Assembly: GCF_014235875.1 (NCBI RefSeq)
Contig: NZ_JACJUK010000008.1
Span: 1-64,000, forward strand
Reading direction: 5' to 3'
Source of the DNA: Croceivirga lutea
Lineage (GTDB): Bacteria > Bacteroidota > Bacteroidia > Flavobacteriales > Flavobacteriaceae
DNA length: 64,000 nucleotides
A model generated the notes under the pieces. The model was not told the origin of the DNA. It saw only the letters and a list, made by a program, of their open reading frames with translations, and searched no databases. Below are positions 1 to 64,000 of the stretch, piece by piece; within the stretch, counting starts at the first letter, position 1; each line of letters begins with the position of its first letter. The translations under genes were made by a program, and so were the position numbers.

Positions 1-3000
1 TGGTCTCATACCTGCTCCAACTACTTCCAAAATTTGATGAACCTAAGGCACTATTGGGCGTGTTGTTTTGTACAATTTCTACTCGGGCATTACCCGTGCC
101 ATCATTACCATCTATGCCTATGAACAAATCATCCCCAGCACTTATGCCATGGTCGGCTAATACTATAGGTAAACGATAACGTGACCATGGTTGACCGGTG
201 TCAGTGTTCGTTACCGCTACTCCACAATAACTACCATTGGTCTCTTCATTGGTACCCGCTACCACATCCATGCCTGCTACTAATTGGCCCTCTGGTAATA
301 CTATAATTGGGTCATCATTTTCTAAATAATCTGGACAAGAAATAGGGGTCCCTTGTTCTAGGATGGTAATTTGAACGGTGTTGCTTGAGGTATTTTCAGC
401 ACCTTCATTATCTATAACTTTTAAAGAAAAGTTATGAATACCCACATCCAATGACAATGTCAAATTAATTCCCGTTCCAACCAAATTATCATTTTGATAC
501 CATTCGTAGGTAGTTATGGTTCCATCACTATCAAAACTTGAACTACCACTTAGCGTAACTTCTTCATCTCCAGAACCATCATTGTCAACTAACGTTTGGT
601 CCTGGCCTGGGTTTGCAACTGGATTCTGATTTCCAATAGGTTCATTAACAATCAAATTTAAATATGCAGTACATCCTTGATTGGTATTAAACGTATAGGT
701 TCCTGAGTCACTAACCTCAACATTACCTAGATTATAATCATTACTAACTATTGAACCGTCTGGTAATTGAATCGTAAAATTAATATTGTTAGGTATAAAA
801 CTTAATAAAACTTCAGTCCCTGAGGCAACAGTTAATTCATTCTCTCCACTATCCCAAACACCATTTATTCTATATTCTGGAATTAAATCGATATTACAAT
901 CAGAAATCTCACCTACTTGAACGTCTATAACTGTTGAACAACCTTGTAAAGTGGTTAGTGCGTATTGACCCACATTATATTGGTCAAAAACCCCATTATT
1001 TCTAGAAGAATCGCCATAGTTATAAATGTAGGTATCTATTTGATATGCACCTTCATTAGTTAATCTATCTGTATTATTTGCAGAACTTATAGTTGGACCA
1101 TCATAGGCCGGGGTGGTAATAATATATTCCCCATTATAATTTTTAGCCCGTATAAATATCTGACTACCATAAGGTGCAGTTACTAGATTACCTGTTGTCC
1201 AATTTCCATTAGGTCCAATTTTAAACTCTGGAACAATTTGTGAAACTGTACAGTCTGGAATACCAGGTGTACCTGTATTCAATCCTTCTTGATATAAACC
1301 AGAAATCTCGGAACTCGTTAAAGCTCTGCGGTATATTTTAAAATCGTCTAATCTTCCATCTAATTCATCTGTAATGGCACTACGATTTCCAGACGGAATT
1401 ACAGGTAGATTTGTTCTGTGCTCATAAAACCCTGAAGCGGTAAATCTACTATTTGGTGTAGAATCGTTTCTTAAACTTATCGTTCCTGTTAGTGGTTTAT
1501 TACAGATTTCAACACCGTTAGAATATAATCTAGCTGTTTGACCATCATATGTAACGGCAACATGGGTCCATTGGTTTAAAGGGGCATGACCAGCATAACA
1601 ATCTACAAATCCGTTAGTTGTACCAAAAGACCATTTTATCAACCAATTATGAAAACCAGCAAACATTGCAGGATAATCATGTGCAAAAACAGCCACATTT
1701 GCAGGCAGTCCACCTCTATACTCAGGTACAATGCTTTCTGCATCTCTCCAAACCCATGCCGATACAGTTATTTCATTAGCAACATCATCAAGTATTCCGT
1801 TTAAGGGAACTTCTAAAATTGAATTACTATTATGGTACCTTCCGTCAAACTCAATCGCATTTCCAAATACACCTGAAGCATTCCAAGTATGGTCGTTTGC
1901 TGTTACAGCATTACCATTATCATCTCTCTCTACAATTGTAAAATCATTATTATAACCAGAATCATCACTTGCTTGATTTCCGTTCGATTCTTCAAAATTT
2001 AAGGAAACAATTAAATCTGGGTCTGAGGGGTCTGGTTCATCTACAACTACATTTTGGCCAATCTGAATAGTTTCCGCAATAGACGGTACTCCATTATCAT
2101 CTAAAGCAAAAAGCATATAATAACCTGGTGGGAGTAAATTTTGATTGGGAATATTTACATTATAGCTACCTCCGTTATTAGAAAATTGTACGGGTATTCT
2201 TCTTTGCTCATTGTTTGTGCTGTGAGTAGCTGCAGAAAATCTAATTAATGAAAATTCTTGTATACCATTTGAGCCACTTACTTGTATTGTTGAATTGTAA
2301 TTCGCAGCTTCTGGCGCTGTAATTGTTGGTCTTGTTGCTAAATTTCCTGAACCGTTAAACAAATAGGGTGGACTATAAATTTCTGCATCAAAATGATTTA
2401 CGCAACCAGGAGTAGTGTTACATAAACCACCTCCTCCGACAAAAACTCTGCCATCTACCATCAAAATAGCTACGCTATGATATGTTCGAGGAACCTGCAT
2501 ACCTGCAACTGTTCTCCAAGAATTTGTGCTAGGATCATAAATTTCTGCGCTTAATCTCGCACCAGAATCAGTAAATAAAAGAGATTCACTTAAACCTCCT
2601 GTGACCAATACCTCTCCATTTGGAAGAACAGTACTGTTGTGCATTGTTCTTGGGTATTGTAAATCGTTATTGGTTTTGGTGACTGTTGGATTACTACCAT
2701 AGCCTCCATTGATATCAATTACATAACTATTTTCATTTGCTACATCACCATCATCATAAGATTCTGCACCGCCAACTTTTAGTATTTTACCAACATCAAA
2801 CATTACCGTGGTTCCTTTCATTGAAAATCCGTCAGAGTTTCTCGTACCGGCAGAAATCATTGTTCCATTTCCTGAGGTATTTATCCAGTGCATTAATTCA
2901 CTGGGTCCTGCATGAAACAAGGAACCATCTGGGGCTGGCCATAACCAAATATGATTATCGGCTCGATAAAGCGTTGATTGCGAATCGCCTAGTAAATCAT

Positions 3001-3601
3001 TTGAAGTATAAAAATCATCTCCTTTGATGTTATTCATCAACCTCCAACCAGCGGCTTCTGTCCATACTTCTGCATCCCTATTGGTCCAAGCTCCACCACT
3101 CCATGAACCCCCAACGGTAAAAACAGAACCATCAGCAAGGGTAACATTACCTTGATATCCTCTTGGAATATTCATAGTATCAGCAACTTCCCACAATCCA
3201 GTTCTCCAATCAAATATGCTTGTTTTTTCGCTACTTGTTCCACCAGCTGAAAGTATGCGGCCATCTGCTAGGTTATTTATGCCCGGGCAGAACATATCAT
3301 GATTAGTATTGATTGTGAATTCTGGTCCGTCAATAGCTCCTGTTCCATTAATACCACCAAAGGGATCGAAATATTGAGAATAGGTAAATCCATTACCAGA
3401 AGTAGTAAACGTATTTCGAAACTGTGATGACCATGTTAATAATCGGCCATCTGGTAAATTAGCTACAGCTACAGGAACAATGCCAAAGGTGATAGGGTTA
3501 CCCCAAGAGCCGTCTTGAGCTTGGTTTTGAGAATAGGATAGTGAACTAAACAATAGCATTACCCCTAAAGCAGCTACATGAAAAATATGTGCAATTTTCA
3601 T
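1..3601 (-). CDS. Secreted galactose-oxidase-like copper radical oxidase, 3' end beyond window (partial)
   Basis: Open from an ATG at 3601 to the left edge (1200 codons, no stop). A signal peptide covers about residues 1-25. Residues 30-500 align by eye with fungal galactose oxidase: Cys105 in HDMFCPGI, Tyr149 in PRGYQGN, Trp167 in GGSWSGG, Tyr374-His375 in RTYHS and His460 in SAATHS. Spacing matches the fungal enzyme: 44 residues Cys to Tyr, 18 Tyr to Trp. These residues build the Cys-Tyr cofactor and copper site in AA5 enzymes. A GO-like E-set domain follows, then a LamG-like domain (about 525-770), two short Ig-like repeats, a PKD/REJ-like domain (about 985-1080) and an unassigned beta-rich region. 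The C-terminus is out of view; a T9SS sorting domain is expected from its paralogue at 34744. The substrate is unknown. Small plus-strand ORFs inside it are antisense shadows. Confidence 0.85.
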   Translation of the reverse strand, partial: MKIAHIFHVAALGVMLLFSSLSYSQNQAQDGSWGNPITFGIVPVAVANLPDGRLLTWSSQFRNTFTTSGNGFTYSQYFDPFGGINGTGAIDGPEFTINTNHDMFCPGINNLADGRILSAGGTSSEKTSIFDWRTGLWEVADTMNIPRGYQGNVTLADGSVFTVGGSWSGGAWTNRDAEVWTEAAGWRLMNNIKGDDFYTSNDLLGDSQSTLYRADNHIWLWPAPDGSLFHAGPSELMHWINTSGNGTMISAGTRNSDGFSMKGTTVMFDVGKILKVGGAESYDDGDVANENSYVIDINGGYGSNPTVTKTNNDLQYPRTMHNSTVLPNGEVLVTGGLSESLLFTDSGARLSAEIYDPSTNSWRTVAGMQVPRTYHSVAILMVDGRVFVGGGGLCNTTPGCVNHFDAEIYSPPYLFNGSGNLATRPTITAPEAANYNSTIQVSGSNGIQEFSLIRFSAATHSTNNEQRRIPVQFSNNGGSYNVNIPNQNLLPPGYYMLFALDDNGVPSIAETIQIGQNVVVDEPDPSDPDLIVSLNFEESNGNQASDDSGYNNDFTIVERDDNGNAVTANDHTWNASGVFGNAIEFDGRYHNSNSILEVPLNGILDDVANEITVSAWVWRDAESIVPEYRGGLPANVAVFAHDYPAMFAGFHNWLIKWSFGTTNGFVDCYAGHAPLNQWTHVAVTYDGQTARLYSNGVEICNKPLTGTISLRNDSTPNSRFTASGFYEHRTNLPVIPSGNRSAITDELDGRLDDFKIYRRALTSSEISGLYQEGLNTGTPGIPDCTVSQIVPEFKIGPNGNWTTGNLVTAPYGSQIFIRAKNYNGEYIITTPAYDGPTISSANNTDRLTNEGAYQIDTYIYNYGDSSRNNGVFDQYNVGQYALTTLQGCSTVIDVQVGEISDCNIDLIPEYRINGVWDSGENELTVASGTEVLLSFIPNNINFTIQLPDGSIVSNDYNLGNVEVSDSGTYTFNTNQGCTAYLNLIVNEPIGNQNPVANPGQDQTLVDNDGSGDEEVTLSGSSSFDSDGTITTYEWYQNDNLVGTGINLTLSLDVGIHNFSLKVIDNEGAENTSSNTVQITILEQGTPISCPDYLENDDPIIVLPEGQLVAGMDVVAGTNEETNGSYCGVAVTNTDTGQPWSRYRLPIVLADHGISAGDDLFIGIDGNDGTGNARVEIVQNNTPNSALGSSNFGSSWSRYET

Positions 3602-3750
3602 AGCTTAATTGATTGATTGGTTAAAAATAGTTAAGGGGGAACTTACTTCTACAAAGAAAGGGTATTTACATCAACCAAAGTTGTCTTAATTTAGGGATAT
3701 CGACAACCTATGCAATAAAATCGATAAAAGAAATTAATAAGGAGTAGTAC

Positions 3751-6156
3751 CTATGATTTAGGAAATAATCTTTCTACAAGATTTGGTTTTTCACCATACC
3801 CATAACCATATTTACCACCATAGCCTAAATCAATTTTCTTAACGGAATTAACTACAAACGATAAATTAGGCAGTTTACCTTCTTCAAGTTGATTAATAGG
3901 ATATTCTAATATTTTTTTGTCTGTAGAACCGGCACGTACCACATAAATAATTTGGTGAGCATATTGAGCTATAAGCATAGTATCAGTAACTGGCACTATC
4001 GGTGCTGTGTCAACGATAACATAATCGTATTTCTTAGAAGCTTCAGAGAATAAACTATTTAATCGCTCACTCATTAACAATTCAGTAGGATTTGGTGGAA
4101 TATCACCAGAATGAATCGTGTCAATTGTAAAGCCGTTTATATTTTGAGGCGTTATTAAATCTGTAAACTTTAAAGTGTCATCGAACAAAAATTGAGACAA
4201 TCCGTTTTTAACTTTTACCTCTTTATCATCTGTAACCAAATCATCAGAAATGTTGAAAAAAGAAGTCAACTTTGGGTTTCTAATATCTGCTCCAATCAAC
4301 AAAACCCTTTTATTGCTACCAGATAGCACTAAAGCCAAGTTTGATGATAATAATGTTTTTCCTTCAGAAGCAACGCTAGAAGTAACGAAAATAACATTCT
4401 GCTTTTCAGAATTATCTTTTTGTTTGGTTTTAAGAATGTAGTCCAAATTAGTTCTGAGAATTCTGAGTGATTCTGCTAAAACAGACCTATCATTTTTAGT
4501 TAATATTTTATCTTCCTTTACTCCTAATCTTGGTAATTCAGCCAAAACTGGAACATTTTTGATTAGTTTTTCTAAATCAACCTTGCTATGTACTTTATTA
4601 TCTAGCAAATTTTTACCGTAGATAAGACCAACTGGCACTAAAAATCCTAAGAGTATTGAACCCAGCAAAACAATTGGTGTTTTTGGAGTAACAGGTTCTT
4701 TTAAAATACTATAAGCACTATCTACAATTTTTGATTTTGGTTTTGCAGAAGCAAATGTAATTTGCGACTCTTCACGTTTTTGTAATAGGTATAAATAAAG
4801 TGATTCTTTGGTTTGTTGTTGCCTAGTAATTTCTCTTAACGCTCTTTCATTCTTAGGAGCGTTGTATATTTTTGAGTTTATTCTAGATACTTGGTTTTTC
4901 AAGTTCTTCTCCTGAATACTCAGATTATTAGACATACCTATTAAGCTAGAGGTTAAGGAGTTTTTTAAACCCTCTAATTGCTTATCTAAGTTTACAATAG
5001 TTGGGTTTTGTTCATTCGAGCTTTCTAACAACCGTTTTCTTTCTAGAGCTAATCTGTTATACTTTTCTGTAGTAGAAGCTATAGCATTATCTTGTAAGCC
5101 AATGTTTGCTGGTAAAACATCAAAACCTTTCTGAGTGGTTACAAAATCTTTCATACTATTTGCAATGTTTAATTGCGTTGAAACATTTTGTAAAATTCTT
5201 CTGTTTTCTTCTCCAGATGCTATATTAATATTGGCTTGAGATTGTAAATCTGTTAAACCACGAGAGGACTTAAAATCTTCCGCTGTCTCTTCAACATCGG
5301 ATAGATTAGAATAAATCTCTGCAATACGTTCATCTATAAATTGTTCTGTTTTATCTGCAATGGCCTTTTTATCATTAACTGCATTTTGGTTGTACCTTTC
5401 TATAAGTCCGTTCAGAATATCACGACCTCTACTTGGAATTGCATCGTTCAATACAAGATTTAAAATTCCTGATTGTTCTGCAAGTTTGACAATAATGGTA
5501 TACTTTTTATAATAATCTACCACATGCTCTAGAGGGGTAACTTCAATTCTAAATTCTTTATTAACCAAATCATGCAGTTTGGTGGTATTGGGTGTAATTA
5601 TTAAACCACCTAGAGAAGTTTCAACCTCATTACCAAATGCATATTCACCAGAAAAATCTTCTTTTTTTTGTTTGAATTTAAATTCATTCTCAGAAATAAC
5701 ATCAACTAAAAATGTGGTTTTACTTCTATATATGATAGAATCTGGTGCTATGAAATTTAACCGAATCGGAAGATTACTATACAATTCGTTATCTCTAATC
5801 TTACCTTCAACAAATACTTTAATATTTAGGTTTAATTTTTTTGCTACTTCTTGAAAATTAGTCCTTGAATTTAGGATTTGTATTTCATCGTCTACTAAAG
5901 TATTATTGGCACCCATTAAAAAATCTAAATCTTGGAAAAGATTAAGTTCTGGGTTAGCTCTAGCTTCTTCTAATAGTTGAATTTTAGCAAAAGAGGCATA
6001 TTTTGGAACTGTATATCGTAAATAAATTAATGCAATAATAAACGCGGCTATTGTAGATATTAAAATAGCTTTCCAATGTCTTGTATATGTGCTAATAATT
6101 TGACCAATATCAAAGGTGCTATCAGAAAGCCCTTGTATAATAGGTTTTTTATTCAT
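3751..6156 (-). CDS. Polysaccharide co-polymerase / tyrosine autokinase (Wzc-like BY-kinase)
   Basis: An 801-residue inner-membrane protein that controls polysaccharide chain length and export. It has a Wzz-type N-terminal domain with one membrane helix at about 28-50, a long coiled-coil periplasmic region (about 250-460), a second helix at about 495-513, and a C-terminal cytoplasmic kinase. Walker A is SSVASEGKT (593-601), Walker B is VIVDTAP with Asp717, and a short tyrosine cluster GKYGYGYG sits near the end (Tyr779, 783, 785, 787). Walker A' reads LLIGADIRNP, so the first of its two usual aspartates is Gly622 while Asp624 is kept. It lies 34 bp downstream of the Wza-like gene, the usual export pair. 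No low-molecular-weight phosphatase partner is visible. A paralogue lies at 28732-31104. Confidence 0.93.
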   Translation of the reverse strand: MNKKPIIQGLSDSTFDIGQIISTYTRHWKAILISTIAAFIIALIYLRYTVPKYASFAKIQLLEEARANPELNLFQDLDFLMGANNTLVDDEIQILNSRTNFQEVAKKLNLNIKVFVEGKIRDNELYSNLPIRLNFIAPDSIIYRSKTTFLVDVISENEFKFKQKKEDFSGEYAFGNEVETSLGGLIITPNTTKLHDLVNKEFRIEVTPLEHVVDYYKKYTIIVKLAEQSGILNLVLNDAIPSRGRDILNGLIERYNQNAVNDKKAIADKTEQFIDERIAEIYSNLSDVEETAEDFKSSRGLTDLQSQANINIASGEENRRILQNVSTQLNIANSMKDFVTTQKGFDVLPANIGLQDNAIASTTEKYNRLALERKRLLESSNEQNPTIVNLDKQLEGLKNSLTSSLIGMSNNLSIQEKNLKNQVSRINSKIYNAPKNERALREITRQQQTKESLYLYLLQKREESQITFASAKPKSKIVDSAYSILKEPVTPKTPIVLLGSILLGFLVPVGLIYGKNLLDNKVHSKVDLEKLIKNVPVLAELPRLGVKEDKILTKNDRSVLAESLRILRTNLDYILKTKQKDNSEKQNVIFVTSSVASEGKTLLSSNLALVLSGSNKRVLLIGADIRNPKLTSFFNISDDLVTDDKEVKVKNGLSQFLFDDTLKFTDLITPQNINGFTIDTIHSGDIPPNPTELLMSERLNSLFSEASKKYDYVIVDTAPIVPVTDTMLIAQYAHQIIYVVRAGSTDKKILEYPINQLEEGKLPNLSFVVNSVKKIDLGYGGKYGYGYGEKPNLVERLFPKS

Positions 6157-6190
6157 TCCGCGTTAATTTTTTTTGAGATGTCTTATCTAC

Positions 6191-6979
6191 TTAGTTCGTC
6201 TGAGTAATTAATAAAACGGTAGAGGTAATTAATACAGAAGCAATGGAAACTGCTATAGTTGCTCTATTATCTAAGGCTGAAGAAGTTATTGCAGATTTAT
6301 TAGGCTCTACATAAACAACATCATTCTGGGTTAAATAATATACTGGAGATTTTGTTGCATTTTTGCTAGTTAAATCAATACGATAATAGACTTTAGTACC
6401 ATCAAAATCTCTTATTACAAGTACATTTCGGCGCATACCTTTAATAGTCATATCACCTGCAAGCCCTAAAGCTTCCATTATTGTTATTTCTTCTCCGTTA
6501 ATTAAATAAGTACCAGGTCTATTTACTTCTCCTAATACAGATACCGTGAAATTTACTAACCTAATATTGATTATTGGATTCTTAAGATATTCTGCTAACT
6601 CTTCTCTTAACATTACTCGTAACTCTTCTGGAGAAAGACCTACAATTTTGATTTTACCAATTACTGGAAAATCAATTTCACCACCTTGGTCAACTAAATA
6701 ATTAACTTGTTCTAAACGATAACCAGATTCTTGACCACCAGTTTTATATAAATTAAAAGGAGCACTTGCCTCAGGATTTAAAGTAGAAATATGGATACTA
6801 ACTAAATCATCTACTTTAAATTTTGGAACAAAAGAATCATCATCTACAATAGTTTCAAAACCACCAACATCTTGAAAATAAACAACATCCTTTTTAGATG
6901 CACAAGAAGAAATTACAACACTTAAAATTAAAATTGCAAAAAAAGCGTTGTTTTTAATGGTAGTAATAAGTCTGTTCAT
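6191..6979 (-). CDS. Polysaccharide export outer-membrane lipoprotein (Wza-like)
   Basis: A 262-residue lipoprotein. The signal peptide ends in SSCASKKD, with the lipidated cysteine at about residue 26. A Poly_export domain follows (VDDLVSIHISTLNPEAS region), then an SLBB domain around VLGEVNRPGTYLINGEEITI. The last 20 residues form a hydrophobic helix, as is common in Bacteroidota members and replacing the long Wza barrel helix region. It should oligomerise into the channel through which the polymer leaves the cell. It is 34 bp upstream of the autokinase and 26 bp downstream of the dehydratase gene, so they are probably cotranscribed. It is the only Wza-like gene in the window, although there are two autokinases. 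Confidence 0.93.
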   Translation of the reverse strand: MNRLITTIKNNAFFAILILSVVISSCASKKDVVYFQDVGGFETIVDDDSFVPKFKVDDLVSIHISTLNPEASAPFNLYKTGGQESGYRLEQVNYLVDQGGEIDFPVIGKIKIVGLSPEELRVMLREELAEYLKNPIINIRLVNFTVSVLGEVNRPGTYLINGEEITIMEALGLAGDMTIKGMRRNVLVIRDFDGTKVYYRIDLTSKNATKSPVYYLTQNDVVYVEPNKSAITSSALDNRATIAVSIASVLITSTVLLITQTN

Positions 6980-7005
6980 GGTAAAGGTTTTTAGTTAATC
7001 AGTGA

Positions 7006-8943
7006 TTAGTTTTGCGAATGTAAAACTTTACCACCTGATTTAGATGATTTTGATTTCTCTTTTTTATCTAACGAACAGAATTTAGAATTATTTGAAATGA
7101 ATTCTGGAACAATTTCCTTCATCATTTTTATAGTGTTTTCTTTTAAAAACATGTTAGAGATACAAAGTTCATCTATCTGAGAACGTGTATTAGAATAATT
7201 TAAATCTCGGACTTTACTAATCATAATTTTTTTATGATAAGTAGGTAACGTATTTTCACCGTTAGCCAAAAGTTCTTCATACAATTTCTCACCTGGCCTC
7301 AGACCAGTAATTTCTATATCTATTTCTTCTGGATATTTTAAACCTGAAAGTTTAATCATATTTTTTGCGAGGTCGAATATTTTTACAGATTCACCCATAT
7401 CAAAAATAAAAATCTCACCACCTTGCCCCATGGCTCCCGCTTCCAATACTAATTGTGATGCTTCCGGAATAGTCATAAAGTACCTTGTAATATCCTTATG
7501 AGTTACTGTTAAAGGACCACCTTTATCAATTTGTTTTCTAAATAATGGAATTACAGAGCCGTTAGAACCTAATACATTACCAAATCTTGTAGTAATAAAC
7601 TTAGTCTTATTTTCTTGTTGAAGACAACTAATATACATTTCAGCAATGCGTTTACTAGCTCCCATTATATTTGTTGGATTAACCGCCTTATCTGTAGAAA
7701 CAAAAACAAACTTATCAACTTTATGCTGAATTGCTAAATCAGCTAAATTCTTTGTGCCTGCTACATTTATTTTGATAGCCTCGTAATGATTTTCCTCCAT
7801 TAGAGGTACATGTTTATAAGCTGCTGCATGAAAAATCACATCAGGCTTAAATTCCTGAAAAAAGGTATGCATTCGATTTTTATCTCGAATGTCAGATACA
7901 ATAGCCACAAAATTATGGTAACCTTCTTGCTTTAATTCTTGTTGCAAATCGTATAAAGCAGATTCGGCTTGGTCAATAATTATTAAAGAACGATAGTCAT
8001 ACTTAATAATTTGTCTTACCAATTCGCTTCCAATTGATCCAGCCCCGCCAGAAACTAGCACGGTTTTATTCTTTAACTCACTTTCAATTTTAGAATTCTT
8101 TATACTTATAGGAACTCTATTTAATAAGTCTTCAATTTGTACTTGTTTTATTTGAGAAGCGCTTAACTCTCCATTAATCCATTTTTCTACAGGTGGAATA
8201 AGTTTTACTTGTACAGGTAAATCCACTAAACTTTGAACTAGCTTTCTTAGTTTAATGTTATCAATCTTATGAATTGAAATTACTATCTCTGATATGTCAT
8301 TAGAACGTAAAAACGGTTTAGAGACTTTTTTCCTACTTAAGACTGGAACACCATTAATATTCTTACCTATTTTCTTTTCATCATCATCTATATAGGCTAT
8401 TACTTTAGTTGTACTACCTGCATGATTAGTTAGTGCGTTATAGGTTAAAATACCAGACTCACCAGCACCATAAATAAGTACGTTTTTTACCGATTGATAG
8501 TTCTTTATTATACCATAATATAGTGTCTTAAATAGATATCTTGTAGCAACGAGTATTACAAAACTCAAAAGGCTATTTATGATAATTATGGAAAGTGGTA
8601 TGGTAAACTCTTCTAAAAAGAAAAATTGTCTATTTAGCAGAATAAAGAAAATAGTGATTATACTAGACAAGCAAATGGCATTAAAAATACTGTAAACATC
8701 TTTTACACCAGTATGTCTAACAACTCCCTTATATGAGCCAGTTATAAGAAATGCTATTACCGCGAAAAATAAAACTAAGGGTAATTGCAATAATAATTGT
8801 TCAACTTCAAAACCAAGTGTTAAGTTGAATCTAACAATGTAAGAAAGAACAAAAGATACCGAAATAGTGAGTAAGTCTATTCCAAGAACAAGCCACTGAG
8901 AAGCGTATCTATGAGCATTATTAACAACGTATTTTTTTAACAT
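7006..8943 (-). CDS. Membrane-bound UDP-HexNAc 4,6-dehydratase (PglF/WbpM/CapD-like)
   Basis: 645 residues. Four membrane helices cover the first 140 residues. A first Rossmann segment carries YGAGESG (159-164 region), then comes the catalytic SDR domain with nucleotide-binding GGAGSIG (299-305) and the active-site stretch STDKAVNPTNIMGASK (416-431). Met427 replaces the tyrosine of ordinary SDRs, and Asp418, Lys419 and Lys431 are kept, as in FlaA1/PglF enzymes. It converts UDP-GlcNAc to the 4-keto-6-deoxy sugar. The stop of the aminotransferase gene is 3 bp upstream of this ATG, so the two enzymes are probably made together and act consecutively. The C-terminal tail (about 600-645) is charged. 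A degenerate paralogue lies at 31160-33046. Confidence 0.93.
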   Translation of the reverse strand: MLKKYVVNNAHRYASQWLVLGIDLLTISVSFVLSYIVRFNLTLGFEVEQLLLQLPLVLFFAVIAFLITGSYKGVVRHTGVKDVYSIFNAICLSSIITIFFILLNRQFFFLEEFTIPLSIIIINSLLSFVILVATRYLFKTLYYGIIKNYQSVKNVLIYGAGESGILTYNALTNHAGSTTKVIAYIDDDEKKIGKNINGVPVLSRKKVSKPFLRSNDISEIVISIHKIDNIKLRKLVQSLVDLPVQVKLIPPVEKWINGELSASQIKQVQIEDLLNRVPISIKNSKIESELKNKTVLVSGGAGSIGSELVRQIIKYDYRSLIIIDQAESALYDLQQELKQEGYHNFVAIVSDIRDKNRMHTFFQEFKPDVIFHAAAYKHVPLMEENHYEAIKINVAGTKNLADLAIQHKVDKFVFVSTDKAVNPTNIMGASKRIAEMYISCLQQENKTKFITTRFGNVLGSNGSVIPLFRKQIDKGGPLTVTHKDITRYFMTIPEASQLVLEAGAMGQGGEIFIFDMGESVKIFDLAKNMIKLSGLKYPEEIDIEITGLRPGEKLYEELLANGENTLPTYHKKIMISKVRDLNYSNTRSQIDELCISNMFLKENTIKMMKEIVPEFISNNSKFCSLDKKEKSKSSKSGGKVLHSQN

Positions 8944-8946
8944 GGC

Positions 8947-10071
8947 TTAAATGGTTTTTTTAATAAGATTTACAATATTCACCAGTTGTTCTTCTTCTAA
9001 ACTAGAACCACTAGGCAAACACAAACCTCTGTTAAACAAGTCTTCACTTACACCATTTACATATTTCTGATTTTTAGAAAAAACAGGCTGCATATGCATA
9101 GGTTTCCATAGTGGTCTAGATTCAATTCCTTTATTCAATAGATTGGTTCTAATCTTTTCACGAGTTTCAAAAGAATCTGTTAATAAACACGTTAACCATC
9201 TATTTGAAAAATAACCCTCAGGTTCATCAACGAATGAAATTGAAGAAATACTTTTTAAAGCATCTTTGTAGAACTCAAAATTTCTTCTTCTAGCATGAAC
9301 ACGTTTTTCTAAAACTTCCATTTGACCAGCTCCAATACCCGCAAGAACGTTACTCATACGATAATTATGTCCAATTTCTGAATGTTGATAATGGGGAGCT
9401 TGATCTCTTGCTTGTGTTGCTAAGTGTATAGCTTTCTGTACAAGATTTTTGTCTTTGGCCAATAAAGCACCACCGCCAGAAGTGGTGATGATTTTATTTC
9501 CATTAAAAGATAGTATACCAATTTCACCAAAGGAACCACACTTGGTATTTTTAAAGTGACTACCTAAAGCTTCTGCACTATCTTCAATTAAAGGTATGTT
9601 ATATTTTTGAGAAATTGCGGTAATCTCTTCAACTTTAAAAGGCATACCATATAAATCAACTGCAACTATAGCTTTAGCCTTTTTACCTTTTTTAATACCG
9701 TCTTCTATAGCATCTTCTAATAACTCAGGGGAAATATTCCAAGTTTCTTCTTCACTATCAATAAAAATTGGATTGGCTCCTAAATATGTTATTGGATTGG
9801 CAGATGCTGCGAAAGTGAAACTTTGGCATAACACATCATCACCATGTGTAACGCCAAGCAATTTTAGAGCCAAATGTATTGCTGCAGTGCCTGAACTTAA
9901 TACTGCACAATGCAATTTGTTATTGTAAAAATCACCAATTTTATCTTCAAATAAATTTACATTGGGACCAAGTGGAGCTATCCAGTTGGTTTCAAACGCT
10001 TGTAGAACATAACGTTCTTCATTTGAACCTAAATGGGGAGGAGACAAATAGATTTTGATAGGTATACTCAA
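8947..10071 (-). CDS. DegT/DnrJ/EryC1/StrS sugar aminotransferase (PglE/WcfR-like), TTG start
   Basis: A 374-residue PLP-dependent aminotransferase. The Schiff-base lysine is Lys193 in SFNGNKIITTSGGG, a sequence typical of PglE-type enzymes. The PLP-phosphate contact SSGTAAIHLA (59-68) and the aspartate of IEDSAEALGS are present. It should aminate the 4-keto sugar made by the adjacent dehydratase, giving UDP-2-acetamido-4-amino-trideoxyhexose. The start is TTG at 10071: an in-frame TAA lies two codons upstream, the family-conserved N-terminus IYLSPPHLGSNEERYV follows at once, and the next methionine is about 140 residues in. A -7 box lies at 10094-10101. No dedicated PglD-like N-acetyltransferase sits beside it. 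Confidence 0.93.
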   Translation of the reverse strand: MSIPIKIYLSPPHLGSNEERYVLQAFETNWIAPLGPNVNLFEDKIGDFYNNKLHCAVLSSGTAAIHLALKLLGVTHGDDVLCQSFTFAASANPITYLGANPIFIDSEEETWNISPELLEDAIEDGIKKGKKAKAIVAVDLYGMPFKVEEITAISQKYNIPLIEDSAEALGSHFKNTKCGSFGEIGILSFNGNKIITTSGGGALLAKDKNLVQKAIHLATQARDQAPHYQHSEIGHNYRMSNVLAGIGAGQMEVLEKRVHARRRNFEFYKDALKSISSISFVDEPEGYFSNRWLTCLLTDSFETREKIRTNLLNKGIESRPLWKPMHMQPVFSKNQKYVNGVSEDLFNRGLCLPSGSSLEEEQLVNIVNLIKKTI

Positions 10072-10093
10072 CGGTTAGTTTATTTAATCCGTA

Positions 10094-10101
10094 CAAAAGT
10101 A
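10094..10101 (-). promoter_or_regulatory. Bacteroidota-type -7 promoter box for the 10071-3751 operon
   Basis: On the minus strand this reads TACTTTTG, an exact match to the TAnnTTTG -7 element used by the primary sigma factor in Bacteroidota. It lies 23 bases upstream of the TTG start at 10071, which would leave a 5' leader of roughly 15 bases. No clear TTG -33 element was found at the usual distance. It is in the 101-bp gap between the beta-helix lipoprotein gene and the aminotransferase. Confidence 0.4.
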
Positions 10102-10172
10102 TACATAGAAAGGTTTGAAAATAAATAAGAAAGAATTAATTCGTTAGGTGTATTAAAAACATCGGTTATCTG

Positions 10173-11546
10173 TTAACCTTTATTTAAGAAAAAGAAGAAC
10201 TCTTCTAAATCTGTATACCCATTTTCATCAAAATCAGTGGTTTCGTTTTGACTTAGATCACCAAATTTTTGAACCTCATAATTATCATCCATTCCATCTA
10301 AATCTGAATCAAGATAAGGCTCTCCTTGTGTTAAGGTTGGGTAGTTATAAGGTTCAGTATCATAATTACTATCTACTTTGTTCACAATATCTGAAAGTAA
10401 AGAAGCATCATAACTGTTTAAACCAGATGAAGAAAAATGTCGACTACCCACATTTTCAACAATATAAGCTCTTACCTGAGTTGATGGTATTGGATTAATA
10501 TCTGAAGGTAAAATTCTATTTGTAGAAATACTTTTATTTAATTCGGTATCAATATCAACCTCTTTTTTACCATCATATAAATTATCAAAAATAAAGGCTG
10601 TTTCATCTTTTAATTCTCCACCTTCACTTAACATGTCAATTATAAATTTTTGTTTTGAATTGGTCTCATTTTCCCAAATGTTACCAATCATATCAAATTG
10701 ACAACCATCACTTAATTGAGCTGGGGTTACAAAACCGTAAAACATGTTATTAATATATTCTACTTTGCCATATTGCTGTAATCTTGGGTTTCTTTCATCA
10801 TTCCAAATTTGTAAATTTTGAACAAATGAAATATTGTATGTGGTATAATCAGCACCAACAATTGAACCACCATTTCCTTTATGATTTGATATGATAGTAT
10901 TAGAAATTGTAACGTTTTTAGCTGCAGACACCCCCAAATTCTCATCAGTACCATGAGACAGACTACAATGGTCAACAATAACATTCTCTGCAAATTCAAA
11001 TTCTCCACCAAATATTTGAAGTGCGTCAGCATTATTTGGTGCATTTTCACCAACCATAATAGCTAAATTTCTAATAATATGGTTTGAACTGTGAATACCA
11101 ATTTGAGCTCCTCTAACAACAATACCATCGCCTGGAGCAGTATTACCTTCGAAAGTCATATTTGGATATCTAATACTTATAGGACTTTTTAGGTCTATAA
11201 ACCCGGCCACTTTTACCACTACATTTCTGGTACCCATAGCTTCAAAAGCAGCACGTAGGCTACCTGGTCCAGAATCATTTAAGTTTTCAACGATTAGAAC
11301 TTTACCCCCACGCCCACCTGTGGCATATCTACCGTGACCAATAGCATCAGGAAAAGCTTTTATTTCAGAAGAATCATATTCAGATGAATCTGAGGAATTA
11401 ACCGAATCACTTTCTTGATTACGCAAATTCTCTTCAATATTTTCTTGAATGGTAGTATTAAATTCCTGACTATCCTTAGAACAGCCTTTAGAAGCTAAAC
11501 TCAATAGCACTAAGATGCCAAAATAAAATGTAGTTTTTACAGACAT
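10173..11546 (-). CDS. Pectate-lyase-like parallel beta-helix lipoprotein
   Basis: About 457 residues from ATG 11546; a longer form from ATG 11582 is possible. I chose 11546 because it gives a compact lipoprotein signal peptide ending LLSLASKGCSKDS. A Ser/Glu/Asp-rich linker follows, then a PL1-like right-handed beta-helix beginning AFPDAIGHGRYATGGRGG and including VENLNDSGPGSLRAA and VDHCSLSHGTDEN, the typical front end and core of bacterial pectate-lyase superfamily proteins. The C-terminus has an EF-hand-like DSDLDGMDD and DFDENGYTDLEEF, probable calcium sites. CSKDS after the lipid cysteine resembles a surface-export signal. It could trim or depolymerise the uronic-acid polymer made by the neighbouring operon. 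The substrate is not known, and lyase activity is not proven by sequence alone. Confidence 0.82.
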   Translation of the reverse strand: MSVKTTFYFGILVLLSLASKGCSKDSQEFNTTIQENIEENLRNQESDSVNSSDSSEYDSSEIKAFPDAIGHGRYATGGRGGKVLIVENLNDSGPGSLRAAFEAMGTRNVVVKVAGFIDLKSPISIRYPNMTFEGNTAPGDGIVVRGAQIGIHSSNHIIRNLAIMVGENAPNNADALQIFGGEFEFAENVIVDHCSLSHGTDENLGVSAAKNVTISNTIISNHKGNGGSIVGADYTTYNISFVQNLQIWNDERNPRLQQYGKVEYINNMFYGFVTPAQLSDGCQFDMIGNIWENETNSKQKFIIDMLSEGGELKDETAFIFDNLYDGKKEVDIDTELNKSISTNRILPSDINPIPSTQVRAYIVENVGSRHFSSSGLNSYDASLLSDIVNKVDSNYDTEPYNYPTLTQGEPYLDSDLDGMDDNYEVQKFGDLSQNETTDFDENGYTDLEEFFFFLNKG

Positions 11547-11831
11547 TACAATAAGCAGGTTTAAACTATTAGTTATAAGCATTATTCGGGGACTATAAAA
11601 TTAGTTTTTAATTTACAAAATATCGACAAATTGGTCGTTTAATTCGATGAACTACCGCAAAATATGAAAATTCTTACAGGACATAACTCTTAATATGTAA
11701 AATTACCATTTAGCCATTAAAATTTGGAAGTTTGCAGTTTAGACGGTTTTTTTGGTAAACACAACTAGAAAAACTTATAAATAGCTTCAGTTTCAATTGC
11801 CTTTTGAGATATTTGCATCAAACTCTAATCA
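11547..11831. promoter_or_regulatory. Divergent intergenic region between lyase-like gene and epimerase operon
   Basis: AT-rich spacer between two divergent genes, so it should hold promoters for both. It contains ATATCGACAA at 11620-11629, also found upstream of the oxidase gene at 3697-3706, and an imperfect inverted repeat CGAC-AAATTG-GTCG at 11624-11637. No exact TAnnTTTG box was found in either direction; near matches (TATTTTG on the minus strand) occur twice. Confidence 0.3.
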
Positions 11832-12857
11832 ATGAAAATTCTTGTAACTGGTGCTGCCGGTTTTATTGGATATCATCTCTGTAAAAAACTTGCCGAAAAT
11901 AGTCACTCCGTTATTGGTATTGATAACATCAATGATTATTACAGTCCGCAATTAAAGGTCGATAGACTTAAGGACTTGGGTTTTATTTCAAAGGAAGTTA
12001 TTTCAAGTGATTTTAAAGCTAAAAGCAGTAAATATAATGACCTATTTTTTAAAAAAATAGCACTTGAAAATGAGAATGCTTTAGAAGAACTTTTTAAGTC
12101 TGAGAAATTTGATGTTGTAGTCAATCTAGCTGCACAGGCTGGCGTTAGGTACAGCTTAGAAAATCCGAAAGCATATATCCAAAGTAATATTGTTGGATTT
12201 TGTAACATTCTAGAATGCTGCAGACATCATAATATAAAACATTTGGTATATGCTAGTAGCTCCAGTGTTTATGGCAATAATAAAGAAACTCCATTTAAAA
12301 CAACAGATAGGGTTGACACTCCAATCAGTTTATACGCGGCAACTAAAAAGAGTAATGAATTAATGGCGCATACCTATAGCCATTTATATAATTTACCAAC
12401 AACTGGATTACGTTTTTTTACCGTATATGGGCCATGGGGTAGACCAGACATGGCTATGTTTTTATTTGTGGATGCCATTCTTAATGGAAAGGAAATAAAA
12501 GTTTTTAACCATGGTAAGATGGAAAGAGATTTCACCTTTGTTGATGATATCGTAGAAGGAATTTTTAAGATTGTAGAAAATAAAAATAGTGCCCGAGATT
12601 TAAGCGTAAACCCATATAAAGTTTATAATATTGGTAATAATTCATCTGTGAAACTTTTAGATTTTATTGAAGCAATTGAAAGTGAATTGAATATTAAAGC
12701 TGAAAAAAATATGATGCCCATTCAACCTGGTGATGTAGAAAAAACCTGGGCAGATGTTAATGCATTAATTAACGATTATAACTACAAACCAAATACTTCA
12801 ATTCATGATGGAGTAAAAAGATTCATTTCTTGGTACAGAAACTACTACAACAAATAA
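11832..12857 (+). CDS. UDP-glucuronate 4-epimerase (CapI/LspL-like)
   Basis: A 341-residue extended SDR. The NAD-binding motif GAAGFIG is at 7-13 and the catalytic pair Tyr168-x3-Lys172 lies in YAATKK, preceded by the ASSSSVYG serine loop. The stretches LAAQAGVRYSLENP and KMERDFTFVDDIV are typical of UDP-GlcA 4-epimerases. It should interconvert UDP-GlcA and UDP-GalA, using the UDP-GlcA made by the dehydrogenase at 13943. It is the first gene of the plus-strand assembly operon, 85 bp ahead of the next epimerase. A UDP-glucose 4-epimerase role is less likely given these signatures. Confidence 0.88.
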   Translation: MKILVTGAAGFIGYHLCKKLAENSHSVIGIDNINDYYSPQLKVDRLKDLGFISKEVISSDFKAKSSKYNDLFFKKIALENENALEELFKSEKFDVVVNLAAQAGVRYSLENPKAYIQSNIVGFCNILECCRHHNIKHLVYASSSSVYGNNKETPFKTTDRVDTPISLYAATKKSNELMAHTYSHLYNLPTTGLRFFTVYGPWGRPDMAMFLFVDAILNGKEIKVFNHGKMERDFTFVDDIVEGIFKIVENKNSARDLSVNPYKVYNIGNNSSVKLLDFIEAIESELNIKAEKNMMPIQPGDVEKTWADVNALINDYNYKPNTSIHDGVKRFISWYRNYYNK

Positions 12858-12942
12858 TTCAACAAATCAAAACAAGATTTTTTAACATTTGACGTTTTAC
12901 AGTCAGCAATAACTTAAACGTTTATCATCTCCTAAAAATTTT

Positions 12943-13938
12943 ATGGATATCTCCTATTTAAAATTAGATAAAGAAAAAACAATTTTAGTTACCGGAGGTG
13001 CTGGATTCATTGGCTCAAACCTTTGCGAAGCTCTCTTAAATAATGGAAATAATGTTGTATGCTTGGATAACTTTGCAACAGGTAAAAAAGAAAATATTTC
13101 ACCTTTTCTAGAATACAAAAATTTTAAGTTTATTGAAGGTGATATTAGAAATTTAAAGGATTGTATAAGAGCTTGTACAAATATTGATTTTGTGCTTCAC
13201 CAAGCAGCACTTGGCTCAGTTCCACGTTCGCTGAACGATCCTATAACCAGTAATGAGGTAAATGTTTCAGGATTCTTGAATATGTTGGTAGCTGCCAGAG
13301 ATAATAAGGTTGAAAGATTTATCTATGCTGCAAGTTCATCAACTTATGGCGACTCTAAGTCATTACCAAAAATTGAAGATGAAATAGGAAAACCATTATC
13401 ACCATATGCTATTACTAAGTATGTAAATGAATTGTACGCTGAAATATTTGGTAATGCCTACGGGTTAAAAACTGTTGGATTACGGTACTTTAATGTTTTT
13501 GGTAGAAAACAAGACCCAAACGGGGCCTATGCGGCAGTTATACCTAAGTTTGTAATTCAATTGCTAAATCATGAAAGCCCAACAATAAACGGTGATGGAA
13601 GTTTCTCTAGAGATTTCACTTATATAGATAATGTTATTGAGGCAAATATTAGATGTTTAACTGCTCCTGAATCTGCAGTAAATACAGTTTACAACGTAGC
13701 TTATGGAGAAAGAACCTCGTTGCTTGAGTTAATTACGTTATTAAAGAACTATCTATCAGAATATGATCAAGATATTTCTAAGATTGAAATTTTACATGGG
13801 CCAGAGCGTAAAGGCGACGTGCCACACTCCTTGGCTTCCATTGAAAAAGCTAAACAAAATATAGGATATTCTCCAAAATTTGATATTAAAACTGGCCTAA
13901 AAGAGGCTGTAAAATGGTATTACAAAAATTTAAAATAA
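12943..13938 (+). CDS. UDP-N-acetylglucosamine 4-epimerase (WbpP/TviC-like)
   Basis: A 331-residue extended SDR: GGAGFIG at 18-24, catalytic Tyr155-x3-Lys159 in [11 protein letters not shown]. The long conserved stretch around [20 protein letters not shown], and the extra N-terminal segment ahead of the Rossmann fold, are characteristic of WbpP-type enzymes that interconvert UDP-GlcNAc and UDP-GalNAc. It ends 4 bp before ugd. Together with the HexNAc dehydrogenase at 15288 it forms the TviB/TviC-like pair that makes UDP-GalNAc uronic acid in Vi-antigen-type pathways. The order of the two steps cannot be read from sequence. Confidence 0.88.
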
Positions 13939-13942
13939 AATC

Positions 13943-15274
13943 ATGAAAATAACTGTTGTAGGTACTGGATATGTAGGCTTAGTTTCTGGAACTTGTTTTG
14001 CAGAAATGGGTAACAAAGTTACTTGTATAGACATTGATGAAAAGAAAATTGAAAATCTTGAAAAGGGTATTATCCCTATATATGAACCCGGTTTAGAACC
14101 AATGGTACTTAGAAATGTAGAGAATAATACTTTATTTTTTAGTACTAAATTATCAGAAAATCTAGACCAGTGTGACATCGCTTTTATAGCGGTAGGAACT
14201 CCTATGGGTGAAGATGGTTCTGCTGATTTACAATATGTTTTAAAAGTTGCTGAACAAATCGGACAACACATGTCACATCCACTAGTAGTTGTAGATAAAT
14301 CTACTGTTCCAGTAGGAACCGCAGATAAAGTTAAAGCTACTATCGATGCTGAGTTAAAAAAACGTGGTGTAGAAATTGAATTTAGTGTTGTTTCTAATCC
14401 AGAATTCTTAAAAGAAGGAGATGCCATTAACGATTTTATGAAACCTGATCGTGTTGTTGTTGGTACAGATGATGAGTTTGCAGCGCAAAAAATGAGAAAA
14501 CTATATTCTCCTTTCTTTAGAAGCAGTATGGACCGTTTTATAGCCATGGATGTCAGAAGTGCCGAAATGACCAAATATGTTGCCAATGCTATGCTAGCAA
14601 CAAAAATTTCATTTATGAATGAAATTGCAAACATTTGTGAACTTGTTGGGGCCGATGTTAATAAAGTTCGTATTGGTATTGGCTCAGATAGCCGAATAGG
14701 TTATAGTTTTATCTATCCTGGTAGTGGTTACGGGGGTTCATGTTTTCCAAAAGATGTTAAGGCCTTAAAGAAAATGGCACATCAAAACGGATACAACGCG
14801 CAACTAATAGAAGCTGTAGAAGACGTTAATGACAGGCAAAAGTTTGTTGTAGCTAATAAAGTTATCGAACGTTTTGGAGAAGATTTAAAAGGTAAGACTT
14901 TTGCAATATGGGGGCTAGCTTTTAAACCTGGAACAGATGATATGAGAGAAGCCCCAGCTATTTATATTATTAATGAGTTAACAAAAAGAGGAGCAAAAAT
15001 TAAGGCCTACGATCCCAAAGCAGTTGAAGAAGCCAAACATTTTTACTTGAAAGACAATACTGATGTAGCCTATTTTGAATCTAAATATGAAACTTTAAAA
15101 GATTCAGATGCTATGTTGTTATTAACAGAATGGAAAGAATTTAGAGCTCCGGATTTTAATGAAATAAAAAAAGAGCTTAATACCCCTATAATATTTGATG
15201 GTAGAAATCAATATGATTTTGAAACGTTAAAAGATATGGGCTTTGAGTATTACCAAATTGGTAAGACCAATTAA
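13943..15274 (+). CDS. ugd: UDP-glucose 6-dehydrogenase
   Basis: 443 residues, usual length. The N-terminal NAD-binding motif GTGYVGL is at 7-13, STVPVGT in the middle, and the catalytic cysteine is Cys267 in GGSCFPKD with Lys270 nearby. The C-terminal UDP-binding domain includes [16 protein letters not shown]. It oxidises UDP-glucose to UDP-glucuronic acid in two NAD-dependent steps. It is 4 bp after the WbpP-like epimerase and 13 bp before the second dehydrogenase, so it is cotranscribed with both. The 234-residue minus-strand ORF across its first half is an antisense shadow. Confidence 0.95.
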
Positions 15275-15287
15275 TTAAATAAACTTG

Positions 15288-16562
15288 ATGAACACTAAAA
15301 TTTCTATTATTGGTCTGGGCTATGTGGGCTTACCACTAGCCCGACTTTTTGCAACTAAATATCCTGTTGTTGGATTTGACATTAACAAAGAAAGAGTTAC
15401 TGAAATTCAAAACGGACATGACAGTACTCTGGAAGTTGAAGATGAAATTCTTCAAGCAGTAATAAAACAAAATAATGATGATTCAAACGGCCTATTTTGT
15501 TCTTTTGAAAATTCAGATTTAAAAGACTGCAATATTCATATCGTAACTGTTCCTACTCCTGTTGATTCTACAAACAGACCAATTCTTACACCCTTATATA
15601 AGGCGAGTGAATCTGTAGGTAGCATTTTAAAAAAGGGAGACATTGTAATCTATGAATCTACTGTATATCCTGGGGTTACAGAGGATGAATGTATTCCAAT
15701 ATTAGAAAAAGTTAGTGGGTTAAAGTTCAATGTAGATTTTTACGCTGGTTATTCCCCTGAGCGAATAAATCCTGGTGATAAATTGCATACCGTTGAAAAA
15801 ATATTGAAAGTTACTTCGGGTTCAACGCCTGAAATTGGTAAAAAAGTAGATGATTTATATTCATCTGTAATTACTGCCGGCACCCATCTTGCACCTACTA
15901 TTAAGGTTGCTGAAGCTGCAAAGGTTATTGAAAACTCACAAAGAGATATCAATATTGCATTTGTTAATGAGCTTGCAAAAATTTTCAATTTGATGGAGAT
16001 TGATACGCATGATGTACTTAAAGCTGCAGGAACTAAATGGAATTTCTTACCATTTAAACCTGGATTAGTTGGTGGACATTGTATTGGTGTAGACCCTTAT
16101 TATTTAGCTCAAAAGGCCCAAGAATTTGGTTATCATCCAGAAATTATTTTGGCTGGTAGAAGATTAAATGACGGAATGGGTAAATATGTAGCTTCTGAAG
16201 TTGTAAAACTAATGGTACAACGAGATATTAAGGTTAAACAAAGTTCGATTTTGGTATTGGGAATTACGTTTAAAGAAAACTGTCCTGATGTTAGAAATAC
16301 TAAAGCCGTTGATGTTATTAAAAATCTAAAAAGCTATGGTATTAATGTTGATGTTTATGACCCTTGGGCTTCAGCAACAGAGGTAAAACATGAATATGAT
16401 TTAGAACTTGTTAGTGATTTACCAAATAAGCAATATGAAGCTATTGTACTATGTGTTGCTCATGAAGAATTTTTGACAATTGATTTAAATAAATTAAAAA
16501 GTGAAAATTCAATTATTTATGACGTAAAAGGGGTTTTACCCTTAGCAGACAGTCGTTTATAA
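15288..16562 (+). CDS. UDP-N-acetyl-hexosamine 6-dehydrogenase (WbpA/TviB/WecC type)
   Basis: A 424-residue nucleotide sugar dehydrogenase. The NAD motif GLGYVGLP is at 9-16, [10 protein letters not shown] is typical of the HexNAc branch, and the catalytic cysteine is Cys265 in [12 protein letters not shown], followed by [15 protein letters not shown] in the UDP-binding domain. I start at ATG 15288; a TTG one codon upstream is also in frame. It should oxidise UDP-GlcNAc or UDP-GalNAc to the uronic acid. With the upstream epimerase it points to a HexNAcA residue in the polymer. It is followed by the flippase after 34 bp. Confidence 0.92.
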
Positions 16563-16596
16563 TTTAGTGTGACTTTTTATTTAAAAAGCCAATAGC

Positions 16597-18150
16597 GTGG
16601 AGGATTCCTCTGAATCAAATAAAACATCGACTTCAAAAAAAGGAATGCTTGGCGTACTGTGGACCAGTTCAGGTTCTATAGTTTACATGCTGCTTCAATT
16701 TGTTGTTTTAGGAATTTTGGCAAGAATACTCTCCCCTGAGGAGTTTGGTATTGTTGCTTTAGTTCTGGTACTTGTAAACTTTACTCAATTGTTTATAGAT
16801 ATGGGTATTGCAAGTGCTATTGTTCAGATGCAAAACATAACAAAAGAACATATTAGCCAAGGTTACGCTTTGTCTATTTTAATTGGAGTACTATTAGGTA
16901 TCATATTTTATTTTTCTGGACCATGGCTAGGGCAGTTTTTTAATATCTCTGACTTAGATGAACCCATAAGGTTCTTTGCACTATTCCTGCCATTTAATTC
17001 AATTAACGCAATGTCTCATGCAATGCTTTATCGAAAATTGAATTATTCTGTTATTGTTAAATGTGATGTGTTATCATATTTATTTGGAATGGGACTAACA
17101 TCAATCATTCTTGCTTATTTAGGTTTTGGGTACTGGTCACTAATCTATGGCCATTTCGCCACTACAATAATCCTCACTATTTCAATGCTTATCATTGAAA
17201 AACCCTATTTTTCATTTCGTTTTAGCAAAGTAGTAAGCAAAGACCTATTGTTTTTTGGTTCTGGTCATACATTGAGTACCACTTTCAATTATTTTGCAGA
17301 AAACATGGATAATCTAGTGGTGGGTAAATATTTATCGCAAACAGCACTTGGTATATATTCAAAAGCCTTTCAATTGTTTGCTACTCCTGCTAGTTTTTTT
17401 GGAGGGGTTTATGACAAAGTTTTATTTCCTATACTTTCTAAAAAAAATAACGACAAGGCCTTGCTAGGTAAATTTTATATTTTTAGCAATTCTGTTTGTT
17501 TTGGTGTTTTAATTCCCATGTCTTTCGCAATATATGTGAATGCTGAACTAATTATTAGAACAATTCTTGGTGACCAATGGGATGAAGCTATTTTAATATT
17601 ACAAATTTTAGTTCTTGGTTTAGCATTCAGATTTGGAACACGAATAAACAAATCTTACCTAAAGTCAATGGGTTTAGTTTATACAGGTGCAAGCTTTCAA
17701 TTTATTTTTGCAATTATGATGTTAATCTCAACTTACATTGGAAGTAAAATTAACGGTCTTATAGGGGTTGCAGTGGGTGTTTTTATAACTACCATCATAA
17801 ATTATCTAATTGTAGTTTTTAAACTATATAGCGTTATAAAATTTGATATAAAACAATTTAGTGGAACCATTTTAAAAAGTTTATTGGTTTTTATTCCCTT
17901 ATTTCTTTTAGCTTATTTTTCATTTGAATTTCTAGATTCAATGTACTTACAGCTTTTAATATCCGTTATTGTTTATGCACCTATTGCGTTGTATTTTCTT
18001 TTCAGTAAAAAAGGAGTGCTATTTAATTCGCATAATAATGAAATGCTATACATAGTTTTAAACGCTTTACCAACAGGTAGTATTCAAAAACTTACTGCAA
18101 TAAAATCTGTTAAAAGTTACTTTGAAGAATTAAACTTAATTGAAAAATAG
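16597..18150 (+). CDS. Oligosaccharide flippase (Wzx-like, MATE/MVF superfamily)
   Basis: A 517-residue integral membrane protein with about 12-14 hydrophobic helices. The N-terminal motif ARILSPEEFGIVALVLVLVN is typical of WzxC/TuaB-type polysaccharide translocases. It should flip undecaprenyl-linked repeat units across the inner membrane. The GTG at 16597 gives a polar 16-residue leader; an alternative ATG at 16645 would start directly before the first helix, and I cannot decide between them. The stop codon abuts the ATG of the polymerase gene, indicating tight coupling. A second flippase, at 53508-54923, presumably serves a second repeat unit. Confidence 0.9.
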   Translation: MEDSSESNKTSTSKKGMLGVLWTSSGSIVYMLLQFVVLGILARILSPEEFGIVALVLVLVNFTQLFIDMGIASAIVQMQNITKEHISQGYALSILIGVLLGIIFYFSGPWLGQFFNISDLDEPIRFFALFLPFNSINAMSHAMLYRKLNYSVIVKCDVLSYLFGMGLTSIILAYLGFGYWSLIYGHFATTIILTISMLIIEKPYFSFRFSKVVSKDLLFFGSGHTLSTTFNYFAENMDNLVVGKYLSQTALGIYSKAFQLFATPASFFGGVYDKVLFPILSKKNNDKALLGKFYIFSNSVCFGVLIPMSFAIYVNAELIIRTILGDQWDEAILILQILVLGLAFRFGTRINKSYLKSMGLVYTGASFQFIFAIMMLISTYIGSKINGLIGVAVGVFITTIINYLIVVFKLYSVIKFDIKQFSGTILKSLLVFIPLFLLAYFSFEFLDSMYLQLLISVIVYAPIALYFLFSKKGVLFNSHNNEMLYIVLNALPTGSIQKLTAIKSVKSYFEELNLIEK

Positions 18151-19482
18151 ATGAGAGTTCTCTACTTTCTTATTGCTATTCTTTTAGGAGTAAACTATGT
18201 CTTCGTTAATTTTAGAATTGGCCCACTAACTTTTGACCGTTTATTAGAGTTTGCTATATTTTTCTTTCTTTTTAAAGATTTTTTAAAAGATTACAACACC
18301 AATAAATTTCTAAAAGGCTGGGTAAACTTTATACTGGCTTTTGCTTTTTTACAAGTTCTAGTAAATATTGGTCTCGTTATTAGGGGAACACTACCGCTAA
18401 TGGATGTAATAGCTTATTTTATTAAAGCACTTTCATTTTTAGCATTCTCATATTTGTTTTATTATATCTTAAAACAAGGAAAAATTTATGTTGACACCCT
18501 GCTTGGTGTCCACTTTTTAATTGTAGTTTTTGCAATTCTTCTACATCCCCTATCCCCAATTGCACTAGACTTATTTGAGATAAAAGCAAAGTTATTTCCT
18601 GTTTTAGATAAAGAACTTGCATTAAGACTCGGCGGTGAAAAAGAATATATCACTGGTGGGTATGCACGTAGATTTAGAGTCTCAGGCCCGTTCCCAACCG
18701 CAATTCTTTTTAGCTATTTTGCTATTAGCAATTTTCTATTGAATTTTTATATGTATGTAAAACATAAAGGAAAATTCTATTTAATAAATCTAGTTATTAT
18801 TATAATTGCTTCAATACTAACACAGACCCGTTCTTTGGTCTTAGGTGAATTTTTAGCAATAGGCGCTTATTTATTTTTCTTTCCTGGTTCTAAAAGAAAA
18901 ATCATTCATTTTAAAGGGGCCATAGCGCTCTTTCTAGGTGTACTTTTAGTAATTGGATATAAGGCTTCAAAGTTTGATTATGACCCTACAGGTAATTCTA
19001 GTGGTTCTAGATTAACTTCGGTAAGCAGTGGAGGAGAAAGTGATAGTAGACCGTTACTGTGGTATACAGGTTTATACACGGCTGTTACACATCCGTTAGG
19101 AATATCATCTCAAGATTATTGGGATGTTAAATGGGATTTTTACTATGAATATGGTCATTATCACATTCTATTTTATCCTTCTCACAACGGTTTAATAAAT
19201 ATTGCTTTTCAATATTCGTTTTTTGGCTATATACTTTTTGCTTTTTTTGTCTGGTTTCTAATTAGATACATTAAACAGCTTGACCAGAAATACCAGATAT
19301 TTTATCTAATTTCTTTTTTAGGATACGCTTTTCATATTTTCTTTCACAACGATTTTATTTTGGATGACGATTATTTGTTCCTTCTTGTATTAATTTCAAT
19401 TGGTTATGAATGGGAAAGAAAACAAAAAGAAAATTTAGAAATCGAAGTAAATGATGAAAACTTGACTTTAGAAAATGCATAA
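18151..19482 (+). CDS. O-antigen polymerase / ligase-like membrane protein (Wzy-like)
   Basis: 443 residues with about 10-12 membrane helices and a large periplasmic loop (about 275-335) containing GESDSRPLLWYTGLY and SHNGLINIAFQYSF, a pattern like the Wzy_C/O-antigen ligase family. It should polymerise repeat units in the periplasm. The start follows the flippase stop directly, and its end overlaps the next glycosyltransferase by 8 bp. The C-terminus (about 420-443) is acidic and cytoplasmic. Polymerase rather than ligase is inferred from its place beside wzx. Confidence 0.78.
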   Translation: MRVLYFLIAILLGVNYVFVNFRIGPLTFDRLLEFAIFFFLFKDFLKDYNTNKFLKGWVNFILAFAFLQVLVNIGLVIRGTLPLMDVIAYFIKALSFLAFSYLFYYILKQGKIYVDTLLGVHFLIVVFAILLHPLSPIALDLFEIKAKLFPVLDKELALRLGGEKEYITGGYARRFRVSGPFPTAILFSYFAISNFLLNFYMYVKHKGKFYLINLVIIIIASILTQTRSLVLGEFLAIGAYLFFFPGSKRKIIHFKGAIALFLGVLLVIGYKASKFDYDPTGNSSGSRLTSVSSGGESDSRPLLWYTGLYTAVTHPLGISSQDYWDVKWDFYYEYGHYHILFYPSHNGLINIAFQYSFFGYILFAFFVWFLIRYIKQLDQKYQIFYLISFLGYAFHIFFHNDFILDDDYLFLLVLISIGYEWERKQKENLEIEVNDENLTLENA

Positions 19483-20569
19483 AAAAAGAATCAAAGTTGG
19501 CTTTTTTGTACCTAGCTTAACATCGGGTGGAGCTGAGCGTATAATGGCATTTATTAGTCAAGCAATAGCTAAAGAAAAATTTGAGACTGTCTTGGTTTCT
19601 GTAGGCCATGAAAAAGATACTAAATATGATGTTTCTAATACAAAGGTCATTTATTTAAACCAAGATAGAGTTTTAACAGCACTACCTGCATTGTATAAGA
19701 TTCTTAAAACAGAGAATTTTGATGTAACCATGAGTGCTATTAGACATATGAACGCTTTAATGGGGTTTCTCTCTTTGTTTTTTAAAAAGACAAAATTTAT
19801 TGGGAGAGAAGCAAATGTAATGAGTGTCTTAGATAATTTTAAAGAACCTAATGATAGAGATTACCCTAATTGGGTATACAAATTTGCTTACAGGCAATTG
19901 GATGCAATCGTATGCCAATCTAATGATATGCTTAATGATTTGTCTAAAGAATTTCCGCAGTTTAAATCAAAATACGAGCTAATTAATAATCCTATTACTG
20001 ATGGATTTAAACCTAAGGAAAAAACAACGTTAGCCTCTGAACCACTGCAATTTATCACTGTAGCAAGTCTCGAACCTCGTAAGGGGCATTTAAGGGTTTT
20101 AGAAGGGCTGGCTCGTTTAGATGTGGATTTCAAGTATTATATGATAGGAAAAGGCTCCTTAGAAGATGAAATTTTCACGAATGCCGAACGTCTTGGAATT
20201 AGAGAAAAAGTAAAACATATACCCTTCACCAAAGAAATAAAAAAACATTTAGCTGATAGTAATGTTTTTATTCAAGGTTCTTATGTGGAAGGTTTTCCCA
20301 ATGCGCTTTTAGAAAGTTGCGCAGTAGGTACTCCGGTTATTGCGTTCAATGCTCCAGGAGGTATTAATGAAATAATTCAAAACGGAGAAAACGGATTTAT
20401 TATAGAAACTCCTTCAGAACTTAAAGAATCCATTCATAAAATACTTAATACAGACAACTTTTCACCTGAGAAAGTGAGTAAATCTGTCTTTGAAAAATAC
20501 CATTCAACAGTAATTATTAAGCGTTACGAGCAACTGTTTGAAAAATTAAACACAAACCTAACCATATAA
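19475..20569 (+). CDS. GT4-family glycosyltransferase
   Basis: 364 residues, GT-B fold. The N-terminus VGFFVPSLTSGGAERIM is the typical acceptor-side glycine-rich loop. The C-terminal domain has VASLEPRKGHLRVLEGL and the E-x7-E motif region EGFPNALLESCAVGTPVIAF, which binds the nucleotide sugar. It should add one sugar to the lipid-linked repeat unit on the cytoplasmic face. It overlaps the polymerase gene by 8 bp and lies 9 bp before the first amidotransferase. Donor and linkage cannot be predicted. Confidence 0.9.
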   Translation: MHKKRIKVGFFVPSLTSGGAERIMAFISQAIAKEKFETVLVSVGHEKDTKYDVSNTKVIYLNQDRVLTALPALYKILKTENFDVTMSAIRHMNALMGFLSLFFKKTKFIGREANVMSVLDNFKEPNDRDYPNWVYKFAYRQLDAIVCQSNDMLNDLSKEFPQFKSKYELINNPITDGFKPKEKTTLASEPLQFITVASLEPRKGHLRVLEGLARLDVDFKYYMIGKGSLEDEIFTNAERLGIREKVKHIPFTKEIKKHLADSNVFIQGSYVEGFPNALLESCAVGTPVIAFNAPGGINEIIQNGENGFIIETPSELKESIHKILNTDNFSPEKVSKSVFEKYHSTVIIKRYEQLFEKLNTNLTI

Positions 20570-20578
20570 ACAATTCCT

Positions 20579-22423
20579 ATGTGTGGAATTTATGGAACTA
20601 CCATTAATTACAATCAGCAGCAATTAAAAGAAAAATTACTGCGAACCAGTTATCGTGGCCCTGACAGATTGGGGCTTAAAGTTTATAACCATAATAACAA
20701 AAAGGTAAGTTTTGGGCATAACCGTTTGTCTATAATTGATTTAGATTCACGTTCTGACCAACCTTTTAACTATCAAGATAAAATTGAAATTGTTTTTAAC
20801 GGAGAAATTTTCAATTTTAAGGAAATCCGTAGTCGATTGCAAGCCGAGGGTTTTCAATTTAAAACTACGAGTGATACAGAGGTAGTCTGTGCCGCTTACC
20901 TAAAATATGGTGATAAATGTGTTGACTATTTCAACGGTATGTTTGCTTTTGTTATCTATGATATTAGCAATAATTCCTTTTTTGGAGCAAGAGACAGATT
21001 AGGTCAGAAACCTTTTTATTATTACCAAGAGAATGGAGAGTTTGAATTTTCTAGTCAAATTTCTTCCATTCAATTACATCATAAAAATTTATCTATTTCT
21101 TCTCATGCAATTCTAGAGTATTTACGCTGGGGAGCAATACCCGAACCCCACTCTATTTTTAATGAAATTAAAAAGTTAAAACCGGGGTATTGTTTTAGAT
21201 ACGCTTTAGATACACACACCTTTAAAGAATGGCAGTATTGGGATTTGCCCAAAGCCAATGAACAGTTTAATGGAAGTTATGATGAGGCAGTTGAAGAATT
21301 AGAAAATATGCTAAGCAATGCAGTTGATATTAGAATGTATGCAGATGTACCATTAGGTGTATTTTTATCTGGAGGTATAGATTCTTCACTCATTGCAGCA
21401 ATGGCCGCAAAAGGCTCAGAAAATAAGGTAAACACCTTTTCTGTAAAATTCAACGAAAAAGGTTTTGATGAAAGTATTTATGCGCAAAAGGTAGCAGACC
21501 ATCTAAAAACCAACCACCATGTAATTGAATGCAATTATGATGAAGGTCTAGACTTAATAACAAATTTTTATCAATTTTATGACGAGCCATTTGCAGATGC
21601 TTCTGCCATACCCTCAATGCTATTAGCTAAACATACCAAGAAACATGTTACGGTTGCGTTATCTGGTGATGCTGGTGATGAGAGCTTTTTGGGCTACCAC
21701 AGGTATAAATGGATGAAGCAAGTTCAACCATTGTTTAACATGCCTTCTGTTTTTAGAAAAACGCTAGCTGCAAGCTGCGGAATTATTCCAAATTATAGAA
21801 TAAAAACCATAGGAAAAGGCTTAAAAGCTTCTACAATTGAAGACCTCTACCCTACCACCATAACCTCCATGGATTTAGAATGGATAGCTAAAAAATGGAA
21901 GGATAAAGAATTTGAAGAAAAAGCTTATTTATTAAGTAATAAATCTTTTCTTGAACGTGTTTCAGACTTTGATTTAAAAGCCTATCTAAACTGGCATATT
22001 AATACAAAGGTAGACCGCGCAACTATGGCGTTTTCCCTTGAAGCTCGCAGCCCGTTAATGGATTATCGTATAGTTGAATTTGGTAGAAAACTACCCACTT
22101 CCTTCAAATATGATGGAGACAATCAGAAGCGAATTTTGAAAGATATTTTGTACAAACATGTTCCCCAAAATTTCTTCGACAGACCAAAAGCAGGATTTAC
22201 CATGCCCTTTGAAAACTGGTTTAGAGGAGAATTAAAAGACTTAGTACTTTCTGAATTAAGTGAATCTGAACTAAAAACTATTCCAGGTATTAATCAGCCG
22301 TTAGTAAGTAAAATGATTAACCAACATATGGATGGCAGCTGGAACAGGTATCCAGTAATTTGGAAAATTTTGGTTTTAAAACAGTGGTTAAATCAAAACA
22401 AAACTGGTTTAAGTATTCGCTAA
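20579..22423 (+). CDS. asnB: Asparagine-synthase-like amidotransferase 1 (glutamine-hydrolysing)
   Basis: 614 residues. The glutaminase domain starts at the catalytic Cys2 (MCGIYGT) and includes YRGPDR and FNGEIFN; the synthetase domain carries the PP-loop LSGGIDSSLIAA and SGDAGDE. In polysaccharide clusters such enzymes (for example WbpS and WbtH) are associated with converting uronic acids to uronamides rather than making asparagine. Here the gene sits between two glycosyltransferases and downstream of two uronic-acid dehydrogenases, which fits that role. A second, clearly different copy lies at 23583. The uronamide function is inference. Confidence 0.9.
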   Translation: MCGIYGTTINYNQQQLKEKLLRTSYRGPDRLGLKVYNHNNKKVSFGHNRLSIIDLDSRSDQPFNYQDKIEIVFNGEIFNFKEIRSRLQAEGFQFKTTSDTEVVCAAYLKYGDKCVDYFNGMFAFVIYDISNNSFFGARDRLGQKPFYYYQENGEFEFSSQISSIQLHHKNLSISSHAILEYLRWGAIPEPHSIFNEIKKLKPGYCFRYALDTHTFKEWQYWDLPKANEQFNGSYDEAVEELENMLSNAVDIRMYADVPLGVFLSGGIDSSLIAAMAAKGSENKVNTFSVKFNEKGFDESIYAQKVADHLKTNHHVIECNYDEGLDLITNFYQFYDEPFADASAIPSMLLAKHTKKHVTVALSGDAGDESFLGYHRYKWMKQVQPLFNMPSVFRKTLAASCGIIPNYRIKTIGKGLKASTIEDLYPTTITSMDLEWIAKKWKDKEFEEKAYLLSNKSFLERVSDFDLKAYLNWHINTKVDRATMAFSLEARSPLMDYRIVEFGRKLPTSFKYDGDNQKRILKDILYKHVPQNFFDRPKAGFTMPFENWFRGELKDLVLSELSESELKTIPGINQPLVSKMINQHMDGSWNRYPVIWKILVLKQWLNQNKTGLSIR

Positions 22424-22424
22424 T

Positions 22425-23579
22425 ATGAAAAGTTCAAAACCCAACGTAAGTATTCTTATCACCAGTTTTACTAGTGGAGGAGCCGAAAAAGTTATTAGTT
22501 TACTATTAAAACCAATGTTGAATGATTTTAATGTAACATTGGTTTTATTTTATAATGAGAAACATTTTAATATTCCTAAAGGAGTTGATTTAGTATTACT
22601 TTCAGAGGAGGAGCCAAGTCAAGGAATAATTTCAAAATTTAAAGATTTAGCCAAATTTAAAAAGGCGTATCAAGAATTATTAATAGCTAAACAAATAGAT
22701 TATTCTATTTCATTTTTAGCTTTTCCTAATTTAATTAACGGACTACTTTCTACAAAGAACAGAAAATTCAAAACTTTATTAAGTGAAAGAGGTTTTCCTA
22801 GTGATAATACAACTAGTAAAATATCTAAATTAATTTCAAAAATTGGGTACCCCATTTTATATAATAAATGCGACCGCTTATTTTCGAATTCTATATTCAT
22901 TAATGAAGATTTAGCAGAAAATTTTGGTGTTAAAATTCCAATGGAAGTTATATACAACCCAATTGAAATACCTGAAAACACTATTGTACCCAGCAGTCTT
23001 AATAAAGAACTTATTCCATTAAAATTAATAACCGTAGGTTCTGTTGACAAGCGAAAAAATCAAATAATGGTCATAAGAGCATTAAAAGAATTAGATGATA
23101 AAGCTATAGAGTTTTCAATATTTGGAGCGGGCCCTTTAGAGAATTATGTAGCTGAAGAGATTAATCAATTAGAATTAGCAACACATGTTTTCTTAAAAGG
23201 TAGAACTAAAGAAGTTAATACAGAACTAAGCAAATCACATCTATTCATATTGAGTTCCTTTACAGAAGGTTTTCCTAATGCGCTGATGGAAGGTATGGCG
23301 GCTGGTTTACCGTGTATCTCAACCAACTGCTTATCTGGACCCTTAGAAATGTTGAACCAGAACCAAGAGGTAAATATTAAAAATGGTGAATTTGTGCTGG
23401 CTAAATATGGGATTTTAGTGAATACTGATGACCATGTGGGACTTGCTAAAGCAATTAAATTCTTTAAAGAAAATCCTGACGAACGTCAAAAATATAGTAA
23501 GCTTAGTTTAGAACGTGCCAAAGACTACGACTTAAATAGCATCTATTCAGAGTTTAAAAATTTTATTGAAAAGAATTAA
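22425..23579 (+). CDS. GT4-family glycosyltransferase
   Basis: 384 residues, GT-B fold. The N-terminal loop is ITSFTSGGAEKVISLL. The C-terminal domain has VGSVDKRKNQIMVIRAL and the nucleotide-sugar binding stretch EGFPNALMEGMAAGLPCIS, with a CLSGPLEML segment seen in GalNAc/Glc-type GT4 enzymes. It begins 1 bp after the first asnB stop and ends 3 bp before the second asnB, so the three are translated together. It is expected to add one residue to the lipid-linked repeat. Sugar specificity is unknown. Confidence 0.9.
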   Translation: MKSSKPNVSILITSFTSGGAEKVISLLLKPMLNDFNVTLVLFYNEKHFNIPKGVDLVLLSEEEPSQGIISKFKDLAKFKKAYQELLIAKQIDYSISFLAFPNLINGLLSTKNRKFKTLLSERGFPSDNTTSKISKLISKIGYPILYNKCDRLFSNSIFINEDLAENFGVKIPMEVIYNPIEIPENTIVPSSLNKELIPLKLITVGSVDKRKNQIMVIRALKELDDKAIEFSIFGAGPLENYVAEEINQLELATHVFLKGRTKEVNTELSKSHLFILSSFTEGFPNALMEGMAAGLPCISTNCLSGPLEMLNQNQEVNIKNGEFVLAKYGILVNTDDHVGLAKAIKFFKENPDERQKYSKLSLERAKDYDLNSIYSEFKNFIEKN

Positions 23580-23582
23580 TCT

Positions 23583-25487
23583 ATGTGCGGAATCAATGGT
23601 TTAATAAGTAGTGCTGCTATAAGCAAAGAAACTATAAGTAACCACTTAGAAAAAATGAATAATGCTATTATTCATCGTGGACCTGATGATGATGGTGTAT
23701 ATGTAGATAGTTTTAAAGGCAACACTTTTGCTATGGGTATGAGGCGACTTTCGATAATCGACCTCTCAACAGGAAAACAACCCATTTCAAATGATGACGG
23801 TAGTATTACCATAGTTTTTAATGGTGAAATATATAACTATAAAAGTCTAAAAAAAGAACTTCAAGACTTAGGTGTCACATTTAAAACCAACAGTGACACT
23901 GAGGTTATTCTACGACAATATGAGGCATTTGGAACAGCATCTTTTTCCAAATTAGATGGTATGTTTGGTTTTAGCATTTTTGATAAAAATCTAGGAAAAA
24001 TCTTTATTGCTAGAGACTTTTTTGGAGAAAAACCACTTTACTATACCACTCATAAGAATCAGTTTATTTGGGCTTCTGAATTAAAATCTATCGTTAAAAT
24101 ACTAGATAAGAAACCAGAGGTTTCAAAGATTGGGTTAAACTTATTTTTTCGACTTACCTATGTACCCGCACCGCATACAATTTTTGAAGATATTTACAAA
24201 TTACCGGCAAATTCATTCATAAGCTATGACTTAGCCACTAACACCTTTGAAACCGCTCAAATTGAACCAGAATTCAATAAATCATCCGTAGAAACCAATT
24301 TTGAAAGTGCTAAAAATAAAGTAAGAGAATTGGTAACAGAATCTGTTGTAAGTAGGTCTGTTGCAGATGTACCTTTGGGTACCTTTTTATCTGGTGGTGT
24401 TGATTCCTCTATCATTTCACTCTGTTTATCAAAACATAAAAATGAAAAGATAAACACCTTTTCAATTGGCTTTGAGAAAAAAGAATTTGATGAGACAGAT
24501 AAATCAAGAGTGGTTGCTGATTTAATTAATAGTAATCATCATGAGTTTATAGTTAAAGAAGATGATTTTAAAACAGATTTACATGAAATTCTATTAAACT
24601 TCGATGAGCCGTTTTCTGATACCGCCTCTTTACCCACATATTTAGTTGCCAAAAAAACAAGAGCACATGTAAAAGTAGCGCTAACTGGTGATGGTGGTGA
24701 TGAAGTTTTTGGAGGTTACAACAAGTACTATGTGGGTAAAATCAACAATAAGTACATTTCAGTTGTTCCAAAAGGTATTCATAATATTATTATGAAAACC
24801 GTTTATCCGCTACTCTACACCAAAGATGATAGAAGAGATAAACGTTTTGCTGCACGCAAAATGCTAAATACGATAAACTATAATGGCAATTATTTCTGGG
24901 ATATTATTTCGCTTGCAAATACTGAAAATCAATTACAACAACTCCTAAAAACAAATCAAGTAATACCTAATGTTTTTTCTGAATATCAAGAGAAATTAGG
25001 TTTTGAAAGTCCAAAAACCTTGACAGACTTTAGGTTTGTTGATAAAATAATAAGTCTAGAAGGCGGCATGCTTCCAAAAGTTGACCGCACTAGTATGCTA
25101 ACATCCTTAGAGTGTAGAGCACCGTTATTAAATAAAAAACTTTGGCGCTATGCAAATGGTTTACCAGAAGATTTTTTAATGAAAGGTTGGAACAAAAAGT
25201 ACATCTTAAAAGAAGCTTTTAAGCAAGATTTCCCAGAAGGGTTTTTAGAAAAAAGTAAACAAGGTTTTGAAACCCCTGTTGGCGATTGGTTGCGCAAAAG
25301 TCTCAGAAAAGAAATGGAATCATATATAGCTCCTTCACTTTTAGAAAAACAAGGCTTTTTTAATGAGAATTACATTACCAATTTGGTTAATGACCATCTA
25401 AACGGTAAAAGAGACAATAGTTACATGGTTTGGGCATTCTATTGTTTTCAAAAATGGTATTGTAATACTTATGATTTAAGTGCCTGA
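23583..25487 (+). CDS. asnB: Asparagine-synthase-like amidotransferase 2 (glutamine-hydrolysing)
   Basis: 634 residues. It has the N-terminal Cys2 nucleophile (MCGINGL), HRGPDDDG, FNGEIYNY, the PP-loop LSGGVDSSIISL and TGDGGDEVFGGY. It is closer to classic AsnB than the copy at 20579, but sits in the same operon immediately after a glycosyltransferase, so it too may amidate a sugar carboxylate. Its 3' end overlaps the convergent deacetylase gene by 19 bp, marking the end of this plus-strand run. True asparagine synthesis remains possible. Confidence 0.9.
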   Translation: MCGINGLISSAAISKETISNHLEKMNNAIIHRGPDDDGVYVDSFKGNTFAMGMRRLSIIDLSTGKQPISNDDGSITIVFNGEIYNYKSLKKELQDLGVTFKTNSDTEVILRQYEAFGTASFSKLDGMFGFSIFDKNLGKIFIARDFFGEKPLYYTTHKNQFIWASELKSIVKILDKKPEVSKIGLNLFFRLTYVPAPHTIFEDIYKLPANSFISYDLATNTFETAQIEPEFNKSSVETNFESAKNKVRELVTESVVSRSVADVPLGTFLSGGVDSSIISLCLSKHKNEKINTFSIGFEKKEFDETDKSRVVADLINSNHHEFIVKEDDFKTDLHEILLNFDEPFSDTASLPTYLVAKKTRAHVKVALTGDGGDEVFGGYNKYYVGKINNKYISVVPKGIHNIIMKTVYPLLYTKDDRRDKRFAARKMLNTINYNGNYFWDIISLANTENQLQQLLKTNQVIPNVFSEYQEKLGFESPKTLTDFRFVDKIISLEGGMLPKVDRTSMLTSLECRAPLLNKKLWRYANGLPEDFLMKGWNKKYILKEAFKQDFPEGFLEKSKQGFETPVGDWLRKSLRKEMESYIAPSLLEKQGFFNENYITNLVNDHLNGKRDNSYMVWAFYCFQKWYCNTYDLSA

Positions 25488-26461
25488 AGTTTTCTCTCTA
25501 TTTCAACCATTGTAGCGGCTTTAAAATTGTATTTGGTATTTAAATACTTATAATGCTTCAGAATTTCTTCAAGTATTTCAAAATTCTCATTCATATTTGC
25601 TCCGAAGTTGTGCGGATGCCACCAGAGATGAAATAATTCTTTCTTTTTAGCGGCATGCGTCATGCTTTTTTTAATACGTCTAACTTGAAGTGGTTTTAAA
25701 AAAGAGATACGTTTTTGAAATGGTCGTAAAAATCTACTAGAAGGAATATTAAATGGAAGTTCATTAGTTGCCAAATCAGGTAAACTGTAAGTATGATGAC
25801 CAGAAAGATTAATATAACAATTTGCAGTTCTAAAAATTTTTTTAAGTAATGAAGTATCCTCTTCATTCTGGTAGCTCTGAAACCAAACCTCTTCATTACC
25901 CCGATAAGATTTTATACCGTATTTCAAGAGTATATTCTTATATGCATCGTTAAACTGGTTTCTAGGAAAAACAATAGATTCTATCACAATTTCTTCTTTA
26001 GAAGCTATAGCTATCGCTGCTTTAATATCAGCCTCAAAGTCTTGTTTAGTCTGTCCTTTCTCTAAACAATAATAATGAGAAAACGTATGTGTGCTAATTT
26101 CGTGTTGTGGATGAGTCTTTATTAACTTTATTAGATTTAACGCATAATGATAAGGGTCATCTTTTGAGCTTTCCTTAACTAGATTAAAGTCATCAGCATA
26201 AGGTGACAAATTTTCATCAATGTAATTGGGTTTCTGCCGCGGACAATAACTCAAAAGTTCCTCTTTAGAATTGGAAAATAAAAAACCTACCGTTGCAAAT
26301 GTGGCTTTGGCATTATATAAATCGAAGAAATTTAATAACTTAGGAATAACTTTTTGAACATTAGCAATAGATTCCCCGTAAGATGCTAGAGTTCGTTTGT
26401 CTCTTACCCCCCAAAAAAGTTCAAAATCTAAAGAAATTACAAAATGACCAGTATCATTCAT
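25469..26461 (-). CDS. Polysaccharide deacetylase family protein (NodB-like)
   Basis: 330 residues, no obvious signal peptide. The first NodB motif appears as SLDFELFWG, with the metal-binding aspartate near residue 12. The second motif is STHTFSHYY, giving the H-x3-H metal ligands at about residues 121-125. A later segment LFHLWWHPHNFG supplies another conserved histidine typical of this subgroup. It probably removes an acyl group from a sugar, perhaps on a cytoplasmic lipid-linked intermediate. It is the only minus-strand gene within region 3, overlapping the second asnB by 19 bp tail to tail. The substrate is unknown. Confidence 0.82.
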   Translation of the reverse strand: MNDTGHFVISLDFELFWGVRDKRTLASYGESIANVQKVIPKLLNFFDLYNAKATFATVGFLFSNSKEELLSYCPRQKPNYIDENLSPYADDFNLVKESSKDDPYHYALNLIKLIKTHPQHEISTHTFSHYYCLEKGQTKQDFEADIKAAIAIASKEEIVIESIVFPRNQFNDAYKNILLKYGIKSYRGNEEVWFQSYQNEEDTSLLKKIFRTANCYINLSGHHTYSLPDLATNELPFNIPSSRFLRPFQKRISFLKPLQVRRIKKSMTHAAKKKELFHLWWHPHNFGANMNENFEILEEILKHYKYLNTKYNFKAATMVEIERKLQALKS

Positions 26462-26593
26462 TTAAAACCAGTTTAACATAAATATTAATCATCCTAACGA
26501 AAAAGAATCAATTAAATTTAATTTAATGGCTAATTTCGGCAATCAAAACCATTAACTAATACTCAAGGTAAATTAATGCCTGATTTTTAACCA

Positions 26594-27760
26594 ATGAAAC
26601 TACTTTTTGTTGCAAACGTAGATTGGTATGTTATTTCCCATCGTATCAAAATTATAGAAGCTGCTGTAAACGCAGGATGGGATGTTACTGTTGCCTGTGA
26701 AGATTCTGGTCGTAAAAATGAAATTGAAGCTACAGGAGCAAAATTCATTAATTTTCCTTTTGAACGTTCGGGAACCAATCCCTTAAAAGAACTAAAGCTT
26801 ATAAAAAATTTCTATTTTTTATATAAAGATTTTCCAGCTGACGTTATTCACCATGTTTCTTTAAAGCCTGTAATATATGGCTCATTAATGGCTAAGCTTT
26901 TAAAAAAACCTACCGTTTTAAATGCTGTAAGTGGTTTAGGTTATGTATTCACTGGTCAAAATTTAAAGAGTGCTTTAGTTCAAAGAGCGATGTTGTCGTT
27001 TATGAAATATGGTTTTAAGCGAGAAAACTTGGCGTTTATTTTTCAAAATAAAGATGACCATAATGAGCTTGCGAGCTTAGGATCAGTTTATCCTCAAAAT
27101 AGGGTTTACTTTATCAAAGGTTCTGGTGTTGATTTAAAAGAATATCAACCCTTAGAAAGAGAAGAAAGTGATAGAGTTAAAATTCTCTTTCCTGCCAGAA
27201 TGTTGTATGATAAAGGAATACGGGAACTAAAAATAGCCTCAGAAATTTTAAAAAAGCAATATCAGCATAAAGTGCAGTTTGTATTAGCTGGTATGGCAGA
27301 CTTAGATAATAGAGCTGGTGTTTCTGAAGATTTCTTAAATGAATGGTCAGACCAAAGTGATTATGTAAATTGGATAGGCTTTTCAAAGAATATGATTCAA
27401 ACCTTCGCTGAAAGTGATATTGTAGCCTTACCATCTTACAGAGAAGGTTTACCAAAGGCATTAATTGAGGCTTCTGCTATGGGTAAACCAATTGTTACTT
27501 GCGATACCGTTGGCTGTAGAGAATGTGTTGAAGATGGCGTTAACGGTTTTCTAGTTCCTGTTAAATCTGGTGAACATCTAGCTGAGGCTTTAGCAAAACT
27601 TATAGACAACCCAGAATTACGTAAAGAAATGGGTAAAGCGTCTCGTCTAAAAGCAGAACAAGAATTTGATGTAAATCAGGTTATCCAAAAACATTTAAAT
27701 ATTTACCAAGACCTGTTACTTTTGCTCAATAAAAATCAAAGAGCAATTGTTGACCAATAA
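26594..27760 (+). CDS. GT4-family glycosyltransferase (PglA-like)
   Basis: 388 residues. The N-terminus FVANVDWYVISHRI and the VIHHVSLKPVIYGS segment match the PglA/WbnK-like branch of GT4, whose known members add GalNAc or Gal to a lipid-linked amino sugar. The donor-binding motif is EGLPKALIEASAMGKPIVT. It would act early, directly on the sugar attached by the adjacent WecA/WbpL-like enzyme, whose gene overlaps its 3' end by 14 bp. Specificity for a GalNAc donor fits the UDP-GalNAc-forming epimerase at 12943 but is inferred. Confidence 0.88.
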   Translation: MKLLFVANVDWYVISHRIKIIEAAVNAGWDVTVACEDSGRKNEIEATGAKFINFPFERSGTNPLKELKLIKNFYFLYKDFPADVIHHVSLKPVIYGSLMAKLLKKPTVLNAVSGLGYVFTGQNLKSALVQRAMLSFMKYGFKRENLAFIFQNKDDHNELASLGSVYPQNRVYFIKGSGVDLKEYQPLEREESDRVKILFPARMLYDKGIRELKIASEILKKQYQHKVQFVLAGMADLDNRAGVSEDFLNEWSDQSDYVNWIGFSKNMIQTFAESDIVALPSYREGLPKALIEASAMGKPIVTCDTVGCRECVEDGVNGFLVPVKSGEHLAEALAKLIDNPELRKEMGKASRLKAEQEFDVNQVIQKHLNIYQDLLLLLNKNQRAIVDQ

Positions 27761-28724
27761 TCTATTTACCTATCCTTTAGTTTTTCTTCTTCTAATACTT
27801 TTTTCAAGAATCTATATTGTTTTAGCAAAAAAGTATAACATAGTAGACATTCCGAATGAAAGAAGTTCACACACCACAATAATTACAAGGGGCGGTGGAA
27901 TTTTATTTATTTTGGGGTTGTTACTCTATTTTGGGATTTCGTTTTTCAACTATCCATATTTTATATCAAGTGCTTTTTTTTTAGCCATTATTAGTTTTAT
28001 TGATGACTTAAAAAGTTTATCTGTAAAACAACGATTACCTATTCAATTTATAGCTATTTTTTTTACATTATTTGAGATAAATAATACCGTCTCAATTCCA
28101 ATAGTAGTAATTATAGCCTTAGTATTTGTTGGTGTTGTAGCTATTAATTTTTTCAACTTTATTGATGGTATTAATGGTATGTTAGGTCTTTACAGCTTAT
28201 CTGTCATAAGCTTAATTCAGATACTAAACAGCGTAGAAAAAATTATTGATGAAACGCTTATTTACACCCTAATTTTAAGTTTAATTGTTTTTGGTTATTA
28301 CAATTTTAGAAAAAGGGCTTTGTTTTTTTCTGGAGATGTAGGGAGTATGGTAATGGGTTTAACTATTTTCTTTTTAATTAGCTATTTAATTATAGCCTTA
28401 GAAGCACCAGTACTTATATTATTTGTAATAGTGTATTTAACAGATACTGGTGGCACCGTAATTAAAAGACTCCTAGAGAAAAAGAATATTCTTAAACCAC
28501 ATAGAGAGCATATTTATGAACAATTAGCTAATGAGGTTGAAATTCCGCATTTAAAGATTTCAATAATTTATGCGCTACTACAATTTGCTTTTGGAGTAGT
28601 AGCATTAGCACTCTACAACAAAGAGTTAAGTGTACAGTTACTTGTTGTTTTTATAATGATTTTGATTATGGGTATTGTCTACCTGGTGTTAATCAACTAT
28701 TTTAAAAAATATTTAGAACAGTAA
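27747..28724 (+). CDS. Polyprenyl-phosphate sugar-1-phosphate transferase (WecA/WbpL/MraY family), TTG start
   Basis: 325 residues with about 10-11 membrane helices. Family signatures in order: PNERSSHTTIITRGGG (about 37-52), ISFIDDLKS, FFNFIDGINGM and SGDVGSMVMG, then HREHIYEQL in the last cytoplasmic loop. It moves a HexNAc-1-phosphate (GlcNAc, QuiNAc, FucNAc or an amino derivative) onto undecaprenyl phosphate and so starts a repeat unit. No ATG precedes the first helix or the PNERSSH motif; the start is TTG at 27747 (or 27750), inside the end of the preceding gene, which implies translational coupling. It is one of two priming enzymes in the window. Confidence 0.9.
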   Translation: MLTNNLFTYPLVFLLLILFSRIYIVLAKKYNIVDIPNERSSHTTIITRGGGILFILGLLLYFGISFFNYPYFISSAFFLAIISFIDDLKSLSVKQRLPIQFIAIFFTLFEINNTVSIPIVVIIALVFVGVVAINFFNFIDGINGMLGLYSLSVISLIQILNSVEKIIDETLIYTLILSLIVFGYYNFRKRALFFSGDVGSMVMGLTIFFLISYLIIALEAPVLILFVIVYLTDTGGTVIKRLLEKKNILKPHREHIYEQLANEVEIPHLKISIIYALLQFAFGVVALALYNKELSVQLLVVFIMILIMGIVYLVLINYFKKYLEQ

Positions 28725-28731
28725 AACACAA

Positions 28732-31104
28732 TTATCCAAACACTTGATACCACTTTTTAGGTTTAGCACCGTAACCGTAACCATATTTACCTGCATAACC
28801 AAGATTAGAGTTTTTAACATCGTTAACTACAAATGCTAAGCCATTAATCTTACCTTCTCTTTGTAGTCGTATTGGATAATCTACAACGCTAGTTTCAGAA
28901 ACACCTGCTCTTGTTACATAAATGGTATGATTTACATAAGGTGAAATTAATAACGTATCCGTAACTAGCATCAACGGTGCTGTATCTAATAATACGTAAT
29001 CATATAAATCTGAAACTTGAGAAAGTAGAGCACGTAACCTATCTCGCATTAAAAGCTCAGAAGGGTTAGGTAAGATTTTTCCAGAATAAATCACATCTAA
29101 TTTTGCTTCATCAATGTTTATTTTATTGACTAAATCACTCAATTCTAAAGACGTGTCTTGAAGATATTCTGACAAACCGTATTCATAATCCTTTGATTTT
29201 GACGAACTTTTTTTACTAGACGAACTTTCGTTAAAATATTGATACATTTTAGGGTTTCTAATGTCAGCACCAACTAAAAGAACACGTTTACCAGCCGTTG
29301 CAAGAATTTTAGCTAAGTTGGTAGATAAAAAAGTCTTACCTTCTCCTGAAACACTAGATGTAATCAATACAACATTATTGTGTTTTCCAGTCTTAGATTT
29401 AATTAGATAATCAAGATTGGTTCTCAATATCCTGAGTGATTCACCAAGTACAGACCTATCATCTTGACCCACAATTTTTCTAGATTTACCATTTAACTTG
29501 GGCAGCTCGGCCAGTATAGGGTAATCTGTTACTCTTTGTTCTAAAGTAGATTTATTATGAATTTTGTTATCTAAATTGTGTTGTAGGTATAAAACACTAA
29601 ATGGTAATAAAAACCCAACAATACAACTAGCCAGATAAATTTTTAATCTGTTAGGTGATATGGGATCTTTGCTTTCTAAATAAGCAGCATCAATTACCTT
29701 TGATTTAGGTGAAGCAGAAGCTAAGGCAACCTGAGATTCTTCCCGTTTTTGTAATAAATACAAGTATAGTGACTCTGTTGTTTCCTGCTTTCTAGTTATA
29801 TCTCTTAACGCTCTTTGATTTGTTGGAGCTGAATAGATTCGAGACTGTATACTAGATTGTCTACTACCTAAATTATTAACCTGTAGGGTTAAATTATTCT
29901 CTATATTATTTAAACTAGACTGTAAGCTTCTTTTTAAACCGCTAAGTTGTTCATCAATATTGACAATCATTGGGTTCTTTTCGTTCGAGCTTTTTAACAA
30001 TCTATTACGTTCCTGAACTAATTGATTGTATTTTGAAGTTGTATTTGCAATAGAAGCATCATTTAAACCAATATTTGATGGCAAAACATCATACCCACCT
30101 TGGTTATCAACCATATTTTTCATAGATGAAGCTACCGCCAATTGTGTTTGTGCATTTTGCAGTTCTTGTTGCGTAGCTGCTCCTAAATTGATATTTACAT
30201 CTGCCTGAGAGGCAATATTAGTAATACCTCTTCTCGTCATAAATTCTTGAGCACTTTGGTCTACATTAGAAAGATTAGAGGCAATATCATTTATTCTATC
30301 ATTAATAAAGGTGAACGTTTTGTCTGCAATTTCTTTTTTATCATTTATTGCATTTGCGTTGTAGACCCTAATTAATTCATTTAAAATGTTAATTGCCTTT
30401 TGAGGAACTGCTTCTTCTAAAACTAGATTTATTACTTTAGAATCTTCTTCTATTGTGCCAATTTTTACTGCTTCTTTATAATATTGTGCAACCTTAGCTA
30501 AAGGAAGTATAGATACTTTTATTACTTGATTTTTATATTCGTTAAAATAGTCTAGATTAGGAGTTACAATTATTTCACCAATTTTTGTCTTAATTGTTTT
30601 CCCAAATGCCATTTTAGTAAAGTCATTATTCTCATCTTCACTGTAACCAAAACTATTATCAGAATTTAAGTTTACGTAAAAAGAAAACTCAGAATCATAA
30701 ATAATTGAATCTGCTTCTAATAAATTTACACTGATAGGAGTATCAACATAAACTTCACTTTCTTTAACATCTCCAATTACTTTAAAATTAACATTTAGTT
30801 TTAAATTTTTTGCTACTTCTAAAAAATTAGATCTACTAGATAGAACTGAAATTTCATCCTCAACTGCATTTTGTTTTCCTCCTAAAAAATCTAATTCTGT
30901 AAAAACTGCCAATTCAGGAGAAGCTCCTTTTTCTTCGAGTATTTGAATTTGTCCTTTAATTGAATATTTTGGGGTGGCATACCTATTGTAAATCTTAGCA
31001 AGTGCTAGGAAAACAAATAGTGATAGCGCAAACCAATACCACTTTTTTAAAAGTAATTTTACTATACCATTTAAATCAAGATCAATGTTTTTATTATCTG
31101 ACAT
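28732..31104 (-). CDS. Second polysaccharide co-polymerase / tyrosine autokinase (Wzc-like)
   Basis: 790 residues, same architecture as the protein at 3751-6156 and clearly paralogous throughout. The Wzz domain has membrane helices near residues 20-40 and 490-510, with a coiled-coil periplasmic region between them. The kinase has Walker A SSVSGEGKT, Walker A' LLVGADIRNP (again Gly in place of the first aspartate), Walker B VLLDTAP and tyrosine tail GKYGYGYG. A poly-serine/lysine stretch (ESSSSKKSSSKSKDYEYG) lies after Walker A' and is not in the first copy. It probably controls length or export of the polymer made by one of the two assembly systems. It ends 7 bp from the convergent priming-transferase gene. 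Confidence 0.92.
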   Translation of the reverse strand: MSDNKNIDLDLNGIVKLLLKKWYWFALSLFVFLALAKIYNRYATPKYSIKGQIQILEEKGASPELAVFTELDFLGGKQNAVEDEISVLSSRSNFLEVAKNLKLNVNFKVIGDVKESEVYVDTPISVNLLEADSIIYDSEFSFYVNLNSDNSFGYSEDENNDFTKMAFGKTIKTKIGEIIVTPNLDYFNEYKNQVIKVSILPLAKVAQYYKEAVKIGTIEEDSKVINLVLEEAVPQKAINILNELIRVYNANAINDKKEIADKTFTFINDRINDIASNLSNVDQSAQEFMTRRGITNIASQADVNINLGAATQQELQNAQTQLAVASSMKNMVDNQGGYDVLPSNIGLNDASIANTTSKYNQLVQERNRLLKSSNEKNPMIVNIDEQLSGLKRSLQSSLNNIENNLTLQVNNLGSRQSSIQSRIYSAPTNQRALRDITRKQETTESLYLYLLQKREESQVALASASPKSKVIDAAYLESKDPISPNRLKIYLASCIVGFLLPFSVLYLQHNLDNKIHNKSTLEQRVTDYPILAELPKLNGKSRKIVGQDDRSVLGESLRILRTNLDYLIKSKTGKHNNVVLITSSVSGEGKTFLSTNLAKILATAGKRVLLVGADIRNPKMYQYFNESSSSKKSSSKSKDYEYGLSEYLQDTSLELSDLVNKINIDEAKLDVIYSGKILPNPSELLMRDRLRALLSQVSDLYDYVLLDTAPLMLVTDTLLISPYVNHTIYVTRAGVSETSVVDYPIRLQREGKINGLAFVVNDVKNSNLGYAGKYGYGYGAKPKKWYQVFG

Positions 31105-31159
31105 TTGAGATGATGTGTTTTTTATTTTGAAGTATGAATATCTCGAAAGAGTAAGGTAA

Positions 31160-33046
31160 TTATCTAAGTGGAATAATTCCTCCTTGGTTTACATTTTTAG
31201 TTCGCAAGTTATAAAGATTCTGCCATTGTCCAGGTTTAAATTCCTGTATCAATTTAAAAATTTCATTATAACTCTCTGTATTTAGTACTATATTTAAACA
31301 TAAACTCTCAATTATTTGCTGAATTTCTTCAGGAGATTTAGTATTTGAAATTACCACTTTTTCAATTGGAGGCTTTTGAAATACTTTATTTTCAAGTGAG
31401 CTTGAATAATTTTCATTCATGAACTGTGCTTTCTTCTTTTTGGATTTAAAATTAAACTGATTGTATTCTTCACCAGAATAGATTTTGATTAGGTTAATCA
31501 ATAATTCTGTGTTAATCTCCATTCCCAAATTGGAATTTACAATGCCACCTAAATTCTTAGCACTAGAAGCACAATAAATCAACGTGTTTGCAACGTCTTG
31601 TCTATTAGTAAAAATTTTAGACAGTTCGTAACTACTTAAATCTATACTCCTCCCCGACTCTAACTGCCATTTTATATAACTAACAAATGAATTTTCAGAA
31701 TCAAATACCTTATTAAAACGTATAGAAGTAAAAATGTTCTTTTTTGAAAGTTCATTTAAAGTATCTAAATATATTTCTGATAAGCGTTTACTAACTTCAA
31801 TTGTTGTACCGGGTAATTCGGCTGAAATACTAGAACAAAACAAAAAGCTATCAACATTGTTGTCAAGTGCTAAATCAGCCAATTGTTTAGTTGCAAACAC
31901 ATTTTCTTTTAAAACATTAATAATATTGTTATCAAGAACATCAGGATTGTTATTACCTGCCGTGTGTAAAACAATATCAGGTTTGTAACTTTTAAAAATT
32001 CCTTTGAGCAATTTAGAGTCCTTGACGTCTCCGAGTTTAGATACAAATTCAAACTTCGAAATTCCTTCACAATATGTTGTAATATGATTTAATGCTGACT
32101 CAGAATTATCTAAAAGCAACAAATTACTCTCTATTCCTAAATTAGCAAGATTTTGAATAAACTGTGTCGCAATAGAACCACCTGCGCCCGTAACTAAAAT
32201 TTTCTTAGCACTAAGACCTTTTTTAATACTATTTGTAGAGTTTTCAATATTTAATTGTGGTGCTAAAATAGTTTCCAGCTTTATTTCTTCTAAATAAACT
32301 TGCTTTCCAGACTTACCTTCTTTTTTACCAACTAAAAAAACTGGTTTTGATAATTTTGAAATTTGTTCGAGACTAGAAAAAAACTGTTTTTGATTATCAA
32401 AAGAAACTTGAATAAGTATATCATCAATTACATTGTCTTCCAAGAAAGAAGGAGTTACTAATTTTTTTAAATCTTCGGATAAGGAAATTGAATCAATAAC
32501 ATTTTTATTAGCTTCTTTAAGTGAGTTTACAACTTTTTGAAACTCTGAAGAATTGCTATCCAAATCGTGCAATAGTAGTGAATTTGAAGAAACAACAAAC
32601 CAATCTTTTACACCTATTAATACGCTTTTATAGAGCTGTCGGGCTAGTAACAAAGCTCCAAAACTAACCACTGAATGAACTAATATAATGGAAAGAGGAA
32701 TTGAAAAATTTTCTTCAAAATTTAGCTTAGCATTTACAACCGCGAAAATTATAGTAAGAATGTTTGCAAGACAAATAGCATTAAAAATGCTGTAAACCTC
32801 CTTTAACTTATCAAAACGTACTAATCCTCTATAAATTCCAATAAGTAAGAATATTAACGAACTTATTGCAATTACGATAGGTAATTGAATAATTAAGTTA
32901 TGTTCATTTATTTCTGGAAAAATTTTTGCGCAAATCCAATAAGACAAAGCAAAGGATATACCAGTTAATACAATATCAATAATAAAAATTAAACCGATTG
33001 GGAAAAGCCGTTCTGGTATAATTCGTTTTTTAGTAGGTTGAGACAT
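31160..33046 (-). CDS. Degenerate CapD/WbpM-like membrane protein, probably not a dehydratase
   Basis: 628 residues, full length and uninterrupted. Four N-terminal helices and overall layout match the dehydratase at 7006-8943. However, the first Rossmann glycine motif is gone (WFVVSSNSLL where the paralogue has YGAGESG), the second is altered (TGAGGSIATQ at about 286-295), and the active-site STDK is replaced by SSIS (405-408), with Ile for the catalytic Met. Only the last lysine (VSK, 420) survives. Loss of the Asp-Lys pair argues against 4,6-dehydratase activity. It lies 55 bp upstream of the second autokinase. It could be a structural or regulatory partner of that kinase; this is inference. 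Confidence 0.85.
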   Translation of the reverse strand: MSQPTKKRIIPERLFPIGLIFIIDIVLTGISFALSYWICAKIFPEINEHNLIIQLPIVIAISSLIFLLIGIYRGLVRFDKLKEVYSIFNAICLANILTIIFAVVNAKLNFEENFSIPLSIILVHSVVSFGALLLARQLYKSVLIGVKDWFVVSSNSLLLHDLDSNSSEFQKVVNSLKEANKNVIDSISLSEDLKKLVTPSFLEDNVIDDILIQVSFDNQKQFFSSLEQISKLSKPVFLVGKKEGKSGKQVYLEEIKLETILAPQLNIENSTNSIKKGLSAKKILVTGAGGSIATQFIQNLANLGIESNLLLLDNSESALNHITTYCEGISKFEFVSKLGDVKDSKLLKGIFKSYKPDIVLHTAGNNNPDVLDNNIINVLKENVFATKQLADLALDNNVDSFLFCSSISAELPGTTIEVSKRLSEIYLDTLNELSKKNIFTSIRFNKVFDSENSFVSYIKWQLESGRSIDLSSYELSKIFTNRQDVANTLIYCASSAKNLGGIVNSNLGMEINTELLINLIKIYSGEEYNQFNFKSKKKKAQFMNENYSSSLENKVFQKPPIEKVVISNTKSPEEIQQIIESLCLNIVLNTESYNEIFKLIQEFKPGQWQNLYNLRTKNVNQGGIIPLR

Positions 33047-33247
33047 TTTCAGAACTTTGAAAACAAAATTAAATTAGTCAACACTATAACGCACTTATTT
33101 CTATATAATTTTCGTTGAACAAAATAAAATATCAGTTCTTTGAAGAAGAATTCAAAATATCACCTAGAAATTTTAAACTATCATAATCTTTAAACAGACA
33201 AAATAGATAGGCGAATTACACGTTTCTACATTTGAAATAATTAAATA
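33047..33247. promoter_or_regulatory. Divergent promoter region
   Basis: A 201-bp spacer between the minus-strand CapD-like/autokinase pair and the plus-strand WcaJ-like gene. On the plus strand TACATTTG at 33227-33234 matches the TAnnTTTG -7 element and would give a leader of only about 7 bases to the ATG at 33248. On the minus strand TAATTTTG at about 33064-33071 matches too, 18-25 bases from the ATG at 33046. No convincing -33 TTG was found for either. Otherwise AT-rich with no further structure seen. Confidence 0.35.
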
Positions 33248-34618
33248 ATGCCAAAAAAATCCATTTTAAGCACTTTAGAAAGAAAGTCAATTTTAATACT
33301 TGGAGACTTCGTAATCGCAGGATTTTCTTTAAAGAACTTTGTTTACAATGCTATTGATTATCAAGGTAGAGGAAGTCAAGAGACGGAATTAACCATCTTT
33401 TTCTTAGGATTTTTGTCTTATGCTATGATGGGGTATGTTTTAGATCATTACAATATTGAAAAGATAACTGATTCTAAAATTGTACCAAGGGTTAGAAGTG
33501 CGAGCGTAACGTTTGGTTTTGCAATTCTACTGATAATTATTACCACCATTTTATTTGATTTTGCGTATTGGAGAATACATCTTTTAATATTTATGTTCTT
33601 TTTCCCACTCCAAATTTTAATCTGGAGAGAATTATTTAATTACATATTCAAATTTGTTCCTACGACAAAAAACGTTCTTTACCTGTATGACGAATCCACA
33701 TCAGATAGTATACAAAACAATATTGAACTCATTAACGGAATAGATAAAAAAACCTACTATAATGTGGTTGAATATGTAATGAATCTTGATGAAATATCAA
33801 GCAATGGTAAAGATTTAAATGAACTGCATAACGTTGATTCTTGGATTATTAACACTAGAAATTATGATAATTTTTCAGAGAGCTTAGAAAGAAACTTGGT
33901 GAACACTATTTTATCTGGTAATGAGGTAATTACCTATACTTCTTTTTATGAAACTGTCTATGAAGCGCTTCCAATAACGTCTCATAACGACAGTATTTAT
34001 GAAATACTACAATTAAAAAATACAAAGATTAGATATATACAAAGTATCGTAAGTTTTAATTTTAATCTTATCTTAAGTATTGTTACAGGAGCTATTTTTT
34101 TCTCGGTTGTTCCCTTTGTTTTTATTCTTAATTTATTCTTTAATCGTGGTCCATTATTTTATACTCAATTACGGGTTGGTAAATATGGTAAAGAATACAA
34201 GATTTTTAAGTTTAGGTCTATGGTTGTCGATGCCGAATCTAAAGGTGCACAAATGGCAAAGAAAAATGACGCTAGAATAACTGCTTTTGGCAAAATACTT
34301 CGAAAATTTAGAATTGATGAATTACCTCAAATATTATCAGTTATTAGAGGAGATATGGTATTCATAGGCCCTAGGCCAGAACGAAAAGTTTTTGTTGATA
34401 AACTAAATGAAGTCACTCCTTTCTATAACGTAAGACATCTCGTTAAGCCGGGTATAACTGGCTGGGCACAAGTAAAATACAAGTATGGAGAAAATCTTCA
34501 AGACTCTATTCGCAAATTGGAGTATGACTTGTATTACATTAAAAATAAATCGGTATCCTTAGACATTAGAATTATCTTTAAAACGATGACCACAATTCTC
34601 TTTTCTAGAGGAGTTTAG
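33248..34618 (+). CDS. Polyprenyl glycosylphosphotransferase (WcaJ-like initiating sugar transferase)
   Basis: 456 residues. Four N-terminal helices (about 10-140) are followed by a soluble CoA-binding-like region, one further helix near 270-290, and the bacterial sugar transferase domain (about 285-456). That domain carries KFRSMVVDAE, the basic-acidic FRIDELPQ motif, GPRPER and KPGITGWAQV. It starts a repeat unit by moving hexose-1-phosphate (usually glucose or galactose) to undecaprenyl phosphate. It stands alone on its strand after a divergent promoter and ends 125 bp before the oxidase gene. It is the second priming enzyme after the WecA-like one at 27747. Confidence 0.92.
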   Translation: MPKKSILSTLERKSILILGDFVIAGFSLKNFVYNAIDYQGRGSQETELTIFFLGFLSYAMMGYVLDHYNIEKITDSKIVPRVRSASVTFGFAILLIIITTILFDFAYWRIHLLIFMFFFPLQILIWRELFNYIFKFVPTTKNVLYLYDESTSDSIQNNIELINGIDKKTYYNVVEYVMNLDEISSNGKDLNELHNVDSWIINTRNYDNFSESLERNLVNTILSGNEVITYTSFYETVYEALPITSHNDSIYEILQLKNTKIRYIQSIVSFNFNLILSIVTGAIFFSVVPFVFILNLFFNRGPLFYTQLRVGKYGKEYKIFKFRSMVVDAESKGAQMAKKNDARITAFGKILRKFRIDELPQILSVIRGDMVFIGPRPERKVFVDKLNEVTPFYNVRHLVKPGITGWAQVKYKYGENLQDSIRKLEYDLYYIKNKSVSLDIRIIFKTMTTILFSRGV

Positions 34619-34702
34619 AAGATTCTAAAATTTTTAGGGTGTCATTCACCGACAATTTTTGTTAATTAAACGTTTTAAGGTTTCCAATAGTCGACATTAA
34701 AT

Positions 34703-34710
34703 TACTTTTG
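34703..34710 (+). promoter_or_regulatory. -7 promoter box of the 34744 oxidase gene
   Basis: TACTTTTG matches TAnnTTTG exactly and lies 33 bases upstream of the ATG, giving a leader of about 27 bases. The same octamer precedes the operon starting at 10071. No -33 TTG was found at the expected spacing, so the call rests on the -7 box and position. Confidence 0.4.
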
Positions 34711-34743
34711 CCTTTCATATAGCCCCCAATTAATAAATACGCT

Positions 34744-37700
34744 ATGAGAACAAAAGGACTATACTACCTATTCCTACTATTTACATTTTTTAATCAAATT
34801 AATTTCACTTCTGCCCAAAGTAATGTAGAAGGCGAATGGAGTAATCCCATAAACATGGGTATCGTTCCTGTTGCAGTAGCCAACTTGCCAGACGGCAGAC
34901 TATTATGTTGGTCATCGCAGTTTAGAAACACCTTCATAGAAGCAGGTGATGGAGCAACATTTTCACAATATTTTGATTACCGTTTAAACAATGGTTTAGG
35001 TGGTGTTGATGGTGCTGAATTTACCATGAATACCGATCATGACATGTTTTGTCCAGGTATCAATAATCTACCAGACGGTAGGTTACTTTCTGCGGGTGGT
35101 ACTAGCAGTTCAAAAACAAGCATTTTTGATCCTTCTACCGGTTACTGGTCAGTAGCATCAGAGATGAATATACCAAGAGGTTATCAAGGTAACGTAACCA
35201 TGAGTGATGGTAATGTATTTACTGTTGGTGGATCATGGAGTCAAGGTGCTTCAAACAACGGTGGAAAAGATGCAGAAATTTGGTCACCAACAACGGGTTG
35301 GATTACACTCCCTGAAATTCAAGGTGATGATATTTATACTGGTAATGATTTAGCAACTGAAGAACAAGGGGTGTATCGTTCAGATAATCATGTTTGGTTA
35401 TGGCCTGCTCCAGATGCTCCTAACAAAATTTTTCATGCTGGTCCGAGTGAAGAAATGCATTGGATAGACCCGTTTGCTACTGACGCAAGTGGGAATTTGG
35501 TTGGTGAAATGTTAAATGCAGGTTTTAGACAAGACGCTGGAGAAACAGACGGTTATTCTATGAAAGGGAACACCGTAATGTATGATACTGGAAAAATTTT
35601 AAAAATTGGTGGTGCTACGCAATATGGTGTAGATTTTAACACAACTACCCTTGCTCGTTCAAATTCTTTTGAAATTGATTTAAATGGAGTTGTTTATGGT
35701 CAAAATCCAAATGTAACTTTTACTGGAAATATGGCTTATGAACGTATCTATCATAATAGTACGGTTTTACCAGACGGTAAAGTATTGGTTACAGGCGGTA
35801 GTACCGTTGCTGCTTTATTTAGCGATACTTATGCAGTTTTAGAAGCAGAATTGTTCGATCCAGAAGCTCCTGCTGGTAACAAATGGAGTACTGTTGGTGC
35901 TATGCAAGAAGCGCGCACCTATCATAGTGTAGCTATTTTGATGCCAGATGCTAGAGTATTTGTTGGTGGTGGAGGTCTTTGTGATGGTAGTAATCCTAAT
36001 TGTGAAAACCATTTTAATGCTGAAATATATAGCCCGCCCTATTTATTTGATACTAATGGCGATTTAGCTACAAGACCCGAAATAACTAATTTTACGGGAG
36101 GCAATTCAGTAGGAACTTATGGTGAAATAGTAGTTGATTACAATACAACACTTTCGCTAAGCACAGACGTTAATATATCAGAGTTTAGCTTAATCCGCTT
36201 TTCAGCAGCAACACATTCAACTAATAATGAGCAAAGAAGAATTTCTTTAACAGGCTCTGGTAATACATCTCACTCACTTTCGATTCCAGATAGAAATATT
36301 TTACCTCCTGGTTTTTATATGCTTTTCGCGATAGACAACAACGGGGTACCAAGTATTGCAGAAACTTTAAAAATTGGTGATGCGCTGCCTTTACCAATTG
36401 CGAACAATCCAAATCTTGTTTTAGAACTAAATTTTGATGAAACAAGTGGTATCAATGTCGCAGATTCTTCTGGAAACAATAATAATGGTACAATAGTACA
36501 AAGAGACGATAATGGTAATCCTGTTGCTGCTGTAGACCATCAATTTGTTTCGGGTTTATTTGGTAACGCAATTGAATTTGATGGTAAAGAATTTCAAAGT
36601 AATTCTATTATTGAAATGGATAATAGCAGCTCATTTCAAACTTTACAAGATAAGGTTACTATGAGTGCATGGGTTTATAGAGACATTGATGCTATTGTAC
36701 CAGAAGACAATAATAAAATTGCCAATGTTGCCGTATTTGCACATGACTATCCAACCAATTTCTTTGGTTTCCACAACTCACTTTACAAATGGTCTTTTCA
36801 AACTACTAACGGTTTTGTAAATGTATACTCAGGATATGCACCACTTGCCGGTTGGAATCATATAGCAGGCGTTTACAATGGTGAAACTTTAAAACTATAT
36901 GCCAATGGGGTACAAATAGGCCAAGGCAGTATCACAGGTAATTTAACTGGTCTTGCCGATGGTAGTGATTTTAGTAAAATGACAGTTTCTGGTTTTTACG
37001 ATGGTAATATTGATAATAATAGGATTTTACCAATCAAAGAATGGGGAAATGAAAGCGGAATCACAGATGAAGTTGATGGTCGAATAGATGATTTTAAAAT
37101 TTATAATGTAGCCCTAGGAGCTGAAGAAATCGCTAATATATTTAAAGAGGGCTTAGCCACTAACAATAGTGAGGTCCCTAATTGTGAAGGAAATTACCTA
37201 ACAGTTGAATATAAAATTGGCACTGGAAATTGGCAAACAAGTACAACAAATAGAATTGTAGCTAATGAAGGTGATGAAATTTTTATAAGAGCTAAAGATT
37301 TTAATGGTGAATATTTTATAACAACTTCTCAATATGACGGTCCAACTTTTAATACCGTAAACGACACAGATAAGTTAACAACTGAAGGTGCTTATCAAAT
37401 TGATACGTTTGTAAATGTTTCTTTAGCACCTTGGAATAATGCAGACCGTGGTAATGGTTTATTAGATTCTTCTAACAACGGATTTTTTGTATTAACAACA
37501 CCAGAAGGTTGTCCAACGGCCATTGAGTTAGAAGTTTTAGGAAGCTGTGACCCAGGTGATACCGAGATATTTGCTGAGTTTCAAATAAATGGGGTTTGGT
37601 GTGATAATCCTAATTCAGCATTCCCATGTGGTTCAGAAACCATTACAATTGATGAAGGCACAAAGCTGATAATAAGTGCAACTCCGAATAGCAATACTAA

Positions 37701-40700
37701 TCCAGAAGTCTATCCATTAACTATCAAATTACCTAATGGAATATCAACTGGCGATAATTATACAATAGAAAGTGTAGATAGCCTAAATGATTCTGGAATT
37801 TATACGATTATTTCAGCTGAAGGTTGTTCAAAAACCTTAGAAGTTATTATAAATGAAATAGACTGCGCTACCTACCCCTTGCAATCTGAATACCAGATAA
37901 ATGGAGGCACATATGTTCCTGGCCAATCATCTGTTGATGTAAATGTGGGTGACCGTCTTATATTAAGCGTAACACCTAATAATGTTCCATTTAGTATAGT
38001 ATCCAACTCCACCAACAACAATAATAAAGTTAACGGCACTGCAGACTTGGTTATAGAGTCTATAGATTTAAATGATGCGGGAACCTATATTTTTACTACT
38101 TCTAGTGGTTGTTCAACAGAACTAACCGTTAATGTTGGTGATCCGGATTGCACCTCCTTGGATTTAGAAACACAATATCAAATTAACAGTTTTGGTCCAT
38201 ACATATCTGGTGCCACTCAGGTTACCTTAGATGAAGGCAATAATATTACCTTGAGTATTCTGCCGGACCAAATACCATTTAGTATTAATAGCACATCAGT
38301 TAATGGAAATCAAAAAGATTTTAATACTTCTGACCTAGATTTATCCAACGTTACAACTAATGATGCTGGTCTGTACACGTTTACCACTGGTGCAGGTTGT
38401 GTAGTAGAACTCGAAGTTATAGTAAATACTGTAGATTGCACAGCCCTTGATTTACAAACCGAATACGAAATTAATGATTCGGGAAATTTCGTGGTTGGAG
38501 AAAACGAAGTTAGAACCGCAATAGGTGATGATATTTTATTAAGTGTTTTTCCTAACCAAAATAATGGTACAGATATTTCATTTGAAGTAAGAAATCCTGG
38601 AGGTATAATTGTAAAACCTTTAAACCCAGGTGACTTTATTCTTGGTGATATACAAGAATCTGATGAAGGAATCTATACCATGACAAGCAGTAGTGGCTGT
38701 GAAATAACTATAATTGTTCTAGTTGGCTTAAATGATAGTCCTGCCGCAAATATTATTGCTACCCCACTATCTGGCACTGCTCCTTTAGAAGTTAATTTTG
38801 ATGCATCAGGAACAACAGACGATGGGCTTATTGCATCGTATAGTTGGGACTTTGGTGACGGAAATACAGCAACAGGTGAAACAGCCACCAATACGTTCAC
38901 CAATGAAGGTATTTTTACGGTCACCTTGACCGTAGAAGATACTGAAGGTGCACAAAATTCTACCACCGTTGAAATTAATGTAAGTGCGGCAAATGAAGCT
39001 CCTGTTGCTGATGCCACAGCAACTCCTCTAAATGGTCAAGCCCCTTTAGAAGTAAGTTTTAGTGCAGCCAATTCAACTGATGACAATGGAATCGTTAGTT
39101 ACGCTTGGGATTTTGGTGATGGAATCGGTACTTCTACTGAAGAAAATCCGGTGTATACGTATGCAACTGATGGCATATTTACTGCCATACTTACAGTTAC
39201 TGATGCTGAAGGCCTAGAAGACACTGCAAATATAGAAATTACTGTTACCCCTGCTAATGAAGCTCCAATAGCGGTTGCAGAAGCAACACCAGTATCTGGT
39301 ATTGTGCCTTTAGAAGTTAATTTCAATGCTGCAAATTCAACTGATGATGCTGGTATAGTATCGTATGCTTGGGACTTCGGTGATGGTTCATCGGTAGTTA
39401 CTATAGAAAACCCAACACATACCTACACTGCTTCTGGTAATTTTACAGCTACCTTAACGGTAACAGATGCTCAAGGTTTAGAAAATAGTGATACTGTTGC
39501 TATTACTGTAGAAACACCAGATAATCAAGCACCTACTGCTGTAGTTGATGCCACACCAACAACGGGTACTACACCTTTAGAAGTGGTATTTAGTTCAGAT
39601 GGTTCAACCGATGATAAAAGTATTGTTTCTTTTGCCTGGGATTTTGGTGATGGTACCGGAAATTCCACTGAAGAAAATCCAACATACACCTATACCACAT
39701 CAGGTGATTTTACAGCTACCTTAACAGTAACTGATGCCGAAGGACTTCAAAATACAGCATCTATTTTAATTACAGTAGATGCACCAAATGAAGCTCCAGT
39801 TGCAGATGCTTCTGCAACACCACTATCAGGTAATGCGCCTTTAGAAGTAAGCTTTAGTTCAGATGGTTCTACAGATGATACAGCCATTGTTTCCTACACT
39901 TGGGACTTTGGTGATGGCTCAGGAACCTCAACCGAAGAAAACCCAACCTATACCTATACTACAATAGGTAATTACACGGCTACCTTAACCGTAACAGACG
40001 CAGAAGGTTTAGAAGACACCGCAACAGTTGAAATCTCAGTTACAGAAAATACTGGAGGCAATCAAGCACCTTCGGCAATTGCTTCTGCAACACCACTAAC
40101 AGGTAATGCTCCTTTAGAAGTAAGCTTTAGTTCAGATGGCTCATCAGATGATACAGCCATTGTTTCCTACACTTGGGACTTTGGTGATGGCTCAGGAACT
40201 TCAACCGAAGAAAATCCAACCTATACCTATACAACAATAGGGAATTACACGGCTACCTTAACCGTAACAGACGCAGAAGGTTTAGCAGATACCGCAACAG
40301 TTGAAATCTCAGTTACAGAAAATACTGGAGGTAATCAAGCACCTTCGGCAATTGCTTCTGCAACACCACTAACAGGTAATGCTCCTTTAGAAGTAAGCTT
40401 TAGTTCCGATGGTTCTACAGATGATACGGCCATTGTTTCTTACACTTGGGACTTTGGTGATGGCTCAGGAACCTCAACGGAGGAAAACCCAGCCTATACT
40501 TATACAACAGTTGGCGTATTCACCGCCACCCTTACAGTTACCGATGCCGAAGGATTAGAAGATTCCGCAACGGTAACCATTACTGTTGAGCAAGAAACAA
40601 TGAATCAAGCACCAGAAGCAGTGGCTACGGCTACACCAATCTCTGGAGAAGCTCCTTTAGAGGTAGCATTTAGTTCTGTAGGTTCTTCTGATGACGATGC

Positions 40701-41145
40701 AATTGCTAGTTATAGCTGGGATTTTGGAACTGGAGACACTTCAAATGACGAAAATCCAATTTATGTATTCCAAAACGAAGGGGAATATACCGTTACCCTA
40801 ACAGTAACAGATACAGAAGGGTTAACAAACACGGCTGAGTTAGAGATTATCGTAATTGAAAATGACCCAACGGCTATTGAACAAAATGTGACCATTGCAC
40901 CAAACCCTGCGACTACTACAGCAAATATTTTTGTAGAAAATCCTGAAGGTATTTTAACCACCAAAATTGGTTTGTATGACGCAGCTGGTAAATTAATCTA
41001 CACTTTTGTTCCGAGTGATGTTTACAATAATGCAACAGATTCTTACGAGTTACCCATAACAATTTTAACCAATGGCTTATACATGGTTAAAATTGAATTT
41101 AATCAAGGTGACCCAGAATCGATTAAACTGTTAGTAAGAAAATAG
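34744..41145 (+). CDS. Secreted galactose-oxidase-like copper radical oxidase with PKD repeats and T9SS type A domain
   Basis: 2133 residues. Signal peptide 1-25. Oxidase domain about 28-545, with Cys103 (HDMFCPGI), Tyr147 (PRGYQGN), Trp165 (GGSWSQG), Tyr393-His394 (RTYHS) and His491 (SAATHS): all residues that form the Cys-Tyr crosslink, stacking Trp and copper ligands in fungal galactose oxidase, with the same 44 and 18 residue spacings. Next come LamG (about 558-800), five Ig-like repeats containing EYQIN-type segments (about 813-1328), eight PKD domains with WDFGDG (about 1330-2038) and a T9SS type A sorting domain (about 2040-2133). It should be exported and attached to or released from the cell surface. 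The likely reaction is oxidation of a primary alcohol, probably on a sugar, with H2O2 release. Substrate inferred only. Confidence 0.9.
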   Translation: MRTKGLYYLFLLFTFFNQINFTSAQSNVEGEWSNPINMGIVPVAVANLPDGRLLCWSSQFRNTFIEAGDGATFSQYFDYRLNNGLGGVDGAEFTMNTDHDMFCPGINNLPDGRLLSAGGTSSSKTSIFDPSTGYWSVASEMNIPRGYQGNVTMSDGNVFTVGGSWSQGASNNGGKDAEIWSPTTGWITLPEIQGDDIYTGNDLATEEQGVYRSDNHVWLWPAPDAPNKIFHAGPSEEMHWIDPFATDASGNLVGEMLNAGFRQDAGETDGYSMKGNTVMYDTGKILKIGGATQYGVDFNTTTLARSNSFEIDLNGVVYGQNPNVTFTGNMAYERIYHNSTVLPDGKVLVTGGSTVAALFSDTYAVLEAELFDPEAPAGNKWSTVGAMQEARTYHSVAILMPDARVFVGGGGLCDGSNPNCENHFNAEIYSPPYLFDTNGDLATRPEITNFTGGNSVGTYGEIVVDYNTTLSLSTDVNISEFSLIRFSAATHSTNNEQRRISLTGSGNTSHSLSIPDRNILPPGFYMLFAIDNNGVPSIAETLKIGDALPLPIANNPNLVLELNFDETSGINVADSSGNNNNGTIVQRDDNGNPVAAVDHQFVSGLFGNAIEFDGKEFQSNSIIEMDNSSSFQTLQDKVTMSAWVYRDIDAIVPEDNNKIANVAVFAHDYPTNFFGFHNSLYKWSFQTTNGFVNVYSGYAPLAGWNHIAGVYNGETLKLYANGVQIGQGSITGNLTGLADGSDFSKMTVSGFYDGNIDNNRILPIKEWGNESGITDEVDGRIDDFKIYNVALGAEEIANIFKEGLATNNSEVPNCEGNYLTVEYKIGTGNWQTSTTNRIVANEGDEIFIRAKDFNGEYFITTSQYDGPTFNTVNDTDKLTTEGAYQIDTFVNVSLAPWNNADRGNGLLDSSNNGFFVLTTPEGCPTAIELEVLGSCDPGDTEIFAEFQINGVWCDNPNSAFPCGSETITIDEGTKLIISATPNSNTNPEVYPLTIKLPNGISTGDNYTIESVDSLNDSGIYTIISAEGCSKTLEVIINEIDCATYPLQSEYQINGGTYVPGQSSVDVNVGDRLILSVTPNNVPFSIVSNSTNNNNKVNGTADLVIESIDLNDAGTYIFTTSSGCSTELTVNVGDPDCTSLDLETQYQINSFGPYISGATQVTLDEGNNITLSILPDQIPFSINSTSVNGNQKDFNTSDLDLSNVTTNDAGLYTFTTGAGCVVELEVIVNTVDCTALDLQTEYEINDSGNFVVGENEVRTAIGDDILLSVFPNQNNGTDISFEVRNPGGIIVKPLNPGDFILGDIQESDEGIYTMTSSSGCEITIIVLVGLNDSPAANIIATPLSGTAPLEVNFDASGTTDDGLIASYSWDFGDGNTATGETATNTFTNEGIFTVTLTVEDTEGAQNSTTVEINVSAANEAPVADATATPLNGQAPLEVSFSAANSTDDNGIVSYAWDFGDGIGTSTEENPVYTYATDGIFTAILTVTDAEGLEDTANIEITVTPANEAPIAVAEATPVSGIVPLEVNFNAANSTDDAGIVSYAWDFGDGSSVVTIENPTHTYTASGNFTATLTVTDAQGLENSDTVAITVETPDNQAPTAVVDATPTTGTTPLEVVFSSDGSTDDKSIVSFAWDFGDGTGNSTEENPTYTYTTSGDFTATLTVTDAEGLQNTASILITVDAPNEAPVADASATPLSGNAPLEVSFSSDGSTDDTAIVSYTWDFGDGSGTSTEENPTYTYTTIGNYTATLTVTDAEGLEDTATVEISVTENTGGNQAPSAIASATPLTGNAPLEVSFSSDGSSDDTAIVSYTWDFGDGSGTSTEENPTYTYTTIGNYTATLTVTDAEGLADTATVEISVTENTGGNQAPSAIASATPLTGNAPLEVSFSSDGSTDDTAIVSYTWDFGDGSGTSTEENPAYTYTTVGVFTATLTVTDAEGLEDSATVTITVEQETMNQAPEAVATATPISGEAPLEVAFSSVGSSDDDAIASYSWDFGTGDTSNDENPIYVFQNEGEYTVTLTVTDTEGLTNTAELEIIVIENDPTAIEQNVTIAPNPATTTANIFVENPEGILTTKIGLYDAAGKLIYTFVPSDVYNNATDSYELPITILTNGLYMVKIEFNQGDPESIKLLVRK
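39808..40610 (+). repeat. Tandem 273-bp PKD-encoding repeats, three copies
   Basis: Units begin at GCTTCTGCAACACCACTA at 39808, 40081 and 40354, an exact 273-bp (91-codon) period. The first two units are nearly identical over their whole length; the third matches until about 40490 and then drifts. They encode PKD domains 5-7 of the oxidase. Silent positions are also conserved, which points to recent duplication or gene conversion rather than selection on protein alone. The other PKD units in the gene are clearly more diverged. Confidence 0.9.
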
Positions 41146-41164
41146 ATTAACTTACTGGCAAACT

Positions 41165-41212
41165 AAAAAGGCTGTTCCAATATCTACTAGATATAAGAAC
41201 AGCCTTTTTTTT
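41165..41212 (+). terminator. Rho-independent terminator after the oxidase gene
   Basis: AAAAAGGCTGTTC (41165-41177) pairs with GAACAGCC plus a run of eight T (41197-41212), a stem of about 12-13 bp with a 19-base loop. It lies 20 bases after the oxidase stop codon. The A-tract before the stem would let it also work in the reverse direction, but there is no gene approaching from that side. Confidence 0.85.
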
Positions 41213-41255
41213 AGTAGTTTACCGAAATTCAGAACCCTATTTTTGGTGATTACAT

Positions 41256-41263
41256 TATTTTTG
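41256..41263 (+). promoter_or_regulatory. -7 promoter box of the 41305 repeat-protein gene
   Basis: TATTTTTG matches TAnnTTTG and lies 41 bases upstream of the ATG, after the terminator at 41165-41212. The gene therefore appears to have its own promoter rather than being cotranscribed with the oxidase. No -33 TTG at normal spacing was seen. Confidence 0.35.
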
Positions 41264-41304
41264 TGTTATCAAGACCCCTAAATACTACCTAAACCTAGAA
41301 TGCT

Positions 41305-44300
41305 ATGAAAATAAAGGTGCTTCTTACTTTTGCCTTTTTTTGTTTTCTATCCTCAACCACTATTCTTGCCCAAGATTCTGACGGGGACGGCGTTGATGAT
41401 ATTGTAGATATAGACGATGACAATGATGGTATCGTAGATGGCTTAGAATGTGAAGTACCAGTAGCTAACTTTAGTTTTGAAACACCCGCTTTTTACGCCG
41501 CTGCTGATAATTGGATTCCTACCACGGGTAATTCGGGATGGGGAACGCATAATGTAGATGCCAATAATTATTTAGCGACCGGTGGAGTTCCTGATGGAGT
41601 ACAATTTTTATTTTTAACTTCCAATTCAACAACTGTACCCTCTTCAGTTGTATTGAACACATTTTCTAAAACTTTTGAAATAGGAACTTACACGTTAACG
41701 GTGTCAGTAGGAGACGGAATTGCTGATAGACCCGCAGATAATGATGGCCAATCAATAATAGAAATTGGATATGGTACTGATGCCTTAAATTTTACCCCAT
41801 TGGCGCAAACAGTTATAGATGGAAACACCACTATACCAGGTACTTGGACAGATTTTAATGTGTCTTACAATGTGGCCGCAGGCGATGCTGCTCTTGGTTC
41901 AGGAGTTTTAGTTAGAATTTCACATACGGGAACTAGTGCCCCCTTAACCGGTAATTTAGCAAATTCTGGAAGAGGTCATTACGACAATATCAGAATCACA
42001 AAAGATACCGATAGTGATGGCCTTCCTGATTGTATTGATCCAGATTCTGATAATGATGGTTGCCCAGATGTTGATGAAGCTGGGTTTACCAATTCTGGCA
42101 CAGATACATTAAGCGGTGTAGGATTTGATGCTAACGGTCAAGTAACCGGAAACGCAGATGGTTATACCATAACGAGCGGGTATGTTACGGATTTTATCAA
42201 TCATTGCATAGATAATGAAGATTATGATAACGATGGCATTGCCAATGTTCAAGATATTGATGATGATAATGATGGTATTTACGATAGTTTAGAATGTGAT
42301 ATTCCCATAACAGAGTCAAATTTTGAAAACTCCGTCAATCTATTAGCTGGATGGGACCCTGGCATATCTACTGGTGTGCGGGGTATAGAAACTATTTTTG
42401 ACGGAACTAATTATAACAATTCGCCTCAAGGTGCTGGATATCTATTTCTAAATGGCGATATACAAATAACACAAATAACACCAGGTGCTGCGTTTGAACC
42501 AGCAGACTATATAGTAAGTCTTCTTGTTGGTGACGGATTAGTTTATGATAATTTATTCCGTAATGATGGTCAATCAATAATTGAAATAGGATTTGATAAT
42601 GGTACTGGTTTTCAACAGCTTGCTAATAATGGGTCTTTAACCATAGAACCTTATGATACTCCTAACGGTTCATGGACCAAATTTACCTTTACAGCAACTG
42701 TTAACGCTGGTGACCCATCCCTTGGTTTTGGCATTTTAATGCGTATAACGCATAGTAGTAATGCAGCACTGTTGCAATCACAAGGAAATTATGACCAAAT
42801 ACGAGTAACAAAAGATAGCAATAGGGATGGCATACCAGACTGTTTCTCTTTAGATTTTGATGGTGATGGTTGTCCAGATGTTGAAGAAGCTGGTTATACA
42901 AATTCTGGTTCAGATACATTATCAGGTAGTGGTATTGACCCAATTACCGGAGAAGTAATTGGAAATACGGATGGGTATACTGGAACCACCCAGGCAGTAT
43001 TAAGCAATACAATTAATTCTTGTACAGTTGATTTAGATTTTGATAATGATAGCTATAATGATGATACTGATTTAGATGACGATAATGATGGTATTTTAGA
43101 TATTTATGAATGTGAAATTCCTATTGCTAATTTTGGATTTGAGAATGATGATTTACCCACTAATCCAGTTGCTGATTGGCGTTACACGCCTGGAACTAAC
43201 TCTGATACTTATGGAATTGAAAACCCAGCTGCGATTGATGGTTCAAATTATAATGCCGCATCAGAAGGAAATACGTATTTATTATTAAATGGAGATGGGT
43301 CATTAACCTTAAACACTGTTTATGCTACTTATGAAGTTGGGCATTATGATTTATCTATAAGAGTTGGTGATGGTTTGGATTTTGGAAATCCCTACAGAAA
43401 TGATGGTAGAAGCATTATTGAATTAGGGTATCATGATGGGGATTACAATAATTTTCAACCAATTACCAACGGAGTACTTACAATTGAAAATTTTGAAACA
43501 ACACCTGGACTCTGGTCTGAGTTTAGTATTAATGGAGAAGTTGCAACAGGAGATGCTGCACTCGGTCAAGCAATTTCAATTAGAATTACTCATGAGGGTA
43601 ATGTTGCAGCTAACCAACTTCAAGGAAATTATGATTGGATTGTAATTACCAAAGATTCTGATGGTGATGGTGATGCTGACTGTGTTGATAGAGATTCAGA
43701 TAATGATGGCTGTTCCGACACTATTGAAAGTCGTCATTTAGAAAATGGCTTTGGCATTTTAGATGGAACAGGAGTTAATACAGACGGCACAGTCATAGGT
43801 TTCGCAACGGGTTATTTAGGTAATGATAATGCAGTTTTAGATGCTAATATAAATCAATGTAATGTAATCGATACTGATACAGATGGGATTGAAGATGGTA
43901 ACTACTTTTATCTAGATGCAGGTAACATTCTTCAGTTTGATATTGATTTAGATAATGATAATGATGGAATATCTGATGATGATGAGGGTTGCAATTTAAC
44001 TGATGGCCCCGATAGAGGATTTTACAATTTCGAATTTCCTGGTAACGACTTTGCAACAAGTGGCTTCACAGTACCCAATACATCATATGCAGATTTTTGG
44101 AATGCTCCTTTAGGTGTTGGTGGTGGTGTACACATGGTCTCCGCAGAAACCTATGGTGCTTTTGATGTAAACTTTGATAGAGATGGTACGCGTTTAATAG
44201 ACCTTCCAGAACCAAATCAAGATAACGATAGTTATTTATATTTAAATGAAACTACCTCAATTACTCAAAATACCTCTGCTATTGTCATTGACGAAGGTTC

Positions 44301-47300
44301 ATACCTTATTACAATTGCTATTGGAGATGAATTAGATGTAGAAAACAGATTTAGAAATGACAATTTAAGTGTTATAGAAGCAGGTTATGACAACGGTGGT
44401 GGATTTACCGCTCTAGGCAATTTAACTGTTCAGGGGCACGAAACTCCTAATGGTACTTGGAAAGATTTTTCGTTTACCGCTACATCTACACCTGCCTCAG
44501 TGGGCGAAGATTTATTAATTCGTATAAGTCATACAAACAATTCTGCCTTAAATCAGAGCCGAGGTAGTTATGACCATATTAGAATAAAACTAGATTCAGA
44601 TGCAGATGGTATTCCCGATTGTGAAGATTTAGACTCAGATAATGATGGTTGTCTAGATGTTACCGAAGCTGGCTTTGATCAAGACTTAGATGGCATATTT
44701 GATGGTGGAGTTACTGTAAATGCAAATGGTGAAATCAATGGACATTCTTATGTAGTTGACCCAATTAACTTGCAAAATACAAGAACTTTTTCAACACCTG
44801 CTATTATCAATAATCCATTAGTAAATCAAACTGCTTGTGAAGGAGACAATGCAGCCTTTTTTATTGATGCGTCAAGAGCGGGAACCAACCCAACCATAGC
44901 GTATGAATGGACAATTAGTACTGATGGTGGCACAACGTTTACTCCTATTACTGAAACATCCAACACCTTAACCCTTACTGGAGTTGTTGCTACAGATGAT
45001 GGCAACATTTACAGAGTCCGTGTAATGGGTGATGATAATTTATGTTATGAAGAATCGCAAGCAACACTTACCATAACTCCAGGCCCTACTACACCTTCGG
45101 TAACCCCAGTAATCGCAGCAATTTGTGAAGGTGCCAATGCAGAATTTACCATTACAGGTGATGCTGGAGCAACTATTGAATACACTATTAATGGGGGTGC
45201 TATACAAACCGCAACTTTAGATGGTTCAGGTTCATTTACTGTTACTGAAAATGCGGTTACGGTAGATACTGTAATTGAATTGACCTCTATTAATAATGGT
45301 AGTTGTACGCTAGCCTTAGCTCCTACTCTTACTGAAACGGTAACGGTAAGTGCAATTCCTTCCATTACCAACGCACCAACTACCTGTTCTGCAGATTTAA
45401 GTACCTACGATGTAGATATTTCAGTTAGTGCTGGAACCCTTGCTAACCCTAGTGCTGGCACATTAGTTGGTAACGTAGTTAGTGGTATACCAGCTGGGAC
45501 AGATATTACTATAGAAGTAAATAATAATGGCTGTTTCGTAGTTCTTCCAATCACAGCACCAAATTGTAGTTGCCCAACGGTAAATCAACCCATTAATCCA
45601 GTGAATGCTGGATCATGCGAGGGTACACCCAACAATCCAATAAGTGTAGAATTGGACCCCTTGGGAGCGGGTGATACTATTAATTGGTATGATGCACCAA
45701 CTGGAGGTACTTTATTGGGCACAGGACTTTCATTTACTTCTACAGAGACATTACCTGGCATTTACACCTATTATGCCGAGGCGGAAGAAGCAGTTTCAGG
45801 TTGTGTTAGCAGCACAAGAGTACAAGTAGTGTACTCGATAAATTCAAATGTTATAGCAGATGTAATAGCCTCTCCTATTGAAGAATGTGATGCGTATATT
45901 TTACCACCATTAAGTGCGGGCAATAACTATTTCACAGGTCCTGGAGCAACAGGATTATTACTGAATGCCGGGGATGCTATTACAACATCTCAAACCATAT
46001 ACATATATGCAGAATCTGGCACAACACCTAATTGTACTGATGAATCTAGTTTCGATGTTACCATTTATCAATCCCCAACATTACAATTTCAATCTTTAAT
46101 TTGTTCTGCAGATTTAGCAACCTATACAGTCACTTTACAACCTTATACGGGTACAATATCTTCAGTAACAGCAGGTACAATTGTTGATAATCTAACAGTC
46201 ACAAATATCCCTGCTGGAACTGGCATTGAGATTTTTGTAGAAAATGGAATATGCACACCTTCCATTTTTGTTCAAGCACCTAACTGTACTTGTCCTGTTT
46301 TAGATGCTCCCGTTAACCCGCAAAACGGTTCCAATTGTGAAGGGGAACCTACCGCAACTATTGCTGTAGATATACCCACCACTGGTGACAGTATTGATTG
46401 GTATGATGCACCAACTGGCGGAAATCTTCTTGTAACCGGTGCTTCTTCATTTACACCTACAGAAACCTTACCCGGCACTTATACCTATTATGCAGAAACT
46501 GTAGAAAGTATTTCTGGTTGCACAAGTGATACGCGGACCGAAGTTACCTTAACTATTGCCACACAGCCAACAGCTGACGTTTTTGCTGACCAATTGGTTT
46601 GTGAGCGTTACACACTACCAAATTTAAGCGCCAACAATACGTTTAGAACAGAAACTAATGGTAATGGTACACAATTAAATCCTGGTGATGTGATTACAAC
46701 TTCGCAGACTATTTACGTATATGCAGCAAACGCGGTAAATGCTAATTGTTTTGATGAATCTAGTTTTCAGGTAACAGTTACCCCTAGTTCGGAAGCACCA
46801 ATAAACCCAACAAACGGTTTTAATTGTGAAGGGCAGCCTACAGCTGCACTCTCCGTAGAATTTCCACCATCCAATGGAGATACCATTAATTGGTATGATG
46901 CAGAAGTTGGTGGAAACCTTGTAGCTACAGGAACTGCCTTCATTCCAACTGATAATTTGGCAGGTACTTACACGTACTACGCTGAAAATAGTGATTCTAC
47001 TAACCCTAGCTGTGTAAGTTCGAGAACTGCAGTATCCCTCACCATAACAGCGACTCCGATAGTAGACTCGAGCAATGATATAGAAGCTTGTGAATTTTAT
47101 GAGTTGCCAAATCTTAGTGCTAACAACCGGTATTTCTCTGGCCCTAATGGTACCGGAACACAACTATTTGCTGGAGAACAATTGATTGCTGATCAATTAA
47201 TTTACATAAGAGCAGAAAGTTCTCAAAACCCAGATTGTAGTGCAGAGTCAAGTTTTAGTGTTGTTATTTTAAATGAACCCATACTAATGTTCCCTGAAAT

Positions 47301-48066
47301 ACTTCCACTATGTGCAGATGATTTAGGAACTGTTGACGCCATAGAATTGGGAATGGATTTAGGACCAGGATACCGCTACGACTGGACACCAAATAATGAT
47401 CAAAATGGCGATGGTGTAGAAGAAGCTGTATTTGTGGTTACGCAACCAGGAACCTATAGTTTGCGAGTTTACCAAGTTGGAACTAATGGTGAATGCGGAG
47501 GTACCGTTACTTATACAACTGAAGTGGTAGAAACCCTACGCCCATTAACCGTAGCTGTTGATGTTACCGCAGAAGGTTATGAACTAAATGCGAATAATAG
47601 AGTTCGCGTTATTGTCAACGACGATAATTTGTTGTATGACCAATTTGAATATAGCTTAGATGATCCTGATGGTCCTTTCCAACTACAAAACTATTTTGAA
47701 AATGTAGTAGGTGGTTTACATCGTGTATATGTAAGAGGATTACAAGATTGTGGCGGTACAATTTCGAGTGATGTATTTTTGATTGTAAATCATCCTACCT
47801 ATTTTACTCCTAACGGTGATGGTATAAATGATACTTGGAATATTTTGGGCACTGAAAATCCAAATATTACCGATAATGTAGTAATACAAATATTTGACCG
47901 TCATGGAAAATTAATGGACCAAATAAGTCCGTTTGGTGAAGGTTGGGATGGTACTTATAACGGTACTCCCATGCCAGCATCAGACTATTGGTTTACCGTA
48001 AGCTACACTGATTTATTATCTGGTGAAAATGTAGAATTTAATGGGCACTTTAGCTTAAAGCGTTAA
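41305..48066 (+). CDS. Giant secreted repeat protein with TSP3-like calcium repeats and T9SS type B sorting domain
   Basis: 2253 residues. Signal peptide about 1-22 (ends ILAQD). Four related modules of roughly 280 residues follow (starting near 24, 302, 575 and 855). Each opens with aspartate-rich DxDxDG calcium-binding repeats such as DSDGDGVDDIVDIDDDNDG, then a CE(V/I)P-N-F-FE beta-rich domain, and closes with DGCPDV-E-G-type repeats. Residues about 1190-1400 are Ig-like; about 1400-2000 hold three repeats with NWYDAPTGG and YTYYAE. The last 90 residues, beginning TYFTPNGDGINDTWNI, are the gliding-motility-associated T9SS type B domain. No enzyme domain is visible. It is probably a calcium-stabilised surface adhesin or scaffold. 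It lies between the oxidase and a convergent deacetylase; function is unknown. Confidence 0.88.
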   Translation: MKIKVLLTFAFFCFLSSTTILAQDSDGDGVDDIVDIDDDNDGIVDGLECEVPVANFSFETPAFYAAADNWIPTTGNSGWGTHNVDANNYLATGGVPDGVQFLFLTSNSTTVPSSVVLNTFSKTFEIGTYTLTVSVGDGIADRPADNDGQSIIEIGYGTDALNFTPLAQTVIDGNTTIPGTWTDFNVSYNVAAGDAALGSGVLVRISHTGTSAPLTGNLANSGRGHYDNIRITKDTDSDGLPDCIDPDSDNDGCPDVDEAGFTNSGTDTLSGVGFDANGQVTGNADGYTITSGYVTDFINHCIDNEDYDNDGIANVQDIDDDNDGIYDSLECDIPITESNFENSVNLLAGWDPGISTGVRGIETIFDGTNYNNSPQGAGYLFLNGDIQITQITPGAAFEPADYIVSLLVGDGLVYDNLFRNDGQSIIEIGFDNGTGFQQLANNGSLTIEPYDTPNGSWTKFTFTATVNAGDPSLGFGILMRITHSSNAALLQSQGNYDQIRVTKDSNRDGIPDCFSLDFDGDGCPDVEEAGYTNSGSDTLSGSGIDPITGEVIGNTDGYTGTTQAVLSNTINSCTVDLDFDNDSYNDDTDLDDDNDGILDIYECEIPIANFGFENDDLPTNPVADWRYTPGTNSDTYGIENPAAIDGSNYNAASEGNTYLLLNGDGSLTLNTVYATYEVGHYDLSIRVGDGLDFGNPYRNDGRSIIELGYHDGDYNNFQPITNGVLTIENFETTPGLWSEFSINGEVATGDAALGQAISIRITHEGNVAANQLQGNYDWIVITKDSDGDGDADCVDRDSDNDGCSDTIESRHLENGFGILDGTGVNTDGTVIGFATGYLGNDNAVLDANINQCNVIDTDTDGIEDGNYFYLDAGNILQFDIDLDNDNDGISDDDEGCNLTDGPDRGFYNFEFPGNDFATSGFTVPNTSYADFWNAPLGVGGGVHMVSAETYGAFDVNFDRDGTRLIDLPEPNQDNDSYLYLNETTSITQNTSAIVIDEGSYLITIAIGDELDVENRFRNDNLSVIEAGYDNGGGFTALGNLTVQGHETPNGTWKDFSFTATSTPASVGEDLLIRISHTNNSALNQSRGSYDHIRIKLDSDADGIPDCEDLDSDNDGCLDVTEAGFDQDLDGIFDGGVTVNANGEINGHSYVVDPINLQNTRTFSTPAIINNPLVNQTACEGDNAAFFIDASRAGTNPTIAYEWTISTDGGTTFTPITETSNTLTLTGVVATDDGNIYRVRVMGDDNLCYEESQATLTITPGPTTPSVTPVIAAICEGANAEFTITGDAGATIEYTINGGAIQTATLDGSGSFTVTENAVTVDTVIELTSINNGSCTLALAPTLTETVTVSAIPSITNAPTTCSADLSTYDVDISVSAGTLANPSAGTLVGNVVSGIPAGTDITIEVNNNGCFVVLPITAPNCSCPTVNQPINPVNAGSCEGTPNNPISVELDPLGAGDTINWYDAPTGGTLLGTGLSFTSTETLPGIYTYYAEAEEAVSGCVSSTRVQVVYSINSNVIADVIASPIEECDAYILPPLSAGNNYFTGPGATGLLLNAGDAITTSQTIYIYAESGTTPNCTDESSFDVTIYQSPTLQFQSLICSADLATYTVTLQPYTGTISSVTAGTIVDNLTVTNIPAGTGIEIFVENGICTPSIFVQAPNCTCPVLDAPVNPQNGSNCEGEPTATIAVDIPTTGDSIDWYDAPTGGNLLVTGASSFTPTETLPGTYTYYAETVESISGCTSDTRTEVTLTIATQPTADVFADQLVCERYTLPNLSANNTFRTETNGNGTQLNPGDVITTSQTIYVYAANAVNANCFDESSFQVTVTPSSEAPINPTNGFNCEGQPTAALSVEFPPSNGDTINWYDAEVGGNLVATGTAFIPTDNLAGTYTYYAENSDSTNPSCVSSRTAVSLTITATPIVDSSNDIEACEFYELPNLSANNRYFSGPNGTGTQLFAGEQLIADQLIYIRAESSQNPDCSAESSFSVVILNEPILMFPEILPLCADDLGTVDAIELGMDLGPGYRYDWTPNNDQNGDGVEEAVFVVTQPGTYSLRVYQVGTNGECGGTVTYTTEVVETLRPLTVAVDVTAEGYELNANNRVRVIVNDDNLLYDQFEYSLDDPDGPFQLQNYFENVVGGLHRVYVRGLQDCGGTISSDVFLIVNHPTYFTPNGDGINDTWNILGTENPNITDNVVIQIFDRHGKLMDQISPFGEGWDGTYNGTPMPASDYWFTVSYTDLLSGENVEFNGHFSLKR

Positions 48067-48124
48067 TTCATTAAAACCTTACGATACGAACTTTATAAGT
48101 AGTCTTGACTATTTCTAAGACGGG

Positions 48125-49003
48125 TTAATAAAAATCAGGAATAAAGTTATCTTCATATGTTGAAGATTTCACACTTTTTGTCATAAAATAAAGAATGTGA
48201 TTGAAATTCCATGCTGCAATTATTTGATCACGTCGAATAAATAATTTGTCTCTTTCCAATGTTTTACCAAAAGTCATATGGCTACCCCTAACAGCGGTTG
48301 AACAAGATTCGTAACCCATTTCAAAAACAGCTTCAAATGCTTCCTTAGAAAAACATTCAAATTTCCCATAAGGGAAAGCAAAATGTTTAATTTCTCCGCA
48401 ATGAGTTTCTAAAATATCTTTACTTTCTTTTAAATCTTTTTTAAAATTTGGGATAGACATTTTAGAGACCATATCATGAAACAGGGTATGTGAGCCAATT
48501 TCATGTCCCTCATCAATCAAATCATTACAATCTTTCCAAGTCATAAATTCAATTGGAGGCATTTCAAGTTTTACCTTACAAAACTCTTTAATCATATCAT
48601 AATCGGTTAAACCAATGCTGTGTGGATTTACAAAAAAACAACAAGATGCTCCATACTTGGTTAAGATTTCACCAGCATCTAAATTATTTTTAAATCCATC
48701 ATCTGAGCTCCAAGTTATATAAGGCTTATCAACGGTATTGTTGGTAAGACGATGTATTGCTTCACTGTGAGATATAAAGGTGTGTGTCTTAGATAAGGTT
48801 GCAACTAATCTTTCAAAATTTAATTTTTCATCCTCAAAGACATGATGAAAGTATAAAAAATGAATCCTAGGCTGTATTAAATACGTATCCCTAACAAGGC
48901 TATTTGCAATGGAGAGTGTATCTAATGCGATGTTTCTGAGATAAAATCGAAAATTTTTACCCCAATACTTTTGAACCTCATTAAAAGTAGTACAATACTT
49001 CAT
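48125..49003 (-). CDS. Polysaccharide deacetylase (NodB-like)
   Basis: 292 residues, no signal peptide recognised. NodB motifs: TWSSDDGFKNN (about 95-105) with the catalytic and metal aspartates, GSHTLFHDM (about 157-165) with the H-x3-H ligands, and FAFPYGKFE (about 198-206). The usual Arg before Pro in motif 3 is Phe-Ala-Phe here. It is of different type from the protein at 25469. It likely removes an acetyl group from a sugar of the polysaccharide or its precursor. It is convergent with the giant repeat protein (58 bp gap) and divergent from the beta-helix lipoprotein, so it is probably a single-gene unit. Confidence 0.85.
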   Translation of the reverse strand: MKYCTTFNEVQKYWGKNFRFYLRNIALDTLSIANSLVRDTYLIQPRIHFLYFHHVFEDEKLNFERLVATLSKTHTFISHSEAIHRLTNNTVDKPYITWSSDDGFKNNLDAGEILTKYGASCCFFVNPHSIGLTDYDMIKEFCKVKLEMPPIEFMTWKDCNDLIDEGHEIGSHTLFHDMVSKMSIPNFKKDLKESKDILETHCGEIKHFAFPYGKFECFSKEAFEAVFEMGYESCSTAVRGSHMTFGKTLERDKLFIRRDQIIAAWNFNHILYFMTKSVKSSTYEDNFIPDFY

Positions 49004-49304
49004 CTAAACTTTTATAAGAGTAAACGTTTGTTTTTGGGTTCTATTTTCTTTCAAAAAAATTTCACTTAAAAACGATTCCAGGACTAAATATGTGCTAAAA
49101 TGTTAAAAAAACAAACCGTTTATCGATTTTTTAGGTCATTCGAAAACCATTCGTAGATCCTTGAGCGTAAACGAATTGTTAAAAAATGCATTTCATCGAA
49201 AAAATAAATTATTTCATCGACCATTTAAAATTAATTAGCAAATTCGTAAACCAAATCAGGCAGCCAATTAATTGTAAAGGTCCAAATTAAAATCCTACTT
49301 TGTT
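49004..49304. promoter_or_regulatory. 301-bp divergent intergenic region with a two-turn direct repeat
   Basis: No gene found in it. It is AT-rich and lies between divergent genes, so it should contain both promoters. ATTTCATCGA occurs twice, at 49190-49199 and 49211-49220, 21 bases apart start to start, that is two helical turns on the same DNA face, 85-115 bases upstream of the lipoprotein ATG. That is a plausible binding site for a dimeric activator or repressor. No exact TAnnTTTG box in either direction. Confidence 0.35.
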
Positions 49305-51152
49305 ATGAAACCCCACATTAAAAGAATTTATCCTGTGTTTCTCATTTTACTATTTGCGCTGTTTACTTCCAATTGCGCTAAAGATTCCGATTTATATTTT
49401 GAATTAGCTAAATATGAAGAACCTGTACCAGAAGAGGAAAATGCTGAAGAAACAGAAGAAGACGAAACTGCTGCAGAAGAAAACTATGAAGAACCAGAAG
49501 AAACAACAGAAGAAACAACAAGTACTATTGCGAACCATCCGGTTGACGGTGCCTATTATGTGACCGTAGATGGTTCTTCTGATAATGACGGTAAATCAGA
49601 GTTTAGTTCTTGGAGCTTATCTCACGCTGTCTCCAATGCAAAAGCTGGAGATGTGGTTTATGTAAAAGCAGGTAGTTACGATAACCTACGTTTAACATTT
49701 TCTAATTCTGGAACTGCTGATAATCCAATACGGTTTATGGGTTACAAATCTACCCCAGGTGATATTGATGCCGCTATCCAAAATCTGAAAAGTTCGGAGA
49801 CTAGAGGTAGAAGAGGTACAACAGTCTTAGCCAACGGTGAAGAATTTAATTACAAAAGTAATCCTTCTCCAAACGAAATGCCTTTTATTAATAAACCTTA
49901 CGTTAGAGATGAAACAGCTTTGACAGTTGATGGAGATTTTATAGAAATTGAAAATTTTATCATAAGTGGATATTCAACGGCTATATTGGTAAATGATAGT
50001 AGCGAATCTTCAAAAATTTGGAATTGTATATTTCATGAACAAGGGAATTTAGATGTTGGTATTAGAGATACTTCGCATCCTGATCGGTATAAAGGAACAG
50101 GATTGTTTAATCGAGGCGCAACAAATCTGAACGTTCAATTCTGTAGTTTTTTAAATGTTGAGCAAAATGCACTGGAATTTGATGGAGCAAATTCAGGTAC
50201 CATGTCCAATAATGTAGTGTATTCATACAATACTATAAATGGAACAGATTATATGTTTCTCATTACTCGAAAACAAAGTACTTATTCATCCAATTTAGTA
50301 TTTGAATTTAATCTTTGTGAAAGAGAGTCAGGTGTTTCTCATGGTGGTCATGGATTTGTGATAAAAAATGGTGGCTTTTCTAACACAATTAGAAATTTTG
50401 AAGTTATAAATACTAGTGTTGAGTTAAATTTCGCTAATGTCTATGACAATGTTATAGAAAATGGGACAGTACAAGGTAAATATTATGAGGAAGGAGACCC
50501 ATTATCATCATTGTACTTTGGAAATGGGGCACACCACAATACTTTTAGAAATATAATTGTAGACGGTACATGGGGTGCAATAGCATGTTCCTCATATGCC
50601 GATGGAGCATCAAATGATAGTTCCATCAATACAAATTATCCAGGTAATGATAATGTATTCATTAATATCGTTGGAAAAAACTCACAATATGCTTTTATAA
50701 TGAGTGAATTTGGAGCTTCTGGAAGCAGTGCTGCCCTTAACAATAGTTTCGTTAACTGTACTTTTTACAATGTTGAATATGGTATAAGAGCCAATAGACC
50801 TAATGATGGAAACTATTTTATAAATTCTAGCTTTAATACTACGCGAGGATTTGTTGTAGAATCTAATGGGTTTAATCTAAACAACAATACTGTTTTTGAA
50901 AATTGTCATTTTGATGGTTCCGTTTCATTGAACACAATTTCCAAATATAATTCTATTAATAATATTGAAGGCTCCCCATTATTTGTAAGTCCAGAATCCA
51001 TTGTTTCAAATAATTTTAATGTTAGCGGATTAGAGCTACTTCCGGTAAGTCCATTAATTAATGCAGGTATAGATCCAATAAAATTAACAGACAAGGCTTC
51101 AAAAGATTTTAACGGTAAAACAAGAACTAATTACAATATTGGTGCTTTTTAG
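49305..51152 (+). CDS. Parallel beta-helix surface lipoprotein (PL6-like)
   Basis: 615 residues. The lipoprotein signal peptide ends LFTSNCAKDSD (Cys at about 24). A highly acidic Glu/Thr linker covers about 36-75. The right-handed parallel beta-helix starts at YYVTVDGSSDNDGKSEFSS, a common beginning of PL6/chondroitinase-B-like and related proteins (SNAKAGDVVYVKAGSYD), and continues to the C-terminus with many Asn/Gly turns. GHGFVIKNGG and the surrounding coil could be part of a binding groove. It may cleave or bind the uronic-acid polysaccharide. Which of the beta-helix families it belongs to, and whether it is catalytic, cannot be settled by eye. A terminator follows at 51177. Confidence 0.8.
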   Translation: MKPHIKRIYPVFLILLFALFTSNCAKDSDLYFELAKYEEPVPEEENAEETEEDETAAEENYEEPEETTEETTSTIANHPVDGAYYVTVDGSSDNDGKSEFSSWSLSHAVSNAKAGDVVYVKAGSYDNLRLTFSNSGTADNPIRFMGYKSTPGDIDAAIQNLKSSETRGRRGTTVLANGEEFNYKSNPSPNEMPFINKPYVRDETALTVDGDFIEIENFIISGYSTAILVNDSSESSKIWNCIFHEQGNLDVGIRDTSHPDRYKGTGLFNRGATNLNVQFCSFLNVEQNALEFDGANSGTMSNNVVYSYNTINGTDYMFLITRKQSTYSSNLVFEFNLCERESGVSHGGHGFVIKNGGFSNTIRNFEVINTSVELNFANVYDNVIENGTVQGKYYEEGDPLSSLYFGNGAHHNTFRNIIVDGTWGAIACSSYADGASNDSSINTNYPGNDNVFINIVGKNSQYAFIMSEFGASGSSAALNNSFVNCTFYNVEYGIRANRPNDGNYFINSSFNTTRGFVVESNGFNLNNNTVFENCHFDGSVSLNTISKYNSINNIEGSPLFVSPESIVSNNFNVSGLELLPVSPLINAGIDPIKLTDKASKDFNGKTRTNYNIGAF

Positions 51153-51176
51153 AACATAAAAGAATACTTGAATATT

Positions 51177-51204
51177 AAAAGTCCTCAATTGAGGGCTTTT
51201 TTTT
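51177..51204 (+). terminator. Rho-independent terminator after the beta-helix lipoprotein
   Basis: AAAAGTCCTCAATTGAGGGC followed by eight T. The centre CCTCAATTGAGG is a perfect palindrome, extended by one G-U pair and A/T pairs, with an AATT loop. It lies 25 bases after the stop codon and separates this gene from the GDP-fucose operon. Confidence 0.85.
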
Positions 51205-51277
51205 ATGCTTGCAAAATTTTTCTTAAAAGCATTCGTTTAATAAGCGAGAAAAGTAAACCTATTAATTACAACTACAC

Positions 51278-52393
51278 ATGAAAAAAGTCGCGTTGATTAC
51301 CGGAGTTACCGGTCAAGACGGAGCTTACCTTAGTGAATTCCTATTAAAAAAAGGGTACGAAGTACACGGATTAAAAAGACGTTCATCCCTTTTTAACACC
51401 GATAGAATAGACCATTTGTATCAAGACCCACATGAGCAAAATAGAAACTTTATTTTGCATTATGGAGACATGACAGATAGTACAAATCTTATTCGTCTAA
51501 TTCAAGAAATACAGCCAGATGAAATCTACAATCTGGCAGCGATGAGTCATGTTCATGTTTCTTTTGAAACTCCTGAATACACGGGTAATGCTGACGGTTT
51601 AGGAACCTTAAGAATATTAGATGCTGTTCGATTATTAGGTTTAGGTGAAAAGACAAGAATTTACCAAGCTTCTACTTCAGAATTGTATGGTAAGGTACAA
51701 GAAGTGCCTCAAAGTGAGACAACACCCTTTTATCCTAGAAGTCCGTATGCTGTAGCTAAAATGTACGCCTATTGGATTACGGTAAATTATCGTGAAGCTT
51801 ATAATATGTATGCCTGTAATGGTATTTTATTCAATCACGAATCACCTATTAGAGGAGAAACTTTTGTAACTAGAAAAATTACGCGTGCCACCTCTAGAAT
51901 TGCTTTAGGACTACAAGATAAATTTTTCTTGGGAAATTTAGACGCACAACGTGACTGGGGCCATGCCAAAGATTATGTTCGCATGATGTGGATGATTCTT
52001 CAAGCAGATGAGGCTGAAGACTGGGTAATTGCAACTGGTAAAACTACCCCAGTAAGAGACTTTGTTCGAATGTGTTTTGAACAGGTAGGCATAGAATTAG
52101 AATTTAAAGGTTCTGGTGTTGACGAAAAGGCATATGTAAAAGCATGTAACAACCCAGAATACCAGTTAGAGATAGGCAAAGAAGTACTTGCTGTTGATCC
52201 TAAGTATTTTAGACCTACAGAAGTAGACTTGTTAATTGGAGACCCTACAAAGGCAAAAACCAAACTTGGTTGGGTTCCAGAATATGATTTACAAGGTTTA
52301 ATTGAAGATATGATGCAAAGTGACTTAACTTTGATGAAAAAAGAATCTTACCTAAGAGAGGGTGGATACCGAATTCTAAATTACTTTGAATAA
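51278..52393 (+). CDS. gmd: GDP-mannose 4,6-dehydratase
   Basis: 371 residues, usual length. NADP motif [10 protein letters not shown] (about 9-18), then [18 protein letters not shown], the GDMTDSTNL motif, active site QASTSELYG and catalytic Tyr-x3-Lys in [28 protein letters not shown] and [14 protein letters not shown] are diagnostic of Gmd. It makes GDP-4-keto-6-deoxy-D-mannose. It is followed after 3 bp by the GDP-fucose synthase gene and opens the second polysaccharide operon. No GDP-mannose pyrophosphorylase is present in the window. Confidence 0.97.
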
Positions 52394-52396
52394 TAC

Positions 52397-53485
52397 ATGG
52401 AGTTTCATTCCAAAATATACGTTGCCGGTCACCGTGGGTTGGTCGGCAGCGCTTTAGTTAAAGCCCTTCAACAAAAAGGGTATACCAACATTATATACAG
52501 AACCCATGCAGAGTTAGATTTGACAGATAAAATTGCTGTGGAATCTTTTTTTAAGGCTGAAAAGCCCGACTATGTTTTTTTAGCAGCTGCCAAAGTAGGC
52601 GGTATTGTAGCCAACAATACTTACCGTGCAGAGTTTATTTATGATAATTTAATGATTCAAAATAATGTGGTTCATCAGAGTTATCAGCATGGGGTAAAAA
52701 AATTATTGTTTTTGGGAAGTACCTGCATCTATCCGAAAGCGTGCCCACAACCCATGAAAGAAGAGTATTTACTTACGGATGTGTTGGAGTATACCAACGA
52801 GCCTTATGCCATTGCAAAAATTGCGGGAATAAAGTTGTGCGAGAGCTATAATCTGCAATACGGCACCAATTACATTTCTGTAATGCCCACAAATCTATAT
52901 GGCCCCAATGATAATTTTGACTTGGAAAAATCTCATGTACTACCCGCGTTAATACGCAAAATTCATTTAGGGAAAGCCCTAATGGAGAAGGATTGGAGGA
53001 CCATTGATAAAGACTTAGATAAACTTCCAATAGAAGGAGTGAATGCTAAACATTCAGAACATGAAAAAGTTGCCATCCTTAATAAATATGGGATTATCCA
53101 AGATGCTAGCGGCAAAGTTAATGTTGAAATATGGGGCAGTGGAAAACCAATGCGTGAGTTCTTATGGTCAGAAGATATGGCTGATGCCTGTGTTTTTATA
53201 ATGGAAAATAGAGATTTTAAAGACACTTATCCTTCGGATAAACAAGAGATTAGGAACACCCATATTAATATCGGAACCGGTATTGATATTAGCATAAAAG
53301 AATTAGCCTTACTCATTCAAAAGCAAATTGGTTTTAAGGGTTCCTTTGTGTTTAATACAAACAAACCTGACGGTACTATGAAAAAACTAACTGATGTTAC
53401 TAAACTAAATGCATTAGGTTGGAAACACAAGGTTAACTTAGAAGATGGAATAGATTTCATTTACAAATGGTACTGCTCAAATTAG
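52397..53485 (+). CDS. fcl: GDP-L-fucose synthase
   Basis: 362 residues. NADP motif GHRGLVGSALV (about 8-18), AAAKVGGIVANNTY, FLGSTCIYPK, catalytic Tyr-x3-Lys in NEPYAIAKIAGIKLCESY, and PTNLYGPNDNFD. It performs epimerisation and reduction of GDP-4-keto-6-deoxymannose to GDP-L-fucose. It is about 40 residues longer than the E. coli enzyme because of an insertion around 190-235 (IDKDLDKLPIEGVNAKHSEH region). I believe that insertion is common in Bacteroidota homologues. It is paired with gmd, so the second polymer probably contains L-fucose. Confidence 0.96.
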   Translation: MEFHSKIYVAGHRGLVGSALVKALQQKGYTNIIYRTHAELDLTDKIAVESFFKAEKPDYVFLAAAKVGGIVANNTYRAEFIYDNLMIQNNVVHQSYQHGVKKLLFLGSTCIYPKACPQPMKEEYLLTDVLEYTNEPYAIAKIAGIKLCESYNLQYGTNYISVMPTNLYGPNDNFDLEKSHVLPALIRKIHLGKALMEKDWRTIDKDLDKLPIEGVNAKHSEHEKVAILNKYGIIQDASGKVNVEIWGSGKPMREFLWSEDMADACVFIMENRDFKDTYPSDKQEIRNTHINIGTGIDISIKELALLIQKQIGFKGSFVFNTNKPDGTMKKLTDVTKLNALGWKHKVNLEDGIDFIYKWYCSN

Positions 53486-53507
53486 TATTTTCTCTAATTT
53501 AAGATGA

Positions 53508-54923
53508 ATGTCTACAAAACTATTAAGCTATTTATGGAATTCAATTGAAAAATTTGGAATTCAAGTTGTTAGGTTTGTTATAGGAATAATTTTAGCAAGA
53601 ATTTTAAGTCCAACAGATTATGGACTAATCGGTTTATTAATTGTATTTACTGCTTTAGCACAAATTTTTGTTGATAGTGGATTTAGTAGAGCATTAATGC
53701 AAAGGAATGATAAAGACATTTCAGATGTTAATACTTCATTTACTTTTAATATTTTCGTTTCTTTTTTTTTCTACACACTTCTTTTTTTATTCGCTCCACT
53801 AATAGCTGACTTTTATGATGAATCTATCTTAACAGATTTACTTAGGGTGTTAGCACTAACATTGATAATAAATTCGTTTTATGCAATACATAATACAATT
53901 TTAGCAATTGATTTAAACTTTAAAAAGATTGCAATTATAAATTTTTCTTCAATCCTTATAAGTGGTTTAATTGCAATTCTCCTCGCTTATAAAGGATTTG
54001 GTGTGTGGTCATTAGTATATCAATATATTATTAAATCAACCCTGAGTGTTATTCTTTTTTGGAGTACTAAATGTTGGAGCCCCAAACTATATTTTTCAAA
54101 ATCTTCTTTTAAAAGACTTTATAAATTTGGTTACAATGTCACAATCTCGTCTTTATTAAATCAAATTGTTGACAAATTTTCATGGTTATTTATTGGAAAA
54201 ACTTTTAGTACCGCAGATTTAGGTTATTACAATCGTGGAATCCAATTTCCAGATGCAGGTATTGGAACCGTGGGTAGTGTATTAGATAGTGTCCTCCTAC
54301 CTAATTTGGCAAAAAACAAGAATCAATCAATGTTAATTTTGGAAGCCTCCAAAATATTGAAGTTTTTAACATTATTCACAATCCCATTAGCAGTAATTCT
54401 TGGTGTTCTTGGAGAACCGATTGTTTTATTATTATTAACTGAAAAATGGATAGCAGCTGTTCCAATTTTACAGATTTTTTGTGCGTGTAGATTAATTACA
54501 AATATATCTACGATTAATACTAATTTATTGTATGTTATTAACAAGGCTAATCTAGTACTTAGACAACAGTATATTAAAATATTAGTGAGAATAGTGTTTA
54601 TTATTATTGCTTTAAAATATGGTATAATTTATGTTGCTCTTGCAGAATTAATCTCAGTGATAATTCACTTTTTCATTGGAAGTTATTTTCCTGGGAAAAT
54701 TATGAAATTTGGAGCATTTAAACAGCTAAAAATTATATCTCCTTTTTTAATTCTTGGAATTTTTGAAACGGTTATTCTTTATTTTATTTCAAATTTTATT
54801 GAAGGAGATTTTTTAAAGATTCTTGTAATTTCCTTTTTGGGGATAACAATTCATGTCTTGATTATTTATACATTCTTTAAAGAAGAATATTTTACCTTAA
54901 AAAAAATTATCAGAAGAAAATGA
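53508..54923 (+). CDS. Oligosaccharide flippase 2 (Wzx-like)
   Basis: A 471-residue integral membrane protein with about 12-14 helices and the N-terminal signature ARILSPTDYGLIGLLIVFTA. The family is the same as 16597-18150 but the sequence is diverged, so it probably flips a different repeat unit. The C-terminus is basic. The stop TGA overlaps the next start (ATGATG) by 4 bp. From here on the DNA looks more AT-rich than the Gmd/Fcl genes before it, as is usual for exchanged serotype-specific parts of such clusters; this is by eye only. Confidence 0.9.
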   Translation: MSTKLLSYLWNSIEKFGIQVVRFVIGIILARILSPTDYGLIGLLIVFTALAQIFVDSGFSRALMQRNDKDISDVNTSFTFNIFVSFFFYTLLFLFAPLIADFYDESILTDLLRVLALTLIINSFYAIHNTILAIDLNFKKIAIINFSSILISGLIAILLAYKGFGVWSLVYQYIIKSTLSVILFWSTKCWSPKLYFSKSSFKRLYKFGYNVTISSLLNQIVDKFSWLFIGKTFSTADLGYYNRGIQFPDAGIGTVGSVLDSVLLPNLAKNKNQSMLILEASKILKFLTLFTIPLAVILGVLGEPIVLLLLTEKWIAAVPILQIFCACRLITNISTINTNLLYVINKANLVLRQQYIKILVRIVFIIIALKYGIIYVALAELISVIIHFFIGSYFPGKIMKFGAFKQLKIISPFLILGIFETVILYFISNFIEGDFLKILVISFLGITIHVLIIYTFFKEEYFTLKKIIRRK

Positions 54924-55876
54924 TGAATTCAAATACTATATATAATTTATCTCTATTAGCCAGGAAAATTTTTCAGTTTATAAAATTAGACTTAAATAAA
55001 AAACCTAATTTTTCAAGTGAAGGTCAAAATGCAAGCAATGAAATAAAAGCCAAAATTTTATCTAACGAGCCTGTATTAATAGCTAGGTTAGGTGCCACTG
55101 AATTCAAGTGTATATCAGGCTATATAAATCAAAAAAGAGGTGTTAGAAAATATGCGGATTTTATTCTAAATAAAACAGACACTCTAAAAATAGATAATTC
55201 GGTAATCGAACAAGCCAAATTATGGTCTGGTATTTTCCCTGGAAACACAAATACTATTAATAAATTCGTAGAAAAATCAATTGAAGATTTAAAGGAGGTA
55301 GATATTCTTGGTATATGGCTTAAAGAAAACTATCTATTAAGGCAAAATATTGAAAAAAAATATCAAATACCACTAAAAGATATTGAACCTTATTACCATC
55401 AAAATCCTTGGAGTAAAGCTCTTGAAAACAAAAAGGTTTTGATAATTCATCCATTTACAGAAACTATAAAAAATCAATATTTAAAAAGATCTTTATTATT
55501 TAAAAACCAAGATGTTCTACCAAATTTTGATTTAAAAGTAATTAAATCTGTACAATCCATAGCCGGTCAAGCTGTTGGATTTAAAGATTGGTTTTCTGCT
55601 CTAGATCACATGAAAAATCAGATGGATAATACAGATTACGATATAGCAATAATTGGATGCGGTGCGTATGGAATGTCTCTAGGAGCCCATGCAAAAAGAA
55701 AAGGAAAGCAAGCCATTCATTTAGGGGGTGCCACGCAAATTATGTTTGGCATAAAAGGTTCTCGTTGGGATAATCATCCTACTATATCAAAGTTTTACAA
55801 TAATGAATGGGTTAGACCATCGGAAAGTGAAGCGCCGAGAAACAAAGAAGTTGTAGAAGAAGCTTGTTACTGGTAA
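54920..55876 (+). CDS. Uncharacterised polysaccharide-cluster protein, possibly a GT-D-fold glycosyltransferase
   Basis: 318 residues, soluble apart from a short hydrophobic N-terminus. I do not recognise it firmly. Landmarks are VLIARLGATEFKCI (about 50-63), WSGIFPGNTNTINKF (about 93-107), KKVLIIHPFTETI (about 172-184) and DYDIAIIGCGAYGMSLGAH (about 239-257), followed by KQAIHLGGATQIMFGIKG. An RxG-x-E type segment near the N-terminus plus a C-terminal Rossmann-like GCGAYG and an IHLGG strand recall the GT-D (DUF1792) family, but the match is weak. It overlaps the flippase gene by 4 bp and is 10 bp before an acyltransferase. A role in sugar transfer or decoration is likely from context only. 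Confidence 0.6.
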   Translation: MMNSNTIYNLSLLARKIFQFIKLDLNKKPNFSSEGQNASNEIKAKILSNEPVLIARLGATEFKCISGYINQKRGVRKYADFILNKTDTLKIDNSVIEQAKLWSGIFPGNTNTINKFVEKSIEDLKEVDILGIWLKENYLLRQNIEKKYQIPLKDIEPYYHQNPWSKALENKKVLIIHPFTETIKNQYLKRSLLFKNQDVLPNFDLKVIKSVQSIAGQAVGFKDWFSALDHMKNQMDNTDYDIAIIGCGAYGMSLGAHAKRKGKQAIHLGGATQIMFGIKGSRWDNHPTISKFYNNEWVRPSESEAPRNKEVVEEACYW

Positions 55877-55886
55877 AATTATTGAA

Positions 55887-56480
55887 ATGAAGTTTTTAAT
55901 AAACATCTACATTAAAATCATTGGATTAAAAAATCTTATATTAAACAAACTCTTGTTTTTAAGAAAAAACATTATTTACAATCAATTTCCAAGTATTAAT
56001 GGCATTTTATTAATAACAGGTAATGGAGAATTGACTATTGGAGAAAATGTTAAGTTCAATTCTTCGAGAAGATCAAATCCTATTGGTGGTGATTCAAAAC
56101 TAATTATAGATTTAGGTAAAAACGGTAGATTAAATATTGGTGACAATACAGGAATTTCAAATGCGGCTATAATAGCCCATGATAATATTCAAATTGGTTC
56201 TAACGTTAAGATAGGAGGAAGCGTCAAAATTTATGATACAGACTTTCATAGTCTAGACCCAGAAATCCGTAAAATAAGTTCTAAAGATATTCCAATGACA
56301 AAGATGATAACGATAGAAGACAATGTATTTATTGGAGCTCATTCTATAATTTTGAAAGGTACTTTTATCGGAGAGAATTCTATTGTAGGTGCGGGTTCAG
56401 TGGTAACTAAACGTATTCCACCCAATCAAATTTGGGGAGGTAATCCAGCAAAATTTATTAAAGAAATTGGAACGAATTAA
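55887..56480 (+). CDS. Left-handed beta-helix acyltransferase (WbbJ/LacA-like)
   Basis: 197 residues with a basic, hydrophobic N-terminus of about 30 residues. A left-handed parallel beta-helix of hexapeptide repeats follows, for example IGDNTGISNAAIIAHDNIQIGSNVKI and later VFIGAHSIILKGTFIGENSIVGAGSVV. The catalytic histidine is probably in KIYDTDFHSLD (about 121-131). It should transfer acetyl (or another acyl) from CoA to a sugar hydroxyl or amine. It overlaps the following acyltransferase by 14 bp. It could also supply the N-acetylation that the 4-amino sugar pathway of region 2 lacks, though it is in a separate operon. Confidence 0.88.
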   Translation: MKFLINIYIKIIGLKNLILNKLLFLRKNIIYNQFPSINGILLITGNGELTIGENVKFNSSRRSNPIGGDSKLIIDLGKNGRLNIGDNTGISNAAIIAHDNIQIGSNVKIGGSVKIYDTDFHSLDPEIRKISSKDIPMTKMITIEDNVFIGAHSIILKGTFIGENSIVGAGSVVTKRIPPNQIWGGNPAKFIKEIGTN

Positions 56481-57159
56481 GAAAATTATAGCTCTTATTT
56501 ACAAAAGACTGCTAAAACTAAAACTTTCTAATAGTAAAAAAATAGAATTTGGACCTTATTCATCTTTTTCTAAGAATACTAAGTTTGGCGGTTACAACTT
56601 TTTATCTACCAAGTCTAAACTAATTAATAGTGAGATAGGCTTTGCCTCTTATTTGGGCATTGAGACAGAAATAAAAAACTGTAAAATTGGAAAATTTAGT
56701 TCAATTGGTCCATATGTCAAATGTATTTTAGGAAACCACCCAACTGACACTTTTGTTAGTACACATCCTAGTTTTTTTTCTACTCGAAAACAAAGTGGTT
56801 TTAGCTTTGTTAAAGAACAGTTATTCGAAGAATTTGCAAAACCTATTGAAAAAGGAAGCGGTTATACTATTGAAATTGGTAATGATGTTTGGATTGGAGC
56901 ACGAGTTACCATTTTAGATGGAGTAAGAATTGGAGATGGAAGTATTATAGCCTCTGGGGCTTTAATAAATAAGAATATTCCTCCATATTCTATAGTTGGA
57001 GGTGTTCCTGCAAAAATAATCAAAATGCGTTTTGATGAAGAAACTATAAATTATTTATTAAAACTGAAATGGTGGGATAAGGATTATTCTTGGATTGAAA
57101 AAAACTCTTATTTGTTTTCCGATATTAAAAAATTGAAAAAAGCAATTACAAATGAATAA
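56467..57159 (+). CDS. Left-handed beta-helix acetyltransferase (CatB-like), TTG start
   Basis: 230 residues. The hexapeptide-repeat helix is interrupted by the loop LGNHPTDTFVSTHPSFFS, whose histidines are typical of xenobiotic/CatB-type acetyltransferases. It then resumes with IEIGNDVWIGARVTILDGV and ends IPPYSIVGGVPAKIIKMRF. It is probably an O-acetyltransferase for the second polysaccharide. There is no ATG before the helix; the start is TTG at 56467 inside the upstream gene, so translation should be coupled to it. Its 3' end overlaps the next glycosyltransferase by 8 bp. Confidence 0.88.
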   Translation: MERIKKIIALIYKRLLKLKLSNSKKIEFGPYSSFSKNTKFGGYNFLSTKSKLINSEIGFASYLGIETEIKNCKIGKFSSIGPYVKCILGNHPTDTFVSTHPSFFSTRKQSGFSFVKEQLFEEFAKPIEKGSGYTIEIGNDVWIGARVTILDGVRIGDGSIIASGALINKNIPPYSIVGGVPAKIIKMRFDEETINYLLKLKWWDKDYSWIEKNSYLFSDIKKLKKAITNE

Positions 57160-58330
57160 TCCCCAAACTCCAATTGTTGTCGTCGCCTTCAATAGACCCA
57201 ACTCTTTATCAAGACTTTTAACTTCTCTATCAAATGCCTATTATCCAAATAATGATATCCCTCTAATTATTAGTATTGATTTCTCCTCCAATAACAAGAG
57301 TGTTATTGATATTGCTGAAAATTTTAACTGGAATAATGGAGAAAAAATTGTCATTAGTCATCAAAAAAACCTTGGCCTTCGCAATCATATTCTTGCATGT
57401 GGAGACCTTTCAATAAAATATGGAAGTGTTTTAATCTTAGAAGACGATCTTTTTGTTTCTCCTAATTTTTATAATTACACCCAAGCTGCTCTTAAGTTTT
57501 CAGAGGACAAAACTTATTTGTCTGGTATTTCCTTGTATAATCACAAAATTAATGTACATACCGGAGAATATTTTTCGGCCTTAGAAGATGGTTTTGATAA
57601 TTGGTATTTTCAATTTGCATCCTCTTGGGGGCAGGCTTGGAATAAAAAACAATGGACAGAATTTAAAAATTGGTACAACAATAACTTAGATTTAGTTCCT
57701 AGTAAAAATATTCCAACAAACGTAACTAATTGGTCTGATAAATCTTGGCTCAAATTTTTTATTGCATATCTCGTCGAAACAGATAAATATTTTTTCTATC
57801 CTAAAGTTTCTTTGAGTACTAATTTTAATGATCCTGGAACTCATGTAGCCTCTGACAGTACGGCATATCAGGTCGAATTATTTCATGGTAAAAAAACTCA
57901 ATTTAATTTTTCTCATATTTCTGAATCAAAATCAAGATATGATTCATTTTTTGAAAACAACAAATTAGTTGAAATTGAGAATCTTAAAAATAAAAATATT
58001 GAAATTGATTTATATGGTTATAAAACAAGTTTAGATAAAGACTATTTATTATCTTCCAAAAGATTGAATTTTAAAATAATAAGTTCTTATTCAAGAAGTC
58101 TAAAACCAGTTGAAGCAAATATAATTTACAATATTCCAGGAAATGAATTATTCCTATATGACTTGAAAGTTAAAGAGACTAACGATTTTATAAATATTGA
58201 TAGCGTAAAACTTCGAAGAATAATTTATTCAAGTAAAATAATCTCACATAACACTGCAACATTTCTATTTTACAAACTTTCTAAATCTCGATTTATGGAG
58301 CTTAGTAAACGAATTTTGAAATTAGGATAA
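57152..58330 (+). CDS. GT-A-fold glycosyltransferase (GT2/GNT-I-like)
   Basis: 392 residues. The N-terminus TPIVVVAFNRPNSLSRLLTSL is a GT2-type nucleotide-binding start. The metal-binding motif is ILEDDLFVSPNFY (about 105-117), an EDD form like GNT-I/GT13-related bacterial enzymes. FQFASSWGQAWNKKQW is conserved in this group. The C-terminal part (about 260-392) has no assigned domain. It should add one sugar in the cytoplasm. It overlaps its neighbours by 8 bp upstream and by 1 bp (TAATG) downstream, so it belongs firmly to the operon. Confidence 0.82.
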   Translation: MNNPQTPIVVVAFNRPNSLSRLLTSLSNAYYPNNDIPLIISIDFSSNNKSVIDIAENFNWNNGEKIVISHQKNLGLRNHILACGDLSIKYGSVLILEDDLFVSPNFYNYTQAALKFSEDKTYLSGISLYNHKINVHTGEYFSALEDGFDNWYFQFASSWGQAWNKKQWTEFKNWYNNNLDLVPSKNIPTNVTNWSDKSWLKFFIAYLVETDKYFFYPKVSLSTNFNDPGTHVASDSTAYQVELFHGKKTQFNFSHISESKSRYDSFFENNKLVEIENLKNKNIEIDLYGYKTSLDKDYLLSSKRLNFKIISSYSRSLKPVEANIIYNIPGNELFLYDLKVKETNDFINIDSVKLRRIIYSSKIISHNTATFLFYKLSKSRFMELSKRILKLG

Positions 58331-59523
58331 TGATTAAACAAAACGCATCATTTTTACTCTTAACGTTATTATATGCTGTAGATCCATTTAATATTGGATT
58401 TGTTTTTGGTTATTTACTTTTAGTTTTGATTATTCTCGATTTCAAAAATTCAAAAAAATATCTTGACAATTTTTCATTGTTATTATTAGTTTTTTCTGCG
58501 ATTTATTCAGTGTTTTATGCATTTAACCCAGGTTTGGGTTCACAATTCATATTGATTTATTTATTAATACCAATCACGTTTTATATAGTAGGTAAAAGGC
58601 TTTATAATGACTCTTCGAAATCTATTCAAAAATTTAAAATTCTTTTTTTAATTGGTATTTTCCTATCAATCCCTAGTATAACTTCTGTTTGGATTGATAT
58701 TTTTAAAGTTGGTTACGTTACATTAAACAGAAATGTCCCCAATATATGGACTAACCGAATTGAAAATGCTACCAATATGGCAGGACCAATGGTTATGAAT
58801 ATGGGAATTTTGGGTATCCTTTTGATTGGCTACAAAAAGATTTCCAAAAAATTTCTTTTGTTAGGAATGTTTGTTCTTTTCTTTTTATCACTAGCCTGTA
58901 TTATTCGGCTAGGTAGCCGAACACATATTGCTCTAGCTTTATTTGCAATAGTGGTAGGAGTGTTATATCGCTTTAAAAAGCAGAATTTTAAACAAAACAT
59001 TGGCATGTTTATTTTGCTTTTTATATTGATAAATTTAGGATTTAGCTATGTTAGTCTAAGCTCTGATTCAGATATCTTATCATCATATGCTGGTAGGATG
59101 GAAAGTAAAACCCACGGCGCAAATACGGCTGGTGGAAGAACAGAACGCTGGGTAAAATCTTTGGAATACATGTTTAAAGAACCATTAGGATGGGACTTAA
59201 ACGAATTTGGCTTTGCCCATAACTTATGGTTTGACACTCTAAGGGTAGGAGGCTTATTGGCTTTTATTTTTTTATTAATTCTTACAATTAGAATACTGTC
59301 AAAAATGTACACTTTATATCAAATTGACAAAAAAATCAATATAGTAAGCGGACAGCTATTGATATATATAGTTTGCTTTCTCTTGTTATTTTTTGTTGAA
59401 CCAATTTTAGAAGGGTACTTTACAACATTTACTATATTTTGTTTGATTCTTGGTTATATGAACAAACATCTTGAATTTTTAAAAAATAGTTCAAAAACTA
59501 CACAAGAAAATACTGGAATTTAA
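58330..59523 (+). CDS. O-antigen polymerase-like membrane protein 2 (Wzy-like)
   Basis: 397 residues with about 10-11 membrane helices and a periplasmic loop (about 240-300) with GGRTERWVKSLEYMF and LNEFGFAHNLWFDTLRVGG, resembling the Wzy_C active region. RLGSRTHIALALF lies between helices. It is the second polymerase candidate and is tightly coupled to the preceding glycosyltransferase. With the second flippase it makes the region after 51278 a self-contained Wzx/Wzy system, although no export genes are seen there. Confidence 0.78.
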   Translation: MIKQNASFLLLTLLYAVDPFNIGFVFGYLLLVLIILDFKNSKKYLDNFSLLLLVFSAIYSVFYAFNPGLGSQFILIYLLIPITFYIVGKRLYNDSSKSIQKFKILFLIGIFLSIPSITSVWIDIFKVGYVTLNRNVPNIWTNRIENATNMAGPMVMNMGILGILLIGYKKISKKFLLLGMFVLFFLSLACIIRLGSRTHIALALFAIVVGVLYRFKKQNFKQNIGMFILLFILINLGFSYVSLSSDSDILSSYAGRMESKTHGANTAGGRTERWVKSLEYMFKEPLGWDLNEFGFAHNLWFDTLRVGGLLAFIFLLILTIRILSKMYTLYQIDKKINIVSGQLLIYIVCFLLLFFVEPILEGYFTTFTIFCLILGYMNKHLEFLKNSSKTTQENTGI

Positions 59524-59546
59524 GTTAACTATATAAATCATAATAG

Positions 59547-60416
59547 TTGAAAACATTAGCAGTTTTACTTACTTGTTTTAATAGAAAAGAAAAGACCCTT
59601 AGTGCGTTATCAAAGGTATACAAGGCCTCAGCAAAAGTTGAATCTGAGCTTACGATAAGTGTTTATTTAACAGATGACGGATCTACAGATGGCACTGCTG
59701 ACGCTGTAAGAAAGACTTTTCCTAAAGTTATAATATTAAAAGGTACTGGAGATTTATTTTGGGCTGGAGGAATGAAAATGTCTTGGCGGGCTGCAAAAAA
59801 ACAAAATTTTGATGCCTATCTTCTTTTAAATGATGACACAGATATTGTTGAAGAACTTTTTAAAGAATATTTAAAAGCTGATGAGTATTGTCAAACAACC
59901 TATACTACAGGTGGGGTTTATTTGGGAGCAACTCAGGATCCAGACACAAAAAAATTAACATACGGAGGCGCTAAGCTAACCAACAAATGGACGTTTAAAT
60001 ATAATTTATTAGAACCTAATAACTCTTATCAAAATTGTGAATTGGGTAATGCCAATATTATGTTTGTGTCTAATGAAGTTGTTGAACAAATTGGTATACT
60101 CTCAGAAGGGTATAAGCATGGTGTTGCCGATTATGATTATACACTGAAAGCAGTAAAAAAGAAAATTCCTGTTTTGTTAATGCCTACCTATTTGGGTTTT
60201 TGTAAAAATGATCATAGTAATATCTACGATAAATTCACCAACTCGAGTTTTAAACAACGCTTGGCGATATTAAAAAATCCTTTAGGTTTAGATTTTTCGT
60301 CTAACCTAAATCTAATGAAAAGACATTTTCCTTTACGAGTACCCATGGTTGTCTTTTCTTCTTTACTAAAATTAATCTTCCCCCAGTTATATATTAACCT
60401 ATCAAAAAATCGTTAA
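59547..60416 (+). CDS. GT2-family glycosyltransferase (rhamnosyltransferase-like), TTG start
   Basis: 289 residues, GT-A fold. AVLLTCFNRKEKTLSAL at the N-terminus, LTDDGSTDGT (about 41-50) for UDP/dTDP binding, and LLLNDDTDI (about 92-100) for the metal. DLFWAGGMKMSWRAA is typical of GT2 enzymes that use deoxysugars such as rhamnose. The start must be TTG at 59547: an in-frame TAG lies immediately before it, and no ATG precedes the conserved first strand. It lies 23 bp after the polymerase and 5 bp before the next gene. Confidence 0.85.
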   Translation: MKTLAVLLTCFNRKEKTLSALSKVYKASAKVESELTISVYLTDDGSTDGTADAVRKTFPKVIILKGTGDLFWAGGMKMSWRAAKKQNFDAYLLLNDDTDIVEELFKEYLKADEYCQTTYTTGGVYLGATQDPDTKKLTYGGAKLTNKWTFKYNLLEPNNSYQNCELGNANIMFVSNEVVEQIGILSEGYKHGVADYDYTLKAVKKKIPVLLMPTYLGFCKNDHSNIYDKFTNSSFKQRLAILKNPLGLDFSSNLNLMKRHFPLRVPMVVFSSLLKLIFPQLYINLSKNR

Positions 60417-60421
60417 ACTTA

Positions 60422-61453
60422 ATGTCTAATTTATCTAAAAAATATATTGGTACCTGGATTTATCTAGATACTCCTGAGGAAGAATCAAAATTTCCAAATA
60501 ATAAAGGAAAATCATCAACACCAGAATTCCAAGCAGTATATTGGAGATGTGTTATTGTCTTTTTTGAATCGTCAATAAGATGCCATGGGGGTTTGAACGA
60601 TGTGCAGCATATTTTATTTACAAATACAGCAAACTTACCAATCATAGATGGATTGGATTTAGATATTTACTTTAAAGACAACAATATTAAAGTTGTACAA
60701 TTAGAGAATAAATATCCTTTACCTAAAAACTATTTTACCAGTTTTAGAAACCAATTTTTTGAGTTTTCTATTATTGATAAAATGGCCACCATTATGGATG
60801 ATAATGACTGTTTTTTACTTCTAGATTCTGATTGTATTTTTTCAAAATCAATTTACAATCAATTTGATGTTTTAGAAACTACTCCTGCACAGACGCTTAC
60901 CATGTCTTATGGAGACAATTATGTAATTCATGGTATAACAAGAATTCAAATGCAAAAGTTGTTCCATGAACTAGGATTAGCTATTAAAGAAGTACCGCTA
61001 TATTGTGGTGGAGAGTTATTATTAACAACTGGTGCTTTTATAAAAGAAGTAGCAAAAGATTTCCCTAAAATGTTTGCCTTTTTATTAGATAAAAATGACA
61101 AAGGTCTTCCGAAATTTAATGAAGAGGCCCATGTTCTATCGTTTTACTACTATAAGCATGGCGCTTTGATAGGTAACATGAATAAAATGGCAAAACGTAT
61201 GTGGACTAACCGTAACGTTTATAGAAATATTAAAAAGGGGGATGAAGAACTATACATTTGGCATATGCCAAATGAAAAACCTGTTGGCTTTGCAAATTCT
61301 TATAAATTCCTTGCCAAAGGAAATCGTTTTAACGATTTATCAGACGATGAGTATACAGAATTTATTAGAAAAACCTTTTTAAAAGCTAGTAATCATAAAA
61401 TAGATATTCCAAGATATGCTAGAGCACAATTTAAAAAAATACTAGCCTCCTAA
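60422..61453 (+). CDS. Putative glycosyltransferase of unrecognised family
   Basis: 343 residues, soluble. A DxD-like motif lies in FLLLDSDCIFSK (about 130-141), after a long N-terminal segment with TPEFQAVYWRCVIVFFESS and ILFTNTANLP, consistent with a GT-A nucleotide-sugar transferase. Further landmarks are YCGGELLLTTGAFI (about 197-210), YYYKHGALIGNM and IWHMPNEKPVGFANSYKF, the last with a possible catalytic histidine. I cannot assign a CAZy family. It is in an operon between two glycosyltransferases: 5 bp after one, and with its stop touching the ATG of the next. Confidence 0.65.
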   Translation: MSNLSKKYIGTWIYLDTPEEESKFPNNKGKSSTPEFQAVYWRCVIVFFESSIRCHGGLNDVQHILFTNTANLPIIDGLDLDIYFKDNNIKVVQLENKYPLPKNYFTSFRNQFFEFSIIDKMATIMDDNDCFLLLDSDCIFSKSIYNQFDVLETTPAQTLTMSYGDNYVIHGITRIQMQKLFHELGLAIKEVPLYCGGELLLTTGAFIKEVAKDFPKMFAFLLDKNDKGLPKFNEEAHVLSFYYYKHGALIGNMNKMAKRMWTNRNVYRNIKKGDEELYIWHMPNEKPVGFANSYKFLAKGNRFNDLSDDEYTEFIRKTFLKASNHKIDIPRYARAQFKKILAS

Positions 61454-62617
61454 ATGAGTAAACCAAAGGTTTTACATATTACCAACATTGCTTCGTTATA
61501 TAGAAAAAGACAATGGCAACTTTTATTAGAGCACCCAAATTTGGATTACCATTTTTATTATGGTGACAACCCCTATCTTGGTATAAAGGCAATTGACACC
61601 TCTACCATTCCATTTACTAAATATTCAGAAAAACTCCACTTTATCAAAAACTGGTGGGTTAACAAGAAATATTTAATCTGGCAATCGAATGTTATTTTGA
61701 AATGTTTAACTACAAAAGCAAGTCTGGTAATTTTATTAGGTGAGTTTAATGTAATTTCAAATTGGTTGGCTACAATAATTTGTAGAATACGAAAAATTAA
61801 CGTTGCACATAGAGGCCATGGTCTTTATGGTAATGAAAAAGGATTAAAACGTTTTCTGAGGTTAAATTACTACCGCTTAGCGTCAACTCAATTGGTGTAT
61901 GAAAGAAGAGGAAAAAGAATTTTCATAGAAAATGGCTTTAAGCCAGACAAAATTCATGTAATTTTTAATTCTCTTGACTACGATAAGCAAAAAAAAGCGC
62001 GAACTCGATTAGCAAATCATACAAAACAAGAAAACTATACCTTTTTTTCTAATCCAAATTTACCCACCTTAATTTTCGTAGGTCGATTAACTGAAATTAA
62101 AAAACTTCACCTTCTTTTAGAGGCTAAAAGTAAATTAGATACGCAAAATTTTAAAACAAATTTACTCCTTGTAGGTGATGGTACAGAACGAACTTCATTA
62201 GAAAAGTTTGCAAAAGAGAATTTAATTGAGGGTACTTTTCACTTTTACGGAGCAAGTTACGATGATGAAGTAAATGAAAAACTTATTTCATGCGCTGATA
62301 TTTGTATTTCTCCTGGCAATGTGGGTTTAACTGCAATTCATAGTTTAAGTTATGGCACTCCAGTAATCACACACGGTAATTTTTATAATCAAATGCCAGA
62401 AGTTGAGGCAATAACTGAAAATAAAACTGGACTATTTTTTGAAGAAAATAATTCTGAAAACCTGGCTCTTAAAATAAAGCAATGGTTGACAAGTGAAAAT
62501 AGAGATAGAGAAGACTTGCGACAAGACTGTTTTGAAGTAATAGACCAATATTATAATCCATATTACCAAGTTAAGGTCTTAGAAAATTTAGCATTAAATA
62601 AACCTGCGCTTTTATAA
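61454..62617 (+). CDS. GT4-family glycosyltransferase
   Basis: 387 residues, GT-B fold. The C-terminal domain carries LIFVGRLTEIKKLHLLLEA, LLVGDGTERTSLEKFA and ISPGNVGLTAIHSLSYGTPVITHG, where the usual first Glu of the E-x7-E motif is Gly-Asn-Val. This variant is seen in a subgroup of exopolysaccharide GT4 enzymes. AHRGHGLYGNEKGLKR marks the acceptor domain. It follows the previous gene without a gap and shares 1 bp with the next. Sugar specificity is unknown. Confidence 0.86.
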   Translation: MSKPKVLHITNIASLYRKRQWQLLLEHPNLDYHFYYGDNPYLGIKAIDTSTIPFTKYSEKLHFIKNWWVNKKYLIWQSNVILKCLTTKASLVILLGEFNVISNWLATIICRIRKINVAHRGHGLYGNEKGLKRFLRLNYYRLASTQLVYERRGKRIFIENGFKPDKIHVIFNSLDYDKQKKARTRLANHTKQENYTFFSNPNLPTLIFVGRLTEIKKLHLLLEAKSKLDTQNFKTNLLLVGDGTERTSLEKFAKENLIEGTFHFYGASYDDEVNEKLISCADICISPGNVGLTAIHSLSYGTPVITHGNFYNQMPEVEAITENKTGLFFEENNSENLALKIKQWLTSENRDREDLRQDCFEVIDQYYNPYYQVKVLENLALNKPALL

Positions 62618-63825
62618 TGCCAAAATTAGTTCAAATCAATGTAGTAGCAAGTTTTGGTTCAACAGGAAAAATAGTTTCTAATATTGGACAAAAAGCTATT
62701 TCCAACGATTGGAAATCAATTATAGGTTATGGTCAAAAACAAAATAATTCCACATCTGATGCCTTATTAGTTGGTAGTAAGATTGACTTCTACAATCACA
62801 TAATACAAACCCGACTATTCGACCGGCACGGACTAGCTTCTAAAAAAGCTACAAGAAATTTTATACATAGCCTTAAAAAAATTAATCCCGATATTATACA
62901 CCTGCATAATATTCATGGATACTTTCTAAACTACCCTACCCTCTTCAACTATCTTTCAGAATTCAATAAGCCTATTGTTTGGACACTTCACGATTGTTGG
63001 GCGTTCACGGGACATTGTACGCATTATGAAAATATTGGCTGTTACAAATGGAAAACACAATGTGAAAAATGTCCACAATTAGAAACATATCCAGCTTCCT
63101 CATGGTTAGATAACTCTAAAAACAATTTTCAACTAAAGAAGAAGTACTTTACTATGCCTAAAAACATGCATATTATCACAGTTTCTAATTGGTTGAAAAA
63201 AGAAGTAAAGCAATCCTTTTTGTCCAATTATGAAATAGAGACCATATACAATGGTCTAGATACGCAATTGTTTAAACCAACAGAAAATAATGAGCTAAGA
63301 GTAAAGTTCAATCTATCAAATTCAAAAATAATCTTAGGTGTTGCAAGTGTATGGAGCAAAAACAAAGGACTTTTAGATTTTATTAATCTAAGTCATGAAT
63401 TAAATGAAGACGAAAAAATTGTTTTAATTGGTTTGAACAAAACACAGATTCAGAATTTACCTTCAAATATTATTGGATTAGAACGTACTCAAAATGTTGA
63501 TGAACTAATTAATTGGTATAGTACTGCTGACGTTTACGTCAATACTTCTGTTGAAGAATCTTTTGGATTCACAACTGTTGAGGCATTAGCATGCAATACC
63601 CCAGTAATTGTTTACAATTCCACTGCTAATCCAGAAATTATTAATGATGACGTTGGATTATGTATAGACAAAAACAACATACTACAATTAAGAGAAAGTA
63701 TTAGTAAAATACTAAATACGCCTAAAGAAAGTTATAAAAGGGTATGTAGAAGTCATGTCTTGAGAAATTTTGACAATAAAGACAAAATCCAAGAATATAT
63801 GAACCTTTATGAAAGTTTAATTTAA
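62617..63825 (+). CDS. GT4-family glycosyltransferase (WcaC-like)
   Basis: 402 residues, GT-B fold. The N-terminus VQINVVASFGSTGKIVSNIG, the metal-like cysteine/histidine stretch WTLHDCWAFTGHCTHY with CxxCP after it (QCEKCPQ), and VEESFGFTTVEALACNTPVI are typical of the WcaC/colanic-acid type. The four cysteines and histidine at about 128-160 may hold a structural zinc. Its neighbour on the right resembles WcaF, which also belongs to the colanic-acid gene set. It overlaps the preceding gene by 1 bp. Confidence 0.88.
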   Translation: MPKLVQINVVASFGSTGKIVSNIGQKAISNDWKSIIGYGQKQNNSTSDALLVGSKIDFYNHIIQTRLFDRHGLASKKATRNFIHSLKKINPDIIHLHNIHGYFLNYPTLFNYLSEFNKPIVWTLHDCWAFTGHCTHYENIGCYKWKTQCEKCPQLETYPASSWLDNSKNNFQLKKKYFTMPKNMHIITVSNWLKKEVKQSFLSNYEIETIYNGLDTQLFKPTENNELRVKFNLSNSKIILGVASVWSKNKGLLDFINLSHELNEDEKIVLIGLNKTQIQNLPSNIIGLERTQNVDELINWYSTADVYVNTSVEESFGFTTVEALACNTPVIVYNSTANPEIINDDVGLCIDKNNILQLRESISKILNTPKESYKRVCRSHVLRNFDNKDKIQEYMNLYESLI

Positions 63826-63866
63826 TCCCAAAATTAAATACTTAACCTGTTAACTTAATAGTATTT

Positions 63867-64000
63867 ATGCAACAATTAGACACCTATAGTTTTCCTAAAG
63901 AATTGTATGGAAAAAGTAAGTTATTTGTTCAATTATGGTGGGTTGTTCAAACTGTTTTTTGTAATCCATCACCACAATTTATGTATGGATGGAGAAGATT
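63867..64000 (+). CDS. Putative colanic-acid-type acetyltransferase (WcaF-like), truncated by the window
   Basis: Only the first 44 codons are inside the window. The sequence FPKELYGKSKLFVQLWWVVQ followed by QTVFCNPSPQFMYGWRR matches the N-terminal helix and SP-x5-WRR pattern of WcaF-type LbetaH acetyltransferases, before the hexapeptide repeats would begin. It starts 41 bp after the preceding glycosyltransferase in the same direction, so is probably in the same operon. The assignment rests on this short N-terminus only. Confidence 0.65.
   Translation, partial: MQQLDTYSFPKELYGKSKLFVQLWWVVQTVFCNPSPQFMYGWRR

Follow-up and report, generated by a model that had tools for sequence, protein, structure and literature searches.

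Galactose oxidase is a textbook example of a radical enzyme, and little is known of what it does in nature. In 2013 its physiological role was called elusive (PMC3543389). In Streptomyces, glxA is linked to cslA, which encodes a cellulose-synthase-like enzyme, and in Stigmatella aurantiaca the galactose-oxidase-like gene fbfB adjoins a divergent glycosyltransferase gene; mutation of fbfB abolished fruiting bodies (PMC3543389). GlxA is described as complexing with CslA; when truncated it retains binding but reduces CslA activity (PMC11022532). Oxidases of this family produce H2O2, and in vitro GlxA was not significantly active on galactose (PMC4736821). Bacterial AA5 enzymes are already known, and they are less scarce than the first-pass annotation of this DNA, which counted few characterised bacterial members, had supposed: a single scan across bacterial and archaeal genomes confirmed 313 stretches encoding relatives of the protein described below, and the Protein Data Bank holds the structures 9g8h and 9g43.

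The gene reported here, AA5a, lies in the window, the whole 64-kb stretch of flavobacterial DNA that was analysed (Table 1). It resembles glxA in that a gene for a (here putative) copper-radical oxidase is linked to one for polysaccharide synthesis (PMC11022532, PMC3543389), but where the partner of GlxA is cellulose-synthase-like, AA5a sits in a Wzy-type locus. FbfB is likened here to AA5a from the published description of its gene (PMC3543389). By sequence, the entire catalytic unit of fungal galactose 6-oxidase (AA5_2; 1gof, 1t2x) aligns with AA5a. HMMER found 211 of the 485 residues aligned to 1t2x identical (43.5%), and phmmer matched 1gof over residues 15-544 (E 3e-94), scores far above chance. 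The module is nearer to such galactose oxidases than to 5lxz/4unm (PDB name 'Secreted protein'), which we take to be GlxA and which matched over residues 335-544 only (E 2e-25). Beyond the change at Gln406 described below, three differences separate AA5a from the fungal enzyme: Cys518 of 1t2x aligns to a Ser, with a Cys four residues further on in AA5a; nothing in AA5a aligns with the fungal chain ahead of about residue 145; and AA5a carries a long LamG/Ig/PKD/type IX tail that fungal galactose oxidase lacks.

The best structural relative by sequence is 9g8h/9g43 (PDB name 'Galactose oxidase', Micrococcaceae-type), which has the same active-site motifs (9g8h: E 3e-113 over residues 18-544; 44% identity by local BLAST). 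Over its aligned part, 9g8h shares 81.5% identity with a protein of Arthrobacter oryzae; hence, a bacterial-type galactose oxidase structure exists. It is presumably the Pseudarthrobacter siccitolerans enzyme, and a literature search on that species returned no papers. Unlike AA5a, 9g8h has no type IX tail: its chain stops with the module, the match reaching residue 616 of 617.

The AA5a ORF starts with ATG and has no internal stops. Family-model searches, of a kind that the first-pass annotation had recommended, gave a divided answer: GO-like_E_set (63.1 bits, cut-off 25) and Kelch_6 (47.5 bits, cut-off 25.3) matched above their Pfam cut-offs, whereas the glyoxal oxidase family (PF07250; 23.8 bits, cut-off 37.5) and the NCBIfam GlxA family (NF052501; 131 bits, curated cut-off 800) fell below theirs and were rejected. 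The same annotation had assigned six residues to a copper-radical site. Cys103, Tyr147, Trp165, Tyr393, His394 and His491 do align column for column with 1t2x, and the claimed spacings of 44 and 18 are identical to those of galactose oxidase in the HMMER alignment. By alignment, the Tyr-Cys pair and the remaining copper ligands sit within a kelch propeller plus E-set unit, the arrangement that marks AA5. Given 43.5% identity to a solved structure, these residues would be expected to converge in the folded protein. AA5a begins with a complete galactose-oxidase module, probably nearest to the AA5_2 kind, and we infer that it would load copper and be active.

Table 1. Features of AA5a and its surroundings (positions in the window; GalOx, galactose oxidase)
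Feature	Position	Strand	Basis
AA5a, 2133 aa multi-domain protein, N-terminal galactose-oxidase module	34744..41145	+	ORF, Pfam, phmmer
AA5a probable signal peptide, residues 1-25	34744..34818	+	predicted by eye
AA5a galactose-oxidase module (kelch propeller + E-set), residues 28-545	34825..36378	+	phmmer to 1gof/9g8h
AA5a GO-like E-set domain, PF09118	36073..36375	+	Pfam
AA5a Cys103 (GalOx Cys228), Tyr-Cys cofactor	35050..35052	+	alignment
AA5a Tyr147 (GalOx Tyr272), Tyr-Cys cofactor	35182..35184	+	alignment
AA5a Trp165 (GalOx Trp290), radical stabilisation	35236..35238	+	alignment
AA5a Arg212 (GalOx Arg330), galactose recognition	35377..35379	+	alignment; role per PMC11267884
AA5a Tyr393-His394 (GalOx Tyr495-His496), copper ligands	35920..35925	+	alignment
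AA5a His491 (GalOx His581), copper ligand	36214..36216	+	alignment
AA5a Laminin_G_3 (concanavalin-like) domain	36628..37026	+	Pfam
AA5a PKD repeats, n=8, period 261-273 nt	38731..40854, end approximate	+	Pfam
AA5a Por_Secre_tail (type IX secretion C-terminal domain), residues 2053-2122	40900..41109	+	Pfam
AA5b, second galactose-oxidase homologue, ~1200 aa seen, extends beyond contig, with LamG	1..3601	-	Pfam, alignment
wzc-type protein (EPS chain length, tyrosine kinase), 149 bp ahead of AA5b on the same strand	3751..6156	-	
wza-type polysaccharide export protein	6191..6979	-	
CapD-type nucleotide-sugar dehydratase (Polysacc_synt_2)	7006..8943	-	
Pectate_lyase_4 match, 28.7 bits, cut-off 24	10173-11582		Pfam
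Second wzc	28732..31104	-	
Second CapD-like protein	31160..33046	-	
Bacterial sugar transferase (Bac_transf), 125 bp before AA5a, same strand	33248..34618	+	
CHU_C type IX secreted protein, 2253 aa, three HpiC1-like domains	41305..48066	+	
gmd (above NCBIfam cut-off) and fcl-like genes	51278..53485	+	

The active site was followed through two alignments. A1 comprises 17 of the 18 copies that a whole-module protein search found in 199 family genomes, a truncated copy in genome G075 (L013/L035, 271 aligned residues) being omitted. A2 comprises AA5a and 45 relatives chosen from 70 loci, which represent the best 80 of the 313 confirmed stretches, kept for comparison. The six copper and radical residues are invariant in 17/17 sequences of A1 and 46/46 of A2, although the A2 figure is partly biased because its relatives were found via DNA patterns for HDMFCPG or TH[SA]TNNEQ, which partly select for Cys103 or His491. 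The pair Trp290 and Arg330 is one criterion for an AA5_2 galactose 6-oxidase (PMC11267884), and AA5a has it as Trp165/Arg212. Across A2, Trp290 occurs in 46/46 sequences and Arg330 in 44/46 (Lys in the other two), and Tyr405 and Phe464 are nearly invariant. AA5a also keeps the galactose oxidase residues Tyr329, Gln326 (its Gln208), Phe194, Phe464 and Tyr405 in the 1t2x alignment; Gln406 is replaced by Gly295. Loss of Gln326 and/or Gln406 generally, though not always, accompanies loss of galactose-oxidase activity (PMC11267884). Perhaps, then, the useful product of a real AA5 oxidase is H2O2, for antagonism towards competitors, signalling or feeding a peroxidase, and the substrate is a small or general alcohol? 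The loss of Gln406 and the H2O2 production of the family (PMC4736821) fit such a role, but all 26 EPS-clade rows of A2 retain the Trp290/Arg330 pair, the scanned window proteins yielded no named peroxidase family, and the linkage to exopolysaccharide (EPS) genes described below would go unexplained. We regard it as distinctly unlikely. Gly295 and the GlxA precedent in vitro (PMC4736821) also count against the reading that we favour below.

The claim of a 2133-residue multi-domain scaffold was borne out by the LamG_3 domain, the eight PKD repeats and the Por_Secre_tail. LamG_3 was matched in 21/21 full-length homologues scanned, AA5a counted, and the 21-protein full-length alignment (A3) likewise includes AA5a. 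Type IX secretion signals, also claimed, found support as well: the Por_Secre_tail scores 29.2 bits in Pfam, above its cut-off of 27, and the two machinery components looked for, SprA (2873.7 bits) and GldM (443.9 bits), are encoded in the same genome. With this sorting domain and machinery, AA5a is a predicted type IX cargo.

The window as a whole is an EPS locus that holds both AA5a and a second copy, AA5b, whose module is 64% identical to that of AA5a. Neither the EPS context nor AA5b had been remarked on in the first-pass annotation, and the placement of two copies of the gene in an EPS cluster says more about function than the points it raised. Three Wzz/Wzc genes were found in the genome, two of them within 4 kb of the two window AA5 copies. 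The sugar transferase preceding AA5a is nearest to NCBIfam EPS_sugtrans (276.7 bits, below the cut-off of 295.55), and the fcl-like gene has GDP-L-fucose synthase as its top NCBIfam match (454.5 bits, cut-off 500). Promoter-like sites at 33000-49400 (71, where shuffled sequences averaged 63.7) and terminator-like sites (9 against 9.4) are near their shuffle means and hence uninformative on operon limits.

Since AA5a and its second copy lie inside slime polysaccharide genes, the slime is their likely target. Judging from these sequence features, we lean toward AA5a being a secreted AA5_2-like copper-radical oxidase that acts on primary alcohols of the EPS made by the cell itself. After type IX export, the LamG domain and Ig/PKD stalk of AA5a would keep it in the slime or on the cell surface. 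As an integral part of the Wzy-type locus, it would work with the partner copy on the polysaccharide made there, converting exposed primary alcohols (most likely the C6-OH of galactose-like residues) into aldehydes and releasing H2O2; this oxidation and its aldehydes may modify or cross-link the matrix. Against oxidation of the EPS, the nameable sugar genes of the cluster point, by best matches mostly below cut-off, to uronic acids and fucose, which have no free C6-OH.

Might the oxidase serve nutrient capture on foreign galactans, such as those of algae, its site reflecting the tendency of EPS islands to gather surface genes? Relatives of AA5a occur in Maribacter and Zobellia, which are marine genera; a third AA5 copy in the genome, outside the window, carries two F5/8C carbohydrate-binding domains; the window includes the Pectate_lyase_4 match; and 14 loci carry the gene at a non-EPS site. 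However, a galactan nutrient locus is weakly indicated because the named neighbours are mostly EPS synthesis and export genes, with one pectate-lyase-like protein. Among the 37 window proteins scanned (Pfam or NCBIfam), no SusC/D or sulfatase family was named, nor any polysaccharide-cleaving family beyond that protein. The EPS linkage, moreover, recurs across several genera. We think the use of foreign galactans unlikely.

That recurrence supports the reading in which the cell oxidises its own EPS. Across 12 genomes, a Wzz match lay within 10 kb of 10 of the 20 AA5 copies, where 0.22 were expected. We placed all 85 modules on a tree, from the window, L003, L106, L107 and the 70 loci (best 80 of 313 stretches). 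capD, wza or wzc genes lie near 28 of the 40 rows in the AA5a clade (26 plus the two window copies), other EPS genes lie near five more, and the remaining seven have none in the stretch examined. Outside the clade the figure for capD, wza or wzc is only 2 of 45 rows, with window proteins as queries, some stretches short, and sensitivity weaker for distant phyla. In eight related loci two AA5 copies flank capD-wza-wzc, and the tree suggests that this paired arrangement arose twice. Where AA5 adjoins wzc on the same strand (nine loci and the window), it always follows wzc, by 149-334 bp. AA5 also lies among EPS genes in two Cupriavidus loci (L088 by Pfam; L095 by BLAST only).

Such tight synteny with wza-wzc, together with the GlxA-CslA complex (PMC11022532), could mean that AA5a serves chiefly in the structure or assembly of the EPS export apparatus. 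A purely structural role would not demand the six residues in 46/46 sequences, nor the near-invariance of Arg330, Tyr405 and Phe464. The type IX route would also deliver AA5a beyond the outer membrane, while Wzc resides in the inner membrane. A mainly structural role is, in our judgment, highly improbable.

Universal linkage of AA5 to EPS is ruled out: 14 loci, seven of them outside the clade, occupy another conserved site that has no EPS genes and adjoins an ECF sigma operon. In L064, L067 and L072 the scanned neighbours proved to be ordinary genes (10 proteins, one without a match). This second site, and the non-independence of copies within one clade, would suit an ordinary secreted oxidase brought to EPS loci by chance or lineage inheritance with no functional tie. 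We hold this to be very unlikely in view of the excess near Wzz, the separation of the paired forms on the tree, and the separate linkages in Cupriavidus, in Streptomyces (cslA-glxA) and in Stigmatella (fbfB-glycosyltransferase; PMC3543389). Because AA5 is sparse (10/199 family genomes and 3/11 genus genomes, its own genome counted), and Wzz matches occurred in 12/12 genomes searched, EPS production in general probably does not require AA5.

The recurrent physical linkage of AA5 to a single type of polysaccharide export locus narrows the search for a natural substrate to a defined polymer that can be tested. We tentatively raise the possibility, which we hold less firmly than oxidation of EPS by AA5a, of a dedicated oxidative finishing of Bacteroidota EPS, in which pairs of type IX secreted oxidases in a wza-wzc-capD locus, apparently recruited in this way twice, would turn hydroxyl groups of the producer's own EPS into aldehydes that harden or anchor the matrix. 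If true, an oxidation step would be added to EPS maturation, and type IX secreted proteins would gain a matrix-building role. Polysaccharide maturation would then be a general natural job of bacterial galactose oxidases across unrelated systems, with CslA in Streptomyces and the Wzy type in this flavobacterium and Cupriavidus. Open-access searches pairing galactose oxidase with Bacteroidetes/type IX secretion, Flavobacteriaceae exopolysaccharide or Maribacter returned no papers, which is weak evidence of absence; those with Zobellia or with exopolysaccharide and wza returned only titles on other subjects (carrageenase expression, enzyme engineering, Vibrio comparative genomics).

Two further neighbours recur. 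An epimerase gene follows AA5 by 15-121 bp on the same strand in nine loci, and ORFs related to the CHU_C protein that follows AA5a occur after AA5 in seven other loci. Within AA5a itself, one neighbouring pair of PKD repeats is 93% identical.

The AA5a gene, which encodes a galactose-oxidase module at its N-terminus (residues 28-545), is free of stops, and Cys103, Tyr147, Trp165, Tyr393, His394 and His491 lie where the first-pass annotation had placed them. Phmmer searches of solved structures gave whole-module matches to 9g8h/9g43 (E 3e-113) and to 'Kelch domain-containing protein' chains (6ryx, 6ryv, 5c86 and others; E 1e-80 to 2e-77), and also to galactose oxidase 1gof (E 3e-94, over residues 15-544). 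In contrast, the 'Secreted protein' chains 5lxz, 5lqi and 4unm, which we take to be GlxA, matched only residues 335-544 (E ~2e-25). Mapped onto galactose oxidase 1t2x, AA5a shows 211 identities over 485 aligned positions, and its six residues pair with Cys228, Tyr272, Trp290, Tyr495, His496 and His581. Second-shell positions are also kept (AA5a residues in brackets): Phe194 (Phe64), Gln326 (Gln208), Tyr329 (Tyr211), Arg330 (Arg212), Tyr405 (Tyr294) and Phe464 (Phe359); Gln406 is replaced by Gly295. We conclude that AA5a is indeed a galactose-oxidase homologue with, by alignment, a complete copper-radical site. Judging from sequence, it is expected to be a primary-alcohol oxidase of galactose-like or related pyranosides, with modest affinity for free galactose.

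How unusual is such a bacterial protein? A scan of 84,980 species, one genome each, returned 327 candidate stretches, 313 of them confirmed; the best 80 of the 313 (70 loci) include Flavobacteriaceae, Saprospiraceae, Leucothrix, Burkholderiaceae and Arthrobacter. Hence, the bacterial homologue with a full site is real, but it is less unusual than the annotation supposed. The six residues were invariant in 46/46 aligned sequences, partly by construction for Cys103 and His491, around which the scan patterns were built; they were also invariant in 17 sequences from a whole-module search free of that bias. Trp290 was kept in all 46, Arg330 in 44 (Lys in two) and Gln406 in one.

Selected features are collected in the table. 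The PKD array of AA5a consists of tandem repeats of 261-273 nt, and one adjacent pair of 273-nt units is 93% identical, which we read as a sign of recent array expansion. Across 21 full-length proteins including AA5a (E up to 1e-5), GO-like_E_set, Kelch_6 and LamG_3 were matched in all, Por_Secre_tail in 16 and PKD_4 in 11; hence, module and LamG stay constant, with a variable stalk. AA5a has a putative signal peptide, read by eye, and its genome encodes SprA and GldM.

Features of the window, with AA5a domains by residue
Feature	Window position	Strand	AA5a residues	Details
AA5b, second galactose-oxidase homologue	1-3601	-		start at 3601, open to contig end
Pectate-lyase-like protein	10173-11582			28.7 bits, cut-off 24
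Polysaccharide-deacetylase-family protein	25469-26461			EPS region
Sugar transferase				125 bp upstream of AA5a
AA5a	34744-41145	+		2133 aa
Kelch_6				AA5a; Pfam
GO-like_E_set			444-544	Pfam
Laminin_G_3			629-761	Pfam
Eight PKD repeats	38731-40854			AA5a; Pfam
Por_Secre_tail			2053-2122	Pfam
CHU_C type IX protein	41305-48066			2253 aa, three HpiC1-like domains
Polysaccharide-deacetylase-family protein	48125-49003			EPS region
615-aa protein	49305-51152			acidic Glu/Thr-rich start, no Pfam match

The window holds 42 ORFs of 100 aa or longer. Pfam or NCBIfam scans covered 37 of them; the five omitted are short and overlap larger genes. By these family matches, the window is an exopolysaccharide (EPS) region. 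It encodes wzc, wza and CapD, a second wzc and CapD-like protein, glycosyltransferases, two Polysacc_synt_3 flippase-type proteins, two asparagine-synthase-like proteins, and gmd with a GDP-fucose-synthase-like gene. Two Wzy_C matches scored 37.9 and 24.4 bits (cut-off 31.7). An aminotransferase has LegC as its best family, below cut-off, and nucleotide-sugar epimerases and dehydrogenases have TuaD-, TviB- and TviC-like best matches, below equivalog cut-offs. ORFs similar to the pectate-lyase-like protein lie near AA5 in six loci, and ORFs related to the CHU_C protein lie downstream of AA5 in seven loci besides the window.

Precedents tie such oxidases to the cell's own glycan: GlxA is linked to CslA (PMC11022532; PMC4736821), and the FbfB gene adjoins a glycosyltransferase gene (PMC3543389). 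According to PMC4736821, GlxA was not significantly active on galactose, and galactose-oxidase-type genes occur together with sco in certain Burkholderia. In the window, none of the 37 scanned ORFs (of 42) was assigned to a Sco-type copper chaperone family. Speculatively, the aldehydes expected from the oxidase could couple with free amines supplied by the two polysaccharide deacetylases nearby.

The point of interest is the recurrent, paired placement of AA5 in an EPS export locus, a subject on which our searches of an open-access library listed no publication, judged by title. The genome has three galactose-oxidase homologues, all keeping the six copper/radical residues; three Wzz/Wzc genes were found in it, two of them in the window. 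AA5b is 64% identical to AA5a and lies 149 bp after wzc. The third copy (L115 1-2333, G000:C14) sits at the end of another contig and has two near-identical F5/8C domain stretches; no window-type EPS genes were found in the 12 kb examined around it.

We compared locus neighbourhoods by BLAST with window proteins as references. In 12 genomes, 10/20 AA5 copies had a Wzz match no more than 10 kb away, whereas gene density predicts 0.22 (rough binomial p 5e-15, which overstates the case, the copies being related). A tree of 85 modules places both window copies in a clade of 40 rows (support 100/96; rows from one locus counted separately). capD, wza or wzc lie near 28 of these rows, window copies included, and other EPS genes near five more (L046, L055, L056, and L106 and L107 via L112 and L113). 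EPS genes were not found in the examined stretch of seven rows (L042, L049, L054, L057, L060, L062, L063); those of L049, L054, L057 and L060 stop ~2.2 kb or less past the module. Contigs end in or soon after AA5 at the window's AA5b and at L038, L042, L049, L051, L053, L057, L060, L066, L071 and L090, perhaps because of the stalk repeats; the neighbour counts are thus lower bounds. Outside the clade, capD, wza or wzc lie near 2/45 rows, both Cupriavidus: L088 has Wzc, Wza, a ManC-type protein and glycosyltransferases by its AA5 gene (Pfam), and L095 has AA5 among Wzc/Wza EPS genes (BLAST only). The tree sets the Cupriavidus modules well apart from those of Flavobacteriaceae.

AA5 also has a second conserved site, which speaks against EPS linkage being universal. 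In 14 loci, seven in the clade and seven outside (L042, L049, L056, L057, L060, L062, L063, L066, L067, L069, L070, L071, L075, L090), a GH13-GH31-M48-MFS-DUF2807-ECF sigma row runs alongside; the examined stretch holds 4/8 row genes at L067 and L075, 7/8 at L066 and 8/8 elsewhere. At L056 this row flanks AA5 on one side, and the opposite side directly adjoins epimerase/dehydrogenase genes. Scanned neighbours at L064, L067 and L072 were ordinary genes. AA5 genes occur in 3/11 genus genomes and in only 10/199 sampled family genomes (own genome counted in both), and Wzz was matched in 12/12 AA5 genomes and 8/14 controls; hence, genomes with Wzz but without AA5 are probably common.

In eight loci (L036-L041, L043, L045), the minus strand carries AA5b, wzc, wza and capD and the plus strand carries AA5a, so that two copies flank the block; AA5b follows wzc by 161-334 bp. 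The outer layout is the same in the window, where another EPS cluster lies in between. Among the eight, a sugar transferase gene precedes AA5a at L036, L037 and L038, as it does in the window. At nine loci (L037, L039, L040, L043, L045, L052, L056, L058, L059), a nucleotide-sugar epimerase gene follows AA5a by 15-121 bp on the same strand.

The AA5b copies from Croceitalea, Sediminicola, a Muricauda MAG and the window cluster together (4 rows, 100/97). They fall outside a larger group of 33 rows (100/97), to which the AA5a copies of the same four belong (4 rows, 100/100). Maribacter AA5b copies instead join Maribacter AA5a copies (11 rows, 100/96). Hence, either the pair arose twice or gene conversion homogenised the Maribacter copies. 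Under either origin, the module tree indicates that both copies are retained over several genera. One Flagellimonas alvinocaridis scaffold (L047 and L055) carries two AA5 copies ~16 kb apart, with EPS-type genes between them.
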